A stretch of 64,000 nucleotides of DNA from Tomocerus qinae (lineage: Eukaryota > Arthropoda > Collembola > Entomobryomorpha > Tomoceridae), in NCBI GenBank assembly GCA_020055645.1, contig CM034546.1:135057875-135121874 (forward strand). The letters run 5' to 3'. Shown in pieces: positions 1 to 64,000 of the stretch. Position numbers and translations under genes: made by a program. Below the pieces are notes generated by a model. The model did not search any database and had not been told where the DNA came from. It was given only the letters and a program-made list of their open reading frames with translations. Numbering within the stretch: position 1 is the first letter of the stretch; the number at the start of each line of letters is the position of its first letter.

Positions 1-2100
1 TTGCCAGAGAAGTAATTCCATCTAAGTAGTCGGCTCCGCGGACAGCCGAAGCAGGAATAATTAATCTACCAAACAACATCACGCAATCAAGTCAAATCAA
101 TAGTCAAGTACAGTCAATATTGTATACTACAGAACATGAACATGAAAATAGAGTTATACAATGGACATAGCTATCATACACAGACTGAGTAAACCTTTGC
201 TTTGATAAAACACATGTACATATACTAACAATTATTTGTCAACCTATAATAATTTTCTAATTAAATTAGCGTTGTAAATAAATAATACATACGTACATAA
301 GCTGGTCATCCTTAGAACTTAGTCTTGCAGCATTAATAATTTCAGACGGAAAACTCTGAAAAAAGGGAACAGAATATCGTTTTGATTCAATACAACTAAA
401 ATCTTTAAGGTTTACACTAGGGAACAAAAAAGAACCTTTTTGCCTATTTTATAAAACAGGTAGGAGTAAGTTTTTAAAAAAGCAGTCCGGTTTGATGTAG
501 CAGCGTGCCCCATTTACTTCCTTTACATGTAAATAAGATAAAAAGGACTACTTTTTTGTAAAAAACCTTTTAAATTTTTATGTAAAAAAGGATTCCATTA
601 TCATCATAGAACTAGACTGAAAACCACATAATAATAAACCCCTTATATAGATGGGACACCAAGCGGCATTTATTGGCTACACTAAAGATACACACTATAT
701 ACGTTATAGTAATTATATCATTCGTAATTCCATCACAGGCCTCATAATGTACATATAATAATAATATTTATAAATAGATTGTAATTGTATATGCCCACCT
801 GGGATGTCATTTCTCTTCCATTTTTGTTTACCAAATGTCATCTCATGTATACCTCGCAGGACTCTACTACGAATTGTAACGAAAATATTTGATATATAAC
901 AATTGTTACTGATGAATAAATAATAAAGAACAGGTGCTAAAAGTAAATACGGAGGAAGTATTCAGTAATCAACGGAGTGACAACTCTATTGAAAATTGTC
1001 GAAATTAAGTTGTTACTGTAGCATGACTGAAAGTAAATAGCACCTTTTGTGATGTAGCTGCAGAAATAATTGGAATATGCATTTAGTACTATTTGATTTG
1101 TTCAGTTTGCTTAAACCTATAACCAAGGTTGACAATACAGTGCATTTGAGCTTCATGGGGTTTTGTGTCTCTAGTAATTTGCAAGCAATAAATATATCCG
1201 TACATATGAACAATGGTTAAAAATACTGTAAAAGACCACAAGTGACAAAGAAATGCATGCTATAACATCTGCGTTAAATTTATAAAAACTTGTAATTATA
1301 TAGTTAATAATTTAATTAAAATGGGGAAAACTAAATCGTTTTGTCATCTTATAAAATTTAGCCCTGTCAACTTGAACCCTGGTCATGCATACTATTCATG
1401 TGACTCCTCATGCTTATTTGCTAAGATAAAATGTGTTGGGTACATGGGACACAGTACATAGGCATTGTTGTCATTTTTATTGATTGAAATGACCTGTCAA
1501 AAGAAGAGATGGTGAAATAACTTGCTTCGTTTTCAAATACATTAATTGGTGTTTAATGCTAGCGCGGACAGTAATGCAAAAATTAGTACTTCACATTAAT
1601 CAAGCAACAAACGCAGTAAACGATTAAGCTCATTAACACCGAAATGGAAATGAATTTAGCTTCGATTTATAGTGCTATTCCGCTTTAACTAGATTTCTGT
1701 TACACAGATTGAGAGTCGTGTGAAGTGTTTAAAATGAATTATCTAGTTAAGCCTTCAGAATTCATATAATATTAAAATGGGATATATTTTATTTACAAAG
1801 TTTCCCACCCATTAATCAAAGCTCTCCAAACACATGATGCATACTATTATAGCATATCTAATATATTTTTGCCGTTTCATTCAGTGACTTGTCCATTTAA
1901 GTGTTTGATAATTACATTTCTATGTATCGTTATAATGCAATTATCCGTTATTCAAAATTCGAAATATATTTCTGTGCATGAACAATGTGAATTACAAATT
2001 ACAATCTTACAAATAAATGATGTGAGGGAAATCAACGCAAGTTCTACATAAACGCTTTGTACCTATTGGTCTATGTCTCAAAAATATCAAACTATTCAAT
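1..2100. other. Intergenic, AT-rich
   Basis: No gene could be supported on either strand. The stretch holds short random reading frames and one degenerate MITE copy (listed separately). A frame at 1869-2051 encodes a hydrophobic segment but is out of phase with the receptor gene that follows, with no convincing splice link. Confidence 0.6.
418..597 (+). mobile_element. Degenerate hAT-type MITE (family A, copy 1)
   Basis: It starts with GGAACAAAAAAG and shares the core word GATGTAGCAGCGTGCCCCAT with copies at 30134, 55306 and 56584. Like them it is A/T-run rich and roughly palindromic. The right end is decayed and no target-site duplication could be seen, so boundaries are approximate. It has no coding capacity. 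Confidence 0.65.
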
Positions 2101-4128
2101 ATGGAATTAGCGACCGAATTGTCCTCGTGGATAGACACGTATGCCTCATGTCAAGTGCACGTACTGATGGACGATTCGAATTTGATGCAGTTCCCAAGCA
2201 ATAATAAATCTCCATTAATGTTAATGAACAGTTCTAACATTCGGGACGATCGTATATTCCATTACAGAACAAATAGTAACAAACGCCTGCTGCTATCGCA
2301 AAAATTTCTTTTGTGTTTAGCCTACGTATTTTACAATTTAACGGAAGTCAATTTTAAGCAATCGCACCTAGTTTTGGAAAATTTAAACAGGAATGTTTAT
2401 TTCATAAGTATGGTCAGTTTCCCTCAATCTCAAACTTCGGTGAAAGAAGAAATGATACAATATTATGAATTCCATTCCAAGTGCTTGAATATGAAATGGA
2501 TTTTCGTTTATTTAGATCAACCAAATGTTGAGAGTCATTGCTATTGGTGTGGTGGAAACCGTCACAGTTTTGATAATCTTCTTCCACTACCAGAAAATGT
2601 ATTTCTTTGGAAAAAGGCCATAGATATGCATTTGGACACTACAACCAAAAAAATTTCAAACGTGCCCTACATAGTCTGTGGACAAACAAATCAAGTCTCC
2701 TCAAATATAATTAAATCATTTACACAATTCCAAATATCACAAAACTTTTTCCCACTAATTTATTCTATGGCTTTAGAAAATTCTATTAATTGGACAGCAA
2801 AAGGAGTGGATTATTATGATTATGTACTGACTGACATTCCTCCGCACCCTTTAATATGTCCTGAAAGTAAATGGACAGAAACAAATACAGATTTTATCAC
2901 AATTGGAATAGACTGCTATAATTTTGTAACCTGTGATGGGCTTTACATTCGAAACAATTTAAATGCGGGTGAATTTCTGCATCCCTGGGACAATGAAGTA
3001 TGGTTTGGAATTGTTTCATCATTTATCATGTTGAATTTACTATTTAAAGTTTATTTAAAGGACAAAGTATCACTACCACCGTTTGTTGACATCGTTGCTA
3101 TTCTTTTGGATCAACCAAGTCGTCTTTGGACTCGTGTAGATTATTTTATTCTTTCGATTTCATCATGGCTTTTGATGGGTGTTATTCTTAGTAATTTCTA
3201 TAAAGGGATAGCTACATCAGATTTAACTGTCCCCAAAAAAATTACGTATTTAAAATCTTTTGAAGAACTCTATAACCTTAATTTTACAATTTACACACCT
3301 GGAATATCAGAATTTGATTTGCAGGCCGGAGTAATGTCTATGGATCCATTACTTCGCTTTATATCTAAACTTAAATTGGGAGTTCGAATGACATCGTTCT
3401 TAGGATTCGACTGGGAAACTTATAAAGGCTTACATGACAATGTCAATTTGACCAAGTTGGCTTTGGGGCTCAGAAAAATGCCAGATCGAGGTTTTCAGAA
3501 AAATATGTCAACATGTGACAAAATTGCCTACGCAGATTTACTGGAAAACATTGACGATTTTCTTCAGATCACTCCAAAACCAATTAGGGAGTATCACAAG
3601 AAAGGAAATCGTTTGTACTATTACAAACGAGGGTCAGAATGCCTATTGCCCCAAAATGCAATGTGGACACTTCAAAATATGGTAGAATTAGGTATAAAAA
3701 CAAGGTTGACATCTTTATTTCACTCAGGAATTTATCACAAAATGAAGAACAGTATCCGCCGTATCAAACAAAAACGTTTGAAGAAGTACTTTAACAACAA
3801 AAGCACGAATTCGAGTAAAACGCATGCATTCTTTGTTTCCGTTGAAAATCTTATGAATAATAATCCCACTGTGGCCTTACCTCTGGATTCAAATTTGGTT
3901 TTTGTTTTTTACCTATACTTCTTCTATTGTCTTTTTGGGAGTGTTATTTTTATTGCGGAAAATTGTTTTCAATTTGGTTTTGGACTAACTAAAAATAGTA
4001 GAGCCACCATTGTTGTAGGTGGTTCTAAGTGCATTCAAGTTCAAGTTCCAATGCCTAGCTCATGGAAAGGCAAAAATAAACTAAAACGTCAATCGCAACA
4101 GCTTCTTGTTAATCACTTCAAGTTTTAA
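2101..4128 (+). CDS. Divergent ionotropic-receptor-like protein (copy 1 of the CYWCGG group)
   Basis: The product is a 675-residue, single-exon protein with the layout of an arthropod ionotropic receptor (IR), a chemosensory relative of glutamate-gated channels at the plasma membrane. Extracellular segment S1 covers roughly residues 1-295. M1 begins near 297, a pore-like stretch ends in LLDQPSRLW, M2 lies near 347-368, S2 runs to about 600, and M3 is near 602-628. A HCYWCGG motif sits near residue 147 and DCYNFVTCDG near 270. Both are shared with the genes at 5961, 10887 and 31406. The start is fixed by alignment of all four (M-E-x-x-x-x-L-x-x-W). No signal peptide is visible at that start, which is odd for an IR. 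Closest paralogue is the next gene. The ligand cannot be inferred. Confidence 0.85.
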   Translation: MELATELSSWIDTYASCQVHVLMDDSNLMQFPSNNKSPLMLMNSSNIRDDRIFHYRTNSNKRLLLSQKFLLCLAYVFYNLTEVNFKQSHLVLENLNRNVYFISMVSFPQSQTSVKEEMIQYYEFHSKCLNMKWIFVYLDQPNVESHCYWCGGNRHSFDNLLPLPENVFLWKKAIDMHLDTTTKKISNVPYIVCGQTNQVSSNIIKSFTQFQISQNFFPLIYSMALENSINWTAKGVDYYDYVLTDIPPHPLICPESKWTETNTDFITIGIDCYNFVTCDGLYIRNNLNAGEFLHPWDNEVWFGIVSSFIMLNLLFKVYLKDKVSLPPFVDIVAILLDQPSRLWTRVDYFILSISSWLLMGVILSNFYKGIATSDLTVPKKITYLKSFEELYNLNFTIYTPGISEFDLQAGVMSMDPLLRFISKLKLGVRMTSFLGFDWETYKGLHDNVNLTKLALGLRKMPDRGFQKNMSTCDKIAYADLLENIDDFLQITPKPIREYHKKGNRLYYYKRGSECLLPQNAMWTLQNMVELGIKTRLTSLFHSGIYHKMKNSIRRIKQKRLKKYFNNKSTNSSKTHAFFVSVENLMNNNPTVALPLDSNLVFVFYLYFFYCLFGSVIFIAENCFQFGFGLTKNSRATIVVGGSKCIQVQVPMPSSWKGKNKLKRQSQQLLVNHFKF

Positions 4129-5960
4129 AAAATTTACTTGTGTAGTAATGTTCCAGATTTTCAAACTACTAGAAACTAATTTTGTTCCCTAAAGGTAGAA
4201 ACTTAATTATTAATTTAGTGACATTTTAATAATTTTATGGGAAAATTTTTGCGTACATAGCATTTTTAGCTACTTTCATTCTCACAATTAGTAAATAATA
4301 TAATACTTATAGGGTACCAATCTATCAATTAAATGACCGTTTTGTGTTTGTGGCTATGCAAAAGGCTATAGTATGCAATGTATAAATACAATAGGTAGAC
4401 CAATAAATTCTTATACGGTTTTGGAAAATCAAAACTCAACCTTTGATTTTATTTTTCCGTTTAAGCATCTTTTTCACGATTGACTGTAACGCCCAATAAA
4501 TTTAAAATTTAGGTTATTATTATTCAGCTTATAATAGTAAGCATGCAAAGGTTTATAGAATTCCAATTTTCCCGATCCCAATTTGGTTTGTAAATGATCT
4601 AAGCAATACTCACTGCACTCTATTTATTTTAGTAATTTTATTCGCTTCTAATTTCATGAAAAGTGGGTCAACCATGAGTTATAACTTTATAAGGTAGTAA
4701 TTTAATAATTTCACATAATATCTATTAATAATATTTGGTTGATAGTGATCTTCCTAACATAATTACAAATTCCTAATTTAAATAATTGTCACTAATAAGA
4801 CTCAGAAGCAACCCAGCCATTTTGGCTAGGTGGAGTACTCAGTCGTCTGGCTAATCAATGTGTGTTTCCACTGCCAGTTCGATTCTTTGGCTGGGTGAAA
4901 TGGCCGAGGGCTGTTTAAAGGCGAGTGTTTGATTTCTAAATGTGGAATTAAGACAAAGGTTAAGCACGAACCCGCAATTACAAGGGCCATCACATGGATA
5001 CGTCGCTGATAACTCGACAGTAGCTTGGATAACCTGTCTTTGCTGGGCTAGTAGACTTCCGATAACAGTCCCACAACAGTGGCTAGTAAATGACAGCCTT
5101 AGGCTTGTCATTAATTAACAACAATACCAGTGTCGAGGGAGTTGGCAATAGGCCCGGAATGAGGCCTGCGCCCAGTACTATCATTTTGTAGTGAGGCAGT
5201 ACACCCCATATAACATACATACAAGACTTAGAAGCACTAACTGAATAAAATATCCAATATATTTAAGGATTTAATGAGAATAATAATGCAACATTTCTTT
5301 TCTACCTAACAATGTTAGGATGATGTAATTTAATTTCGGAGATAACGAAGTATATACTTGGAACAAAAAGTATATCATTAAAATGCCTCCAAACCTTCCA
5401 TCTCAGATACAAATCCATAAACGGCTTGGGAAAAGTGCATGTCAAAATTACTAATTGTAGTATTAAAATTGAATCATTGAGAAAGCGTAAGGGCTCTTAT
5501 TGTCATACATTTTTTACCATTTTCCCATTCATGCGTCATTCGTTGAATCTGCTTTAAGTGTATTTTTAGATAAAGTGGACAGAAAATTACTCAAATGATT
5601 CATATTTAATGTACCAAGGAAATAATGGCCCTAATTGCATCGACGATTAAATTAAAATTTAATCAATAAATAAAACATGAAGTCTATATATTTTATTCGA
5701 CCACTGCAATTGACAAAGTTTTAGTCTAACGTTGGGTAATCACCTATTCTTTTAGCAAGATTAATTAAATTTGCTAACTAAATTTCATTTTTAGCATAAT
5801 ATTAAGTTTTTCGATTTCCAATGTCCGTCTTTAAACTACCTAAAAAATTTAGGTTGGTTAAGATCTACCGATACCTTTAAATATGCATACAACGTTGAGT
5901 TTTGTTTGATTTTAAATAGTTCGTTTCAATATCAAAACCGCAAAAGTAGAAAAAGTAAAC
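4129..5960. other. Intergenic between two receptor paralogues
   Basis: AT-rich apart from a more GC-rich block at about 4805-5215, listed separately as a SINE-like element. No other gene was recognised. Confidence 0.6.
4812..5215 (+). mobile_element. SINE-like element with tRNA-like head
   Basis: The first 84 bases resemble a class II tRNA. The 5' end CCCAGCCA (4812-4819) pairs perfectly with TGGCTGGG (4888-4895). An A-box-like TGGCTAGGTGGA (about 4823-4834) and a B-box-like AGTTCGATTC (about 4876-4885) sit at normal spacing. The T-stem pairs poorly and the sequence continues as a non-tRNA, GC-richer tail to about 5215, which points to a tRNA-derived SINE, not a working tRNA. The middle resembles serine-tRNA (GCT) sequences, a weak inference. 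End boundary is approximate, and only one copy is in this window. Confidence 0.5.
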
Positions 5961-7898
5961 ATGGAGTCATTAAGTCATCTTTCTTCATGGCTCGACGCAT
6001 TTTCCAGATGTCATGTGTACGTATTCATGGAAAACAAGAATTTAAAAGGCTTGAAAACTTCAATTAACCAATTTCCATTAATACTAATTAACAGTTCAAA
6101 CCTTCGAGAAGAGCATATTCTCTATGACAGAGAAAATAATAACAAACATCTGCTGCTATCACAAAAATATCTTTTATGTTTAGCCTACATATTTTACAAT
6201 TTAACCGAAGTCAATTTTAAAGAAACGCACCCAATTTTACAAAATTTTCACTGGGAAGTTTATTTCATAAGTATGGTCAGTTTTCCTCAGTCTCATATAT
6301 CAGTGAAAGAAGAAATGATACAATATTATGAATTATATTGTAAATGTTTACGAAAGCATTGGATTTTTGTTTATTTGGATCAAACAAATGTGGACAGTCA
6401 TTGCTATTGGTGTGGAGGAAAACGCCACAGCTTTATTAAACTTTCTCTATTACCAGAAAATGTATTTTTGTGGAAAAAAGCCATCGGTCTGCATTTGGAC
6501 ACTACAACCAAACAAATTTCAAAAGTACCCTACATAATATGTGGACAAACAAATGAAGTCTCTTCATACATAATTAAATCATTTACACAATTACAAATAT
6601 CTCAGGATTTTTTCCCAATAATTTATTCTATGGCATTAGAAAATTCTATTAATTGGACAGCAAAAGGAGTAGATTATTATGATTATGTTTTGGTAGACAT
6701 TTCCCCGCATCCTCTAATATGTCCGGAAAGTCAATGGACAGAAACAAATACCGATTTTATCACATTTGGAATAGACTGCTATAATTTTGTAACCTGTGAT
6801 GGGATTCATATTGGAAACAATTTAAGTGCCGGTGATTTTCTGCATCCCTGGGACAATGAAGTTTGGTTTTTTATTTTTTCATCATTTATTATGGTGAATT
6901 TACTATTGAAGATTTATTTGGAAAGAAAGTGGTCATCGTCACTATTTTTTGAAACTATTGCTATTCTTTTGGATCAGCCAAGTCGTCTTTGGACTCGCGT
7001 AGATTATTTTATTCTTTCGATTTCACCATGGCTTTTGATGGGCGTTATTCTTAGTAATTTCTATAAAGGAATTGCTACATCAGATTTAACGCTGCCAAAG
7101 AAAATCATCTACTTGAGGACTTTTAAAGAACTTTACGATCTTAATTTTACAATTTACACACCAGGAATATCAGAATTCGATCAACAGTCCGGTGGAATTT
7201 CTTTAGATCCTTCATATCGCGTTTTATCTTCACTTAAATTGGGAGTTCGAATGACAGCTTTCTTAAATCAATTTGATTGGGAAACTTATAAAGGATTGCA
7301 TGATAATGTAAATTTGACCAAATTGGCTTTAGGGCTCAGAAAGATGCCAGATCGAGGGTTTCGGAATAATATATCAACATGTAATAAAATTGCTTACGCC
7401 GATCTACTGGAAAATATTGACGACTTTATTCAATTTACACCGAAGCCAATTACGGAAGGTACGAAAAGTGTAAAGCGCTTATACCATTACAAACCAGGGT
7501 CAGAATGCCTGTTGCCTCAAAATACAATGTGGACACTTCAAAATATGGTAGAATTGGGTATCAAAACAAAGTTGACTTCTTTATTTCACTCAGGAATTTA
7601 TACCAAAATCAAAGATCGTTTTCGTATAAATTACAACCATTTCAAACGAAATTCGAGTCAAAACCTTGGAATGGAAATCTTGGCTTCAAAAGACAATATA
7701 GTAAATTCGGTTGTCGCTTTACCACTGTCATCAAACCTAATTTATGTAATGGGGTTATATTTATTTAATTGCACTTGCGCTATGGTTATTTTTATAGTCG
7801 AAAAGTCACATTTATGGATGTTTAATTTAGCATCATCGCTTTACGATTCAGTAAGTTTAAATATTAGAAACAGTATTGCACGAAATTTTGGATATTAG
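5961..7898 (+). CDS. Divergent ionotropic-receptor-like protein (copy 2 of the CYWCGG group)
   Basis: A 645-residue single-exon paralogue of the gene at 2101, clearly its nearest relative: long stretches around the pore and M2 are almost identical (for example LLDQPSRLWTRVDYFILSIS). The IR layout is kept, with M1 near residue 297, M2 near 347-368 and M3 near 594-615. HCYWCGG lies near residue 147 and DCYNFVTCDG near 271. The start ATG matches the other three paralogues and follows a purine-rich leader; no signal peptide is visible. The C-terminal tail after M3 differs from copy 1 and is shorter. The two genes are in direct tandem, consistent with local duplication. Probably a chemoreceptor subunit; ligand unknown. 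Confidence 0.85.
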   Translation: MESLSHLSSWLDAFSRCHVYVFMENKNLKGLKTSINQFPLILINSSNLREEHILYDRENNNKHLLLSQKYLLCLAYIFYNLTEVNFKETHPILQNFHWEVYFISMVSFPQSHISVKEEMIQYYELYCKCLRKHWIFVYLDQTNVDSHCYWCGGKRHSFIKLSLLPENVFLWKKAIGLHLDTTTKQISKVPYIICGQTNEVSSYIIKSFTQLQISQDFFPIIYSMALENSINWTAKGVDYYDYVLVDISPHPLICPESQWTETNTDFITFGIDCYNFVTCDGIHIGNNLSAGDFLHPWDNEVWFFIFSSFIMVNLLLKIYLERKWSSSLFFETIAILLDQPSRLWTRVDYFILSISPWLLMGVILSNFYKGIATSDLTLPKKIIYLRTFKELYDLNFTIYTPGISEFDQQSGGISLDPSYRVLSSLKLGVRMTAFLNQFDWETYKGLHDNVNLTKLALGLRKMPDRGFRNNISTCNKIAYADLLENIDDFIQFTPKPITEGTKSVKRLYHYKPGSECLLPQNTMWTLQNMVELGIKTKLTSLFHSGIYTKIKDRFRINYNHFKRNSSQNLGMEILASKDNIVNSVVALPLSSNLIYVMGLYLFNCTCAMVIFIVEKSHLWMFNLASSLYDSVSLNIRNSIARNFGY

Positions 7899-8530
7899 TG
7901 GCCAAAGATATTATTTGAAAACTGAAAAGAGCGGATTCTATTTTAAAAATTGTTTTCCTGGTGAAGTTCCCACCTTTGTCAGTCGCAAAGGTAATAAAAT
8001 AAACCATATTAAAATGAACTGCCATCAATAAATTTCTTTCATCAATGGTTCTCCATTTGATGTATATAAATTTTTAAATGACTTCGAAAACGGTCAGAGT
8101 CACTGAAAACTGATACAAATGCGACAAGATGACATAAATACCTTAAAGGCTACAGTTGCGTTAAATGTAAAAAAAATTTGAACATTCCCATAGAATGTCT
8201 CAAAAAGTCCTTTCTAGTGTGACCTTGTATGTTGAATTAAAATGTGTGTTAAAAACTACGTTATACTTTGTCGTTAACTTAAATGATGATAGTGATAAAA
8301 ATGAACATTTAGAGTTTACAATATAAACGCCTGCATTTATTTGTATTTTGATTTTACGAATGAAACTCAAATTTTGGATAGATAACACGTGATATAGCAT
8401 TTTAAACTATTGTTAATCGATGCATATAAAAAATAAAAGATTCGAATCCTTTGCTAGTAAAAATAACAAAGATTTCCAACATCTCGCTAATACAGTCGAT
8501 AGTAGTTATTGTTCAGCATAATGTGTTAAA
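7899..8530. other. Intergenic
   Basis: Lies between the 3' end of the receptor at 5961 and the 3' end of the cuticle-protein gene, which converge here. AT-rich; AATAAA-type signals occur near 7994 and 8029. No further gene seen. Confidence 0.6.
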
Positions 8531-9198
8531 TTAATAAGAAGAACGGGCTGGGGCAGCATAGCTGGATCTGATTGGGGCTGGTCCGTAGGAATCAGCAAGA
8601 CGCTCAACTGGGCGGGAAGCAGCTTCGGCATAAGCAGCTTTAAGTTCAGCGGGCATTTCCGGGGCGACTGGGAGATGGCTGCCAGTCACGTGGAATCCAG
8701 AAGCATCAGCAACGTAGTTTGTGGTGATGACTTGGCCGTCAGGGGCGGTGTAGCTGTAAGATCCGCTCTTCTTGATTTCTTGGTTGGTCTTGATCTGATT
8801 GCCATATCCATCATCGATGATACGTTCAGCTCCGGTAACAACCTGGGTATCTTCTTGGGCCTTGATTCCATTTCCGGTTTCGAATCTACACAATTAGAAA
8901 AAATTTAATTTTACTTCCTTAGTCATGAGAAAATTTGAAAAGGGAAAATAAAAATTGCTTACTCAGAGTCAGCTCCGTTTTCTCTGATGTTCTGGTTGTA
9001 ACGGACAATTGGGATTGGTGTAGTGGAAACAAGGCTGGATCCGTAGCTGCGCATTGGAGCAGATTCGTAGTTGGCAGATGCAACTGCGGCGAAAAGAACC
9101 ATAGCCAAAACCTAAAAACAAAAATCGGATTATTTTTCAACTTTTGTAATTTTATTTTGCCATGGGAAAAAATCAAAATTTTAAATTACGGATTTCAT
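8531..9198 (-). CDS. Secreted cuticle protein, R&R chitin-binding type (three exons)
   Basis: Spliced model: exon 1 9198-9190 (ATG AAA TCC only), exon 2 9111-8963, exon 3 8885-8531. All junctions are GT-AG and keep frame, giving 170 residues. Residues 1-16 (MKSVLAMVLFAAVASA) are a clean signal peptide, and a very short first exon ending in the signal peptide is usual for arthropod cuticle genes. The Rebers-Riddiford region lies near residues 53-125 and includes ETGNGIKAQE, GSYSYTAPDG and ADASGFHVTGSHLP, closest to RR-1 proteins. The C-terminus is Ala/Pro/Ser-rich. By family knowledge it binds chitin in the cuticle. A TATA box lies about 100 bases upstream. Confidence 0.93.
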
Positions 9199-9298
9199 TT
9201 TGAAGTTTGTTTTATTGGGAGTGCGAGAGCAAGTTTTGTTTATTTTACTGCTGGAGAAGCTGTGAGTTGATTGATGCTGACAGATAGGAGATCTCTGG

Positions 9299-9306
9299 TA
9301 TTTATA
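9299..9306 (-). promoter_or_regulatory. TATA box of the cuticle-protein gene
   Basis: On the minus strand the sequence reads TATAAATA, about 100 bases upstream of the ATG at 9198. A TCAGCATC initiator-like word follows about 25 bases downstream. The spacing is standard for an arthropod cuticle gene. No other promoter assignment here is as clear. Confidence 0.65.
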
Positions 9307-9309
9307 CTT

Positions 9310-10886
9310 AATTTTCATCTGCCTTACCATTGGAATACATTCTTCAAGAAAATTTAAAAATAGAACTCTGTTTATCTTGTCGCGTATGTAATCCTTTTCC
9401 ATGGTCATGGAAAGGCAACCAACCCTTAGTAGTATTTGTATTGCAGACAGTTCATTTGCAAGTCAAAGTCCCATTTGGGTGAAGATAAATCCCAAGGGAA
9501 AAGGGTACACACATTGCTGATAATAGAATGCATTCCTAAACACAAAAGTATTGAGATATTTTATTACTGTCCTAAGTACCTAAAGGACAGAACTTTTCGA
9601 AGGGCAAATTGTTTTCCTTTCAAGTCATCATGCATCTGCATCATGTCAACTTTTACACAACGCATGTTGCATTGTGTTGGATGCAGAGAAGGAAACAATG
9701 GTCAACAAATGGTCTTCATTCAGATATTCTGTACATCTATTAGAGCTATGCTTACCAAGTATGAGACTCTATTGTTAACTCAGCAAGTGCTTTAGGTTCT
9801 GCTTAAACCAAGGGAGCTTTTTATTTTTCCCTAATGTAGTTTAACTTACAACTAGGTGTCTACAATAATTAGGCGTTTGTTAATTAACAAAAAATTATAA
9901 AGTTTCAAAATCTGTACTTTTGTTTGTACTATTTGTATCTATTTCTTAGTTCAATTTTATTTTTGATGAAAAATTTTCATATTTAAATTATAAATTAATT
10001 AAATGTAGTTTTCAGTTCCTACAAATGTTTATTTTATCATTGTAAAGCTACAACTTAGGTCACTCCTTTCAGGAGAATTTTGAATTTTTACAAAAATAAT
10101 TCCTGTATAAAGTGCAAGACTTGACCACTTCAGACAATGTCTTATTATTTGTTTTGTTCAATTTACTTTACCATTTAACGACAGTAAAGAACATCGGGTA
10201 AATACTTATGTATACCCAAAAATATCCATTTGATCAGTTTATTTCACATTTCAAAAGGAGTTGATTAGAAATAAAATTTTATGAAAAATATTTATAACAA
10301 TATTTATTTAATACTTATTCGTGGCATTTATTCATTCACCGCATCCAACGAAGCAAGTCAATCACATTTGACATTTTGACAGTATGTTGGTTTAAAACTG
10401 GGGTAAAATTCTTCATAAAATATCATTTGTCATTTTGTCATCACAGTTTATTTACTTGACTAGATATTTGCGATGTTGGCCAAAGAACCCTCAAGCCATT
10501 TAATGTCTTATAATATTCACTAAGTATTTAGAATTGGAAAGGCCTACTTTTATTACATTTTAGGTGTGTAGTCTTTGAAAATGTAACGGCAGGTTTGCTT
10601 GGAGCAAATATAGTCATAGTAAAGACGTAATCAGTATAACAAATACGTGATTAACTTTACGTAAAGAAAGTTAACTAATTTTAATAGTTTATTATCTAAA
10701 TATATAATTCAGACTAAATTATTCAAATAATAAAAGTATAACTAATAAACATAAACCAATTTACAGGTGAACGTTTTGTTAGTTTATTCATAATTAACTA
10801 GGAAAGTATGTGCATGATTTATACTTTCCTTAGTAACTATAGCGTTTAGGTATATATTTAAATCCAAAATATATTTCTTGATACTA
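9310..10886. other. Intergenic
   Basis: AT-rich, with no recognisable gene. The open frame at 9436-9795 begins with TTG, matches no family and has no flanking splice logic, so it is not called. Confidence 0.55.
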
Positions 10887-12839
10887 ATGGAATTATCAAC
10901 TCAACTCTTGAATTGGGTGCAAACGTTTTCAGCATGTCACATAAATACACTCATTGGAAATATAAGTATAGAGAAGATTATGTTTTCTAGTTTCCACCAT
11001 CCGTTGACAATTTACACGGAATCTGAATATAAAAAAATGCGCATAGACAATAAAAGACACCTTTTGGACCACCAAAAGTTCTTAACGTGCTTAGCATATT
11101 TCTATTACAATTTAACGGAAACAATTCTTGACGACACATTTAAAGCAGTGGAATTTTCAAATATCTACCATGGCTACTTTGTGAATTTCATTTCCTCCCA
11201 TTCTAGTCATCGGAATTCCTTTTTAGCTAAAGGAGAGGAAATGGTGAGATATACAGAAAAATATTGTAACTGTTTCCATTTAAAATGGATTTTGGTTGAC
11301 TTGGATGTGCCCAATGTTGCTAGCCATTGTTACTGGTGTGGAGGACAGCGTCATAGTTTCCGGAGACTTAGATTTTTACCACAAAATGTATCTTTATGGA
11401 AAACTACGTTGGATTTACATTTAATGACTACAGTGGATCAACAATCCAACGTGCCTTACATTATATGCGGCGAATCAAATGAAGTGACTTCAAGCACAAT
11501 TCAATCATTTGAGTCAACTCCTAGAAATTTTTTTCAAACTATTTATTCAGTTGCTTTAGAAAATTCAGCTAATTGGACTGCAAAAGGAATGAATTACTTT
11601 GACTATTTTTTGAGGAGAATCTCTCCTCTTTCTCTAATTTGTCCAGAAAGTCAGTGGACAGATACAAACACAGACTTTATCCCGATTGGCATGGACTGCT
11701 ACAATTTTGTCACTTGTGATGGAGTTCAAGTGCATAATAATTTAGACGGAAAAGTGTTTATTCATCCCTGGGACAATCAAGTTTGGATGGGCATAATTAT
11801 TACATTTTTCATGATTAATATTCTTTTCAAAATTTACTTGAAAGATAAAATCGGGTTTCCGCCTGTTCTGATGATACTTTCTATTGTCTTGGACCAACCG
11901 AGCAGAATATGGAAACGAGTTGATTGTTTTATTTTATACGTTTCTTCGTGGCTATTAATGGGAGTCGTGCTTAATAATTTCTACAAAGGATATGCCACTT
12001 CAGATTTGACAGTTCCTAAGAAAATCACATTTTTAATGACTTTTCAACAACTAATTGATCTTAATTTTACTGTCTACACTCCCATCGTCACAGAATTCGG
12101 CTTAATGTCAGGGATGACCATTTATTTTCCCCCATTAAGGAAATTAAGCAGTTTCCAATTTGGGATACGATTGTTACAATTTTTGAATAATAATGAAAAT
12201 CATCGAATTTTAAGGGAAATGTATGGCAATCTCAATTTGACCAAAGTGGCATTAATGCTAGAAGAGATTCCAGAAATCGGTTTTCATCAAAATATGTCCA
12301 CTTGCGAAAAAATAGCCTATGCAGATCTACAAGAACATATTGAGGATTTCACAGAAATGAATCCAAAGCCTATGAAAAAATATCACAATAAAGGAGATCG
12401 ACGCCTATTCCACATTGGCTTAGAATGTGTGTTACCCCAAATTACTATGTGGACATTGCAAAACATGGTCAACTTGCAAATACAAAATAGAATCAAAATA
12501 TTGTTTCATTCAGGATTGTACTATAAAATCAAAAGCGATTCTCGTAAAATCAAACAAAAAAAGTATGTCGTTCGCTCTGGGAAGTTAAGAAGCAATTCAA
12601 GTCAAACTGTCAGGAGAACTAGGAAGAAATCAAAAATTGATATAAAATTCACTCCTACAGTTCCATTGTCTTTGTCATCAAACATAATTTTTGTTTTCTT
12701 AATGTTCCAATTTGGCTGCTTAGTTGCAATTGGAGGTTTCATTTATGAAAAGATTTTAGTCAAATTTAGTGCCACGAATGTTACACCTATCATTAGAGTA
12801 CCAAAAAATCCAGTAATTAAAATTGTTTTTTACAAATAG
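10887..12839 (+). CDS. Divergent ionotropic-receptor-like protein (copy 3 of the CYWCGG group)
   Basis: A single-exon receptor of 650 residues. The open frame extends upstream to a TTG at 10878, but the first ATG is at 10887 and gives M-E-L-S-T-Q-L, aligned with the starts at 2101 and 31406, so I chose it. The IR layout has M1 near residue 294, a pore stretch ending in LDQPSRIWKR, M2 near 346-368 and M3 near 598-620. The HCYWCGG and DCYNFVTCDG motifs are kept. It is closer to the gene at 31406 than to the two genes before it (shared FVNFISSHS, VDCFIL, NNFYKGYATSDL), so the group has two sub-lineages that are not ordered along the contig. No signal peptide is seen. Confidence 0.85.
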   Translation: MELSTQLLNWVQTFSACHINTLIGNISIEKIMFSSFHHPLTIYTESEYKKMRIDNKRHLLDHQKFLTCLAYFYYNLTETILDDTFKAVEFSNIYHGYFVNFISSHSSHRNSFLAKGEEMVRYTEKYCNCFHLKWILVDLDVPNVASHCYWCGGQRHSFRRLRFLPQNVSLWKTTLDLHLMTTVDQQSNVPYIICGESNEVTSSTIQSFESTPRNFFQTIYSVALENSANWTAKGMNYFDYFLRRISPLSLICPESQWTDTNTDFIPIGMDCYNFVTCDGVQVHNNLDGKVFIHPWDNQVWMGIIITFFMINILFKIYLKDKIGFPPVLMILSIVLDQPSRIWKRVDCFILYVSSWLLMGVVLNNFYKGYATSDLTVPKKITFLMTFQQLIDLNFTVYTPIVTEFGLMSGMTIYFPPLRKLSSFQFGIRLLQFLNNNENHRILREMYGNLNLTKVALMLEEIPEIGFHQNMSTCEKIAYADLQEHIEDFTEMNPKPMKKYHNKGDRRLFHIGLECVLPQITMWTLQNMVNLQIQNRIKILFHSGLYYKIKSDSRKIKQKKYVVRSGKLRSNSSQTVRRTRKKSKIDIKFTPTVPLSLSSNIIFVFLMFQFGCLVAIGGFIYEKILVKFSATNVTPIIRVPKNPVIKIVFYK

Positions 12840-13510
12840 CTTTAACAAAATTCTTAATTCAAGAAAAGCTATTTATATTTAGTAAATTAAAAAGCCACTC
12901 AACAATCAAGCTGCGAATAAAAACTCAATTTCCGCATGACATCCAATTTTGAGTTTTTACACTCAGGGTTTTCTTTGTATGATATGGCAAATTTTGTTAA
13001 TTTGGAAATGTTATTGTAATTTATGCTATAATATAATAAGTTAACTACACGGTTATTGCAATGCGCTACATTTTTATGTATCCTTCTTTAAAAAAAATGT
13101 AAGCCATGCTTGGTTTTAAAACTTAGACAACTACCCTTGAAACAGGTGCATTATTAAATTGATGTAATAAAGAAAAAATGCTTCAAAAGTTTTATGCATT
13201 TGTTATTGTGGTGCACACAAAATTTCAAAAGTGAGCAAGCAACGAACTGTCCAGAACACAATTTTAGGGATTGCTTGAACATGTGACAAGAATTGTCGTA
13301 TGTATAAACATTTTATTAAGTTTTTATATCTATTGTGTTTCTGGCATCCTTCTAAATACATCCTTGATCACTAAAACAAACAAAAAAGTGTTAGATAGAC
13401 TCGTGAAAGAATTTAATGATGCAAAACGTAATTAATATCTTAATAATAAAAGCACTTTCTAAAAAGTTTACAATGGTAAATCTGAGATATTTTGTAGATA
13501 CTAAAGAACA
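12840..13510. other. Intergenic between convergent receptor genes
   Basis: AT-rich, separating two receptors that converge. Nothing else was recognised. Confidence 0.6.
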
Positions 13511-15787
13511 TTATTTGAAACTATGAAGCAGTAGTGTCAACAAATATTTAATTTTTTTAGCGAAATCTCGACAAATATTAAAAGAAAGTTCTATTCCAAA
13601 AATGACAGAACTAAAAATAATGGCAAATACATAAATGTAATAAACGGACATGACATTTGAACTATTTAAAGGCCGGTTTTTGTTGAAATTTTCAATTTTT
13701 GGGAATCCGGAAAAGTTATAATGGATTTTTAAATGTAGTCGGACTTGTTTTTCTTCCAAATATAAATTCCAATTCTCAAATAGATTGTATATTCCGGAAC
13801 TCATAATACTTTGCATTCTTTGAACCAATAAATAATTATTAAAAGTGTATGGAATTGATATTTGTTTTTGGGTCGTAAAAATATTTTGAGTTCTTCGGAT
13901 GTAAACGATGTTTCGAAATAAATATTTTTCAAAAACATTGAGCCATTTGTCAGAGCCTACAAATGCACTGTATTTACAGTTTTTCAAAAAGTTATAGTTG
14001 TTAATAAAAAGTGGAAACTCTTTGGGATCTGCCAAACTTGTTAATGTCCCTGTGAGAAACTTTGAAGGAAATCGCGAAAGGATTTTTAAAACAAATTGCA
14101 AGGTTGAATTGTTTCGATTAGAAACGATGACACTATACAACTTCGTTTTGTCAATAGTATATTCCTTGAAAATGCGGGATAGCTTAAATTGTTGAGGTAC
14201 ATGGTAGCTAGAAAGTTTTCCAAATAAATCTTTATATCTGGAAACTTCCTTTTCGGTCCAATCAGATTTATTGCAGGGCAAAATATTTGATGTATTCATG
14301 CCAAAGAGAATGTACTCTAATCTTGCATCGGTACATATAGGTACGCCAATAAAATGTGAATTATATTTAACAATATTGGAGTAATCCTGGAACTTCAATT
14401 GTGTAATCCAGTCGATCAAATCCTTGTTTAAAATGGAAATGGTGAAATTGTCCAGGTCTTTAAATTGCTTATAATGACTGTCAATTTTTCTGGGTGAAAA
14501 AAGCTGGCTAACAATAATAGATTTATAACCATTACTTAAAATAACTCCTACCACAATCCAAATGCCAAATGTTAAAATTAATTTCACTTTGTTCCGTTTT
14601 AAATTAAAACTCACCCCTTGTTCTAACAAAACCGTTAAATATTGTAAAACTACATTTAACAGTTGAACTAAATTTTTGGACTTGGAAGTAAAATTTTGGT
14701 GACTTATATTTGTTATAATATAAACGCTGTAAAAGGATACAAAAGAAACTAATACAAGTGACAAAAGTATCATGAACCAAGTTATTTTGTCGAACGGCAT
14801 AATGTACATTTGCCAATAACCATCTTCTTCTATTCCTGAACAGGTGATCCAATTCCAGTTTTCTTCTCCAGTGTTCACATATAATGAGTGTGAATATAAT
14901 TTTCTTCCTTTTGAGAAGGGGAATTTTAATAGTAGTGAATAAATAGCTTGTTCAAAATCAATAGATTGATTCTTTAGCGATTTAAATGGTGACACAATTA
15001 TAGCAGATGTACTATTCCAAAAGTTATTGTCTTCATAAAAACTTAATACGTTTGTTCCATTTTCCAAAATTTGACGACAATAACCAGTTGTAGGAAATTT
15101 TTTAAACCTATGAATATAAATGTACTTTACAAAATTTATTAGTGTTCCAGTTTTCAAAATTGTGAAGTTAGTTTCCATTAACAAAGCTACAGTATAACGG
15201 ATTCTGTTGCACTTTACAAAACAATTTTTACAGTAAAGAGAAGCTCTATGAAGAAAAGAATTTCCTTTCCAGTCAGTTTGTACTTCAAAATAAATAGGAT
15301 ACCTTGGAATGGAAAGGATGAATTCATGATCAAGTAATGTTAAGTAATTAAGTAAGGCTCGGTGTAAATTATATAACAAATTTTCAGGCAGGATCAAAAT
15401 TTCGTATCCGAAAATCTCTCTACAAAAATTATCATCAATATCGCAGTAAATTTCATAAAATTTGTTTGTTTTCTTTTTTTGTAGAATAGTTATTCGTGCA
15501 CACATTAATTCCCATTTCTTCCAATCTAGATGACCCCTTACAGCTTTTGGTGACCTCACATTTTCAATGTTCATAATTTGGATTGGTAAAATATTGTAAT
15601 TTACAGGGAAAATTTCTGGAGCAACAGTATCGTGATAAATATAAACGATGCAAAACTGAGAAAAATAATTAAATATGGTATTAAAACCTTCTAATTTTAC
15701 AGGATGACTCTCTTCAACTTTGCTGACATCACATAAAGAGTAGCTATATAAAATTATCACAAATTCCAATGAAACAAGTAATTTCAT
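13511..15787 (-). CDS. Divergent ionotropic-receptor-like protein with signal peptide
   Basis: A 758-residue single-exon protein. Residues 1-19 (MKLLVSLEFVIILYSYSLC) form a signal peptide. The S1 region is long and has a cluster of cysteines (CKNCFVKC near residue 190). M1 is near residues 333-358, followed by a pore stretch ending LLEQGVSF, M2 near 402-425 (GIWIVVGVILSNGYK), S2, then M3 near 707-730. This is the IR plan, but outside the pore it shares little with the CYWCGG group and lacks that motif. Orientation is opposite to the other receptors. Likely a membrane chemoreceptor subunit; ligand unknown. Confidence 0.8.
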   Translation of the reverse strand: MKLLVSLEFVIILYSYSLCDVSKVEESHPVKLEGFNTIFNYFSQFCIVYIYHDTVAPEIFPVNYNILPIQIMNIENVRSPKAVRGHLDWKKWELMCARITILQKKKTNKFYEIYCDIDDNFCREIFGYEILILPENLLYNLHRALLNYLTLLDHEFILSIPRYPIYFEVQTDWKGNSFLHRASLYCKNCFVKCNRIRYTVALLMETNFTILKTGTLINFVKYIYIHRFKKFPTTGYCRQILENGTNVLSFYEDNNFWNSTSAIIVSPFKSLKNQSIDFEQAIYSLLLKFPFSKGRKLYSHSLYVNTGEENWNWITCSGIEEDGYWQMYIMPFDKITWFMILLSLVLVSFVSFYSVYIITNISHQNFTSKSKNLVQLLNVVLQYLTVLLEQGVSFNLKRNKVKLILTFGIWIVVGVILSNGYKSIIVSQLFSPRKIDSHYKQFKDLDNFTISILNKDLIDWITQLKFQDYSNIVKYNSHFIGVPICTDARLEYILFGMNTSNILPCNKSDWTEKEVSRYKDLFGKLSSYHVPQQFKLSRIFKEYTIDKTKLYSVIVSNRNNSTLQFVLKILSRFPSKFLTGTLTSLADPKEFPLFINNYNFLKNCKYSAFVGSDKWLNVFEKYLFRNIVYIRRTQNIFTTQKQISIPYTFNNYLLVQRMQSIMSSGIYNLFENWNLYLEEKQVRLHLKIHYNFSGFPKIENFNKNRPLNSSNVMSVYYIYVFAIIFSSVIFGIELSFNICRDFAKKIKYLLTLLLHSFK

Positions 15788-17608
15788 TTTTTGTTACTGT
15801 ACAGACAATGAAAAATAAAGTCAATGCCAATTTCAATGCAACTACACACTATTTGTTTGACTTTATTGCAGTTAGCAGTTGGTGAGGCAGACACGACGAT
15901 TGAATTTTAAATAAACTCTAATCTCATATATATTCATATATTTCTTGAAAACCTCCCATAATAATGAATATTGTCAAATTGAACGCCCTGATTAATATTA
16001 TGGACAAACATACAAGTACATTAAAAAACCATGTAGAAGAGATATGTGAAAGAAGTAGGAGTAGAGTAAATACATAGGGACTGCGCTTTGCTTCTTATAA
16101 GTTATATAATAAGTTAAATTGAATAAGACAGTATATTATAATAGTATAAAAATTATGGATTTAGGAAAGGTGTGTATGAACATGGATTATCATACGAGAA
16201 TATATTTTAGAAATTAGAAATGATATTAAATTAATATTCATGTAAAAACCATTGTCGCGAATCATTTTTTACCAACACATTTACACGAGTATCATTTTCC
16301 TTGTTCCACCTTAAAATGTAAATATTATATGATGTCTTGACGCTCTACCTCTTTTATTTCGTTTGGTATTTGAAGGTTGATAAAATCAATATTGCTCTTA
16401 TATAAGTATAAAACCTTTAGCATTACGTCAATCATAAATTATTAAATATTGTCTATTTTCCACTTGTGCATGTACGGATAAGTCGTTGGTGGTCGTAGAT
16501 TCGTAAGTGTCAAACTCAATAATGTATGGATCACAAATATTTTGTGGATTGTCTGTTGTGCTAATATCTGTTCATGGAATGCAAATAATTTATCAACTCT
16601 TTGGGCATCTATACCTAATACCTAACATAATTCTTTCCACTATTTCATGGAATTATAAGTATTGTGGATACAATAAATTTTAGTAATAAAGTTTTTCCTA
16701 TTGATTTATTACACATTGCCATCGTATTATTGTTACCGTTTTTGCTGTTTGGCGTTTTATAGTAAGTTGAAATTAGGTTACAATACTTAATGTACGATTA
16801 ATGCCACATCAAAGTCCCTATTCATAACTTGATCTAAATGATAGACAGCCAAAAAGTATAAATCTCCAAACGAAAATTTGCACGATTTTTATTTTAGTGA
16901 ATATGTTTTAATGGCAGCCAGAAAACTTTTAGTCATTGAATGAATTTGGTACAGACGGGAGTCTGTCTATAGATATTTACTCGATTAAACTATTTTAGTT
17001 CAGCATACTTTGCACGAAAGGTCAGATTACTATTCATTAGCTTAAAAAAATTGTATATCCAATCAAGATAAAATTGTAATTTGGTTGTAGAAAGTCAGTA
17101 GAGCAAAGAAATCAGAGTGAAGAATGTAGAAAGCCTATCTTTGCATGTATAGGAATATAAACTGAAACAAGCTTAGATTATCAGGGTCAGTTTATGAAGT
17201 TGTGAGTGCCCTTTGGGAATCATTATTTTAGGGCTAAGGCGAAGGACTGCCTTTCCTTTTTCCTGAGCGGGAAACAAAACAATCATTACTACATAACTCT
17301 ATTTTTGTACCTAAATAAAAGCTAGTGGCAATAAATAATTCTAAAAATATATAAAGACAATTTTTTAAAGACATTTAAAGGGAATACACAAACGTATCTA
17401 CTAAATTTTATTTCCATAAGCATAGTTAGGTCCATTTTATCATTCAAAAATTAGTGTTAAAATTTACATTGGAATAAAGTGTCTTTGAGTGTATATTCAA
17501 ATTGTTTAAACTCTATTTTTAGAATTAGACCGATTAAAACAAATAGCACATGTAAAATATTAATTCCAGTGTGTTACACATCTTAGTCCACTATTTTAGT
17601 CTGGAAAA
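15788..17608. other. Intergenic
   Basis: AT-rich 1.8-kb spacer between divergent genes (receptor on minus, UDP-glycosyltransferase on plus). It must hold both promoters, but no motif is clear enough to call. Confidence 0.55.
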
Positions 17609-19589
17609 ATGGGGAAAACGATTTGTCTTATAACAATTACAATACTCGGGTTTATGGAAGTTGTTTCTGCTTCCAAGATTTTATTTGTTCTTCCATTGTC
17701 TTTGAAAAGTGAGACGAATTTGTTTTTTCCGATTGCTAAAGAATTGTGTTTACGGGGGCACAGAATTACATATATTTCGCCATATGTGCCACCCGAAGCT
17801 AAACAGTTAGAGAATTTCACATCATTGACTCCAATAGATGCTCTCCAAGATACGGATCTTTTTAAGAACGAAAACATCCTAGAAAATAGAAAAGAAACAA
17901 AAAATAAGTTCTCGTATTTGATGAGTGTCAATATATCTTTTATATCGAATAATTGTCACAAAGTATATCAAAACAAAGATTTCCAAAGAATTTTAAAAGA
18001 CTCTTACGATTTAATATTTATGAGTGGATTCTTTAACAACTGCTTCAACGGCCTTGTCCACAAATTAAGAGTTCCATTCATCCTAATGACTTCTATGCCC
18101 ACACCTCACTGGATTACTGACATGACTGGATTTCGACCACCGAGTTCATTTGTGCCTATTCCCCTCTTAGAATTTTCGGACGAAATGAATTTTTCACAAC
18201 GATTTGTTAATACCCTGACAGTTTGGCTGTTTACACTCATGGGCACTGTCTTCTTTCAATCTGAACATACTCAAATCTACAGGCAATATTTGGGGAAGGA
18301 TTATCCAGAATCCTCAGCCATTGAAGCAAATGTCAGTTTGATTATGTCCAACAGTAATTTTGTTCTGAATTTCCCAAGACCAATCTTACCGGGATCAATT
18401 GTTGAAGTTGGAGGAGTACACTGCAGGCAACCCGAAAAATTGCCCCAGGTAAATAAAAACATACACTAGATGACTATAGAATACAATTTCAGTAAAAGTG
18501 TCAATTAATGTTTTTTAATTACGTTTTCTTATTTTAAATTCTAATTTTATAAGTAAGGCTGATTTTTTTAAACAGGAGCTGCAAGATTTCTTTTTAGAAG
18601 CGCATCATGGTGTGATATATTTTAGCCTTGGCTCCATCATAAAACCTTCGAAATTCCCAGAAGCAACTCGGAAGATATTTACTAATGTATTTTCTAGATT
18701 AGATCAAAATGTTTTGTGGAAATGGGATGGAGACACGATGGATGACTTGCCATCTAATGTTATGCTAAGTAAATGGATTCCTCAACAAGATGTATTAGGT
18801 AATCTCATTAATTTCACTTTTGCAATCCAATTTATATCTTTAGGTGTATAACTCATCAACAATGACTTAATTGCTTACGATTTCGCATTCAATAATGTTT
18901 CTATATTTAAATATTACTTGAATATTTCTAGGACATCAGAGCGTCCTCCTATTTATTACACATGGAGGTCTTTTAAGTACGCAGGAATCTGTATATCATG
19001 GCAAGCCTGTTTTGGGAATTCCCATTTTTGTTGATCAGGATATAAATATGGCTCAAGCAGAAAAACTAGGATATGCGCTTACCTTGGAAATTTCGGATCT
19101 CACCGAAGAAAAGTTGGAAGTTAGCATTAGAGAAATGATCTCCAATTCAAAGTTAGTTTTTTATTGTTGATTTATACAGTATTACTAAAGAAGAAACCTG
19201 ACACACCTAGAGTTACAATTTATAAAAATTTCTATTGGTATTATATTTACCCCCAATAAACATGTCATTTATAAATTTAATTTGTATATTACAGATATTT
19301 AAAGAGAGCCAAAGAATTAGCAACTATTTTTAAGGACCAACCGCAAACTCCACTCCAAACGGCAGTTTATTGGGTGGAATATATTTTACGGCACGATGGT
19401 GCACCTCACCTAAGATCATCAGCTAGACTTCTCAATTACTTTCAATATCATTGTTATGATACGGTGGCTGTAGTTTTGTTGCTAATAATGGGAGCACTTG
19501 TAATCTTATATCTGACCATCGTGAATTTCTGCAAGAAAAATTTACAGTTAAAAAGAGTTCCGAATGCAAACACCAAAAAAACTAAATAA
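17609..19589 (+). CDS. UDP-glycosyltransferase (UGT), four exons
   Basis: Exons 17609-18448, 18576-18798, 18932-19151 and 19295-19589; all junctions are GT-AG and in frame, giving 525 residues, normal for a UGT. Family members transfer a sugar from a UDP-sugar to small lipophilic compounds on the lumenal side of the endoplasmic reticulum, a detoxification role. Residues 1-21 are a signal peptide. The UGT signature lies near residues 360-403, with FITHGG, the VYHGKPVLGIP stretch and the DQ sugar-contact pair. A transmembrane helix near 483-505 is followed by a short basic tail ending KKTK, which fits a dilysine ER-retrieval signal. An AATAAA signal follows the stop. The gene looks intact. Confidence 0.95.
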
Positions 19590-20364
19590 AAACGTACATA
19601 TTGTAGAAGAACTTAAAATAAATTTTGAAAACAATATAAGATCTTCAACTACATTGTACATCTCCATAATTATTTATATTTTCATTTGTGTTATATAAAA
19701 AATAGTAGGCATTATTAAGGCGTGGAGGTGCTTTCGCGGTTTCTAAGAGCCACTAAGAGGGAACGTAAATCATAATGGTTTGTAAAAACCAGTTATTCAG
19801 GAATTTTTTCAATTTTTAGCCTTTCTTGATAAAAAGTGTAATCGCGGAATTTATTCGGGGGATCCCTCCACCTGTGATATTAATATAACTATTGCTATCG
19901 GTTAAAATGTATTTTCTATTCAATTCATGTCCTTATATTTAAAAACACGTCACATATTTAGTTCAGAAAACGCTTTCTCAAACAGTAGCCTAACAACTTT
20001 TTTCCTTGATCGGAACTGAACGAGTAACTTTTTGAAATTAATTCCAGATGGTCTTTTACTACACAGAACGGTAACCCGTGATGTGAACAAGTATTACATG
20101 ACTGCATCATATTATAATCTTTGTCTCAGTTACGCAGTCGAATTCTATTTTGTATATAAATAAAGTAAACAGCCTTGAAAATAATAGTTATTTTTATTTA
20201 CGTCAATAAAACTTTTTATAAAAATTATAAAAAGAAATATTGGCATGCCTTCTCCAGCAGAGAACAATTTTCCGACTCAGTAAGCAACCGGTTTCAAACA
20301 AGTCTCCGTAATTGAACAGTCTCGTAGGATTAGGATTCTACATATATCATTATCATTTATATAA

Positions 20365-21465
20365 TCGTGTTGTTCGAGTTGCGCAGTGAAAAATTCTGTA
20401 GGTATATTTGTTTATATAATCGTGTGTTAATTTGCCGCTCTGATAACGCAGCTAAGTAGAAGCCAGTCTTAAACTTTACCTAAATGTGGTAAATCTCAAC
20501 AAATCTATATTTCATAACAATGCAGTTCATACATTCTGTATGCAAATATTTCCTGTTTTCAGTAGTGTGCTTAAGGTTCCTATTATTTTATGTGCGGGAA
20601 AATTTAAAATTTGACCATTTACATTGAAATTTGAACCAGAACACTCACTAGCTTTATTATAACAGGACCTAGGTCCGGTGACCAGTGTTGTACTAATGAC
20701 CACTTTTTTGCATTTTGACCAGGCCACTGGTCAAAATGGTCAAAATGGTCATAATGGTCAAAATGGTCAAAATGCGCGTCATCACTTGCACATGCGTACT
20801 AGACCCGCGCCTGTTTTAAATACTTAAACTGTTATCATATGTTTTGAATAACAAATCGTACCTAACTATATAGAATATCAAATATTTTCAATAGAAATAC
20901 GATCTTTAGCATAATTCAGTCAAATAAATACTCAACTTTAAGCATATTTAGGATAATAATAATGAATATTATGACTGGATGGTTATATCTGCACTGCATG
21001 TCCTCTTAAATTGGCTACGAAATATTAACTTATGTAACCTTCTACTACAGAAATCCTACGTCGGAGTCAGAAATAGGTATTTTAAATTTCTCTAGATACA
21101 TCACAGGTACGATGTAAGAATTATGTTGCCTTACAATCGAGAATATATACTTCTGAGAATGTAATTTTTATTATTTAATGTGCCCGTCATGAATTTAATC
21201 TGAAATTTTAAATACCGAATGCTACAAAATGAAATTATTGTCATACTGGTCATAAAAAGTACTTGTAAAATGTAAACAGCAATTCGTACATCTGCGGAAC
21301 TACGTAGCCTCCTTGGCTTTAATGTAGTTTCACAGTGCCCCAAATTACATTTTGACCATTTTGACCACTTTTCAATTTCATTTTGACCAGGCCATTTTGA
21401 CCATTATGGCCATTATGACCACTAGTGGTTTTAACCACTGCACAACACTGCCGGTGACCGGCTAG
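20365..21465 (+). mobile_element. Non-autonomous Helitron, copy 1, interrupted by a hAT element
   Basis: It begins TC after an A and ends CTAG before a T, and has a hairpin-forming GGACCTAGGTCC just upstream of the 3' end. These are Helitron hallmarks. A second copy is at 46786-47154, where the hairpin and 3' end are uninterrupted. Without the nested hAT and one target copy it is about 325 bases. It carries no gene. Its 3' end lies four bases from the TATA box of the CRAL-TRIO gene, and the equivalent place at about 24905 lacks it. Confidence 0.75.
20683..21450. mobile_element. hAT-type element with long inverted ends, nested in a Helitron
   Basis: The 768-base element starts CAGTGTTGT and ends ACAACACTG. 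It is flanked by a perfect 8-base target duplication CCGGTGAC (20675-20682 and 21451-21458). Both ends hold arrays of a TGGTCAAAA-type repeat, in opposite orientation. The related Helitron copy near 47130-47154 supplies the empty site. No transposase frame is present. Confidence 0.9.
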
Positions 21466-21468
21466 TAA

Positions 21469-21477
21469 TATATAAAG
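21469..21477 (+). promoter_or_regulatory. TATA box of CRAL-TRIO gene 1
   Basis: TATATAAAG, 105 bases before the ATG at 21574. The same box is kept in unit 2 at 24910-24918. The Helitron ends four bases upstream, so everything beyond the core promoter has been pushed about 1.1 kb away. Confidence 0.65.
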
Positions 21478-21573
21478 CGCTGGTTCAGCAATGCTATTTG
21501 CATTTATTCATTTTCAACCAAGAGTAGAAGAGCTTTTTGTAAATTATTCGTTCGTATAGATAAATTCCTGGAA

Positions 21574-23220
21574 ATGAAGTCATTTCTATTTATTTTGGGA
21601 CTTTTTTCGGTGTGTTTTGCTCAACAATTCCATACAACTCCTGAAATTAATGGAAAACGTAGCGAACTAGTGAAAGAGGTAATTTTCCCTTTGTCTATAA
21701 AAGTTGTCAATATTGTCACCCTTAACCATTAACCCAATTTCTCAAACTTCTTGAACAAATTAATAAAAATATAATTGTTTTTTACTCAACTATGCAAATG
21801 GATTGACCTACATATTATGTCAAATTCCGTTTCGTTAGATACTTCAAATAATCAAAACTAAAACACTAATTAGAATCCAAGTGGATAGTCAATTCCATAA
21901 TCTTCATGGAATCTAGAGAAGTCCAAAAATATTAAAATCATTAATAGCACTGAACATTAATTTCAGTTCCAGATTATAAATACCAAATTTCTTACTGATG
22001 ATTATTTTCGCTCTACTGATTTTGCCATTGGATTGCTTTCAAGTAAGATAAACTTTTAGCCCAATAAATATTAATTTTATGGCATTATTAAACAGTTGAT
22101 ATGGTTTTAAATATTTTTGAAATGCATAACAAAGGAAACAAATGGAATGTGTCTGCTGCATCTAAATCCTTGAAAAGGGTAAGTCTCCTTACGTTATAAA
22201 GCCTATACAATGTTATATTTCGCTAGGGGCATACACAATACACAATGATATATTACTTCTAAAGGAAAAATGAACTCAAAAACCACATCAACCCAAGGAA
22301 TCAGATTTCAGATAATTTTATTCCCTACATTCAGTAAATATGAAAGTAATTAATATATTTAATTGTTTTTCAAAGCTTGTCTTATGGCGTTCTGTCAACC
22401 ATATCGAAAAATTGGGTAAATTGGAAGTGGATTCTGAGGTATTAAAGTTTTTCCCGTATAAAATCACTACTGCCACAACTAAATACGAATGCCCTGGTAA
22501 TTCCCTAGAGAGTATAAATATTGATAATTTAATTTGGTTATTGACTAAAATATTTATTTATTTTCCATTATATAGTTTTCATAAACAAATCAGGAAAATG
22601 GTTACTAGCAGATTTTATTGAATCTCATGAGTATGTCCTAGATGCTATTAAACTGATGAATCAATTTACTGCACAATTGCTGGAAAAATCTCGCTTAGCT
22701 GTCTTGAATTCCAATTGCAGCCAAACTTTATTTATCAGTGATGCAAAGGGATATGCTATTAGAAACTTTGCCGAGGCCAATTGTAAGACAAAATTATCAA
22801 AATATGATATTTTTAAAATTTTAAAACAAATTGATTTTTTTAATTTTGTTTAGCTTTGAGTGGTCTAATTCACTTTGCCACAACTATCGACAATTATTAT
22901 CCAAATCTTTTCAAAAAATTTGTTGTATTAAATGGTAAGTAACTTCATAGATCATTTACAAATTATTGTATTTGGACTTGGAAAATATTATTTTAGTTAT
23001 TATTTTCAGTGTTAAAAAAAGTCATTATTTTTACCAATTAATGCTTTATACCTTTATTGTTTTAGCTAACACCAATTTAGTAACCGTTGTCAACATTTTG
23101 CTTCCGTATTTGGGACAAAGTTCAAAAGATTTCATTATCTTTCCAGAAGAAAGCGACAAGGCTCTGCCTTTTCTTAGTCAGTATGTTGATATCGACCAGT
23201 TGAAAAAGTTTATTAATTAG
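21574..23220 (+). CDS. Secreted CRAL-TRIO (Sec14-like) lipid-binding protein, copy 1
   Basis: Seven exons: 21574-21678, 21967-22042, 22096-22178, 22376-22496, 22576-22782, 22854-22934, 23066-23220; every junction is GT-AG and in frame, 275 residues. Residues 1-17 (MKSFLFILGLFSVCFAQ) are a signal peptide. Residues about 36-100 fit the CRAL-TRIO N-terminal helices (FLTDDYF, then LVLWRS). The lipid-binding fold follows: FISDAKGYA in place of the usual D-x-x-G turn, then NYYPNLFKKFVVLNA and a stretch like the gate helix and C-terminal helices (LLPYLGQSSKDFIIF). CRAL-TRIO proteins bind small lipids such as tocopherol, retinal or phosphoinositides. Most are cytosolic, so the signal peptide is notable. 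Ligand unknown. A tandem copy lies at 25004. Confidence 0.88.
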
Positions 23221-23514
23221 TGTTTCAATAAATGAGATTCATTCTGTTTAAAAAACTCGTTCTTTCCCTTGAATGCATTTGCACTCAACCTGTAGGAAAA
23301 TAAAACCACTTCGATATATCTCAGGTCACAGTCATCACTAAAAGTAAAAGTGGTTTGCGCATAAAACTGGAAGGATATCTATAATCTTACAGAAGACTAA
23401 CTTCAACAAAAAACCTGTAGCAATAAATAAACCTTAGCAGGTATATCTTAAAATTATTTGTAAATATTACTCAAGTTATATCAGCCAAACAAAATGCCAA
23501 ACGTTCATCGTCAC

Positions 23515-24240
23515 AAAAAAATTAAATACGACAAACTTGGTGGAGATGAGAACAACCTAAGGGATCTGTCCAATAATTTCTGTAGTGTTGATATTCTTAT
23601 AGAGTCAGCCATTTCATAGAGATAAGAAAAGTTGGAAACAATTTTGGGCTGGACATAAAGTAGCTACTTCATCCGAAAGCATTTCCATAAAAATTGAGAG
23701 GAGTGACCCAAGAATATATGCAATAAAAATAAAAATTGTATGAATATTCATTTGTAGGCTGATGCCAATTGATCTACTTTCTTGGTACCTGGTTTTTGAT
23801 TTTGAATTGAACTTTTTGTAGGGCAGATAGAAACGATAGTCCTCCTGTTCCCTCCAAATAGCTAAAAGTCCTTTCTCCATCATCGTAAATAGGCTTGAAA
23901 ATTGTGGCGATAAAAGCTTTGAAATAAATAAGAATATGACCAAGGCCGCAGCGAGGGGGGCACCGGGGCACGTGCCCCCCCCGAAATCGATGAGCTAATT
24001 TTTTATCGGTGCCCCTCCCGAAATTTTTTTCTGGCTGCGGCCCTGAATATGACTCAACTTGGCTTTCACCGCCCTTTCTAATATGGTAATAGAAAAGGTT
24101 GCTTGCATTCTGGCCATGGGACGGGCAGCACGAAATTCCATATAAATCCCTCTAATTTGGATGCCATGCAAATTTCCATTTAGAGAGTACCAAACTCTTT
24201 CCCAATCTTCATCCTGGACTTCTATATTCTGCAAAGAATA
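23515..24240. pseudogene. Rearranged pseudogene of the IR-like gene at 27769
   Basis: A plus-strand stretch at about 23515-23620 matches 27985-28088 of the intact gene. From about 23620 to 24240 the match is on the minus strand. 24240-24055 matches the DEDWERVW-SLNG-LHG region (ENWERVWHSLNGHLHG in the intact gene), and 23930-23620 matches the end of S2, M3 and part of the tail. Large internal parts, including M1, the pore and M2, are missing. The mix of orientations means a local inversion after or during the duplication. A hAT MITE (23941-24045) interrupts the minus-strand part. It cannot make a receptor. Confidence 0.85.
23941..24045. mobile_element. hAT-type MITE, family B (GCCGCAGC ends), copy 1
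   Basis: A 105-base element starting CAAGGCCGCAGC and ending GCTGCGGCCCTG, flanked by a perfect 8-base duplication AATATGAC (23933-23940 and 24046-24053). A related copy is at 36988-37124. It has no coding capacity. It sits inside the IR pseudogene, so it is younger than the duplication. Confidence 0.9.
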
Positions 24241-24909
24241 CAATTTCTTTGTCCTTAAAGATAGATTCTAAAGTCTACAAATATTAATAATATTTCCATC
24301 TCGTGGTGTATTAAACAGTTTCAAAGGTTTGTAAATATTCAAATAGCATTCACTTAAAATCTAAATGTGGTTAAACTATTTTAATTATATCAAGCTTTAA
24401 ATTACGTCAAGTGCAAGTATTGTGTATGAAACAACTAAATTATTAAATAGTAAACATCTGTGATATTAATCGCTATCGGTCAAAATGTATTTTGCAATCA
24501 ATTCATGTTCATACTTATAAAAACGTCAGAAATTTACTTCAGCAAAGGCTTTCCCAAACAGTAGCCTAACCACTTTTTCCCTTGACCTAAACTAAGTAAC
24601 TTCTTGAGATTAATTCCAGATAGTGTTTTACTACACAGTACAGTAACCCGTGAACAGATGTTACATGGCTGTATCATATTATAACCTTTGTCTTTGAAGT
24701 TCTATTTTGCATATAAATAAAGTAAACAGCCTTGAAATTAACATTTATTTATATTTACGTCGACAAAACTTTTTAAAAATTGCAAAAAGAACTATTGGCG
24801 TCACGTCACGACTTCTCCAGCAGAGAACAATTTTACCGACTGAGCAACAACCGGTTTCAAACAAGTCTCCGCAGTTGGACAGTCTCGTTGGGTTAGGATC
24901 CTCAAATAT

Positions 24910-24918
24910 TATATAAAG
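24910..24918 (+). promoter_or_regulatory. TATA box of CRAL-TRIO gene 2
   Basis: TATATAAAG, 94 bases before the ATG at 25004, conserved with 21469-21477. Here the upstream flank is continuous and shows the arrangement before the Helitron entered unit 1. Confidence 0.65.
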
Positions 24919-25003
24919 CCCTAGTTCCGCAATGCTATTTGCATTTATTCATTTTCAGCCAAGAGTAGAAGAGGTATTAGTTCGTATAAATAAATTTCTG
25001 GAA

Positions 25004-26775
25004 ATGAAGTCATTTCTACTTATTTTGGGACTTTTTTCGGTGTGTTTTGCTCAAGAATTCTATGCTGAAAATGGTACAATTAACCAATCTTTCTTTTTTA
25101 CTTTTTTCAATATTTTTTGAACTCAATATTGATTTAGTTAAATTATTTATGCTGCGTTGTGCGTTCGATACAGATTTATGTAAACTTTTGTTTATACAGG
25201 AAAAAATGGACCAACAACTCAAGATCGGGAAGGTAAAATTCCTGAAATTAATGGAAAACGTAGTGAACTAGTCAAAAAGGTACTTTTCAGTTTTTCTATA
25301 AAAGTTAAGCTGGTTTGACAAAAAATTCGGTATAAATAATTTTTATGAAGTTCTTGGATTAATTAATATAATGAAGAAAAAGAAATTTAAATGCTTTTGT
25401 ACTCAACTAAAAGCAAATAGACTGATCTATGTAAAATTCCGTCTCTTTAGATTACTTCAAATAATCACTGTAAAGCTTATTACTAGAGTCCAAGTAGATA
25501 GTCAATTCCATGATTTGCATGGAGTCTAGAGGAGTCCAATAATATTAAAATCATTAATAGCACTTCACAATAATTTCAGTTCCAAATCATAAATGCCAAT
25601 CTTCTTACTGATGATTATTTTCGCTCGAAGGATTTTGCCATTGGATTGCTTTCAAGTAAGATAAACTTTTGTACTAAATCAATGCTATTTTTATGGTAAT
25701 ATTAAACAATTGATAAGGTTTTAAATATTTTTGAAATGTATAACAAAGGACACAAGTGGAATGTGTCTGCTGCATCTAAATCTTTGAAGAAGGTAAGTCT
25801 TCTTACGTTGTACAACCTAACTTTTCGCTATTGGGCATAAACAACGAAATATTATGCAACTTATAAAGAAAAAATGGACTGAAAATCACATAAACCTAAA
25901 AAATTAGATAATTTTGTTCAGTGCAAAACTATTCATTATATTTAATTGTTTTTTAAAGCTTGTCTTATGGCGTTCTGCCAACCACATCGAAAAATTGGGT
26001 AAATTGGAAGTGGATTCTGAGCTATTGAAGTTTTTCCCGTACAATATCACTGATGGCACAACTAAAGAGGGATGTCCTGGTAATTCACTATTTAGAGTAT
26101 AATTTGATAATTAATTTCGGTTATGGACTAACAGATTAATTTACATTCCATTATAGTTTTCCTAGGCGAAGCAGGAAAATGGTTACTAGCAGACTTTATT
26201 GAATCTCATGAGTATGTCCGAGACGCTATTAAACTAATCAACCAATATAATGCACAATTGCTGGAAAAATCTCGATTGGCTGTCTTGAATTCCAATTGCA
26301 GCAAAATGTTGTTTATCGTTGACGGAAAGGGATTTGCTACTACAAACTATGCCGAGGCCAATTGTAAGACAAAATTATCAAAATATGATATTTTTTTAAA
26401 TTTTAAAACAAATTGATTTTTTTTGTTTAGCTTTGAGTGCTATAATTCACTTTGCCACAATCATCGAAAAATTTTATCCAAACCTCTTCCAAAAATTTGT
26501 TGTATTCAATGGTAAGTAATTTCACAGATCTTTTTACAAAATATTATTTCAGTTATTCTTTTCAATATCTCTAATATTAAAGCCATTCTTTTTAATAATT
26601 AATTCTTTAAACTTTAGCTGAACCCAATGTTATAACCACTATCAACATTGTGCTTCCGTATTTGGGACAAAGTTCAAAAGATTTCGTTCTCTTCTCAGAA
26701 GAAGAAAGCGACAAGGTTCAGACTTTTCTTAGTCAGTATCTTGATATCGACCAATTGAAAAAATTTGTTAATTAG
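25004..26775 (+). CDS. Secreted CRAL-TRIO (Sec14-like) lipid-binding protein, copy 2; one splice acceptor lost
   Basis: Eight aligned exons: 25004-25073, 25200-25279, 25580-25655, 25710-25792, 25959-26079, 26157-26363, 26431-26511, 26618-26775 (291 residues if all were joined). It has the same signal peptide and fold as copy 1. It keeps the usual VDGKGFA turn, where copy 1 has SDAKGYA. It has an extra short intron (25074-25199) and about 15 extra linker residues after the signal peptide. The acceptor before the fourth exon reads AA (25708-25709) where copy 1 has AG, and the next AG downstream would give an early stop. Either this copy is damaged, or it skips exons 3 and 4 together, which keeps frame but removes the N-terminal helices, or the base differs in other alleles. 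Confidence 0.75.
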
Positions 26776-27768
26776 TATTTGAATAAATTCAACTCATTCT
26801 GCTTGAATATTATATAAACTCGTTCTACCCCTCGAATGCATTTGCATGCACTCAGCCTCTAGGAAAATAAAACCACTTCTAGTTATGACATCTGAGGTCA
26901 TGGTCATGACTAAAAGTAAAAGTGGTTTGCAGCATAAAACTGGAAGGATTTCTCTACTCTTATATAAGACTATCAACTTCAACAAAAAACTTGCAGCAAT
27001 AAATAAACCTTAGCAGATATTTGCACCTATATCTTAAAATTATTTGTAAATATTACTGAAGTTATATCAGCCAAACAAAATGCCAAATGTTCCTCCTCGC
27101 AAAAAATTTGACTGTATCATAAATATTTAAAGAAAAAACTAGCTATTACATAATTGCATCAGAGATCCGATCTCCGATTGCATTATTTCTGAAGGGAATC
27201 ATCGATAAACAACGCAAAATTATTAAGTAAGAAAACCAGTTTAAATGAAACTAGAAATTCTTCTATTTACTGTGCAGAAATGAAGATGTAATGTGATTCA
27301 GGTGTATGATTGGTTATTTAAAAACATTATATTAACTAAAAATACCTGCAATTAGAGGAACATCCCAATTTGAACAGGTGATTAAATATTTTAATACATA
27401 AATACAATGAGATAGGGCACTACGGGCCTTCAATGCCCAATACTTTATTTTGTTTATTATCATTGAGTTGAAAGTATAGAACATACTTTGTGCAAAAAGA
27501 CCAAGCGTCCTCTTGATAAAAACTAAACCAGATTACTATTAATAACTGAAATAGTTGGCATTGAAGGTTTCTATGTTTCTTTATCATTCAACAAACCTGA
27601 ATTGACAACAGAAGCGATGTTGTGAGGCTATGAAGTAATGTTGTGACGTTAGGTCTCCAGTTGGAAATGTATTATGAATTGGTGACTGTGAACACGGGTG
27701 ACGCGATATCCCTCTGCTATTGATTATGTCTGGACAGGATTTTCTTTGTCATTCACTTAAACATTTTC
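26776..27768. other. Intergenic with conserved non-coding block
   Basis: 26835-27105 is conserved with 23270-23510 after copy 1. It includes a TATATAAG at about 26961-26968 and a GCCAAACAAAATGCC word, but no conserved reading frame. It may be a 3' regulatory region or the remains of a promoter. The rest, 27110-27768, has no recognised feature. Confidence 0.5.
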
Positions 27769-29892
27769 ATGAGCGCTGGACACTTGAGCAAAATGAACAT
27801 CAAAAGATTTTTCAACTACTTTTCTTTAGTTTCGGTTTTGTTTGTCCTTCAAACAACCAACGGCATTCGAAATTTGTCATTTTACAATAATTGCGATTTT
27901 AATTTAATAACATTTAAAAAATCCGACTGGGCTGCGAGGTTTTTGTTATCCAATCAAAATACGCAGCCATGGACAGTAGCTTCATTTAAATACGACAAAC
28001 GTCACTTTGGTCGAGATGAAAACAACCCACGGGATTTGTCTAACAATTTCTGTAGTGTGAATATTCTAATAGAGCCAGCCATTTCAGTACGCTATCTACT
28101 AACTACATTTTTTGGGCAAGAAATCAATCGTCTTTCATCTACATTCATAATTGTCTATGAAAGAAAGAAAGCTGCATTATACGACCGTGAATGGCAATAC
28201 AATCTAAGGATGGAGTTGTCCAGTCCACTTTTTGTATTGGTCATTGATAATGTGACTCATCATTCAGTGATGGCAGGATATCTCTACAAACAAGACGAAT
28301 TCGTTCGAGATGTAGAAATCGGAGATGAAAACTGGGAAAGGGTTTGGCATTCTCTAAATGGACATCTGCATGGCAGCAGAATTGGAGGGATTACACCTCG
28401 TTTTCTTTTCAACTATGCTTATTCAATGAAACGATGTAAAGATTCAGTCTATTCTGCTGTAAAAAAAGGCCGGAGGCAATGTCACTCAAAATATAGAGCA
28501 GTGGAAATAATGTCAGCTAAATTTAATTTTACCGCAATTTATGCTAGACGACTAAAAGTTTTGAGAAAATGGGACCTATGTGGACATATTTATATGTTAG
28601 GGGAATATTTGACCTATACTTACCATTGGACAGAAACAAAAGTCATTGAATATTCCGAGGAGATGATACCGTACTATTGTGAGGCCTACCCGAATTTCCA
28701 CGATGTACATTTGTCAGTGTTGATACAGAATACATTCGATGATCATTGCTGGCTCCTCATCTTCTCTCTTTTCCCGCTCTCATTTTTAGTTTTAGTTTTC
28801 GGGTCGACAAATTCCTCCCACGCCAAGAAACTAGAATGGATTTTGATCTCCTTGGCAGCTGTTCTGTTAGACCAGGGAGTTGTTTATATTAGAAGGAGGA
28901 GTCACTTCTTGGTAGTAGCGACCACGGGATTTGTAATTACTACTCTCTACGCAACTTGGATAACAAGCGAAATCATTGCACCCCCAGATAGGAAAATATT
29001 CAACGATTTTAAGGAACTCGTGGAAAATGGCTATAAGATTCTGGGGATAAAAGATAAACGAATGAATTTTGATTCAAATATTACTGATTTATTCGTGAAA
29101 TACAAAATTTTGGAGAAGATGAACTCAAGTGTGTATATTTATAACAGAGAAATTGAAAATCCAACTGCCACTTATGGTGATCCAGTTATTTTGAAGTTAG
29201 TGACTAACTTTACCATGAATTTATTTGACCTCATTAATAAACCACATTCAGAACTTGTGGCAAGTATGCCTGAGTTAGCATCAACTGATGGACATTGCAT
29301 GGTGACCAAGGAAACCGCAAAGACGATCCAAGTTTGTCATAGATTTCGTCATTGCCACCGTCACCGTTTAAAAACTTATCTCCAAAGGATCTTGGAGAAG
29401 GGATTTCCAACTATTTGGAAAGAACAAGATGATAATATGCCTTCTTTGTCTTATAAAATATTCAATTCAAAAACAACTTATAAAGACAGCCGGCCGGTGG
29501 GAGTCAATCTAAGGATGAAAATTCACAAAATATTTATTCTATGTGGATATTTACTTCTTTGTTTTTTCCTCTCGTTTTATGCGGAACTAATTTTTTCTAT
29601 AATACAGAATATTGCAGTTTCTTTACCTTTGTTATCTATCCAATATTGTATACAATTCTTGTTGTCTGCTTTTCAAATTGTGATAAACAAATTCAAATAT
29701 TTTGTGAATATGTTGCGCACATTCTATAATGGCATGAAATTTCGACATATTATTAAACGGAAGGTTAATATTGTATCAACCGAAATAGCTGTTCATAGTA
29801 ATTCCTTTCCGAAAAATTCCTATAGTTTTTTACAGCACCAACTGAAAAAAGGTTGCTGTAAAATTCTTAATGGAAACGTGAAGCCTCGTTAA
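27769..29892 (+). CDS. Divergent ionotropic-receptor-like protein with signal peptide and long tail
   Basis: A 707-residue single-exon protein. A second ATG at 27793 places the hydrophobic signal peptide (FFNYFSLVSVLFVLQTTNG) nearer the N-terminus and may be the real start. IR layout: S1 to about residue 325, M1 near 326-346, pore stretch ending AVLLDQGVVYIRR, M2 near 377-400, then FKELVENGYKILGI, which is typical of the start of S2 in IRs, and M3 near 588-612. The tail after M3 is unusually long (about 95 residues) and basic. It is distinct from the CYWCGG group. A decayed copy is at 23515-24240. Likely a chemosensory channel subunit; ligand unknown. Confidence 0.83.
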   Translation: MSAGHLSKMNIKRFFNYFSLVSVLFVLQTTNGIRNLSFYNNCDFNLITFKKSDWAARFLLSNQNTQPWTVASFKYDKRHFGRDENNPRDLSNNFCSVNILIEPAISVRYLLTTFFGQEINRLSSTFIIVYERKKAALYDREWQYNLRMELSSPLFVLVIDNVTHHSVMAGYLYKQDEFVRDVEIGDENWERVWHSLNGHLHGSRIGGITPRFLFNYAYSMKRCKDSVYSAVKKGRRQCHSKYRAVEIMSAKFNFTAIYARRLKVLRKWDLCGHIYMLGEYLTYTYHWTETKVIEYSEEMIPYYCEAYPNFHDVHLSVLIQNTFDDHCWLLIFSLFPLSFLVLVFGSTNSSHAKKLEWILISLAAVLLDQGVVYIRRRSHFLVVATTGFVITTLYATWITSEIIAPPDRKIFNDFKELVENGYKILGIKDKRMNFDSNITDLFVKYKILEKMNSSVYIYNREIENPTATYGDPVILKLVTNFTMNLFDLINKPHSELVASMPELASTDGHCMVTKETAKTIQVCHRFRHCHRHRLKTYLQRILEKGFPTIWKEQDDNMPSLSYKIFNSKTTYKDSRPVGVNLRMKIHKIFILCGYLLLCFFLSFYAELIFSIIQNIAVSLPLLSIQYCIQFLLSAFQIVINKFKYFVNMLRTFYNGMKFRHIIKRKVNIVSTEIAVHSNSFPKNSYSFLQHQLKKGCCKILNGNVKPR

Positions 29893-31405
29893 CGCAACGT
29901 AAATAACAGGAAAACCAATTTGCCCACCAATTTTTAATCTTTGTCATTTATTGATTTTTAGTTTGATTGTTACTGTAGGATATAGTTTGATAACCTAATT
30001 CTTCGTCTAACAAAAATGTGTACACTGCCCTCTTTACTCCGAGGAGCTTTTGTTACAAGTTGCCGTTATAGTTTCATGAACTAGAATTTATTTTTGCCAT
30101 CCCGAACAGGAATTTCACATGGTTGTCATAAAGCAGGGAACAAAAAAGGACCCTTTTTTGCCGTTTTTATAAAAAAGGCAGGAGTAAGTTATTGAAAAAG
30201 CAGTCCTTTTTTGCCTTTTCACCTTTTTTGATGTAGCAGCGTGCCCCATTTACTTCTACTTTACATGTCAAATACGGTAGAAAATGAAAAAAGGACTGCT
30301 TTAAAAAAAGTAGTACATTTTTTTACTTTTTTGTAAAAAAAATAGTGCCTCTTTTGTTTCCTGCCACAAAGTAAAAATAGTTAAATTAAATTATCTAGCC
30401 AACAATTATTAGTATAATTAATGATAGGGTGAATAGGGAATGTGAACTGTGTATATAACAAAAGCGAGCCAGAGGATTTTTTTCATGAGTTTTTCCATTT
30501 CCCTTATTATGTTATTCTTATTATCTAAATATAAGAAAAAAGTATCTACAATGTGAATATAAAATGTATCGAAACTTAAGCAGAGAAAATTTGCAAATGT
30601 CATGTTGCATGCATGGTCTGGGTCTGACAGAGTCTGAAATTGAAAATCTACAATGGTTTCAGTGCAGCAATTTCTGCCCTAGACAAGTACAAAATCTGTT
30701 CAAATGACTTATGTAGAACAATGCAATAAAAATTTTATAATTGAATGAATAATCTTCGTGCTGAGAAGGTTATGGCCAAATCGATAAATACTTGTTTACT
30801 TATATACATGTCCCGCTACTTCGTGACCAAACAATTTTAAACCGGATTCATCCGGTTCCTACTGCTAAAGTTGACACCCGATATTTTGAATTAATGCACA
30901 CCCTACAGAGAAATGCTCTACACTACAATAATATATACTTCAAAGAAATTCCTATTCAGGTCATGCGCTCCTTACTTAACAGGTTCTCCTGTTCTCCACA
31001 TAAAAAATTAATGATAATAATTAAATTAGCATTGTCCACAAAAACCTCAATATAATAGATATAAAGTTTACTCCTGAAACGCTGAGTGCCCACTTTTATA
31101 CAAGACATGAGTATGTAAATTGACATACATTATCAATTGTCCATCTAATTTTGTGACAATATTGATATAAATAAGTGATTACCAAAGTCAAATACATTGT
31201 CCCAGGTCTTTCAGTCATTGATTTCAAGTTTGAAAGCATATTGAATATGTACTTGAACCTCTCTTGTATCATTTAGAACCAGTGTCCATTTTCAATTCAT
31301 TTTAACTCAACATTTCATGGTCGTTGTTGGTTGTTAATCTCATATTTTGGAAAATCTATATTAACGATTTAAATTAACGTAGAGTAATAAATCATTAGTT
31401 TTAAA
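29893..31405. other. Intergenic
   Basis: It contains a family A MITE (30134-30363, listed). An open frame at 30792-31055 matches nothing I recognise and starts with TTG. Nothing else could be supported. Confidence 0.55.
30134..30363 (+). mobile_element. hAT-type MITE, family A, copy 2
   Basis: A 230-base element starting CAGGGAACAAAAAAGG and ending TTTTGTTTCCTG, largely a palindrome of A and T runs around the shared core word. The 8-base flanks (TCATAAAG and CCACAAAG) match at six of eight places, suggesting an older insertion. No coding capacity. Confidence 0.8.
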
Positions 31406-33313
31406 ATGGAATTGACAACCGAACTATTTAACTGGATCGAAGCCTTTTCGATGTGTCATATAAATATCTTGGCTGGAAGCATAAGGATGGAAACATTTTC
31501 CAAAATACATCATCCTTTATCAATTTATACGGAGTCTGAGAACAAAACAATGTCACGGCACATAGAAAAGGGTCATTTGGCCCACCAAAAATTCTTAACG
31601 TGTTTGGTATATTTACATTATAATTTGACAATGCTAAATGTCAAAGAAATATTTTTTGATATTAAACTTGCAAAAATTAATTTTGGCTATTTTGTAAATT
31701 TCATTTCCTCCCATTCTACTAACTCTTTGGCAAGTGAAGTAGAAATGGTAAATTTAGTGAAATATGCTGACTCTTATTGCAACTGTTTACATTTAAAATG
31801 GATTTTGATAGACCTGGACGCGCCCAGTGTTGCTAGTCATTGTTATTGGTGCGGAGGGCAGCGTCGCAGTTTTCAGAGGCTTGACTTTTTACCACAAAAT
31901 GTGTCTTTATGGAAAACCAAGTTGGATTTACATTTATTGGCCACAATGAATCAACAATCCAACGTGCCTTACATTTTATGCGGGGAATCAAAAGAAGTGA
32001 CTTCAAAGACAATTCAGTCATCTCCGGAGACATTTTTTCAAATTATTTACTCAATTGCTTTAGAAAATTCAGTTAATTGGACTGCGAATGGAATGAATTA
32101 TGAAGAATACCATTTTAGTGATACCAACAATACACTTTCACTAATTTGCCCAAGTCAATGGACTGATAGGAAAACAGAGTTTATCCCGATTGGCATGGAC
32201 TGCTATAATTTCGTCACTTGTGATGGAGTACAAGTGTACAATAGTTTCGACGCAAAAGTTTTTATTCATCCTTGGGATAATAAAGTTTGGATGGGCCTAA
32301 TTAGTATCTTCTTCATACTTGCTATTCTTTTCAAATTTTACTTGAAGGATAAATTTCCACCTTTTTTCATGGTACTTTCTGTTGTCTTGGACCAACCGAG
32401 CAGAATTTGGAAACGAGTTGATTGTTTTATTTTGTGTGTTTCTTCTTGGTTATTAATGAGAGTCATTCTTAATAATTTCTACAAAGGTTATGCCACTTCA
32501 GATTTGATAGTTCCTAAGAAAATCTCATTTTTACAGACTTTTCAACAACTTATTGATTCTAACTTTACTATTTACTCTCCCCTCATCACGGAATTTGGTT
32601 TGAGAGCAGGAGCTTCCTTTTACTATCGCCCATTACGGAAGTTAGACAAATTTCAATTTGGGATACGAATTATCGATTTTTTGTTGACCAATGAACGTTC
32701 TCCATACGAATTATACGGAAATCTCAATGTAACCAAAGTGGCACTGATGCTAAAAGGGATTCCAGACGAAGGTTTCCATTTTCATCAAAGTATGTCTAAG
32801 TGCGACAAAAGTGCATATGCTGATATAAAAGAAAGTATTGAAGATTTTATAGAAATTAATCCAGAACCCATTCCAGAATATCACAAGAAAAGAGGTCCAC
32901 TATATTACAGTAAAGGTTCAGAATGTGTGTTGCCCCAAAATATTATGTGGACATTGCAAAACATGATCAACCAAAAAATTAAATCCAGAATCACATCTTT
33001 ATTTCATTCTGGATTGTATAACAAAATTAAAAACCAAATGCGAAAAATCAAACTGAAAAATTCTGGCCATAGTGGAAAATTAGTAATGGTAACCAATTCA
33101 AGTGAAACGAATAACAATAAGCCAATTGATTTTAGAAACAATTTAGAAGATAATCCAATGATTCCGTTGTCTTTATCATCCAATATAATTTTTGTATTTT
33201 ATGTGTTCCTCTTCGGATGTCTATTTGGGAGTGTGGTTTTCATTTTTGAGAATTTCTTTAGTCCAATTTTAATGATGACAAACGAAATTAATGATTTGTT
33301 TTCTAATGTTTAA
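31406..33313 (+). CDS. Divergent ionotropic-receptor-like protein (copy 4 of the CYWCGG group)
   Basis: A 635-residue single-exon receptor, nearest to the gene at 10887 although about 20 kb away. M1 is near residue 290, the pore stretch ends LDQPSRIWKR, M2 is near 340-362, M3 near 591-615. HCYWCGG lies near residue 145. The first residues (MELTTELFNWIEAF) align with the other three. M2 carries an arginine (LLMRVILNN) where its relatives have glycine (LLMGV), a charged change inside a membrane helix that could affect gating or mark relaxed selection. No signal peptide is visible. Confidence 0.84.
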   Translation: MELTTELFNWIEAFSMCHINILAGSIRMETFSKIHHPLSIYTESENKTMSRHIEKGHLAHQKFLTCLVYLHYNLTMLNVKEIFFDIKLAKINFGYFVNFISSHSTNSLASEVEMVNLVKYADSYCNCLHLKWILIDLDAPSVASHCYWCGGQRRSFQRLDFLPQNVSLWKTKLDLHLLATMNQQSNVPYILCGESKEVTSKTIQSSPETFFQIIYSIALENSVNWTANGMNYEEYHFSDTNNTLSLICPSQWTDRKTEFIPIGMDCYNFVTCDGVQVYNSFDAKVFIHPWDNKVWMGLISIFFILAILFKFYLKDKFPPFFMVLSVVLDQPSRIWKRVDCFILCVSSWLLMRVILNNFYKGYATSDLIVPKKISFLQTFQQLIDSNFTIYSPLITEFGLRAGASFYYRPLRKLDKFQFGIRIIDFLLTNERSPYELYGNLNVTKVALMLKGIPDEGFHFHQSMSKCDKSAYADIKESIEDFIEINPEPIPEYHKKRGPLYYSKGSECVLPQNIMWTLQNMINQKIKSRITSLFHSGLYNKIKNQMRKIKLKNSGHSGKLVMVTNSSETNNNKPIDFRNNLEDNPMIPLSLSSNIIFVFYVFLFGCLFGSVVFIFENFFSPILMMTNEINDLFSNV

Positions 33314-33730
33314 ATTCTAATTGTTAATAAATTTTTCGATACGTCTATTAATATCTTTTTATATTTCATTATTCATTTCATTATTTCGATACCTTGTAAA
33401 AAGTCCTAAGCAATTCTTAAAAAAATACTCAATAAATATTCAATACTAGCCCTAACATTACTGTTGACCTGGTCTGGTCAGTTTATTAAGGAACCAAAGT
33501 AATCTTTGTTACACATTCAATGCAAGTAATTCAATTATGCTGCACACTGCCAACTAACTATATCTATTAATAGAAAATAGAAGTTAATACAAAATATGGT
33601 ATTAGCTAAAAAAAGGAACTAAAATGTACATTTTAAATTGAAGTGTCACAAAATGAGCAAAACACGACAAATTCAAAAATAATTAATTCAGGACAAATAG
33701 CAGTTAACCTCTATAAATTTTGTAGGCGTC

Positions 33731-35728
33731 CTATTTCTGCTTTAAAGCTCCGCCGCCCGATGAAGTAGGTTTTCCAGAAGAATTTTCTCCATTCGCAGAA
33801 TTTTCTTCGCTACAAGGTAGGAATAGGATACATGATGAATTAATAAACATCTGTAAAGCATTTGAAAAACATAAATTAATCAATGACATGTAGATTTACT
33901 TTTCTTCTGGAGCAACTTCCTTCTTTTGCCAGTGAAGGTAAGTATCCCAAACCTCCGAGTCTTTCTCTGGAATCAGAACGCCTCGTATTTCATCCATTTG
34001 TTGTCTGGTGAAGAATTGGCTGATCTGCATGTACGGTTCGCTGTTTTTGTCTTGAATAAGGTCCTCCTCCAGAAGAGCTTTCCGAAGTTCTTGATAAGTG
34101 AATACCCCTCCGGGAAGTTTGGCATTTGCGCACAACTTATTTGTAAACTCGACACAAAAGTCGGTAACTTTTTGATGGAAAAAATCCGTTTCTTCTTTGG
34201 TCATGTCGTGGCCTGAATCTATCAAGAGATATCGGTGTAGGTCGTTTTTGGAACACATTTTTAATTTGCTCGCGTCCCGCACTAGACGACTTGGAATATC
34301 CGAATTGTCAATCTCCTCCTGAAGGCGTCTCATTATTTCTTCGTAGCTCAACTCCTCCTCTCCTTCAGATTCAGAAGTCTCTTCTGAAGACTGATTAGCT
34401 GGGATAGAATTCTCTTCGGGTAACTTAATAGATAAATCTTGTACAGATTGATTGATAAAAGACACTTCTGGACACGGACAACCAGATTTATCCGAAAGCT
34501 CCATTTTTGTTATTGAATAAATTGACATATCGCCTTTGCCGAAATCTTCCTTCACAACTTCCTCTTCAGCTATAGACTTCAAGTCTTTAGAGTTCCCACA
34601 AAGACTGTCCTGTTGAGAAGGTGATGAAACTTGAACACAGCTACGTCTCCATGTAGAAATTAACCCATTGTAAATTTTTGATGGATTAATTGAAGTTTTA
34701 GACGCAAAAGAACCTGTTCGAACCCCTCTGTGTTTGAATCGACGGGAAACAGAATATTTCGGCGATGAAGGGGGAGATTTGGTTTTTTTCAAAATATGTT
34801 CCTGCAGTTTTTGAGTAGATCCCAATTTCGATGATGAGGTTCTTGAGGACTTAGCAGCGGGTCGACAATAGCCAATTTTACAGCTCTCTTCTGAAAAACT
34901 ATCTTTGGAAGAACACGCAGCAGCTTCATTTAACCATTTTTCAAGATAAACCATTTTGGTTGAGGGGGAATTCTCTGTTTTCTTTGTATTAAATAGCATA
35001 GAGGTTACTTCAGATTGGCCAATTTCCTCCACAGAGTTATTTTTGACTACTGAAAATACTTCAGTCTCCATTGATGAAAGCCGCTTTGGTCTATTAGGTG
35101 TAGTTTCCGACGTGCCGTCTTTTTGAAAAGATTTCATCCTTTTCCAAGCATACTTTCTGCGGCTTCGATATTTAGCCTGACTATCACTGATATAATCATC
35201 ATACTCTGAAGAAGACGAGTCAAGGGCAGTGGAAGGTGCAATGCTGGACTTTTGATTTCTCTCTTTGATCGAGAGCCGCTGTTTTTTTCGAATGGAAGTA
35301 GAGCTACATTGCATTGAAACCTCACCGTTTTCAATTTTTGCCAAAAACTTTTCTGAATCTCCAGTCGTGCTTGTATCATGGAATGAACTTTCTTCATCTG
35401 TCTGAACAACAGAGGGTGTAGTCACTGTCGATACTAAAAAATAAAGAGGTATAGTTATTGAAACATTCACATGCAGCGTTGGAAGTCATACATTTTTAAT
35501 ATATAACATACTATACTACTTTGAAGTAAAATTCAGCACGTATGCACTCTGGTTACATGATAGCTACCAGATAAATGAGATTCTTTTCAAAACAATAATA
35601 ATGAGATAAAACGATAAATACTACACTAAATAAATAACCTTACTCGACTTATATGTTCTGAATTCTGTATTGGCTGTGGTGGACCAATTATTTTCCAATA
35701 TAGTTGCCTTATCAATTGGATTATCCAT
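33731..35728 (-). CDS. Serine-rich protein of unknown function, three exons
   Basis: Spliced model: exon 1 35728-35644, exon 2 35433-33900, exon 3 33809-33731; GT-AG and in frame, 565 residues. I do not recognise the family. Residues about 45-420 are Ser/Lys/Glu-rich and look disordered, with several SP sites and an RRKYAWKR basic stretch. An acidic run EGEEELSYEE precedes a helical region (about 430-540: RLQEEIDNSDIPSRL, DFFHQKVTDFCVEF, SQFFTRQQMDEIRG) that looks folded. The tail is Asn/Gly/Ser-rich. The exon 1 ATG is supported by a clean donor that restores phase with exon 2. Upstream is a 217-base hairpin. Nuclear or cytoskeletal roles are possible, but nothing in the sequence decides it. 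Confidence 0.75.
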
Positions 35729-35799
35729 TATTATTCTATAACAACTACTAATGACTAATGAACAAAACTGAAAATGAGATTTCATGCATTGTAATAAAA

Positions 35800-36016
35800 A
35801 TAGCCGATATCTGTATTTCCCTTGACATCAAGTGAGCACAACGATTTGTAGTGAATTTGATGTGAATATATGTGAATTTGATGGCGGGATCCTTCGTACC
35901 ATGAAGATATTCAGAATATCTTGATGGTACGAAGGATCCCGCCATTAAATTCACATCAAATTCACTACAAACCGTTGTGCTCACTAGATGTCAATTGAAA
36001 TACAGATATCGGCTAT
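35800..36016. repeat. Long palindrome (fold-back repeat, possible MITE)
   Basis: Left and right arms of about 105 bases are near-perfect inverted copies. The outer ends read ATAGCCGATATC and GATATCGGCTAT, and the centre lies near 35912 (GATATTCAGAATATC). Both arms contain GTAGTGAATTTGATGTGAA and GGCGGGATCCTTCGTACCAT in opposite orientation. The left arm carries a small extra repeat (GTGAATTTGATG twice). No clear target duplication. It begins about 70 bases upstream of the orphan gene's ATG. Confidence 0.85.
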
Positions 36017-36109
36017 TATTTTCAAAAGTAGAAACTGAAAGTCGTGAAAAGTTGGTTAGAAAATGTGAAAAGTAAATAAATACAAAACTCGAGACTGAAA
36101 CGCAAGGCT

Positions 36110-36260
36110 ATGCAATCAGCGAATGACACCGAGTGGGGTGAGTTGTCGGTCTGCCGTACGTAGTACGTACGGTGGTTCGAATTTCCCACCAAGCACCAAT
36201 ACCAATCTCCGTTACTGAACAACAATGAGCGCAATGACTGAACACGATTTTAGCTCCTAA
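36110..36260 (+). mobile_element. tRNA-derived SINE fragment
   Basis: An A-box-like GACACCGAGTGG (36125-36136) and a B-box GGTTCGAATTT (36174-36184) lie 49 bases apart, with a typical GTCGGTCTGCCGTACG between them. The fold around the anticodon is not that of a working tRNA, so a SINE head is the better reading. Ends are uncertain. The sequence on to about 36440 is also less AT-rich and may be its body. Confidence 0.5.
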
Positions 36261-36987
36261 GCTAAGTTAGGTAAGTTCGTTTTGTCCTAATCTCTACGCA
36301 CCCGACAGACATCCGTACGCCCGACACAAGAAACAAACTCAAACCTAACTAACCTACTAGAGTTAAAGTTAAAACGCAAGAAATGAAGAAAGGTCCGAGG
36401 TCGGAGTACTTTAATTCGGAAGGTAACGTAGGCGTCAGGACAGGAATCGGTTAATGGTGGACCGTAGACCTTATGTTATAAACTTGAAATAAATACAGGG
36501 ATTTTTCTCGAAATCCCGCTGTTCGAAAGTTACGGCAGATTTTTGAGAATACCGCCCTTTCTAACTTTCTAGTTGATTTTGACATTTTTTGAAAAGAACT
36601 ATGTGCAGATGATATAAAATGTGGATTAATGTTGGTTATAAAATGTTAGCTTCACTCAGAGCCTTCGCAAACGTGCGAAATCACAAATCTACCGCGCATG
36701 GGTGGAATCACTTTGCAGAGATCAACTAAATTGATTGTCATAACTTTTCAATACATATATATACCCATACCCATTGCTGTTGTTACATGCCCAAATGTAG
36801 ACCGATTGAGAAGATATCGCAAAATACAGCTTGCTTTTTTGGCCCCCATTTTTGTGAGCAGAAAGCCAACGTTTTGACCAATGGGATGTTTCTATTCCGT
36901 TCAAAAAAGTTTCCGCCTAGTCTTCGCATTTGTTTGCAAATTCGCAAACCTTACGGTTTGAAAGTTTGCGCAACCAGTATGCAGTAC

Positions 36988-37124
36988 CAGGGCCGCAGCC
37001 AGAAAAAAATTTCAGGAGGGGTACCAAGAAAAAATTTTAGCGACTTTTTGCGATTTTAGACAAACATTTCTTTATTTTTCTCGATTTCGGGGGGGGGGGG
37101 GTGCCCTCCCTCGCTGCGGCCCTG
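36988..37124. mobile_element. hAT-type MITE, family B, copy 2
   Basis: A 137-base element starting CAGGGCCGCAGC and ending GCTGCGGCCCTG, flanked by a perfect 8-base duplication TGCAGTAC (36980-36987 and 37125-37132). It is related to 23941-24045. It contains a run of 14 G near 37089-37101. Confidence 0.92.
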
Positions 37125-37176
37125 TGCAGTACTGAGTGAAGCTATTGTTATGAAATGTTGATGTTGTTACTACTAG

Positions 37177-37360
37177 CAAGCACGTATCCAGGAATTTGAC
37201 CTAGGGGGGGCACACTAAAATATATTAGTAAAATGATGCCGTATTCGCGCGAAGCGCGAAAATTTTTTGGATTTTTAACCTTTTTGACAAAAAAATCGTC
37301 TTTTTCTGGAAGCTTAGGGGGGGCCGGGCCCCCCCGGACCCCCCTCTGGATACGTGCTTG
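37177..37360. mobile_element. hAT-type MITE, family C (CACGTATCC ends), copy 1
   Basis: A 184-base element with inverted ends CAAGCACGTATCC and GGATACGTGCTTG, flanked by a perfect 8-base duplication ACTACTAG (37169-37176 and 37361-37368). Its inside has G- and C-runs near both ends. A related, inverted copy is at 54048-54222. It lies only about 50 bases from the family B element. Confidence 0.92.
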
Positions 37361-38268
37361 ACTACTAGAGCAACTGTTTAAACGGGACTGCTAAAAGTAA
37401 CATACTGTATGGACATGAACAACTTGTTAATTTAGCAAAGTTTTTCATTTGACTTTACGTTACTGTCAAGTAGAGAGATAACAAGATTTACAGTGTTGAC
37501 ATCGCAAAAAAAATAATATGAGATCAACCTTCAGCCTTCTGTAAAAAATGAATTTGGCTCAAAATGTATAAATAAATTACATGATGTTTGGGGTCAAATG
37601 GTGTGGGCATAGGATAAGTAAAAAAAGTGCATTAGTTATTATGAATGCTTCATAGCCTAGTTGATTAGAATAGGCGAGACGAGGTATAAGGAACTAGTCC
37701 TGGCTAGCAATACAGCTACAGCTATATTGAATAATTATGGACTTTGAATCTTTGCATTTGTCGTAAGTCTAGTTTTTTCATTATTTCCAAGTTTGCGTTT
37801 GTAATAAAATCGTAGTTGGGGTAGTGAACTAGTGAAACAAAACTCCAAAGGTTAGTTGACTGATACAAGGAAAAACGATCTTATTCTATTACACATTGTA
37901 AAGGCATTGGGAAAAATTGAATACATTAATTGGTATTCATTATAGGTTAATTTTTCTTTGCTGCTAGTCTTCTGAATTATTTTTATCTTTACTGATATAT
38001 AGTATGCTTCCTGGCATCTTGTTGCCGACCATATAAAATTGCCAGATAGAACATGCAATTATGAATCTAAATAGATTTTCTCATGCATTATAATAGCAGG
38101 TGGAAATTTCAAAGAACGATAAATAATTGCGCATTACAATTTTCCCAACATACACCTGGTAAAAAAAGTTTTCAGATCAGAACATATTTATATTTCCATT
38201 CAAATTCTAGGGTTGGTGAAGCAAACAACAATTTAAAATCTATTTTTAGCCTTTAATAGTAAGTTAAA

Positions 38269-39995
38269 ATGTCTATTGAAAGAACCACGGGATTAATCTT
38301 AAAGACTATTCACAAAATAATTGAATTTGGAATAGTGATTTTAGCATGGGTGGGTCTATTGTCCACAATTGCTGTGCTATCTCCAGTTTTAATTTTAAGA
38401 CTAGTTGTGTCCCATCTCAAAACTTTTGGACCAGATCTTTACAAAATTGTCAGTCCCTTTGATAACATATTTGCAATAGATGATATTTACACAAATCCAA
38501 TAGCGAATGCAGTGTGTTCTTCACTCCACAAAGGCAATATTGATATTGAATCATTCCGTAGACATTTCATGGAAAGAGTCGTTGGTGTTAAGCAAAGTGA
38601 TGGGGAAATAAAACACGTGAAATTGAGACAATATCCATACAAATGGATGGGATTCATGTTCTGGAGATGGGAGAAGAACTTTGATATTGCGGACCACGTT
38701 TACTATTATGAAATGGAATCTGAAAACAGCAAAAGTTCGAAAGTGTCTCAAAAGCAAATAAAAGAGGTAGAATCGGAGTTAATGACCAAACCATTTGTAA
38801 AGAAAAGAAGTCCCTGGGAAGTTCTTGTTATAAGAAATGTCCAATCTGACTCGGATGAAGAACATTTATTTATATTTAGATGGCACCATTCTATTTATGA
38901 TGGATATTCATTTATTAAGAATTTTTGGATGCCTTTAATATCATTAGACCCTACAATCAAATTAGAGCAATTCATGGCAACTCCATCAAAAGTTCAGAAA
39001 AAACGAGGGCTTGAACAGATTTTGGCTAAATTAAAAATGATCAGTGTCCTTCCTTATGAAATTGTAAGAAATAGTTTTGACATCCAAGACAAGAATTTTT
39101 GGAGAAATCCGGAGAGAAAATTAGGAAACAAATACCTTTATTTTCTCTCGGATAGAATTCCTATGAAGCTTCTAAACGAAGTAAAAGAAATTCATCATGT
39201 GGGATTAACAGCTGTGATTTATTCTGCATTTACTGCTGGAATTAGAAAAGCGATGATTACACAGAAGGGAAAAGTACCGGATTATATTCACTCCGTCCTG
39301 CCGTTTCCATTGCCCGGGCATCCAGATGAACTAGTTAATTATTTGTAAGTAAAATATCAAAATGAATTTAACTCAGTGGAAATCTGAATTATTAACATAT
39401 ACATAGCTAATTTATACAGCTCGTTGGGTTATTTGAGACTTCCGGTCGGAGAATCCGATCCAATAACCCGCCTAAGACTGATACAAGACAATTTGGATAA
39501 ATGGAAAACAAGTCTCATCCCTTTAATGCCATATTATTTCGGTTCACTAGCTTCATGTCTTTTTCCAGCATTAACCAGATTTTTCATTACAAAATTCACA
39601 TCCACAGCAGTGGGCTCCTGTTTTCCTGGTCCAAAGAACAAATGTTCTATTCTTGGCCATGAAGCAGTGGATATTTATTTCTCCATTGGTTCTTGTTTAG
39701 ACCATGTCCGTAAGTTATTCAACTTCTGTATTTTCGAAGTAGACATTTTAGCATCTACGATATATTACGATAGAAAAAAATAGGGTGGGATGGGAGTATA
39801 CACTGTGCCGAAATAATACAATTTTTAAAATTTCAAGCTGTAATACTTTCGACACTTTCTTACGCTGATGGACTTCGTATGAAGATTGCTCTTAACGAGA
39901 ACATCCTGGAAAACCAATTGGATGTGGATGAGATTCAGACGACAATTGAAAAAGAATTTCATCTTTTGAAAAATTGTAGCCGGGTTGGAAATTAA
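38269..39995 (+). CDS. WS/DGAT-type O-acyltransferase, three exons
   Basis: Exons 38269-39344, 39420-39709 and 39838-39995; GT-AG and in frame, 507 residues. Residues about 13-45 are strongly hydrophobic and probably anchor the protein in the ER membrane. The condensation-type active site HHSIYDG is at residues 206-212 (HHxxxDG). The C-terminal part has LSYADGLRMKIALN, typical of the wax-ester synthase/diacylglycerol acyltransferase C-terminal domain. The family joins fatty acyl-CoA to an alcohol or a diacylglycerol to make wax esters or triacylglycerol. In arthropods this would fit cuticular or storage lipid, but the substrate is inference. The gene looks intact. Confidence 0.92.
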
Positions 39996-41192
39996 GTTTC
40001 AACTTTGTTGTTTTACTTTTATGTATGCCTGTAGAAACATTCACGAATTAAAGCAAAATCAATTTATAATTTTAAAAAATAATTTATTGTCGTAAATCAT
40101 TATTACATCGATATAACAGTGCTTAAAGCACGGTTTATCATCAAATACAATATGTTTGGATTGTTTTCTTGACAGAATGGTTAAAGAAAGTAGAGGAAGC
40201 AATAATATAAATATACAATTTCTAGTGGAAGATAAATTAACAATACAAGTTTTGAATTTGAGATTTTCATCCTGCGTAGTAATCTAACATAAATAAAAGA
40301 CAATAAAATGAAGACTCAGATTTACTAGGTTAGGTTTATAGGTTTATAATATAGGGGAATATAAGAGTGGGTGATAGATACCATTTGTACAAACGAATAG
40401 GAGAATACTGCTAAGGGAGGAGAAAATAATACTAAATGCTACAGATGAAGGGAATACATATTACCATTGATATTGATAGAGGTTATAATATAATATTAAT
40501 ATTTAGTGAAGGGAGAATACATGATAAGGGTAAATTATTAACTATAACAGAGAAAATGATGTAAATGATACATGTTTGAATTGGGTAACAAAATTTTAAC
40601 AAAAAAAGGTTTTATAGGGTGGAATAGGGTGTAAAAGTGTAGAATGTAGTGTAAAGATGAGGTGTAGTATTAAAACAATAGTATTACGGCCGTTGCCAAC
40701 TATTTTGAAGTGAAGAATGGGTGGGAAAGATAGGTGATAGGGTGAAGTGAGTGAAATGGCGAATGCTTGAGTAGTATGTTGAGTCTGGTGGCGATTACAA
40801 GTGGAGTTGCGATATTTTGGTTGGTAGTGTGAAATAAAGGGTGTCTGCACAGACGTTTGGCATGATCTTTTGCAATTTCTCCAACAGCTGCATCCGGACT
40901 AGGTCTTGCCATGGGTAAAGAATTGATAGTGTGTTTAGAGAGCCGGAACAGTGCCTGTTGGTTTGAACAACAAAGATTAGTATCATGAATGACATTTTAT
41001 GCTTAGAATTAACGTGCAAAGTTCTGTTTTGGTAGTTTGACATGACTTGTCGATTTTTCTTGTTTAAGCTGAAAAGAATGCATGGTGAATAATTAGAGTT
41101 TCATTAATGCTTTGTGTTTGTCGTTCATGTCGATGGTAAGGATTTCACGTAATTATCGCATTTGACTTGTTGGTTAAAGATTATTTGATAAG
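39996..41192. other. Intergenic; left part of a C-poor block
   Basis: From about 40320 the plus strand becomes poor in C. Small minus-strand frames occur at about 40700-41043 but match nothing I recognise. They could be exons belonging with the orphan ORF that follows. Confidence 0.45.
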
Positions 41193-44100
41193 TCAGGAGG
41201 AATTTATGTATGCTTGTACTCTTTCCTGTGACCAAGATGTTGTTGAAGATGAAGTTTTGGTAGATGATCCTATTGCACTGTCTGATTGATGATAATGAGA
41301 ATGTAAAGAAATTGTCGATTCGCTACTGTGATGCTTTTGAAGTATTTTGGAGATTGAGGCTAACTTTTGGGCATCTAAACCAATGAAAAGGTCGTAAGGC
41401 AAATCGTTATGATTATGACAATCTAACGTTATCTCCTGGTTAGCAATTGGAAATGTAAATTGAGAAAATTTAAAGAAATGATAAGATTGACATGGAATGT
41501 TTTCATCTTTAAATCTGCTGATAGTTCTAACATTAATTGCTGATTCCTTAACTTTGTTAGCATAAAATACTTTCAAATGTAAATTTTTGAATTTGACTTT
41601 CTTTACAGTGCCTTTACGGGTATAGAAGGGCGTATCTTCTATGGGAACAGGGTACCAAGATTTCTTTTTCCTATATGATTCTTCAACATCTGATATATTG
41701 GGGATATATTCGAAGTCTGAGGGAATGTCATTGAGACTAGCATGTAAAGAGGGATTAAATGAAGGTTGAGTGAGTGATAATGGTGGAAATTCTTCTAAGT
41801 TTACAATAAAGTTGTTCCTTGAAATAAGTACTTCTTCTGTGTGTGTACAGGGACAGTTAGAAATAGGATTGATGGTGATTGTAGCTTCAAGGACATTGCT
41901 TGCTTCTTCCTGTTGTGGAATGGCAAAGGGAATAATGTTTTGTGTTTCGACGTGGTTGTCGGTAGGTGGCGTAGTGGGATTAAATTCAGTTTCAGTGTTT
42001 GCAAATAGGTTGCTTGGTTGATTGTGATAAAGATTAAAGGTTTCGTGATGAGGGATTTGTGCATGTGCGAAAGTTTCTGGGTCAATTTGTGAATTGGTTA
42101 CCAGGGGAACTTGTGAAAATGAAAAAGGGTCTGCTGCTGAGACGTTATGAGAATGAGGAATATTAACAGAATTCGTGTGTGCATAATCAATGGGATTTGA
42201 GAATGTATGAGAATTATTGCTAAAGTCGTATAATTGGGATTGGGAATTGATTTCATTGCTGATAGGTTGATTTTTCTTAAACTTGGAATTAAGGAAGATT
42301 CTAGTTTTGAAAAACGATCGACGATTGTTTGGATTTGTCTTCGGTACATCAGCAATAGTGGGTTTGGGTATTATTGGTGTTATAACAGTATTTTCTTTGA
42401 TATGTACTGGCTCTTGTTGGTGAGATATGATTTCTTCATTTACTTCCACCTTTTCTTCTGATATTGGTTGCTGTTGTGTGGATATGTCTAAATTTTCGTT
42501 ACGTTGCTGGTGAAGCACGCATTCTATGATGTTATTGAAATGTGAAATGACCTGAGTGACAGCATCGAAATGCTTGGTGTCTACGACTATCGTTTTAGGT
42601 GAACATAATTTGTGACATATTACTGTGATGGCATGGAGTAGATCAGTTGAAGTTAGGGTACTATGTTTAGAGAATAGCTGTTGCAAGTGTGGGTTTGTGT
42701 TAGTGGCGGTGGCCATGGTGAGTTACTGGAGAAATATTGAAATTAATGTAATATGATAAGTGTAGAGTAAATGTCGGTGACCTGAACTAACATTGTTAGT
42801 TGAGTCGTGCTATAGAATAGTTTTATAAAAATTCATAAATGCTTACATAAATAAAAAGTAAATTTTCATACTTTGAAACTAATGCATGTTGTAGCAGTTC
42901 AGTTGTTATCAATAGTGAATAGGCATGGTATATTCAAAATAATAGTTTGATTGTGTATGGAAAATAAAGTACGTAATGTAAATCGTTAACTTAAGTGAAC
43001 TGAGACAGAAGTAGCAGTAAATTCATTTGAATAGAAAGGAACTGTTGATTTGACTTTGTGAACATTCAGTTTAAGTATCCAGATTTTCAAGAAAAATAAT
43101 AAAAAGTTATTTTCATTGCTGTAGATAAATGTACGTTATGAATAAAGTTCACGGAGAAGTAGCTTTACAATGAACTATTATATACTTGATACAATGTACC
43201 TAACTGAAATGCAGTATATATATGTAACGTAATGACTATAAGGATGACTCAACTGATAGTCGCTATAGTTGGCAGTGGCTAATCTGTGACGGTTTATGTT
43301 TATTAGGTAGGTACGTATTTTTGACGAAAAGAGAATGTGGGGTCAACTAACTTTTAGACAAAGGAAATGCGGATTGGCTGGGAACAAAGAAAATGATCGT
43401 TACGTATCGAATAATATGTCTGAATCTCTTTCCAGTGTTTCAAGAAATGTTTTAAGTTAATTTAAGATCAAAGAAATGAGTTGCGATACATTTAGAATGA
43501 AAACTGACGTGTTCAGATTACTAGAGAATGATTAAAAGAGTAGAAAATTGAATCAGAATGTTGTACATGATTATTTAAGGAATTGTGAGGTAATGAAGTA
43601 TAATTTGACAAAAGGGGGTGGGGAAGTGAATAATGTAACTCAAACGGTAGATTTAATTTACTCGGACAGTGGCCCTAAATTGCAATTGAATTATTGCTTT
43701 ACATAAATCATATAATAATGCACTGCTTAGTTGTGAGTACGACCGCCGGATAAATTTTGCACAGGGACAGATTTCATTTCATTACTTGGTTATTTTCATT
43801 GATAGGATAGATTACATAATATGTAAGATAGAATAGTTTACTCTTTATACCTGTTATATAGAAGAGAGAGACGTGGCGGATTCTGCAACACGGCCAGGAA
43901 GTACTTGGTTATCTGTCCAAGGAAACGGTGACGTAAGCGGGAGGGTGCTTAGTTCAGGTTCTCCGGGCGAGCCGATTCAGGCGGGGTTCAGGACCGTTAT
44001 CTTCTTACGGAATTAACTCTTATTTGTCTTACGGAATTAACTTTTATTCTTCCTTCTCTATTTGTTTGTGTCTTCCGTTCTATCATCTGTTGTGGATGAT

Positions 44101-44560
44101 CTTACGGAATTGAACTTATTTCGTCTTTATATTTCGTACTATTTCGCACTAATTCGGATTGTGAGTGAGCGCGTAACTAACGGTATGATCTGATGGATGC
44201 GTGGTGACCAATATCCGTTCCGTTCGAATATGGTGAGTGGGATTAGGAGATGATCAAATGGAGTCTGGATGTTATGTGAAAAGAAACTCGAAGATGATTC
44301 ACTGTGTATGTATTTTTGGAATGCTGGATAAATTGAGTTTATTGGAATGGAGAATTATATTTAATGTTTTGAGATTAACTTTGTAGAGATTATACACACA
44401 CTTGAAAAACCAAATTTGACGTAAGGTGAAAAAACAAGTGTGAAGGAAACTTATGTACAAAATGTGTTTAAAGTGCACAGTTATTGTGTTGTAAGTAAGT
44501 AGTTTACAAAATAATTTGATTCAATAGGTATATCAAACACTAGGTGAGAAATGGGGATAT
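40320..44560. other. Strand-asymmetric (C-poor on plus) block with orphan ORF
   Basis: By eye the plus strand is clearly G over C through this block, except for a GC-richer patch near 43860-44000, so the minus strand is A/C-rich. The long ORF lies on the minus strand and shares the bias. On the minus strand a TATATAA lies near 43856. A plus-strand purine run at about 43613-43632 (AAAAGGGGGTGGGGAAGTGAA) resembles a retroelement polypurine tract, but no direct long terminal repeats were found. Cause unknown: a retroelement-derived or virus-like insertion is one option. Confidence 0.45.
41193..42716 (-). CDS. Orphan 507-residue protein, possibly retroelement-derived
   Basis: A single open frame starting at an ATG in good context (CACCATGGC) just after a possible splice acceptor (TTTCTCCAG). 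I do not recognise it. Residues 1-85 look helical (LLHAITVICHKL, HFDAVTQVISHFNN). About 90-330 is rich in Asn, Gln, His, Pro, Thr and Ser and looks disordered. About 370-460 looks folded and beta-rich and ends DLPYDLFIGLDAQKL, which recalls the end of a retropepsin-like fold, but no active-site D-T/S-G is visible. The tail is Ser/His-rich. Its A/C-rich coding bias is unlike its neighbours. A fossil or domesticated retroelement protein is one reading; a fast-evolving cellular gene is another. Confidence 0.5.
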   Translation of the reverse strand: MATATNTNPHLQQLFSKHSTLTSTDLLHAITVICHKLCSPKTIVVDTKHFDAVTQVISHFNNIIECVLHQQRNENLDISTQQQPISEEKVEVNEEIISHQQEPVHIKENTVITPIIPKPTIADVPKTNPNNRRSFFKTRIFLNSKFKKNQPISNEINSQSQLYDFSNNSHTFSNPIDYAHTNSVNIPHSHNVSAADPFSFSQVPLVTNSQIDPETFAHAQIPHHETFNLYHNQPSNLFANTETEFNPTTPPTDNHVETQNIIPFAIPQQEEASNVLEATITINPISNCPCTHTEEVLISRNNFIVNLEEFPPLSLTQPSFNPSLHASLNDIPSDFEYIPNISDVEESYRKKKSWYPVPIEDTPFYTRKGTVKKVKFKNLHLKVFYANKVKESAINVRTISRFKDENIPCQSYHFFKFSQFTFPIANQEITLDCHNHNDLPYDLFIGLDAQKLASISKILQKHHSSESTISLHSHYHQSDSAIGSSTKTSSSTTSWSQERVQAYINSS

Positions 44561-45486
44561 AATTATTAATCAGATAGAGATTGGGAGACAATAATGGGTG
44601 GATCAAAAATACAATCTTGTTGATTAGAGATGACAAGAATTCTGTGGGAATTGTAAAAATAGCGTTTTTTGGGAAACCTACAAAATGTCAGCCAGGCTTG
44701 TTGCTGACTCGAAGTTCAAGACCAATCTTTTTAATATCGGACGTCGGAGCGAATTCTCCAGCTCCCGACTCCAACAAAAGTTCAAGCTTCACTATCTATC
44801 TAACTATTTCTTATCGCTTATCTGCCTTCATCGCTAGTCTCAGCTTCATTTCCATAGAATTTAACATATTATTATTATTGGGTCGCTTCTAATGCTTACT
44901 ATCGTTCTACAAATACAATGATTCTGGAAATGTGCAGGTAAATGACCTAGCGTAAAGCAGCAAGGCGAAGCATAGTTTGCTATAAGAATAGGCCTATGAA
45001 AAGCGAAGCTTTTTCTATGTTTACATAAATCTGCCTGACACTATAGATACACATTTGGAGACAGCATCTGAGCTTCTAGCCTGCAAGGTTTGAAAACCCG
45101 TTGATAAATTACGTGCAATTATCTGCTAATAACAGAAATGCAATTATAAGTGAAGCGTGAGAAAGGAAATAAACAACTTCATCAACACGAGTCAAGCCAT
45201 GGCCATGGTCGTACCCAAGGACGGATTGAGGGACAGGCTTTGTATCTTCTCTTTGAAGTAAGGCCGTGGTTACATACAAATACCTATCAATGTTACTGTT
45301 TTAAGAAGGTAAGGTTAGGACCCTCGAAAGCGGATTCTGGTATGGCACGATTTTTAAAATGTCAACCACTGCCTTACTTCAACCGATTAATAAATGGTCG
45401 CTATTCTTGGGTCGCCATTTACCACCAAATGTCTACCTGTAACCTTGAATCATAAATTATTTTTTCTTCAGAGAAAATTTTTAGCT
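42717..45486. other. Intergenic
   Basis: 42717-44560 is the upstream (minus-strand) part of the C-poor block and repeats CTTACGGAATT three times near 44015-44115. 44560-45486 is unremarkable, with short chance frames at 44581 and 45150. No gene could be supported. Confidence 0.5.
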
Positions 45487-46760
45487 CGATTTACTGTAAT
45501 TTATCTCCATAAGAATAATTATCATAATTAAAAAATAAAATGTTATCCAGTGTGGACGAACATGTTGGACAAGTATCTTCAAATTTCATAGCGTTTTGAA
45601 GGGTTGAAAATCAGTACAGAATCCACGAATTCAGGACCATATTTGTGTAAATTCCTATCTTTTTGTTTAACGAATACGACATAATGATAAGCAAACATCC
45701 CTAACTGAAGAATAAAACATTTTTAAAACAATTTCTCTTAGTTTGTCATTACAATACAATTTAGGTCTTACCTCAATCGCTGTAATAACTATCATAAATT
45801 GAATTCAATGCTTTAAATTCCTAATTCACAAATGTTTATACTTCATTTGCCATTTCCTATATATAACACATTATCTACTTATAAATAACGAATTGATTTA
45901 TGATTGATGTTGCAAATTATAATAGCTTTAGTACGTACTTCTGAAAAGGACTCTATTCCGTTCTGTCGGAAAAAGTTGCACTTCTAAAGTTGAATTTTCA
46001 ATTCCCTCGTGATCTTCTTTACTGCCAACAGCATTGTCGTCGCCGCAATCATTCAATACAATATGTAACATATGTGACATGTTTTTAAACGGTAAAATTA
46101 TTATTGTGATATCAACCAAGGTAAATTTTGTACTGGTCGATGGATAATTTGAATTCAAAACTTGGTCTCGGTGCCAAACAGGACTAGATGATAACCCCTC
46201 ATCCCATGTGTGGGCGTAAATTTAAACATAAAAGATAAATTTTATCTCAAAGAAGTGTTGATTAAAACTCTGCATGACTATGCTACCCAGTATGTGCGCT
46301 TATCGATGCCATTATGTCATAGTTTAATGCAGTAAAGGTAACGATTATAGTAGATATACAATTTTTACTGAAAGAAGAATTGGAGCAGGATTATTATGGT
46401 GCTTATATTGCATTGATAATTGTTTGAGTCACATAAAGGAATTTTTCCATGATTTACTAAACAGTTCAGTGACTACTTCATCGTATGGTTTGCGTACAAA
46501 GAACGTTATATAGCGAAGAAAATGAAAAGTAATTAACTGCATACAGAATATTAAGCAGATGTATAAATATATATTTATCTATACCCTAGTCTAGTCATCT
46601 TAATACTTTGGGGTTACAATACCCATCCTCATCCTGAAAAAAGAGTTCGAAATGTGCAAAACGCTTCAAAATACTAAAATGTTAAATATCTTTCAATATT
46701 ATTGTATGCATTTTAATTGAATATTTTTATCCTGTTAGTAGACCAAGGACATCATACAAA
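45487..46760 (-). pseudogene. Partial, broken duplicate of the rhomboid gene
   Basis: Reading on the minus strand, 46080 to about 45937 matches rhomboid exon 1, starting MSHML and keeping LNDCGDD and ERNRV. Its end is frame-shifted relative to the intact gene. A junction then leads straight to the last bases of exon 3 (near 45770), intron 3, a copy of exon 4 (about 45711-45554) and part of intron 4. Exon 2 with its EF-hands, most of exon 3 and exons 5-7 with both catalytic residues are missing. The 5' flank up to 46757 matches that of the intact gene (about 50340-50980). A Helitron sits in the flank at 46786-47154. It cannot encode a protease. Confidence 0.88.
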
Positions 46761-46785
46761 ATATCTATCACTACTTATAGTATAA

Positions 46786-47154
46786 TCCTGTTGTTCGAGT
46801 TGCGCGGTGAAATTCGGTATGTCGGTATTTACATCGGTATATGTATGTATCACCGAATGTTTTGCCGCTCAGATAACGAAGCAGAACCCAATCTGAAACT
46901 TTACCTAAATGTGACAATAAATCTCAACAAGAGACAATCTCAAGGCAATCTCAACAAGAACTGCTTTGTTATTTCATATGAATATAGGCTTATTCGTGCA
47001 CCAAACAAAAAATGGTTATTGACTTTTTTGTTTCTTAAAGGACGATATAATTTCATATACGGTAAAATTTAAAATTTGGCCATTTACATTGAAATTTGCT
47101 CCAGAATACTCACTAGCTTTATTATAACAGGACCTAGGTCCTGTAACCGGCTAG
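46786..47154 (+). mobile_element. Non-autonomous Helitron, copy 2 (uninterrupted)
   Basis: A 369-base element beginning TCCTGTTGTTCGAG after an A and ending CCGGCTAG before a T. A perfect palindrome ACAGGACCTAGGTCCTGT lies ten bases before the end. 5'-TC, 3'-CTRR, a terminal hairpin and A/T insertion are the Helitron signature. The paralogous flank of the intact rhomboid gene (about 50990) lacks it. It carries no gene. Copy 1 is at 20365-21465. Confidence 0.8.
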
Positions 47155-48417
47155 TATAGTAATTAGCCCTATTCAGCGATATTTTCCAGCTCATTTTTGA
47201 TTCTATTAAGATACACAACTATGAGAACTGAGCCAAAATGAATAGCCACAAGTGTTCAGATTTGCAATTTAGAAATCTCTATGGATATTACTTCAAGTTA
47301 TATAACCACTTCAAAAAATCATTTTTAGAGCCCGTGTGTTAAACAACTGTAGCATTGATTGGGATTTTCCGTAAAAATATTCCACAACGTTGCCTAATTT
47401 TATAAACCCCGAGTTATGACACAGAGTAAACCTAGTAGTGTAGGGACGGGCGGCCATTTAAAACCACACTGCTTAACAACGCAGTCCTATACTTAAATAT
47501 TTCCGAACGGTTTTTGATGTACACTGGTTCGGTAAAATTGTCTTACCCTATAAATGTCTGTTGTCCTGTCAGATTTCAATCGAGCTGCTGCTCTACTTTG
47601 TACGATGGATAGAACCAAAATTACATTAATTTTTGGCGAGTATTAATTTATGGACCCCTCCCCCAATTAGGGGGTGAAACCCATTTGGACCATTTACGAA
47701 CTCGGCCTTTCTATTCAACTACAGATTGTACCTTGAAAACTTAAACCCTCAAGCTTAGACCGTTCGAAAGTTATCGTGTGCGGGGATAACTGGACAGACA
47801 TACTTGAAGACTTAGAAGTGTATTTTTAAATGTAACTTTAATCCATTTACAAATATTCGAAGATGGAAATGTTTAGATAACTATTTCGCTTCTTAGAGGC
47901 AACTGATGCATGCTGGCTGCTGTACATAGTACATCCTTTATATCAAGATGGCTCGATTACTAGTTGGGTTATAGACGGACATTCCCCAATTTTTGCACCC
48001 AATTCGTATTCTACCTCTATTTGCACCACAGAGGAGCAAGAACATACGCCGAAAATGTTACCTAGTGATGGTGTTGATTTTACTAATAAAATGTGTTAAC
48101 TGGAGTAAAAAATTGACGCATCTTGTTATATACATAATAGAATATTGTAGTCATATACATTTAATAATTTTGAAGGTACTCTTTTGATTAAATCAAATAA
48201 AAACAAAATCGACTAGAAATTACACAACTTAATAAAAATCAAATTATTACAAAATTGTCAGTCATCACGATTATAATAACGCTTCATTAAATAAATACAA
48301 AATGCAAAAACCCAATCATCAAAACAGATCAATATCATGATTGTCCTTCCTTTCATGTTACTCTGACTTGTGAGCAAGGCTGTATTAACCTGGAGTTTAT
48401 TCTGTCTTTCATACAGC
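47155..48417. other. Intergenic
   Basis: 47155-47215 still matches the flank of the intact rhomboid gene near 51000-51060. About 47400-47800 is less AT-rich (CCCCTCCCCCAATTAGGGGG, GTTCGAAAGTTATCGTG) and looks like decayed dispersed repeat, unclassified. No gene seen. Confidence 0.5.
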
Positions 48418-50337
48418 CTAGACAAATATATTCCAACCGATGGCAATAACAGTCAATGACGAAAAACAACAAAGACTTATCCACCAAACAATGGATTCCC
48501 ATTTCTTTTGCTCCAGATTCTTTAAAACGATGATACCCGTTAAGAGGCCTGCTAAGCCTCCACCAATATGTGCTGCATAACCAATCTATAAGGCAGAAAT
48601 TGTTAATTAAAATTAACTATTCTAATATTTAATGTTGAGTGACGTAGCCAACGCTAAACATTGATTTGTAATGATATGAGCAACTTACATGCGTGTCTTC
48701 CTCCAATATATAATTATAGTAGACCGCAGCTCCAATATCGTATGAAACATACAAGGTAAAAAGAATGACTCGGACATGAGGTCTTTCCATTTGGGGCCAA
48801 TTCTGTTTCAAAAAAAATTATTATTTTAATAAATTACTATAATACTTAAAACAAATAAAAATATCCAAAATAAACAAAAAATTATTTAAAAAAGCTATTT
48901 TTTAAAGAATACTATTTATATTTTTGTCGGAAGGTCAGAGGCTCCGATAATGCACAATTTCTAGCATGTAAATCTACGAAAATGTTTAGAACCAATAGTT
49001 CTTCATATGTGTGACTCAAAAAATTGAGTTCTATACATTTGTCAATTGTATAACGGTAGCATTATACCTACAGATAAAACTGTTATCAATAACTCACCAA
49101 AATAACTGTTGATATGTGAGCAAACATGAGCGCGTATACGCCACCAGAAGCACCAGCCAGGTAGTAGGTCGGATTAAAAATGTATGTAACCAGAGAGCCA
49201 AAAATAACTCCAGACAGATAGATTATTAGTAGTCTCCACCATTTGTGCACCAACTCAAGCAGAAAGCCTAAAAGTACTTGCATCACCATGTTATTCAGCA
49301 AATGCATGTACCTAAAGAATTTAAACGTTTACGATTATCCAATAGCATAAATATTTATGCAATAAATACATTAACATTACTAAAAATTTATCTCCATACG
49401 AATAATTATCATAATTAAAAAATGAAATGCTACCCAGTGTGGACGAACATGTAGGACAAGTATCTCCAAATTTCATGGCGTTTTGAAGGGTTGAAAATCA
49501 GTGCAGAATCCACGAATGCAGGACCATATTTGTGTAAATTCCGATCTTTTTGTTTAACGAATACAACATAATGATACGCAAACATCCCTAACTGAATAAT
49601 AAAACATTTTTAATACAATTTCTATTAGTTTGTTATTACAATTTAGGTCATACCTCAATCGCTGTAATAACAATCATAAATATCGGCGGTGGTCTGCAAC
49701 TATATTCATGTTCTATTCGACCATCTTTTGGCAGAAGCAAAGTTTGGGCACGCGAAACTGCTTTCACCTACAGTCAATGTATAATTAAATGTAAAGATGT
49801 CTTCGTTGTCCTATTTATTTTTATAGTTGCAATTACCTCCGAGTATTCTTTTCGATCTAGTATTCCATTTTTATCTTTGTCCAATCCGTTGAATGTTTTT
49901 TTGCATATTTTCATAATAGTTTTTATAATTTGAATTACCTTCATGTATTCTTTTCGATCTAGTTTCCCATCTTTATCTTTATCCAAACTGTTGAATTTTT
50001 TTTGAATCTTTTCAATTGGAATATTCTTTGAAAAAAGTGTTTTAAATTCTTCTAATTCAATGCCTCCACTTTTGTCTCCATCTAACTAACAAATTAAAAG
50101 AATCAATTTAAAGCTTAAAACTTTATATATACCTACTTTGTGAATAACGAATTGATTTTTATGATTGATGTTGCAAATAATAGTTCTAGTACGTACTTCT
50201 GTGAATGAAGGGACTCTATTCCGTTCCGGAAACAGTGGCAATTCTAAAGTTGATTTATCAATTCCTCCGTGATCTTCTTTACTGTCAACAGTTTTGTCGT
50301 CGCCACAATCATTCAATTCAATTTCAATATGTGACAT
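48418..50337 (-). CDS. Rhomboid intramembrane serine protease with N-terminal EF-hands, seven exons
   Basis: Exons (minus): 50337-50197, 50085-49837, 49767-49654, 49591-49434, 49311-49098, 48802-48689, 48585-48418; all GT-AG and in frame, 385 residues. Three EF-hand loops lie at about 49-60, 82-93 and 116-127 (DKDKDGKLDRKE and DKDKNGILDRKE are canonical calcium loops). The rhomboid core follows: CRPPPIFMIVIT, WRYLSYMFVHTG, then HLLNN at 224-228 (L1-loop/TM2 motif), catalytic Ser276 in GASGG and catalytic His336 in AHIGGG. Rhomboids cleave membrane proteins within the bilayer, and EF-hand forms match the animal RHBDL1/3-like group. Calcium control is likely by family analogy. A broken duplicate lies downstream. 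Confidence 0.95.
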
Positions 50338-53300
50338 TTTTAAATGTTAAATTATTATTGTGATATCAACCAAGGTAAATTTTGTACTGGTCGTTGGATA
50401 ATTTGAGAGTTCAAAACTCCACGGGTGTCGGTGCCGTACAGAACAGAACTAGATGATAACCCATGTGTGGACGTAAATGTAAACATAAGATAAATATATC
50501 TCAAAGAAGTGATGATTAAAACTCTGCATGACTATGCTATCCAGTATGTGCGTAGCGATGCCATTATGTCATAGTTTAATGCAGTAAACGCGAGGATTAT
50601 GGCAGAGATACAATTTTACTAAAAGAAGAATTGAAGCAGGATTACTATAGCGCTTATATTGCATTTGATATTGTTTGGGTCACAAATAAAGGGATTTTTC
50701 CATGATTTAATAAATAGTTCAGTAACTACTTCATCATATAGTTTGCGTACAAAAGACGTAATAGCGATTAAAATGTAAAGTAATTACCTGTGCACAGAAT
50801 ATTATGCAGATATATATATTTATCCTGACCAGTCATTCTAATACTTTGGGGTCAAAACACCCATACTGAAAAAAGAGATAGAAATGTGCAATATTCGTTA
50901 AAATACTAAATGTTAAATATCTTTCAATATTATTGTCCTTTCTAATTAAATATTTTTATCCTCCTAGTAGACCAAGGACGTCATACAAAGGACCTGCTAA
51001 TATTAAGCCATTAGCCATAATCAGCAATATTTTCCAGCTCGTTTTTAATCCTATTAATTTGCCTTTGGCTGGCGGAGCAGTGAGTTGTGAACGAAAAACA
51101 ATGTGCCAGTTAAGTGATCTATTGATTTCCATTCGCTGTATATAATCTCTGATTAGGATAATATAAGGCTCCAAGTTAATTGCATGAGTATGATTGAGTG
51201 AAATATGCTTTTAATCATATTAATTAATGTTAATCATATAGTGAACAAATTCTAGCTTAGCTTAGCTTAGTGCTTGCAATAATTATATTAGGAAGAAGGC
51301 TTGAAATGGTTATAATATTATCATTTCTATAATAATAATTAAGGAAACAAGTTTGTTGTGATGTAAATTGTGCTCTGACGCCTAAGTTGATGAGAACATC
51401 ACATTACGGCGAAGATTATAATAATGTCCCCTGATTTTTAAATCAAGATTTCGAATCTCGATTGGAAAATTTCACGATGGAAATTTCGCCTTGGGAAATG
51501 TGAACAAATGTAGTGAGAACATGTTTTACAGAAGACGCAATTTAGGAACAATGTGTAATTGATAATCAGACCAAGTTGTTCTTGTCGTCGTTATGCAGAA
51601 TCACTCATCACTTCATTATAGTTTTATATATGCCTCAAATTGTTAACTATTTAGCTTCTGTCCTACTTACGGTACATATTTGTAAGCTGATTAATATCAA
51701 ATGCTTTAAACTATTTATTAAACAAATATTTCTCTAAACTAAAACCTTATTAAACTTACCCACACATCAAACTTCCATTATCTGCCACAATAATTAATTT
51801 CCTCTGAACAAATAGGCATTCCTTCATGGGTGTTAATGTACACGAAGTCGGTTATTATTGACATTCTCTGAATTGTTTGTTAGACTAATGCAAATAATTT
51901 TAAATTTACTTTGACATGGATAAAGGAGGAAAACTATGCCATCAATTTGTCAGCCAGCACATTTACTTAGCAAACAAGAATGCATGTAGCGAGTCGGCAA
52001 ATGTAACAGAAATATTCACACGAGCATGGAAAGCTACTTTATTTTTACATAGCCATTAAATGCTATTTACAACCAACGCAGAGTCTAAACTATGAATTTA
52101 AAATGCATGTGTATTATACTAAAAAGGGAGTTGCAATAATTCGAATGCATATTTCCTGTTGAGATGTGAGTAGTTGTGGTTGTTTGATATTCATCTATGG
52201 TATATCTTTATAAAGGTCATGCATATCTGACTCATTGCCACATGACAGTAATTTGTTAGTCCAGTCCCAGTCATGTAACCTATTATATATATAGACAGTA
52301 ACAGGCATACATGTGTAGGTGCAGATGATACCGTACCTTTATATTCTATACAAATGTTACAGGTAATTTGTTTTCACTGGAAAAATGCATTTAATTACAG
52401 AACAAGTACACTACTGAAATAAAATATTCTCGAGTTGTGCTAATAACAATTTGAAAATATCCCTTACCTATGGGTAGGCATTTTGTATATTAATAGTATA
52501 AACTAAATGTACAGTAGTAAATAGCATTTCTTCTTTTTTATTTTTTACTAAGCTTATTTGAAAATGTAAATAGGTTGAACATAAATAAGAATTCACAGGA
52601 TTTTGGGTTAATTTTCTTCATTCTGGAGTTTAAAATTCAGTCATAATCTATTTAAATTGAATAAATAACCTAAAATTTTTATAATATCAAATTTTATCAC
52701 CGACTGCAGTGGTCTAATACATTATAAGCAGCATGGAAACTTAAACTGTAACTCACTTTTTGCGAATGCATGCATGCTGTGTATATCGTAGAATTTGCAT
52801 GCTGAAGTTGCATGAAGTTGCAACTACTCCTTTGAATGCAATCATATACAAACGTAATATTATATAGGTAATATTATTTTCCAGTAACAAAAGAGAATTG
52901 GTAGAAGGCAATAAGTTATCATATTTTTCACTGTGTTCTTACCTATATTTGTGTACACATAATTTTTAAACATCACAAACACAATAATCACATAAGTCAA
53001 TTAAACAAGTTCTAATCACAATTAAAAAATAAATATTGCCCAGGTAATATAAACTTTTGCCTTCCAGTTGAAGCCAAGTGGTATAAAAGGATATAAGCAA
53101 CAGTAATCCATTTATGATGTAATTTTCAATACATTTTATCAAATTATTACATAATTATATTAGACTCTATTGTATTATATTATTTTATTAGACTCTCTAT
53201 TCAACTTTTAACATTCTAAATTATCTTGACTGCTTTACATTTCATTTCTGTCGAAGTTTATTCAGATTCTCAAGACAAAGAGACTTTTTTAAATATTGCT

Positions 53301-53822
53301 AGTCTTGGCTGGGCAAAATATTTTTTTGATAATTAGAATTGTAAAAATAATAAGGTAATTGATTTCTGTATTAACTTAGATTTACCTATCCAAAATATGG
53401 GTAGGCAGCAACAATTTATTTAAACTCTGTACATACTTTATGCAAGGTCAAAGTAATGATTCATACATATTTACTCTATTTAAGCTCACTGTTGATATGA
53501 TAATAAGTCGTTCTAATCGATTTATCGATCTGACACACGACACACTTCAATATTATGTTGTAGTATATAATCGTATAATGTTGACCATGAAATTTTAATT
53601 TTAGTATCCAGTGCAGCACGAGCAGTACATACTTTAAAAAGCTGAAAGGTAATGGCTTTTAAATTTTACTTTACTTTTAATCTTATGCCAATCCTTTTTT
53701 CATTGTACTAAAATATTTATAAATAATTTCCAATTATGGATATTTTTATTGAACGATAAAATTTGAATTTGGTTATTCGCCAGAAATCATACATTACCAT
53801 CTTGTTGAAATAAACCTTTAAA
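50338..53822. other. Intergenic, AT-rich
   Basis: 50338-51060 is the rhomboid 5' flank, duplicated at 46083-46757 and 47155-47215. A small CTTAG tandem (TAGCTTAGCTTAGCTTAG) lies near 51252. The remaining 2.7 kb is plain AT-rich sequence with no gene, RNA or clear repeat seen on either strand. Confidence 0.6.
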
Positions 53823-56800
53823 ATGGCGAGAAAAAGACAGAAGAAAGTTATGAAACGGCAGGCACCCAAAAACCCGCTGTCGTATAATAATGCAGAAGAA
53901 GAGGTATGTAATTGTGGATTTAATTAGTACATGATCTAGATTCAAAATACCACATTATATACTACGGTGAACCACTTAATGGGTAAAAACCCTTATTTAT
54001 TCCTATATTATCTGGTAAGTCTTTGCAAATTTTAGTTATAATGACACCAGGCACGTATCCAAAGGGTGGGCTGGGGCCGGGCTCCCCCTTAATCCCAAAA
54101 AGAGGAGTTGTTTTGTCAAAAAAGGGTAAAAATCGAAAAAGATGTAAAAATTTTATATTTGCGCTAATATTTTTAATGTCCCCCCTAGTTCAAATTCCTG
54201 GATCAGTAATGATACGTGTCTATAGTGTCAATACAGACGCTTAAATCATTTTCCTGAATACATGACGTATCCAGGAAAATGATTTTGTGAAAATGACGGA
54301 AATAGGGCTAAAATCATAATATATAATCGCACTAAATGCACATATTTAGGTACTTTGATAAAAATCACTCAAATAACTGTTTTTCAAATACTCAAGAGAA
54401 TAGCACCTCCTTAAATACGTGCCTGCATGACAATTCACATTACAAAGTTAAATCAACATATTTCTTTGACTTGATACTTCAACATGTACAAATATATTTA
54501 CGAAAATCATTACAAGATCTTTCTAAAACCAATAAAATAACCTTTTTCAGATTATATCGTCTTTTAGTGGCTTGGATTTGGGGTCTCCTGGACCACAAAT
54601 GCGTTTTGAGGACTTGGGAATATCTCCTGATATTCTGAAAGGCATTCACGCCTACGGTTTGGAAAGGCCATCACCAATTCAACAGAGAGCCATTCCCCAT
54701 ATTAAAAATGGACGAGATGTCATCCTCCAGGCTCAGTCTGGAATGGGAAAAACTGCTGCCTTTTGCGTTGGAATCCTCGAACGCATAGACATTAATAATT
54801 CCGATATACAGAGTCTGGTCTTAGCTCCAACCCGTGAGTTAGCAGAACAGGTAAACCCAATGGCACACTAAGAAGATAATTTTTGCATAAAAATAAATTT
54901 TTTCGTAAATGTAAATGCCTGGACTTGGAAAGTATTGTAAACATGGTTAGGCACTTAATATACATTCTTTGTCTTTATGCTAAGGAAACTTTATAGATAA
55001 ACACTTAAATTCATATTTATATTTTGCAGATTGGCGAAGTATTCACTGCTTTAGCTAGATACACCAAAATAAAGATTTTGGTATGCATTGGGGGATCTCC
55101 TTTAAGAGAAGACAAAAAAGGACTTGAATCTACCGTCCATATTGTGGTGGGGACGCTGGGCCGAATTTTATCCTTAATAAGACACAAATCAATCCAACTT
55201 CTCACTATAAACGTATTGGCGTTAGATGAGGCTGACAAAATGGTGACGGATAGAACATTCACAACCGACATTTCTCAGGTAGTAGAAACAAATGGCTGTA
55301 TACGCCAGGGAACAAAAAAGGACCTTTTTGCCTTTTTATAAAAAGTAGAAGTAATTTTTCTTTAAAGCAGTCCCTTTTTTGTCTTTTTATTTTTTTAATG
55401 TATCAGCGTGCCCCATTTACTTCCATGTAAATAAGGTAAAAAATGTAAAAAAGGTAAAAAGGACCCCTTTTTAAAAAAAGTAAAACTTTTTTACTTTATT
55501 GTAAAAAAGGAGCGCCTTTTTTGTTCCTTGGTAAACGCATATTATTATTATTATTTTCTGGATAATCAGAATAGGGGGGAATTTAATAAACATGCAGTTA
55601 TATACCAATAAATCTCCAGGTTGAAACGATTTTGGAATCATTTTGCATTAGTATCACTATTTTATATTTTGTAGTATTCATTTTAGTTTAAACTAATTTC
55701 AGTGAACGTTTTTAGTACAAGACATAATAATAACGTAAATTTATAATTTTGTGCAGATAATTTCGGACATCAGCGGAGATGCTCAAATAATCCTGGCTTC
55801 TGCAACGATGCCTTCTGGTGCTTTAGATGTGACACGATCATTTATGAGGAACCCAATAAAATTCTTGATCAATAACGAAGAGCTTACGTTAGAAGGAATC
55901 AAACAGTTTTACATAAATGTCGATGGGGAACAGGCTAAATTGGAAACCCTGCGGGATTTGTACCCACATTTGTCCAAATCCCATGTAGTTATTTTTTGTA
56001 GCACCCGGCGAATGGTCACCCTGCTGCACAGAAGTTTGCTCGGACTAAATATCGAAATAGCAATCATGGTAATCGTACAAATATTTTATGTGGAACTGTT
56101 TAAATGATATTTGAGCAAAATAATTTATATTTATCAACAATAAACATTTGCGGTTTTAATTTCATTCGTTTATTTACAATTGGACTCTATTTAGAAATTG
56201 ACTTTTCGTAAATTTTGAATTGCACGAGAAGTACCCAAATATTAATTATTTATAATGTAAATATAGCTTTTTTTGCTCTTGTTCTATTACAGATTGGATT
56301 CTTAATACATATTTAGGACTAGTGTATGATTATAGACTAGAACTAATGGGCTATTAATGTTTCAGACTGGAGAAATGAGTCAAAGGGATCGAGATACGAC
56401 CTTGCGGGATTTTAGGACTGGAAAGATTCGTGTTCTAATAACTTCTGATGTAATTGGACGAGGAGTTGATGTGCAACAATTGTACTGCGTGATCAATTAT
56501 GATTTGCCCATTAATCAAGTTGATTACATTCATCGGTAATTTCAAAACTGTATACCTAGTACTATTTTTACGTTGATAAACATCAGGGGACAAAAAAGGT
56601 ACTCGTTTTTGCAAGAGCTACTTTAAAAAAGCCCTTTTTACCTTTTTGCCTTATTTACATGTAAAGTGAAAGTAAGCGGGGAACGCTGCTACATCAAAAA
56701 AGGTAAAAAAGCATAAAAGGACAAAGGACTGCTTTTAAAAAAAGTTATTCCTACCTTTTTTTTTACAAAAAGGCAAAAAGATCGTTTTTTACTTTCCTGA

Positions 56801-57200
56801 TAAACATTGCATTATGGCATGGGCATGGGGTACCATGTGACTTAATACCCGAATACCCCATGCCATAAAACAGTTACCCTGTGGAAGTAGAAATAGTCAG
56901 ACCACATCATGATTTTTCGAAATGCTATGATATTGATGTTTATGGTCAAAAATTTAATGTTTAACAGGGAGGTTAGGAGTTATTTCAAAGTTATAACCTT
57001 GTAAGTAAAAAAATTAGATTAGATATGTAATTAACTATACTTTTGATTTACTAAGTGTTGGTCGAGGTGGTCGATTTGGACGTAAAGGCCTTGCAATTAC
57101 TCTCGCAGACCCCAAGGACCAGGCCAGACTGAAACAAATCGCCGAATTTTATCACACAGACATTCTGGAATTGGAAGCGGATTTGGAAAGGATTTTTTAA
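53823..57200 (+). CDS. eIF4A-like DEAD-box RNA helicase, divergent, six exons
   Basis: Exons 53823-53903, 54551-54850, 55030-55278, 55757-56068, 56366-56535, 57056-57200; GT-AG and in frame, 418 residues, about eIF4A size. Motifs in order: Q motif (PSPIQQRA, 67-74), I AQSGMGKT (88-95), Ia PTRELA (120-125), GG (148-149), II DEAD (193-196), III SAT (225-227), [31 protein letters not shown] (370-377). Closest by eye to eIF4A/eIF4AIII ([19 protein letters not shown]). Changes from the usual form: GMGKT for GTGKT, TLGR for TPGR, and MTGEM for the usual MHGDM. The basic N-terminus ([13 protein letters not shown]) could be a nuclear signal. Three MITEs sit in the introns. Probably a fast-evolving paralogue; exact role unknown. 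Confidence 0.93.
54048..54222. mobile_element. hAT-type MITE, family C, copy 2 (decayed, in helicase intron 1)
   Basis: It starts CAGGCACGTATCC and shares long stretches, in inverted orientation, with 37177-37360 (TTTTGTCAAAAA, then TTCAAATTCCTGGAT or TCAAATTCCTGGAT). The far end is altered and no target duplication is clear, so it is an older insertion than its relative. Confidence 0.75.
55306..55530 (+). mobile_element. hAT-type MITE, family A, copy 3 (in helicase intron 3)
   Basis: A 225-base element starting CAGGGAACAAAAAAGG and ending CCTTTTTTGTTCCTTG. The 8-base flanks GTATACGC and GTAAACGC match at seven of eight positions. Same orientation as the copy at 30134. It lies about 27 bases after the exon 3 donor. 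Confidence 0.85.
56584..56799 (-). mobile_element. hAT-type MITE, family A, copy 4 (in helicase intron 5)
   Basis: A 216-base element, inverted relative to the other copies (the core reads AACGCTGCTACATCAAAAAA). It is flanked by a perfect 8-base duplication ATAAACAT, so it is the youngest of the four family A copies. Confidence 0.88.
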
Positions 57201-57644
57201 ATGTAAAACTATATTTTCTATAATATAATTCACATTTACGCTGTTATTTCACCATAGTATAGAGTTTTGCCAAGCAATAAACTTGCAAATAAATAAATCT
57301 TAACCCAAATTGTGGAAACTACCAAATTTTACAAAATGTTACCAAAAATATAACAGAACGGTTAATTTAAATGAATAAATTGCAAACGTTCCAAACCATT
57401 ATTTATGACGTACACTATTACTTCACAAGCCAATACGTGATGAACAATATAATTATTTTGTGCAAGTGGAATAAACAATAAAATATTTGTTGTATTCCCG
57501 AAAATTTATAACTACCTGGAATGAAATCGAATTGTGGAAAAAATATTCTAAACATCTACTACAAAACATACTATAAAACCCTTTCTTACAGAATCTTAGA
57601 ATGTTAGTGAAAGAATATTTATCAATATAAAATCTCTATAATTC

Positions 57645-58091
57645 TTAGCGTAATTCCCAATTGACCCTGAAACGCCCTACGGACAAATTTTCACCAAGAG
57701 CTTGAAAGGCGGCAGGAGACAAATCAATATCTTCTCGCTTGCAGCCGTAGCATTTATCACGAATTCGTACAGTTACAGAACGACCGTTCCTAGGATTTCT
57801 CACAACTGCCGTTTTCTGGCACATCGGATCAACATTTGGATTGGGAGTAGTCCACCAACTGAAAGCAGTTGCAGCTACCATTTCAGAATTGCTATGCTGG
57901 GTTCCACACGCAGTTAGTCCCACACTCAAATCGTAATATGTAGCATCTCCGCTCACTGCATGAAAACAAAATATATTTGATATTTGATGTAAAATTTGTG
58001 AATAATAAATAATTAAAAATAAATGCTTACATGCTTCAGTGCCAATGTAGTTGAAGGAAAGTACGAACCCTAGCAAAATAAAGCGAATCAT
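57645..58091 (-). CDS. Secreted expansin-like (double-psi beta-barrel) protein, copy 1
   Basis: Exon 1 58091-58031 and exon 2 57955-57645, joined by a 75-base intron; 123 residues. An open frame extends above the ATG only from a TTG, so the ATG at 58091, matching copy 2, is used. Residues 1-20 are a signal peptide (MIRFILLGFVLSFNYIGTEA). The mature part, from LSGDATYYD to the end, is a single RlpA-like/expansin-like barrel: TACGTQ, PMCQKTAVV, VRIRDKCYGCKREDIDLSPAAF, GRFRVNW. The four cysteines and the DLSPAAF block are those of small secreted fungal and bacterial members of this fold. Such proteins loosen cell-wall polysaccharide or inhibit proteases; which applies is unknown. The family is not a usual animal one, so horizontal transfer followed by gain of an intron and signal exon is a fair inference. 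Confidence 0.9.
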   Translation of the reverse strand: MIRFILLGFVLSFNYIGTEACKHLFLIIYYSQILHQISNIFCFHAVSGDATYYDLSVGLTACGTQHSNSEMVAATAFSWWTTPNPNVDPMCQKTAVVRNPRNGRSVTVRIRDKCYGCKREDIDLSPAAFQALGENLSVGRFRVNWELR

Positions 58092-58175
58092 TTTAAATTC
58101 TTTTTCCAAACTACTCGTTGGTTATTAAGTAATGTTGATTGAAGTTGTTATGCTATTGCTTGAAAATTATAACCG

Positions 58176-58183
58176 TTTATATA
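58176..58183 (-). promoter_or_regulatory. TATA box of expansin-like copy 1
   Basis: On the minus strand TATATAAA, about 85 bases upstream of the ATG. It is mirrored at 60459-60466 in front of copy 2. Confidence 0.65.
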
Positions 58184-58324
58184 CCATTTAAAAATCGATA
58201 GCATGTGAATTTCCAGGAAATCATTCAAAAGTAAATTCCATTGCAAATAAAAGATAACTCCGAATTTTTAGGAATTTATCTGCGCCTTTGTACTACAAAT
58301 TGTTTATTTAAATGATATACATAG

Positions 58325-59353
58325 TAGGGAATCCAAAGCCGGTTTTACACCGGTTTTAAAACCGGTGAAAAACCGGAATTTTCAAAACCGGAAACCGGTT
58401 TTAATTTTCTGAAAACCGGTGTTGATAGAAGATATTGAACTGTAACTTATATGCAGTTAAAATAGCAATAAAGCCTGAAAATTCAAAAAACCGAAATCGA
58501 GATACAATTATAAAGTCACTAATTATATTATATAATCCTAAATGTTTGGATGCGTGTAATTATGTAGACTCCAATAAAGTAAAACACAATACACTAGTAT
58601 TTACAATAACAATAACAGTAAAGCAATAGAAGGGCAATCACCAGTTCCGTTTAGAGTTTTTGGTTTAGAGTAACGCAAACGCAATATAAAAATGTCAGTA
58701 AAAATGTTCTATCTTCGATATATTTTTTGAAATAAAATAAATTTTTTACTTTACTTGCAATCATTTTAAAGCAATTTTCTCTAATTTTCAAAAATTTTGA
58801 AAGTATAAAAATATGAGGAAAATTGATTTGTTTCAATGACGCTGTATTCTATCTATGAGATATTCTATGATTTGCATTACGTTTGAGAATTATCGAAAAC
58901 TGGAAATGAGTTAGAAAAATATACCATACAGATTTAAGTTCAAACTCTCAGAACGTTTTTGGAGTGGCCAATAATTTTAGTACATAAATTTACAACATTT
59001 TGATTATTTCTCAGGAGAATGACTCGATAGAATTGGTTCTGTAGCAGGGACCCCTGCAATTGCAATACATTTGGTACTATCAGCACCATTTAAACGATAA
59101 TACTAAAACTACCTTTGAGATTTATATCTCATTTAAAAATTAAAATAAAATTTTAAAAAGTTAAAATTCCACTTCATGAAATTGTGTTCTGTCTGTCTTT
59201 ATCTGCAAACACATTAATTTGGTAGTATTATCATTGAGTTTTAAAAAACAAATTTTCGGTTTTTAAAACCGGTGAAAAACCGGTTTTAAAAGTTCAAAAA
59301 CCGAAAAACCTGAAAACCGGTTTTGAAATTTGGGTCCGGTTTTGGATTCCCTA
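58325..59353. mobile_element. hAT-type element with AAACCGGT repeats, inserted in one arm of the inverted duplication
   Basis: A 1029-base element starting TAGGGAATCCAAA and ending TTTGGATTCCCTA, flanked by a perfect 8-base duplication ATACATAG (58317-58324 and 59354-59361). The other arm (near 60330) holds the uninterrupted target. Both ends carry clusters of AAACCGG and its complement. No transposase frame. Confidence 0.92.
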
Positions 59354-59361
59354 ATACATAG

Positions 59362-60458
59362 CATGTTGTCAATGCTTTCATTTGCACACTTTGCTGCTTT
59401 TTGCGTAAGAGTTTATTGCCATAACAATTCTAGGTAATATGGCAGATTATTATACAATAATATTAATTGCAAAACACTTCCTAATTGGTTGGATTACTCA
59501 GGAGATAAGGTTTAACTTGTTTTAATAAAGCGTAATTATTAGTCAATGTTTTTGTTATTTAGAGAAACTACGCATTATTATTGGCTCTCTCAGACTAGAC
59601 GGATCACTTTGGTCATAATTACATGATAATTATCTTATTTTTATGATCATTAAATAAAAAATCCAAATCTAATGAAAATATCTTCAGGTATCCAATGCAT
59701 GCACAATTTCAAAATTACTGTTTATATCGACAAATGAGGCTATTTAATATTATGCATATCTTTTTATACAAATAGTGATATCTTTATGATAGCTTGTAAC
59801 ACGACAAAGTTTTGTCAATAAAACACATAATCCCAAACCCCAAATAGTTTATATGGTATTAAATTTACTGTATTGCCAACTTGCATCTTGTATCCACCGT
59901 TATGAACTAAACATGCATCTCTGAATAATATATGTATTCCATAATAATATGCACATTAGCTTATTAGAACATAAATAACTAGCTTTTGTAAGCTATTTAC
60001 ATATCAGTTAACAAGGAATTGGTAGTTAAACCACAATTAGTGTCATGGCACATCTGTTTACAAATGTTTTTTTAAATCACGGCTTCTTGTCATTTTTTAT
60101 TTAATGTCCGTAAATAGCATAATAACATTGGTAAATTATTATCGGGCTTTTCGTAAAAGCATTTAACCCCATTCTCCTTAGTAAACCAATCTACTAGGAA
60201 ATTAATTTGCAATGAATATTATTTGTATAATAATCTGCCATATTACCTAGAATTGGTATGGCAATAAACTCTTCCCAAAAAGCAGCAAAGTGTGCAAATA
60301 AAAACATTGACAACATGCTATGTATATCATTTAAATAAACAATGTGTAGTACAAAGGCGCAGATGAATTCTTAAAAATTCGGAGTTATCTTTTATTTGCA
60401 ATGGAATTTACTTTTGAATGATTTCCTGGAAATTCACATGCTATCAATTTTTAATTGG
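59362..60458. other. Spacer between the expansin-like genes
   Basis: The rest of the left arm (to about 59550), a unique AT-rich centre, and the upstream part of the right arm (from about 60120). No gene seen. Confidence 0.6.
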
Positions 60459-60466
60459 TATATAAA
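60459..60466 (+). promoter_or_regulatory. TATA box of expansin-like copy 2
   Basis: TATATAAA, 85 bases upstream of the ATG at 60551, the mirror image of 58176-58183. Confidence 0.65.
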
Positions 60467-60550
60467 CGGTTATAATTTTCAAGCAAAAGCATAACAACTT
60501 CAATCAACATTACTTAATAACCAACGAGTATTTTGGAAATCGAATTTAAA

Positions 60551-60991
60551 ATGATTCGCTTTATTTTGCTAGCGTTCGTACTTTCCATCAACTACATTGG
60601 CACTGAAGCATGTAAGCATTTATTTTTAATTATTTATTATTCACAATTTTTACATTAAATATTATTTTGTTTTCATGCAGTGAGCGGAGATGCTACATAT
60701 TACGATTTGAGTGTGGGACTAACTGCGTGTGGAACCCAGCATAGCAATTCTGAAATGGTAGCTGCAACTGCTTTCAGTTGGTGGACTACTCCCAATCCAA
60801 ATGTTGATCCGATGTGCCAGAAAACGGCAGTTGTAAGAAATCCTAGGAACGGTCGTTCTGTAACTGTACGAATTCGTGATAAATGCTACGGCTGCAAGCG
60901 AGAAGATATTGATTTGTCTCCTGCCGCCTTTCAAGCTCTTGGTGAAAATTTGTCCGTAGGACGTTTTAGGGTCAATTGGGAATTACGCTAA
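60551..60991 (+). CDS. Secreted expansin-like (double-psi beta-barrel) protein, copy 2
   Basis: Exon 1 60551-60611 and exon 2 60681-60991, joined by a 69-base intron; 123 residues. The mature protein is identical to copy 1. I count three nucleotide differences in the 311-base exon 2, all silent. The signal peptide differs at two residues (LLAFVLSINY against LLGFVLSFNY). TATA box and leader match copy 1. The genes are divergently arranged around a common centre and probably share their expression pattern. Function as for copy 1: a small secreted barrel protein of a mostly microbial family. Confidence 0.9.
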
Positions 60992-61956
60992 GAATTATCG
61001 AGATTTTATATTGTTATATCAGTTTAATATTCCCGGAACAGCATTCTAACTACATAGACATTTTTTGAAATTGATTTTGATTGACCCTGCGTTAAACTTA
61101 TGGCTATAATTGTCCCTATTTTCACTTTTCAATCCTTAGAAAACTATTTACTTTTCACTACTTTAAGTCGATATGTAAATATACGTATGAATTTATGAAA
61201 TTTGCAACATGAATTTTCAATTAGTGGCATTATTAAACTCTGATTGTGATAGTATTTGGTTAAACATTTATTTCGCATTATTGTGCATTTTATCATTTCA
61301 CTGCATTTATCTCACAGCATTCTGTGATTATGTTAGAGCGTACAGATGAGACGAAATTATAAAATATCTATGTAATTACAGTTAACTTGCATTAGGTGTA
61401 ATGTATTTTTAATCATGTCGATTTTTTAAATGCAAACCGTGTAAACATTCATAGCATAGTACACACATCGAAGAATAAATACTTGCGAACCCCTCAATAA
61501 TTTCATTTAAATTTGCACCTGATGGTGTATTTTGAATCATTTTCTGTTAAACTGAATCGTTATATTTATTGAAATCAGTAAGCGTTTATGTGGTTACACT
61601 TATAAGGTTTACTAGTATCAAAGCACCATAGACGGGACAATATAACATGAAAAATGCACAATGTTCTTCTAGAATTTCTGAAGCCTCAGAAAGGATGACT
61701 CTACGCATTCTGAATGGTTACCCAACCAATTTGGTATTATTATAAGATTTATAAATGCCAGGCTTTCAACACCTTGTAGTACTTATGGACACTTACTTAC
61801 TTTACTAATACTCTTATTTTGTCTAATTAATCGGATAAGAGCCTCATAATGGGCATGCATAAATTTAACAAATATTATAATTTAATTTAATGCATTTAAA
61901 ATAAACAATGACATACACGCCATTATGCAAAGATTCAGGAAATATTTTTTTGCCAA
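60992..61956. other. Intergenic
   Basis: AT-rich spacer between convergent genes; no feature recognised apart from the end of the inverted duplication near 61010. Confidence 0.6.
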
Positions 61957-63136
61957 TCAATGAACTTTTTTGGAGGGAGTTTGTTTCAGCAGCGCAATCA
62001 TTGCTTGATGTTCTCTTTCAATTGCCTCCTGATGTGATATCTGCTGTTTTTTTTCTATTACCTCCTGTCCAGGTCTATTCAATTGTCTTTCATCGTCGAT
62101 TTCAATTATCTTTTTCGATTCAGAGCTTATAGGATGCGGTCGCCTGCTGATTTCTGATGTTAGTGTACGTAACTCTGTTATTAACTCTGACAATCTCCTA
62201 GTGTCGTCTCTAAGTGCTGTCTCTACCGGTTTAGCATTGGTTAATCCACATCCTCTCGCAAAATTATCACTTCGAACTTGTCTTTTTGAAGGATGCGGTC
62301 TAGAGTCCTTCTGGACCATCTCAAGTACAATTGATTCGTTCGGAATTATTTGCGTCGATTGATTTGCATCGTCCTTTTCCCTTGCTAATACATCGTCATA
62401 TATCTTTTCTGTCTGCAAAACTTTAACATCTCGATGCCCATTATCCAACTCTGTAACCAAGTGACTTAGTAATTTACTTTCCACTGTTTTTATCTGTTTT
62501 ATTGTCTCCCTTTGTGCGGTTTCCAATGTTTTCACTTTTTTGTTTACAAGAACCTTCATCAATTGATTTGTATCCACACTCGTACGCTCAATAGTCCCAA
62601 TCTAAATTAAGCACATTTTTGTCATTTAACTAAATATATACATAAATGGGCTTAAAACACCACACTAAACAATCTAAGAATAAAAATCATTTTGCAATAA
62701 GGTGATTACTTAATGCCTAATTAAAATTTGATCCTTACCGTGGTTTTGACATTTTTAATGTCTGTTTCCATAATTTTAAGTTTTTGTAAGACATGGCTTA
62801 CTGAATCCTGTATGGAACGTAAAGTCCTGAAATAATGTAATCGAAAGTTAAATATTTTATAGATTCAAACAGTACATCTACTTTATAATTAATGATTTCT
62901 TATTTTTTAATTCCTTTCACTTAAAAAAATTCTATGGTCATTTTATAATATTATCCCCTACCACATAATATACGAAGGAAAGTACAATGTACAAGAAAGT
63001 ACCCATTTAAACGTGACCCATTGACTTACTGCATTTGGATTACGCCATTTGGTCCTGAACCGAGTGCCGAGGAAGCCACGCCGAAGTGGACAACAGTGCA
63101 TAGAACACAAAACAGAAATTTTAGCCTTTGTAACAT
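61957..63136 (-). CDS. Secreted coiled-coil protein of unknown function, three exons
   Basis: Exons (minus) 63136-63030, 62826-62739, 62601-61957; GT-AG and in frame, 279 residues. Residues 1-25 are a good signal peptide (LKFLFCVLCTVVHFGVASS). The rest is charged and mostly helical. Residues about 40-120 have heptad-like spacing (VSHVLQKLKIMETDIKNV, ETIKQIKTVESKLLSHLV), suggesting a coiled coil, and a second helical stretch is near 185-205. The end is rich in Gln/Glu/Lys. No family recognised. The upstream exons were found by following splice sites from the long third exon. The signal peptide appearing in exactly the right phase supports the model. Confidence 0.8.
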
Positions 63137-64000
63137 TGCAATGTGCCTCTGGCTTTCAGTGACTGAAATTTTCAATGGTATTTAACAATTGTGACGATTA
63201 TGAAACAAATTTTGAAACTCGACTGATGTTCCTGGGTAAATATCAAAGTCAACTGTATACTAAAATAACTGAAAAAGGATTTACCCCAAATACATACATG
63301 CACTAATACCCATATGAATGGAAAATACTTGCTGGTTATGCTGATATTTAACCAAAATGCTATCCACTTGATTACTCTTGGCCATACTTATACGAGGAAA
63401 ACCGTCTTCCTCTATTTAACCAAAATGATTATACCATGTTTTTAATTCCAGAAAATCAAAGCTGTGAACTACTTCGGTAATATTTTTCATAATCATAATA
63501 ATTATTTATAATATTCATTTATAACTAGTGGACCCAGCAAAGGAACAAAAACCTAGCACTCAGGAGAAATTCAGCAATATATTTTTCTTGTATTTATTTC
63601 CCTAATTAAAATCAAAGGTATCAAAATTAATTTTCGATGCTTCAAAAAATAATTTTCAAAAATTGGACTTTCATGCTCACTTGTCTTAAAAATCCCATTA
63701 ATTTACGTTCAACCGACTTCCCTACCCTGAGTAATTTTTGCTCAAACACTCCACTCCCCCTTAAAAACACCGTTGGTACAACCCATGTAAAATACAGTTT
63801 TAAAACCAAAATAATTTTTTAAAAGAGCATAAAAATTAGGAACTGGTGTAAGCCGAGTCAGCCTTAAGCAATTAAAGTCAACTTTTTAAAACTTTTAAAC
63901 ACCTTTCAATCAATCATACACCCATGAATTCGTTCATAGTCGATTGGGCAATTAGTTATTTTTAAAATTCCTCATTTTCTGACTTAGGGGTTCTCCGCTC
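63137..64000. other. Intergenic to window end
   Basis: AT-rich; no gene could be supported. A frame at 63637-63822 is short and unlike any family known to me. Confidence 0.55.

Follow-up and report, generated by a model that had tools for sequence, protein, structure and literature searches.

What keeps the second exon of two inverted gene copies almost identical, and what the gene encodes, are the questions raised by a locus in the springtail Tomocerus qinae (assembly GCA_020055645.1, contig CM034546.1). The whole stretch that was analysed, 64,000 nucleotides long, is referred to as the window, and all coordinates are counted from its first base.

The inverted gene pair and its arms

The two inverted, divergent copies that had been predicted are present, arranged head-to-head at 57645–58091 on the minus strand and 60551–60991 on the plus strand. 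Read along the minus strand, the left copy contains exon 1 (58031–58091, 61 bases), which encodes a signal-peptide-like leader as judged by eye, a 75-bp intron (57956–58030, GTAAGC...CAG), and exon 2 (57645–57955, 311 bases), which encodes the mature double-psi β-barrel domain and the stop codon. The right copy, on the plus strand, has an exon 1 that aligns to that of the left copy (60551–60611), a 69-bp intron with the same splice borders (60612–60680), and an exon 2 (60681–60991), whose papain-inhibitor-like domain was recognized by a family model and by sequence and fold comparison. Pattern matching places a TATA-like box 92 bp before the ATG in each copy, at 58177–58183 (minus strand) and 60459–60465 (plus strand). 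Native-type genes lie nearby: the same window encodes a protein of an insect cuticle protein family, and some 415 bp from the left arm lies the end of a gene that looks helicase-like by eye.

Identity between the arms is 96%. BLASTN aligns the outer part of the left arm (57617–58324) with 60318–61019, with identical bases at 683 of 708 positions, and the inner part (59354–59473) differs by about 5% from 60207–60325; aligned to the left arm, the near-identical right arm covers 60207–61019 in one piece. The two parts of the left arm are separated by a non-autonomous element of 1,029 bp (58325–59353) with the ends TAGGGAATCCAAARCCGG. The element has both terminal inverted repeats and an 8-bp target duplication, ATACATAG, found at 58317 (58317–58324, the end of the outer part) and again at 59354, where the inner part begins. 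We take this combination to be the signature of hAT elements, and on this basis call the element hAT-like. The matching place in the right arm, which lacks the element, carries a single copy of the target site (60318). The element therefore entered the left arm after the arms had become alike, its target site being doubled on the left and empty on the right. The inner flank of the predicted arm is real; however, it reaches further in than had been thought, to about 59473/60207, an extent that was underestimated because the element interrupts the left arm. Beyond the pair, no further copies of the gene or of the element were found in the window, and scanning it for tRNAs and Rfam families found nothing.

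Identity and relatives of the encoded protein

The protein is a single double-psi barrel with a mature domain of 102 residues, nearest to actinobacterial papain inhibitors. The papain-inhibitor model NF041659 matches it with 104.7 bits (3.5e-30), below the curated equivalog cut-off of 150, which all eight bacterial relatives tested, out of 70 found, pass with 151–218 bits. The nearest PDB entry by sequence is 5NTB (3.9e-20), the Streptomyces papain inhibitor SPI. The fold is predicted with high confidence to be of the SPI type, the model having a mean pLDDT of 94.5 and superposing on 5NTB with a TM score of 0.90, an rmsd of 1.1 and 43% identity over the fold, in agreement with the double-psi β-barrel originally proposed. 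The four cysteines of the protein are invariant in 31 of 31 alignment rows, in which 30 of the 70 relatives were included. The protein probably inhibits papain-like proteases, and the leader suggests that it may be secreted.

The label “expansin-like” was too loose, because the papain-inhibitor model scores higher and the second, cellulose-binding (CBM63-type) expansin domain is absent, the chain stopping after the barrel. The expansin model (EXLX1, NF041144) gives 37.6 bits against a cut-off of 100 and covers positions 1–93 of 194; on this score and the missing domain, a microbial expansin was rejected. An RlpA lytic transglycosylase was likewise discarded, at 18.1 bits with TIGR00413 (cut-off 82). 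A relative of expansins or loosenins in a broader sense, loosening or binding plant or fungal cell walls, would account for the shared barrel fold, with TM scores (normalised by query) of 0.74–0.79 for expansin chains and 0.78 for loosenin 9CE9, and for a Barwin match at 2.1e-05. A tree that groups the protein with the expansin and loosenin rows has a log-likelihood only 3.25 lower than the best tree and is not rejected (p-AU 0.42). Nevertheless, sequence, family model and fold all bring the protein closer to the papain inhibitor, and the CBM63-type domain is missing, which makes a cell-wall protein doubtful.

Judged by their record titles, all 70 of the relatives that were confirmed in prokaryote genomes belong to actinobacteria. 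Three plasmid records also match, from Streptantibioticus (two) and Streptomyces (one); phages gave no match at E 1e-3, and in a pattern-guided scan of viral contigs none of 13 pattern matches was confirmed. In the best tree, which samples two fungal chains of known structure as the sole eukaryotes besides the window protein, the latter groups with the bacterial papain inhibitors, apart from expansins, and stands beside an Amycolatopsis protein (92/78) on a branch of 2.91, within no well-supported set; a place outside the actinobacterial group is not rejected either (p-AU 0.42). With the nearest known relatives being actinobacterial, the gene is likely to be of microbial origin, acquired by horizontal transfer; both copies carry an intron and a TATA-like box. 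Among the literature matches listed, titles and abstract openings name no papain-inhibitor-like gene in an arthropod, which does not prove its absence.

Divergence along the arms

Exon 2 differs between the copies by exactly three substitutions in 311 bases, all silent, in agreement with the original prediction. The gaps and greater divergence described outside the exon are also seen, with 2/69 substitutions and one 6-bp indel in the intron and 14/342 substitutions in the 5′ flank; the 3′ flank has 1/25. When silent sites are set against introns and flanks, however, the apparent preservation of the exon by conversion dissolves. Silent divergence in exon 2 (3/69.7 sites, dS 0.044) equals that of the noncoding arm (17/436, 0.040; Fisher p 0.75), although with such small counts (3 silent, 22 in all) there is room for a moderate difference between exon and flank. 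Conversion limited to exon 2, or stronger there, is thereby not supported. No replacement change is found in about 236 sites of exon 2, against 17/436 in the noncoding arm (p 0.001), and exon 1 has two replacement differences, which change two amino acids of the leader. Exon 2 is unusually uniform because selection removes protein changes: of the two causes proposed, its identity is accounted for by purifying selection that acts on the mature domain, and not by exon-specific conversion.

A conversion-type sign better than exon uniformity is offered by a divergence step inside the homologous arms. On the inner side of 59474/60206 the arms stay clearly homologous for about 100 bp, at a divergence of 24–28% compared with 3.9% outside. 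The change point falls at right coordinate 60202 (22/93 versus 17/438; 0/1000 permutations), and no second one was found along the arms (p 0.996), which show no sign of continuing conversion or of a patchwork from repeated events. The two relict blocks, 59474–59570 on the left and 60102–60206 on the right, are homologous in inverted orientation, as none of 1000 shuffles reached either of two scores, and their anchored alignment scores 67.5 against a maximum of 30 in 200 shuffles. The unique spacer between them (59571–60101) has halves without detectable inverted homology, the anchored score of 59584–59838 against 59842–60090 being reached by 597/1000 shuffles; its innermost piece alone is matched by 36/1000 shuffles with one score and 929/1000 with the other. 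A palindrome spanning the whole spacer, raised by a lenient self-inverted BLASTN match of 900 bp at 63%, was rejected, since past the first 110 bp those 597 shuffles equal it.

Outward of the arm ends, anchored alignment at four offsets gave scores that 62 to 126 of 200 shuffles reach, and the score of the first 100 bp of outer flank is reached by 242/500. A local alignment across 417 bp of outer flank begins 66 and 35 bases from the arm ends, not at them, and is taken as AT-rich background; its score is reached by only 3/500 shuffles, and weak outer homology is therefore not wholly excluded.

Origin of the arms and related systems

The older, more diverged inner strip suggests that a single later event copied most of both arms. 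The account that we find reasonably probable begins with a gene pair that would encode a small secreted papain-inhibitor-type double-psi β-barrel, probably of microbial descent and now spliced and promoter-bearing. A single event would have equalised both copies throughout the 0.8-kb tract, in exon and intron as well as in the flanks, and we infer that this event was either gene conversion of one arm by the other or the birth of the pair itself through foldback copying. Each arm would afterwards have changed on its own, to a divergence of about 4%, under selection that kept the mature protein constant; the hAT-like element also entered the left arm after the event. The inner blocks of about 100 bp, at 24–28%, would be the trace of the state before the event.

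Because of the step at the inner edge, conversion of the whole tract stays under consideration, on evidence other than exon uniformity. An old inverted pair would have been reset about 4% of divergence ago by one event that spanned everything between about 59473/60207 and the outer point where homology ends, a history to which we give somewhat less than an even chance. The step falls inside homologous sequence, as conversion would have it, and at the divergence of the blocks three or fewer silent differences in 70 sites would have a p of 9e-6 (at 24%) or 4e-7 (at 27.8%). However, the tract must stop at the outer limit of homology, where no relict block was found; the patchwork of repeated events is lacking, and older age is visible in one inner block only.

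The same sharp border would be left by foldback duplication, a tentative alternative that we lean slightly against. Here a single gene already had the relict blocks next to it, and a broken strand folded back at these blocks and was copied outward, so the near-identical arms would be as old as they look. The relict at the inner edge and the clean ends on the outside are both accounted for in this way. In yeast single-stranded DNA, foldback has been shown between inverted repeats that are divergent and far apart, and heterology is reported to suppress it only beyond 25% (PMC10164571). The blocks today lie at about that limit, at 24–28%, and the yeast events yielded dicentric chromosomes rather than small interstitial pairs.

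A plain recent inverted duplication, with inner blocks that change at a higher rate or, close to the centre, are hypermutable, agrees with the roughly 4% divergence shared by exon-silent, intron and flank sites. It is improbable, as it needs a sixfold rate jump between adjoining noncoding bases (22/93 versus 17/438), and the spacer of about 530 bp lies still further inward. Although erroneous scaffolding can make artificial palindromes (PMC7953838), an assembly artefact, either a foldback chimera or joined haplotypes, is very improbable, because 22 substitutions, indels and the one-sided 1,029-bp insertion with its target duplication separate the arms, and no homology anchored at the arm ends was found further outward.

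Among known proteins, SPI (5NTB; NF041659) is the closest counterpart, a double-psi barrel of about 100 residues; the window gene differs in being spliced and eukaryotic, and its product in falling under the equivalog cut-off. Bacterial double-psi barrel genes have reportedly been transferred to an arthropod in the case of the pea aphid RlpA genes, which are RlpA-type, unlike the window protein with its low RlpA score. Eukaryotic double-psi barrel proteins are also represented by RsRlpA of Rhizoctonia solani, which is reported to have blocked papain when assayed (PMC7662947), and by Pst-DPBB from Puccinia striiformis, proposed to do likewise (PMC11820871). Both are fungal effectors, and they are likened here by description, without alignment of their sequences. 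Bta15239, an expansin-related protein of one domain from the whitefly Bemisia tabaci, is described as an arthropod case of a single double-psi barrel that was gained by horizontal transfer and has a signal peptide, but of plant origin and EG45-like rather than papain-inhibitor-like (PMC11800479).

For some animal genomes there is debate over inverted gene pairs as well as over foreign genes (PMC5490193, PMC7953838). In the springtail Folsomia candida, palindromes are described as inverted gene duplications and 809 genes are called horizontally acquired; the wide Ks range of these palindromes is said to argue against general concerted evolution (PMC5490193). They are collinear gene clusters by that report, whereas the pair in the window comprises one gene and 0.8 kb.

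Should the protein prove to be a functional inhibitor of the papain type with a microbial origin, the foreign genes of arthropods would gain a class of protease inhibitor. That an old inverted pair of such a horizontally acquired gene was overwritten end to end by conversion, leaving a datable border, is rather unlikely; if true, the inverted arrangement would preserve a foreign gene as a matching pair.

Architecture and surroundings of the inverted gene pair

Two copies of one gene lie head-to-head at 57.6–61.0 kb of the window, the left at 57645–58091 (minus strand) and the right at 60551–60991 (plus strand). In each copy, exon 1 (61 bases) encodes the leader and exon 2 (311 bases) contains the entire mature domain, the two being separated by a GT-AG intron of 75 bp on the left and 69 bp on the right; a TATA-like box is found 92 bp upstream of both ATG codons. 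The mirror-image arms carrying the copies share 683/708 identities by BLASTN (57617–58324 against 60318–61019), with a second matching block further inward. Between these blocks the left arm is interrupted by a 1,029-bp element whose ends read TAGGGAATCCAAARCCGG and which has the 8-bp sequence ATACATAG perfectly duplicated on either side (at 58317 and 59354), features from which we take it to be hAT-like. Since the right arm has a single copy of the 8-bp sequence at the corresponding place, the element arrived after the arms had become alike. Excluding it, the near-identical tract runs on the right arm from about 60207 to 61019.

The window is AT-rich and eukaryotic, perhaps from a springtail, and its genes resemble those of arthropods: of ten frames scanned, those for an insect cuticle protein, a ligand-gated channel and a UDP-glycosyltransferase met Pfam cut-offs. 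A gene of several exons, DEAD-box helicase-like by eye (54572–57200, plus strand), contains short A-rich repeats and stops about 415 bp short of the left arm; its sole scanned piece, 55751–56104, had no Pfam match. An open-frame scan gave four plus-strand frames of 635–675 aa (2101–4128, 5961–7898, 10878–12839 and 31406–33313), which are visibly interrelated, share HPWDNxVW and by eye look like divergent ionotropic receptors; the one scanned (2101–4125) had no Pfam match. A palindrome of about 226 bp (35796–36021), which BLASTN aligns to its own reverse complement at 86% identity, is possibly a foldback element. Strong GC skew (+0.36) at 40001–44000 surrounds a 507-aa minus-strand frame (41193–42716) with no Pfam match, and the region is perhaps gag-like or virus-derived; no repeats of at least 60 bp were found in 36000–48000. 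A tandem repeat at 49818–50014 comprises about 1.9 copies of a 102-bp unit (84% match).

Divergence between the arms

The tract differs between arms by 22 substitutions: 3/311 in exon 2, 2/61 in exon 1, 2/69 in the intron (plus one 6-bp indel), 14/342 in the 5' flank and 1/25 in the 3' flank. The near-identity of exon 2 described in the original prediction is borne out, all three differences being silent; both exon-1 differences change the leader (Ala/Gly 8, Ile/Phe 13). Uniformity had been attributed to selection or to arm-to-arm conversion, the latter expected to hold exon-2 silent divergence far below that of introns and flanks. It does not: silent divergence is 3/69.7 sites (dS 0.044) against 17/436 (0.039, corrected 0.040) in the noncoding arm (Fisher p 0.75, with counts small enough for a twofold effect to escape detection). 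Replacement sites of exon 2 are unchanged (0/236), lower than the noncoding rate (p 0.001). By that criterion, equal silent and noncoding divergence favours plain copying plus selection over exon conversion. In the form originally proposed, conversion does not hold up; a step in divergence takes over as a less obvious trace of the pair's history.

Homology persists inward of 59474/60206. Over the 97 × 105 bases of this relict pair (59474–59570 and 60102–60206), anchored alignment scores 67.5, against at most 30 in 200 shuffles, and the first 110 bp inward score beyond all of 1000 shuffles under either of two scores. Divergence there is 24–28% under four scoring schemes, with 4–7 gaps. In 531 noncoding columns, a single change point falls at 60202 (22/93 inside versus 17/438 outside; 0/1000 permutations equally strong), and no second one was detected (p 0.996). 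Further inward, the halves of the spacer (59571–60101) show no homology, 597/1000 shuffles reaching their score. Outside 57617/61019, anchored alignment found none; an unanchored local alignment over 417 bp was matched by just 3/500 shuffles. Were the gene copies as old as the inner block, at most three silent changes in 70 sites would be expected with a probability of 9e-6 (24% divergence) or 4e-7 (27.8%).

Two explanations of the step stand close to even. Conversion of an old inverted pair would produce it, provided that the converted tract extended as far as the homology itself. An older, imperfect inverted repeat at which foldback copying began would also account for it, and the clean outer ends then follow without extra assumption. 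In yeast, single-stranded DNA is reported to allow foldback between repeats that are divergent and far apart, with suppression only above 25% heterology (PMC10164571); the inner blocks today stand about at that limit. Under either explanation, the step looks like one event rather than a steady process, because no change is detectable within the 4% tract. For Folsomia candida palindromes, Ks is described as widely variable, which the authors hold to speak against concerted evolution (PMC5490193). Among 23 annotated genomes of asexual species surveyed elsewhere, 13 are reported to lack palindromes and 8 to have 1 to 4 (PMC7953838).

Family, fold and putative function of the product

The product, a small double-psi beta-barrel protein, matches Pfam DPBB_1 (4.1e-12) and Barwin (2.1e-05); in NCBIfam it scores 104.7 bits for papain inhibitor (below the cut-off of 150) and 37.6 bits for expansin EXLX1 (below the cut-off of 100). 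Among solved structures, the Streptomyces papain inhibitor (PDB 5NTB) comes closest in sequence (3.9e-20). The predicted mature domain, modelled from a 31-row alignment (mean pLDDT 94.5), compares with 5NTB at TM 0.90 and rmsd 1.1; TM, normalised by query, is lower for kiwellins (0.79–0.84), loosenin (0.78) and expansins (0.74–0.79).

A prokaryote-genome scan gave 101 pattern matches, 70 of them encoding relatives, all actinobacterial by record title; as the patterns derive from the papain-inhibitor-like family, other donors may have been missed. The first nine among the relatives listed are from Lentzea (eight) and Amycolatopsis (one), at 43–45% identity; a shorter Streptomyces stretch reaches 47%, and identity spans 35–48% across 30 aligned of the 70. 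In a tree of 78 rows (the window protein, 70 loci, 2 plasmid hits and 5 PDB segments), the protein pairs with Amycolatopsis at 92/78 with a branch length of 2.91, and it falls within none of the well-supported sets that span at most half the rows. A tree forced to unite it with the four rows for expansins and loosenin is 3.25 log-likelihood units lower without being rejected (p-AU 0.42). Pairwise scores therefore point to a papain inhibitor, with the expansin/loosenin grouping left unrejected by the tree, and the candidate donor may be bacterial or fungal.

Our best guess at a putative function is inhibition of papain-like proteases, because RsRlpA, a fungal relative of the fold, is reported from an assay to block papain (PMC7662947); the window protein might act in the gut, on prey, on microbes or in immunity. 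For single-domain barrels, a whitefly study states that no wall-loosening activity is known (PMC11800479). The near-identical inverted pair holds true as an observation, the divergence step being its historical sign in place of exon conversion, and the pair adds to two known classes, inverted gene pairs and, probably, foreign double-psi barrel genes.
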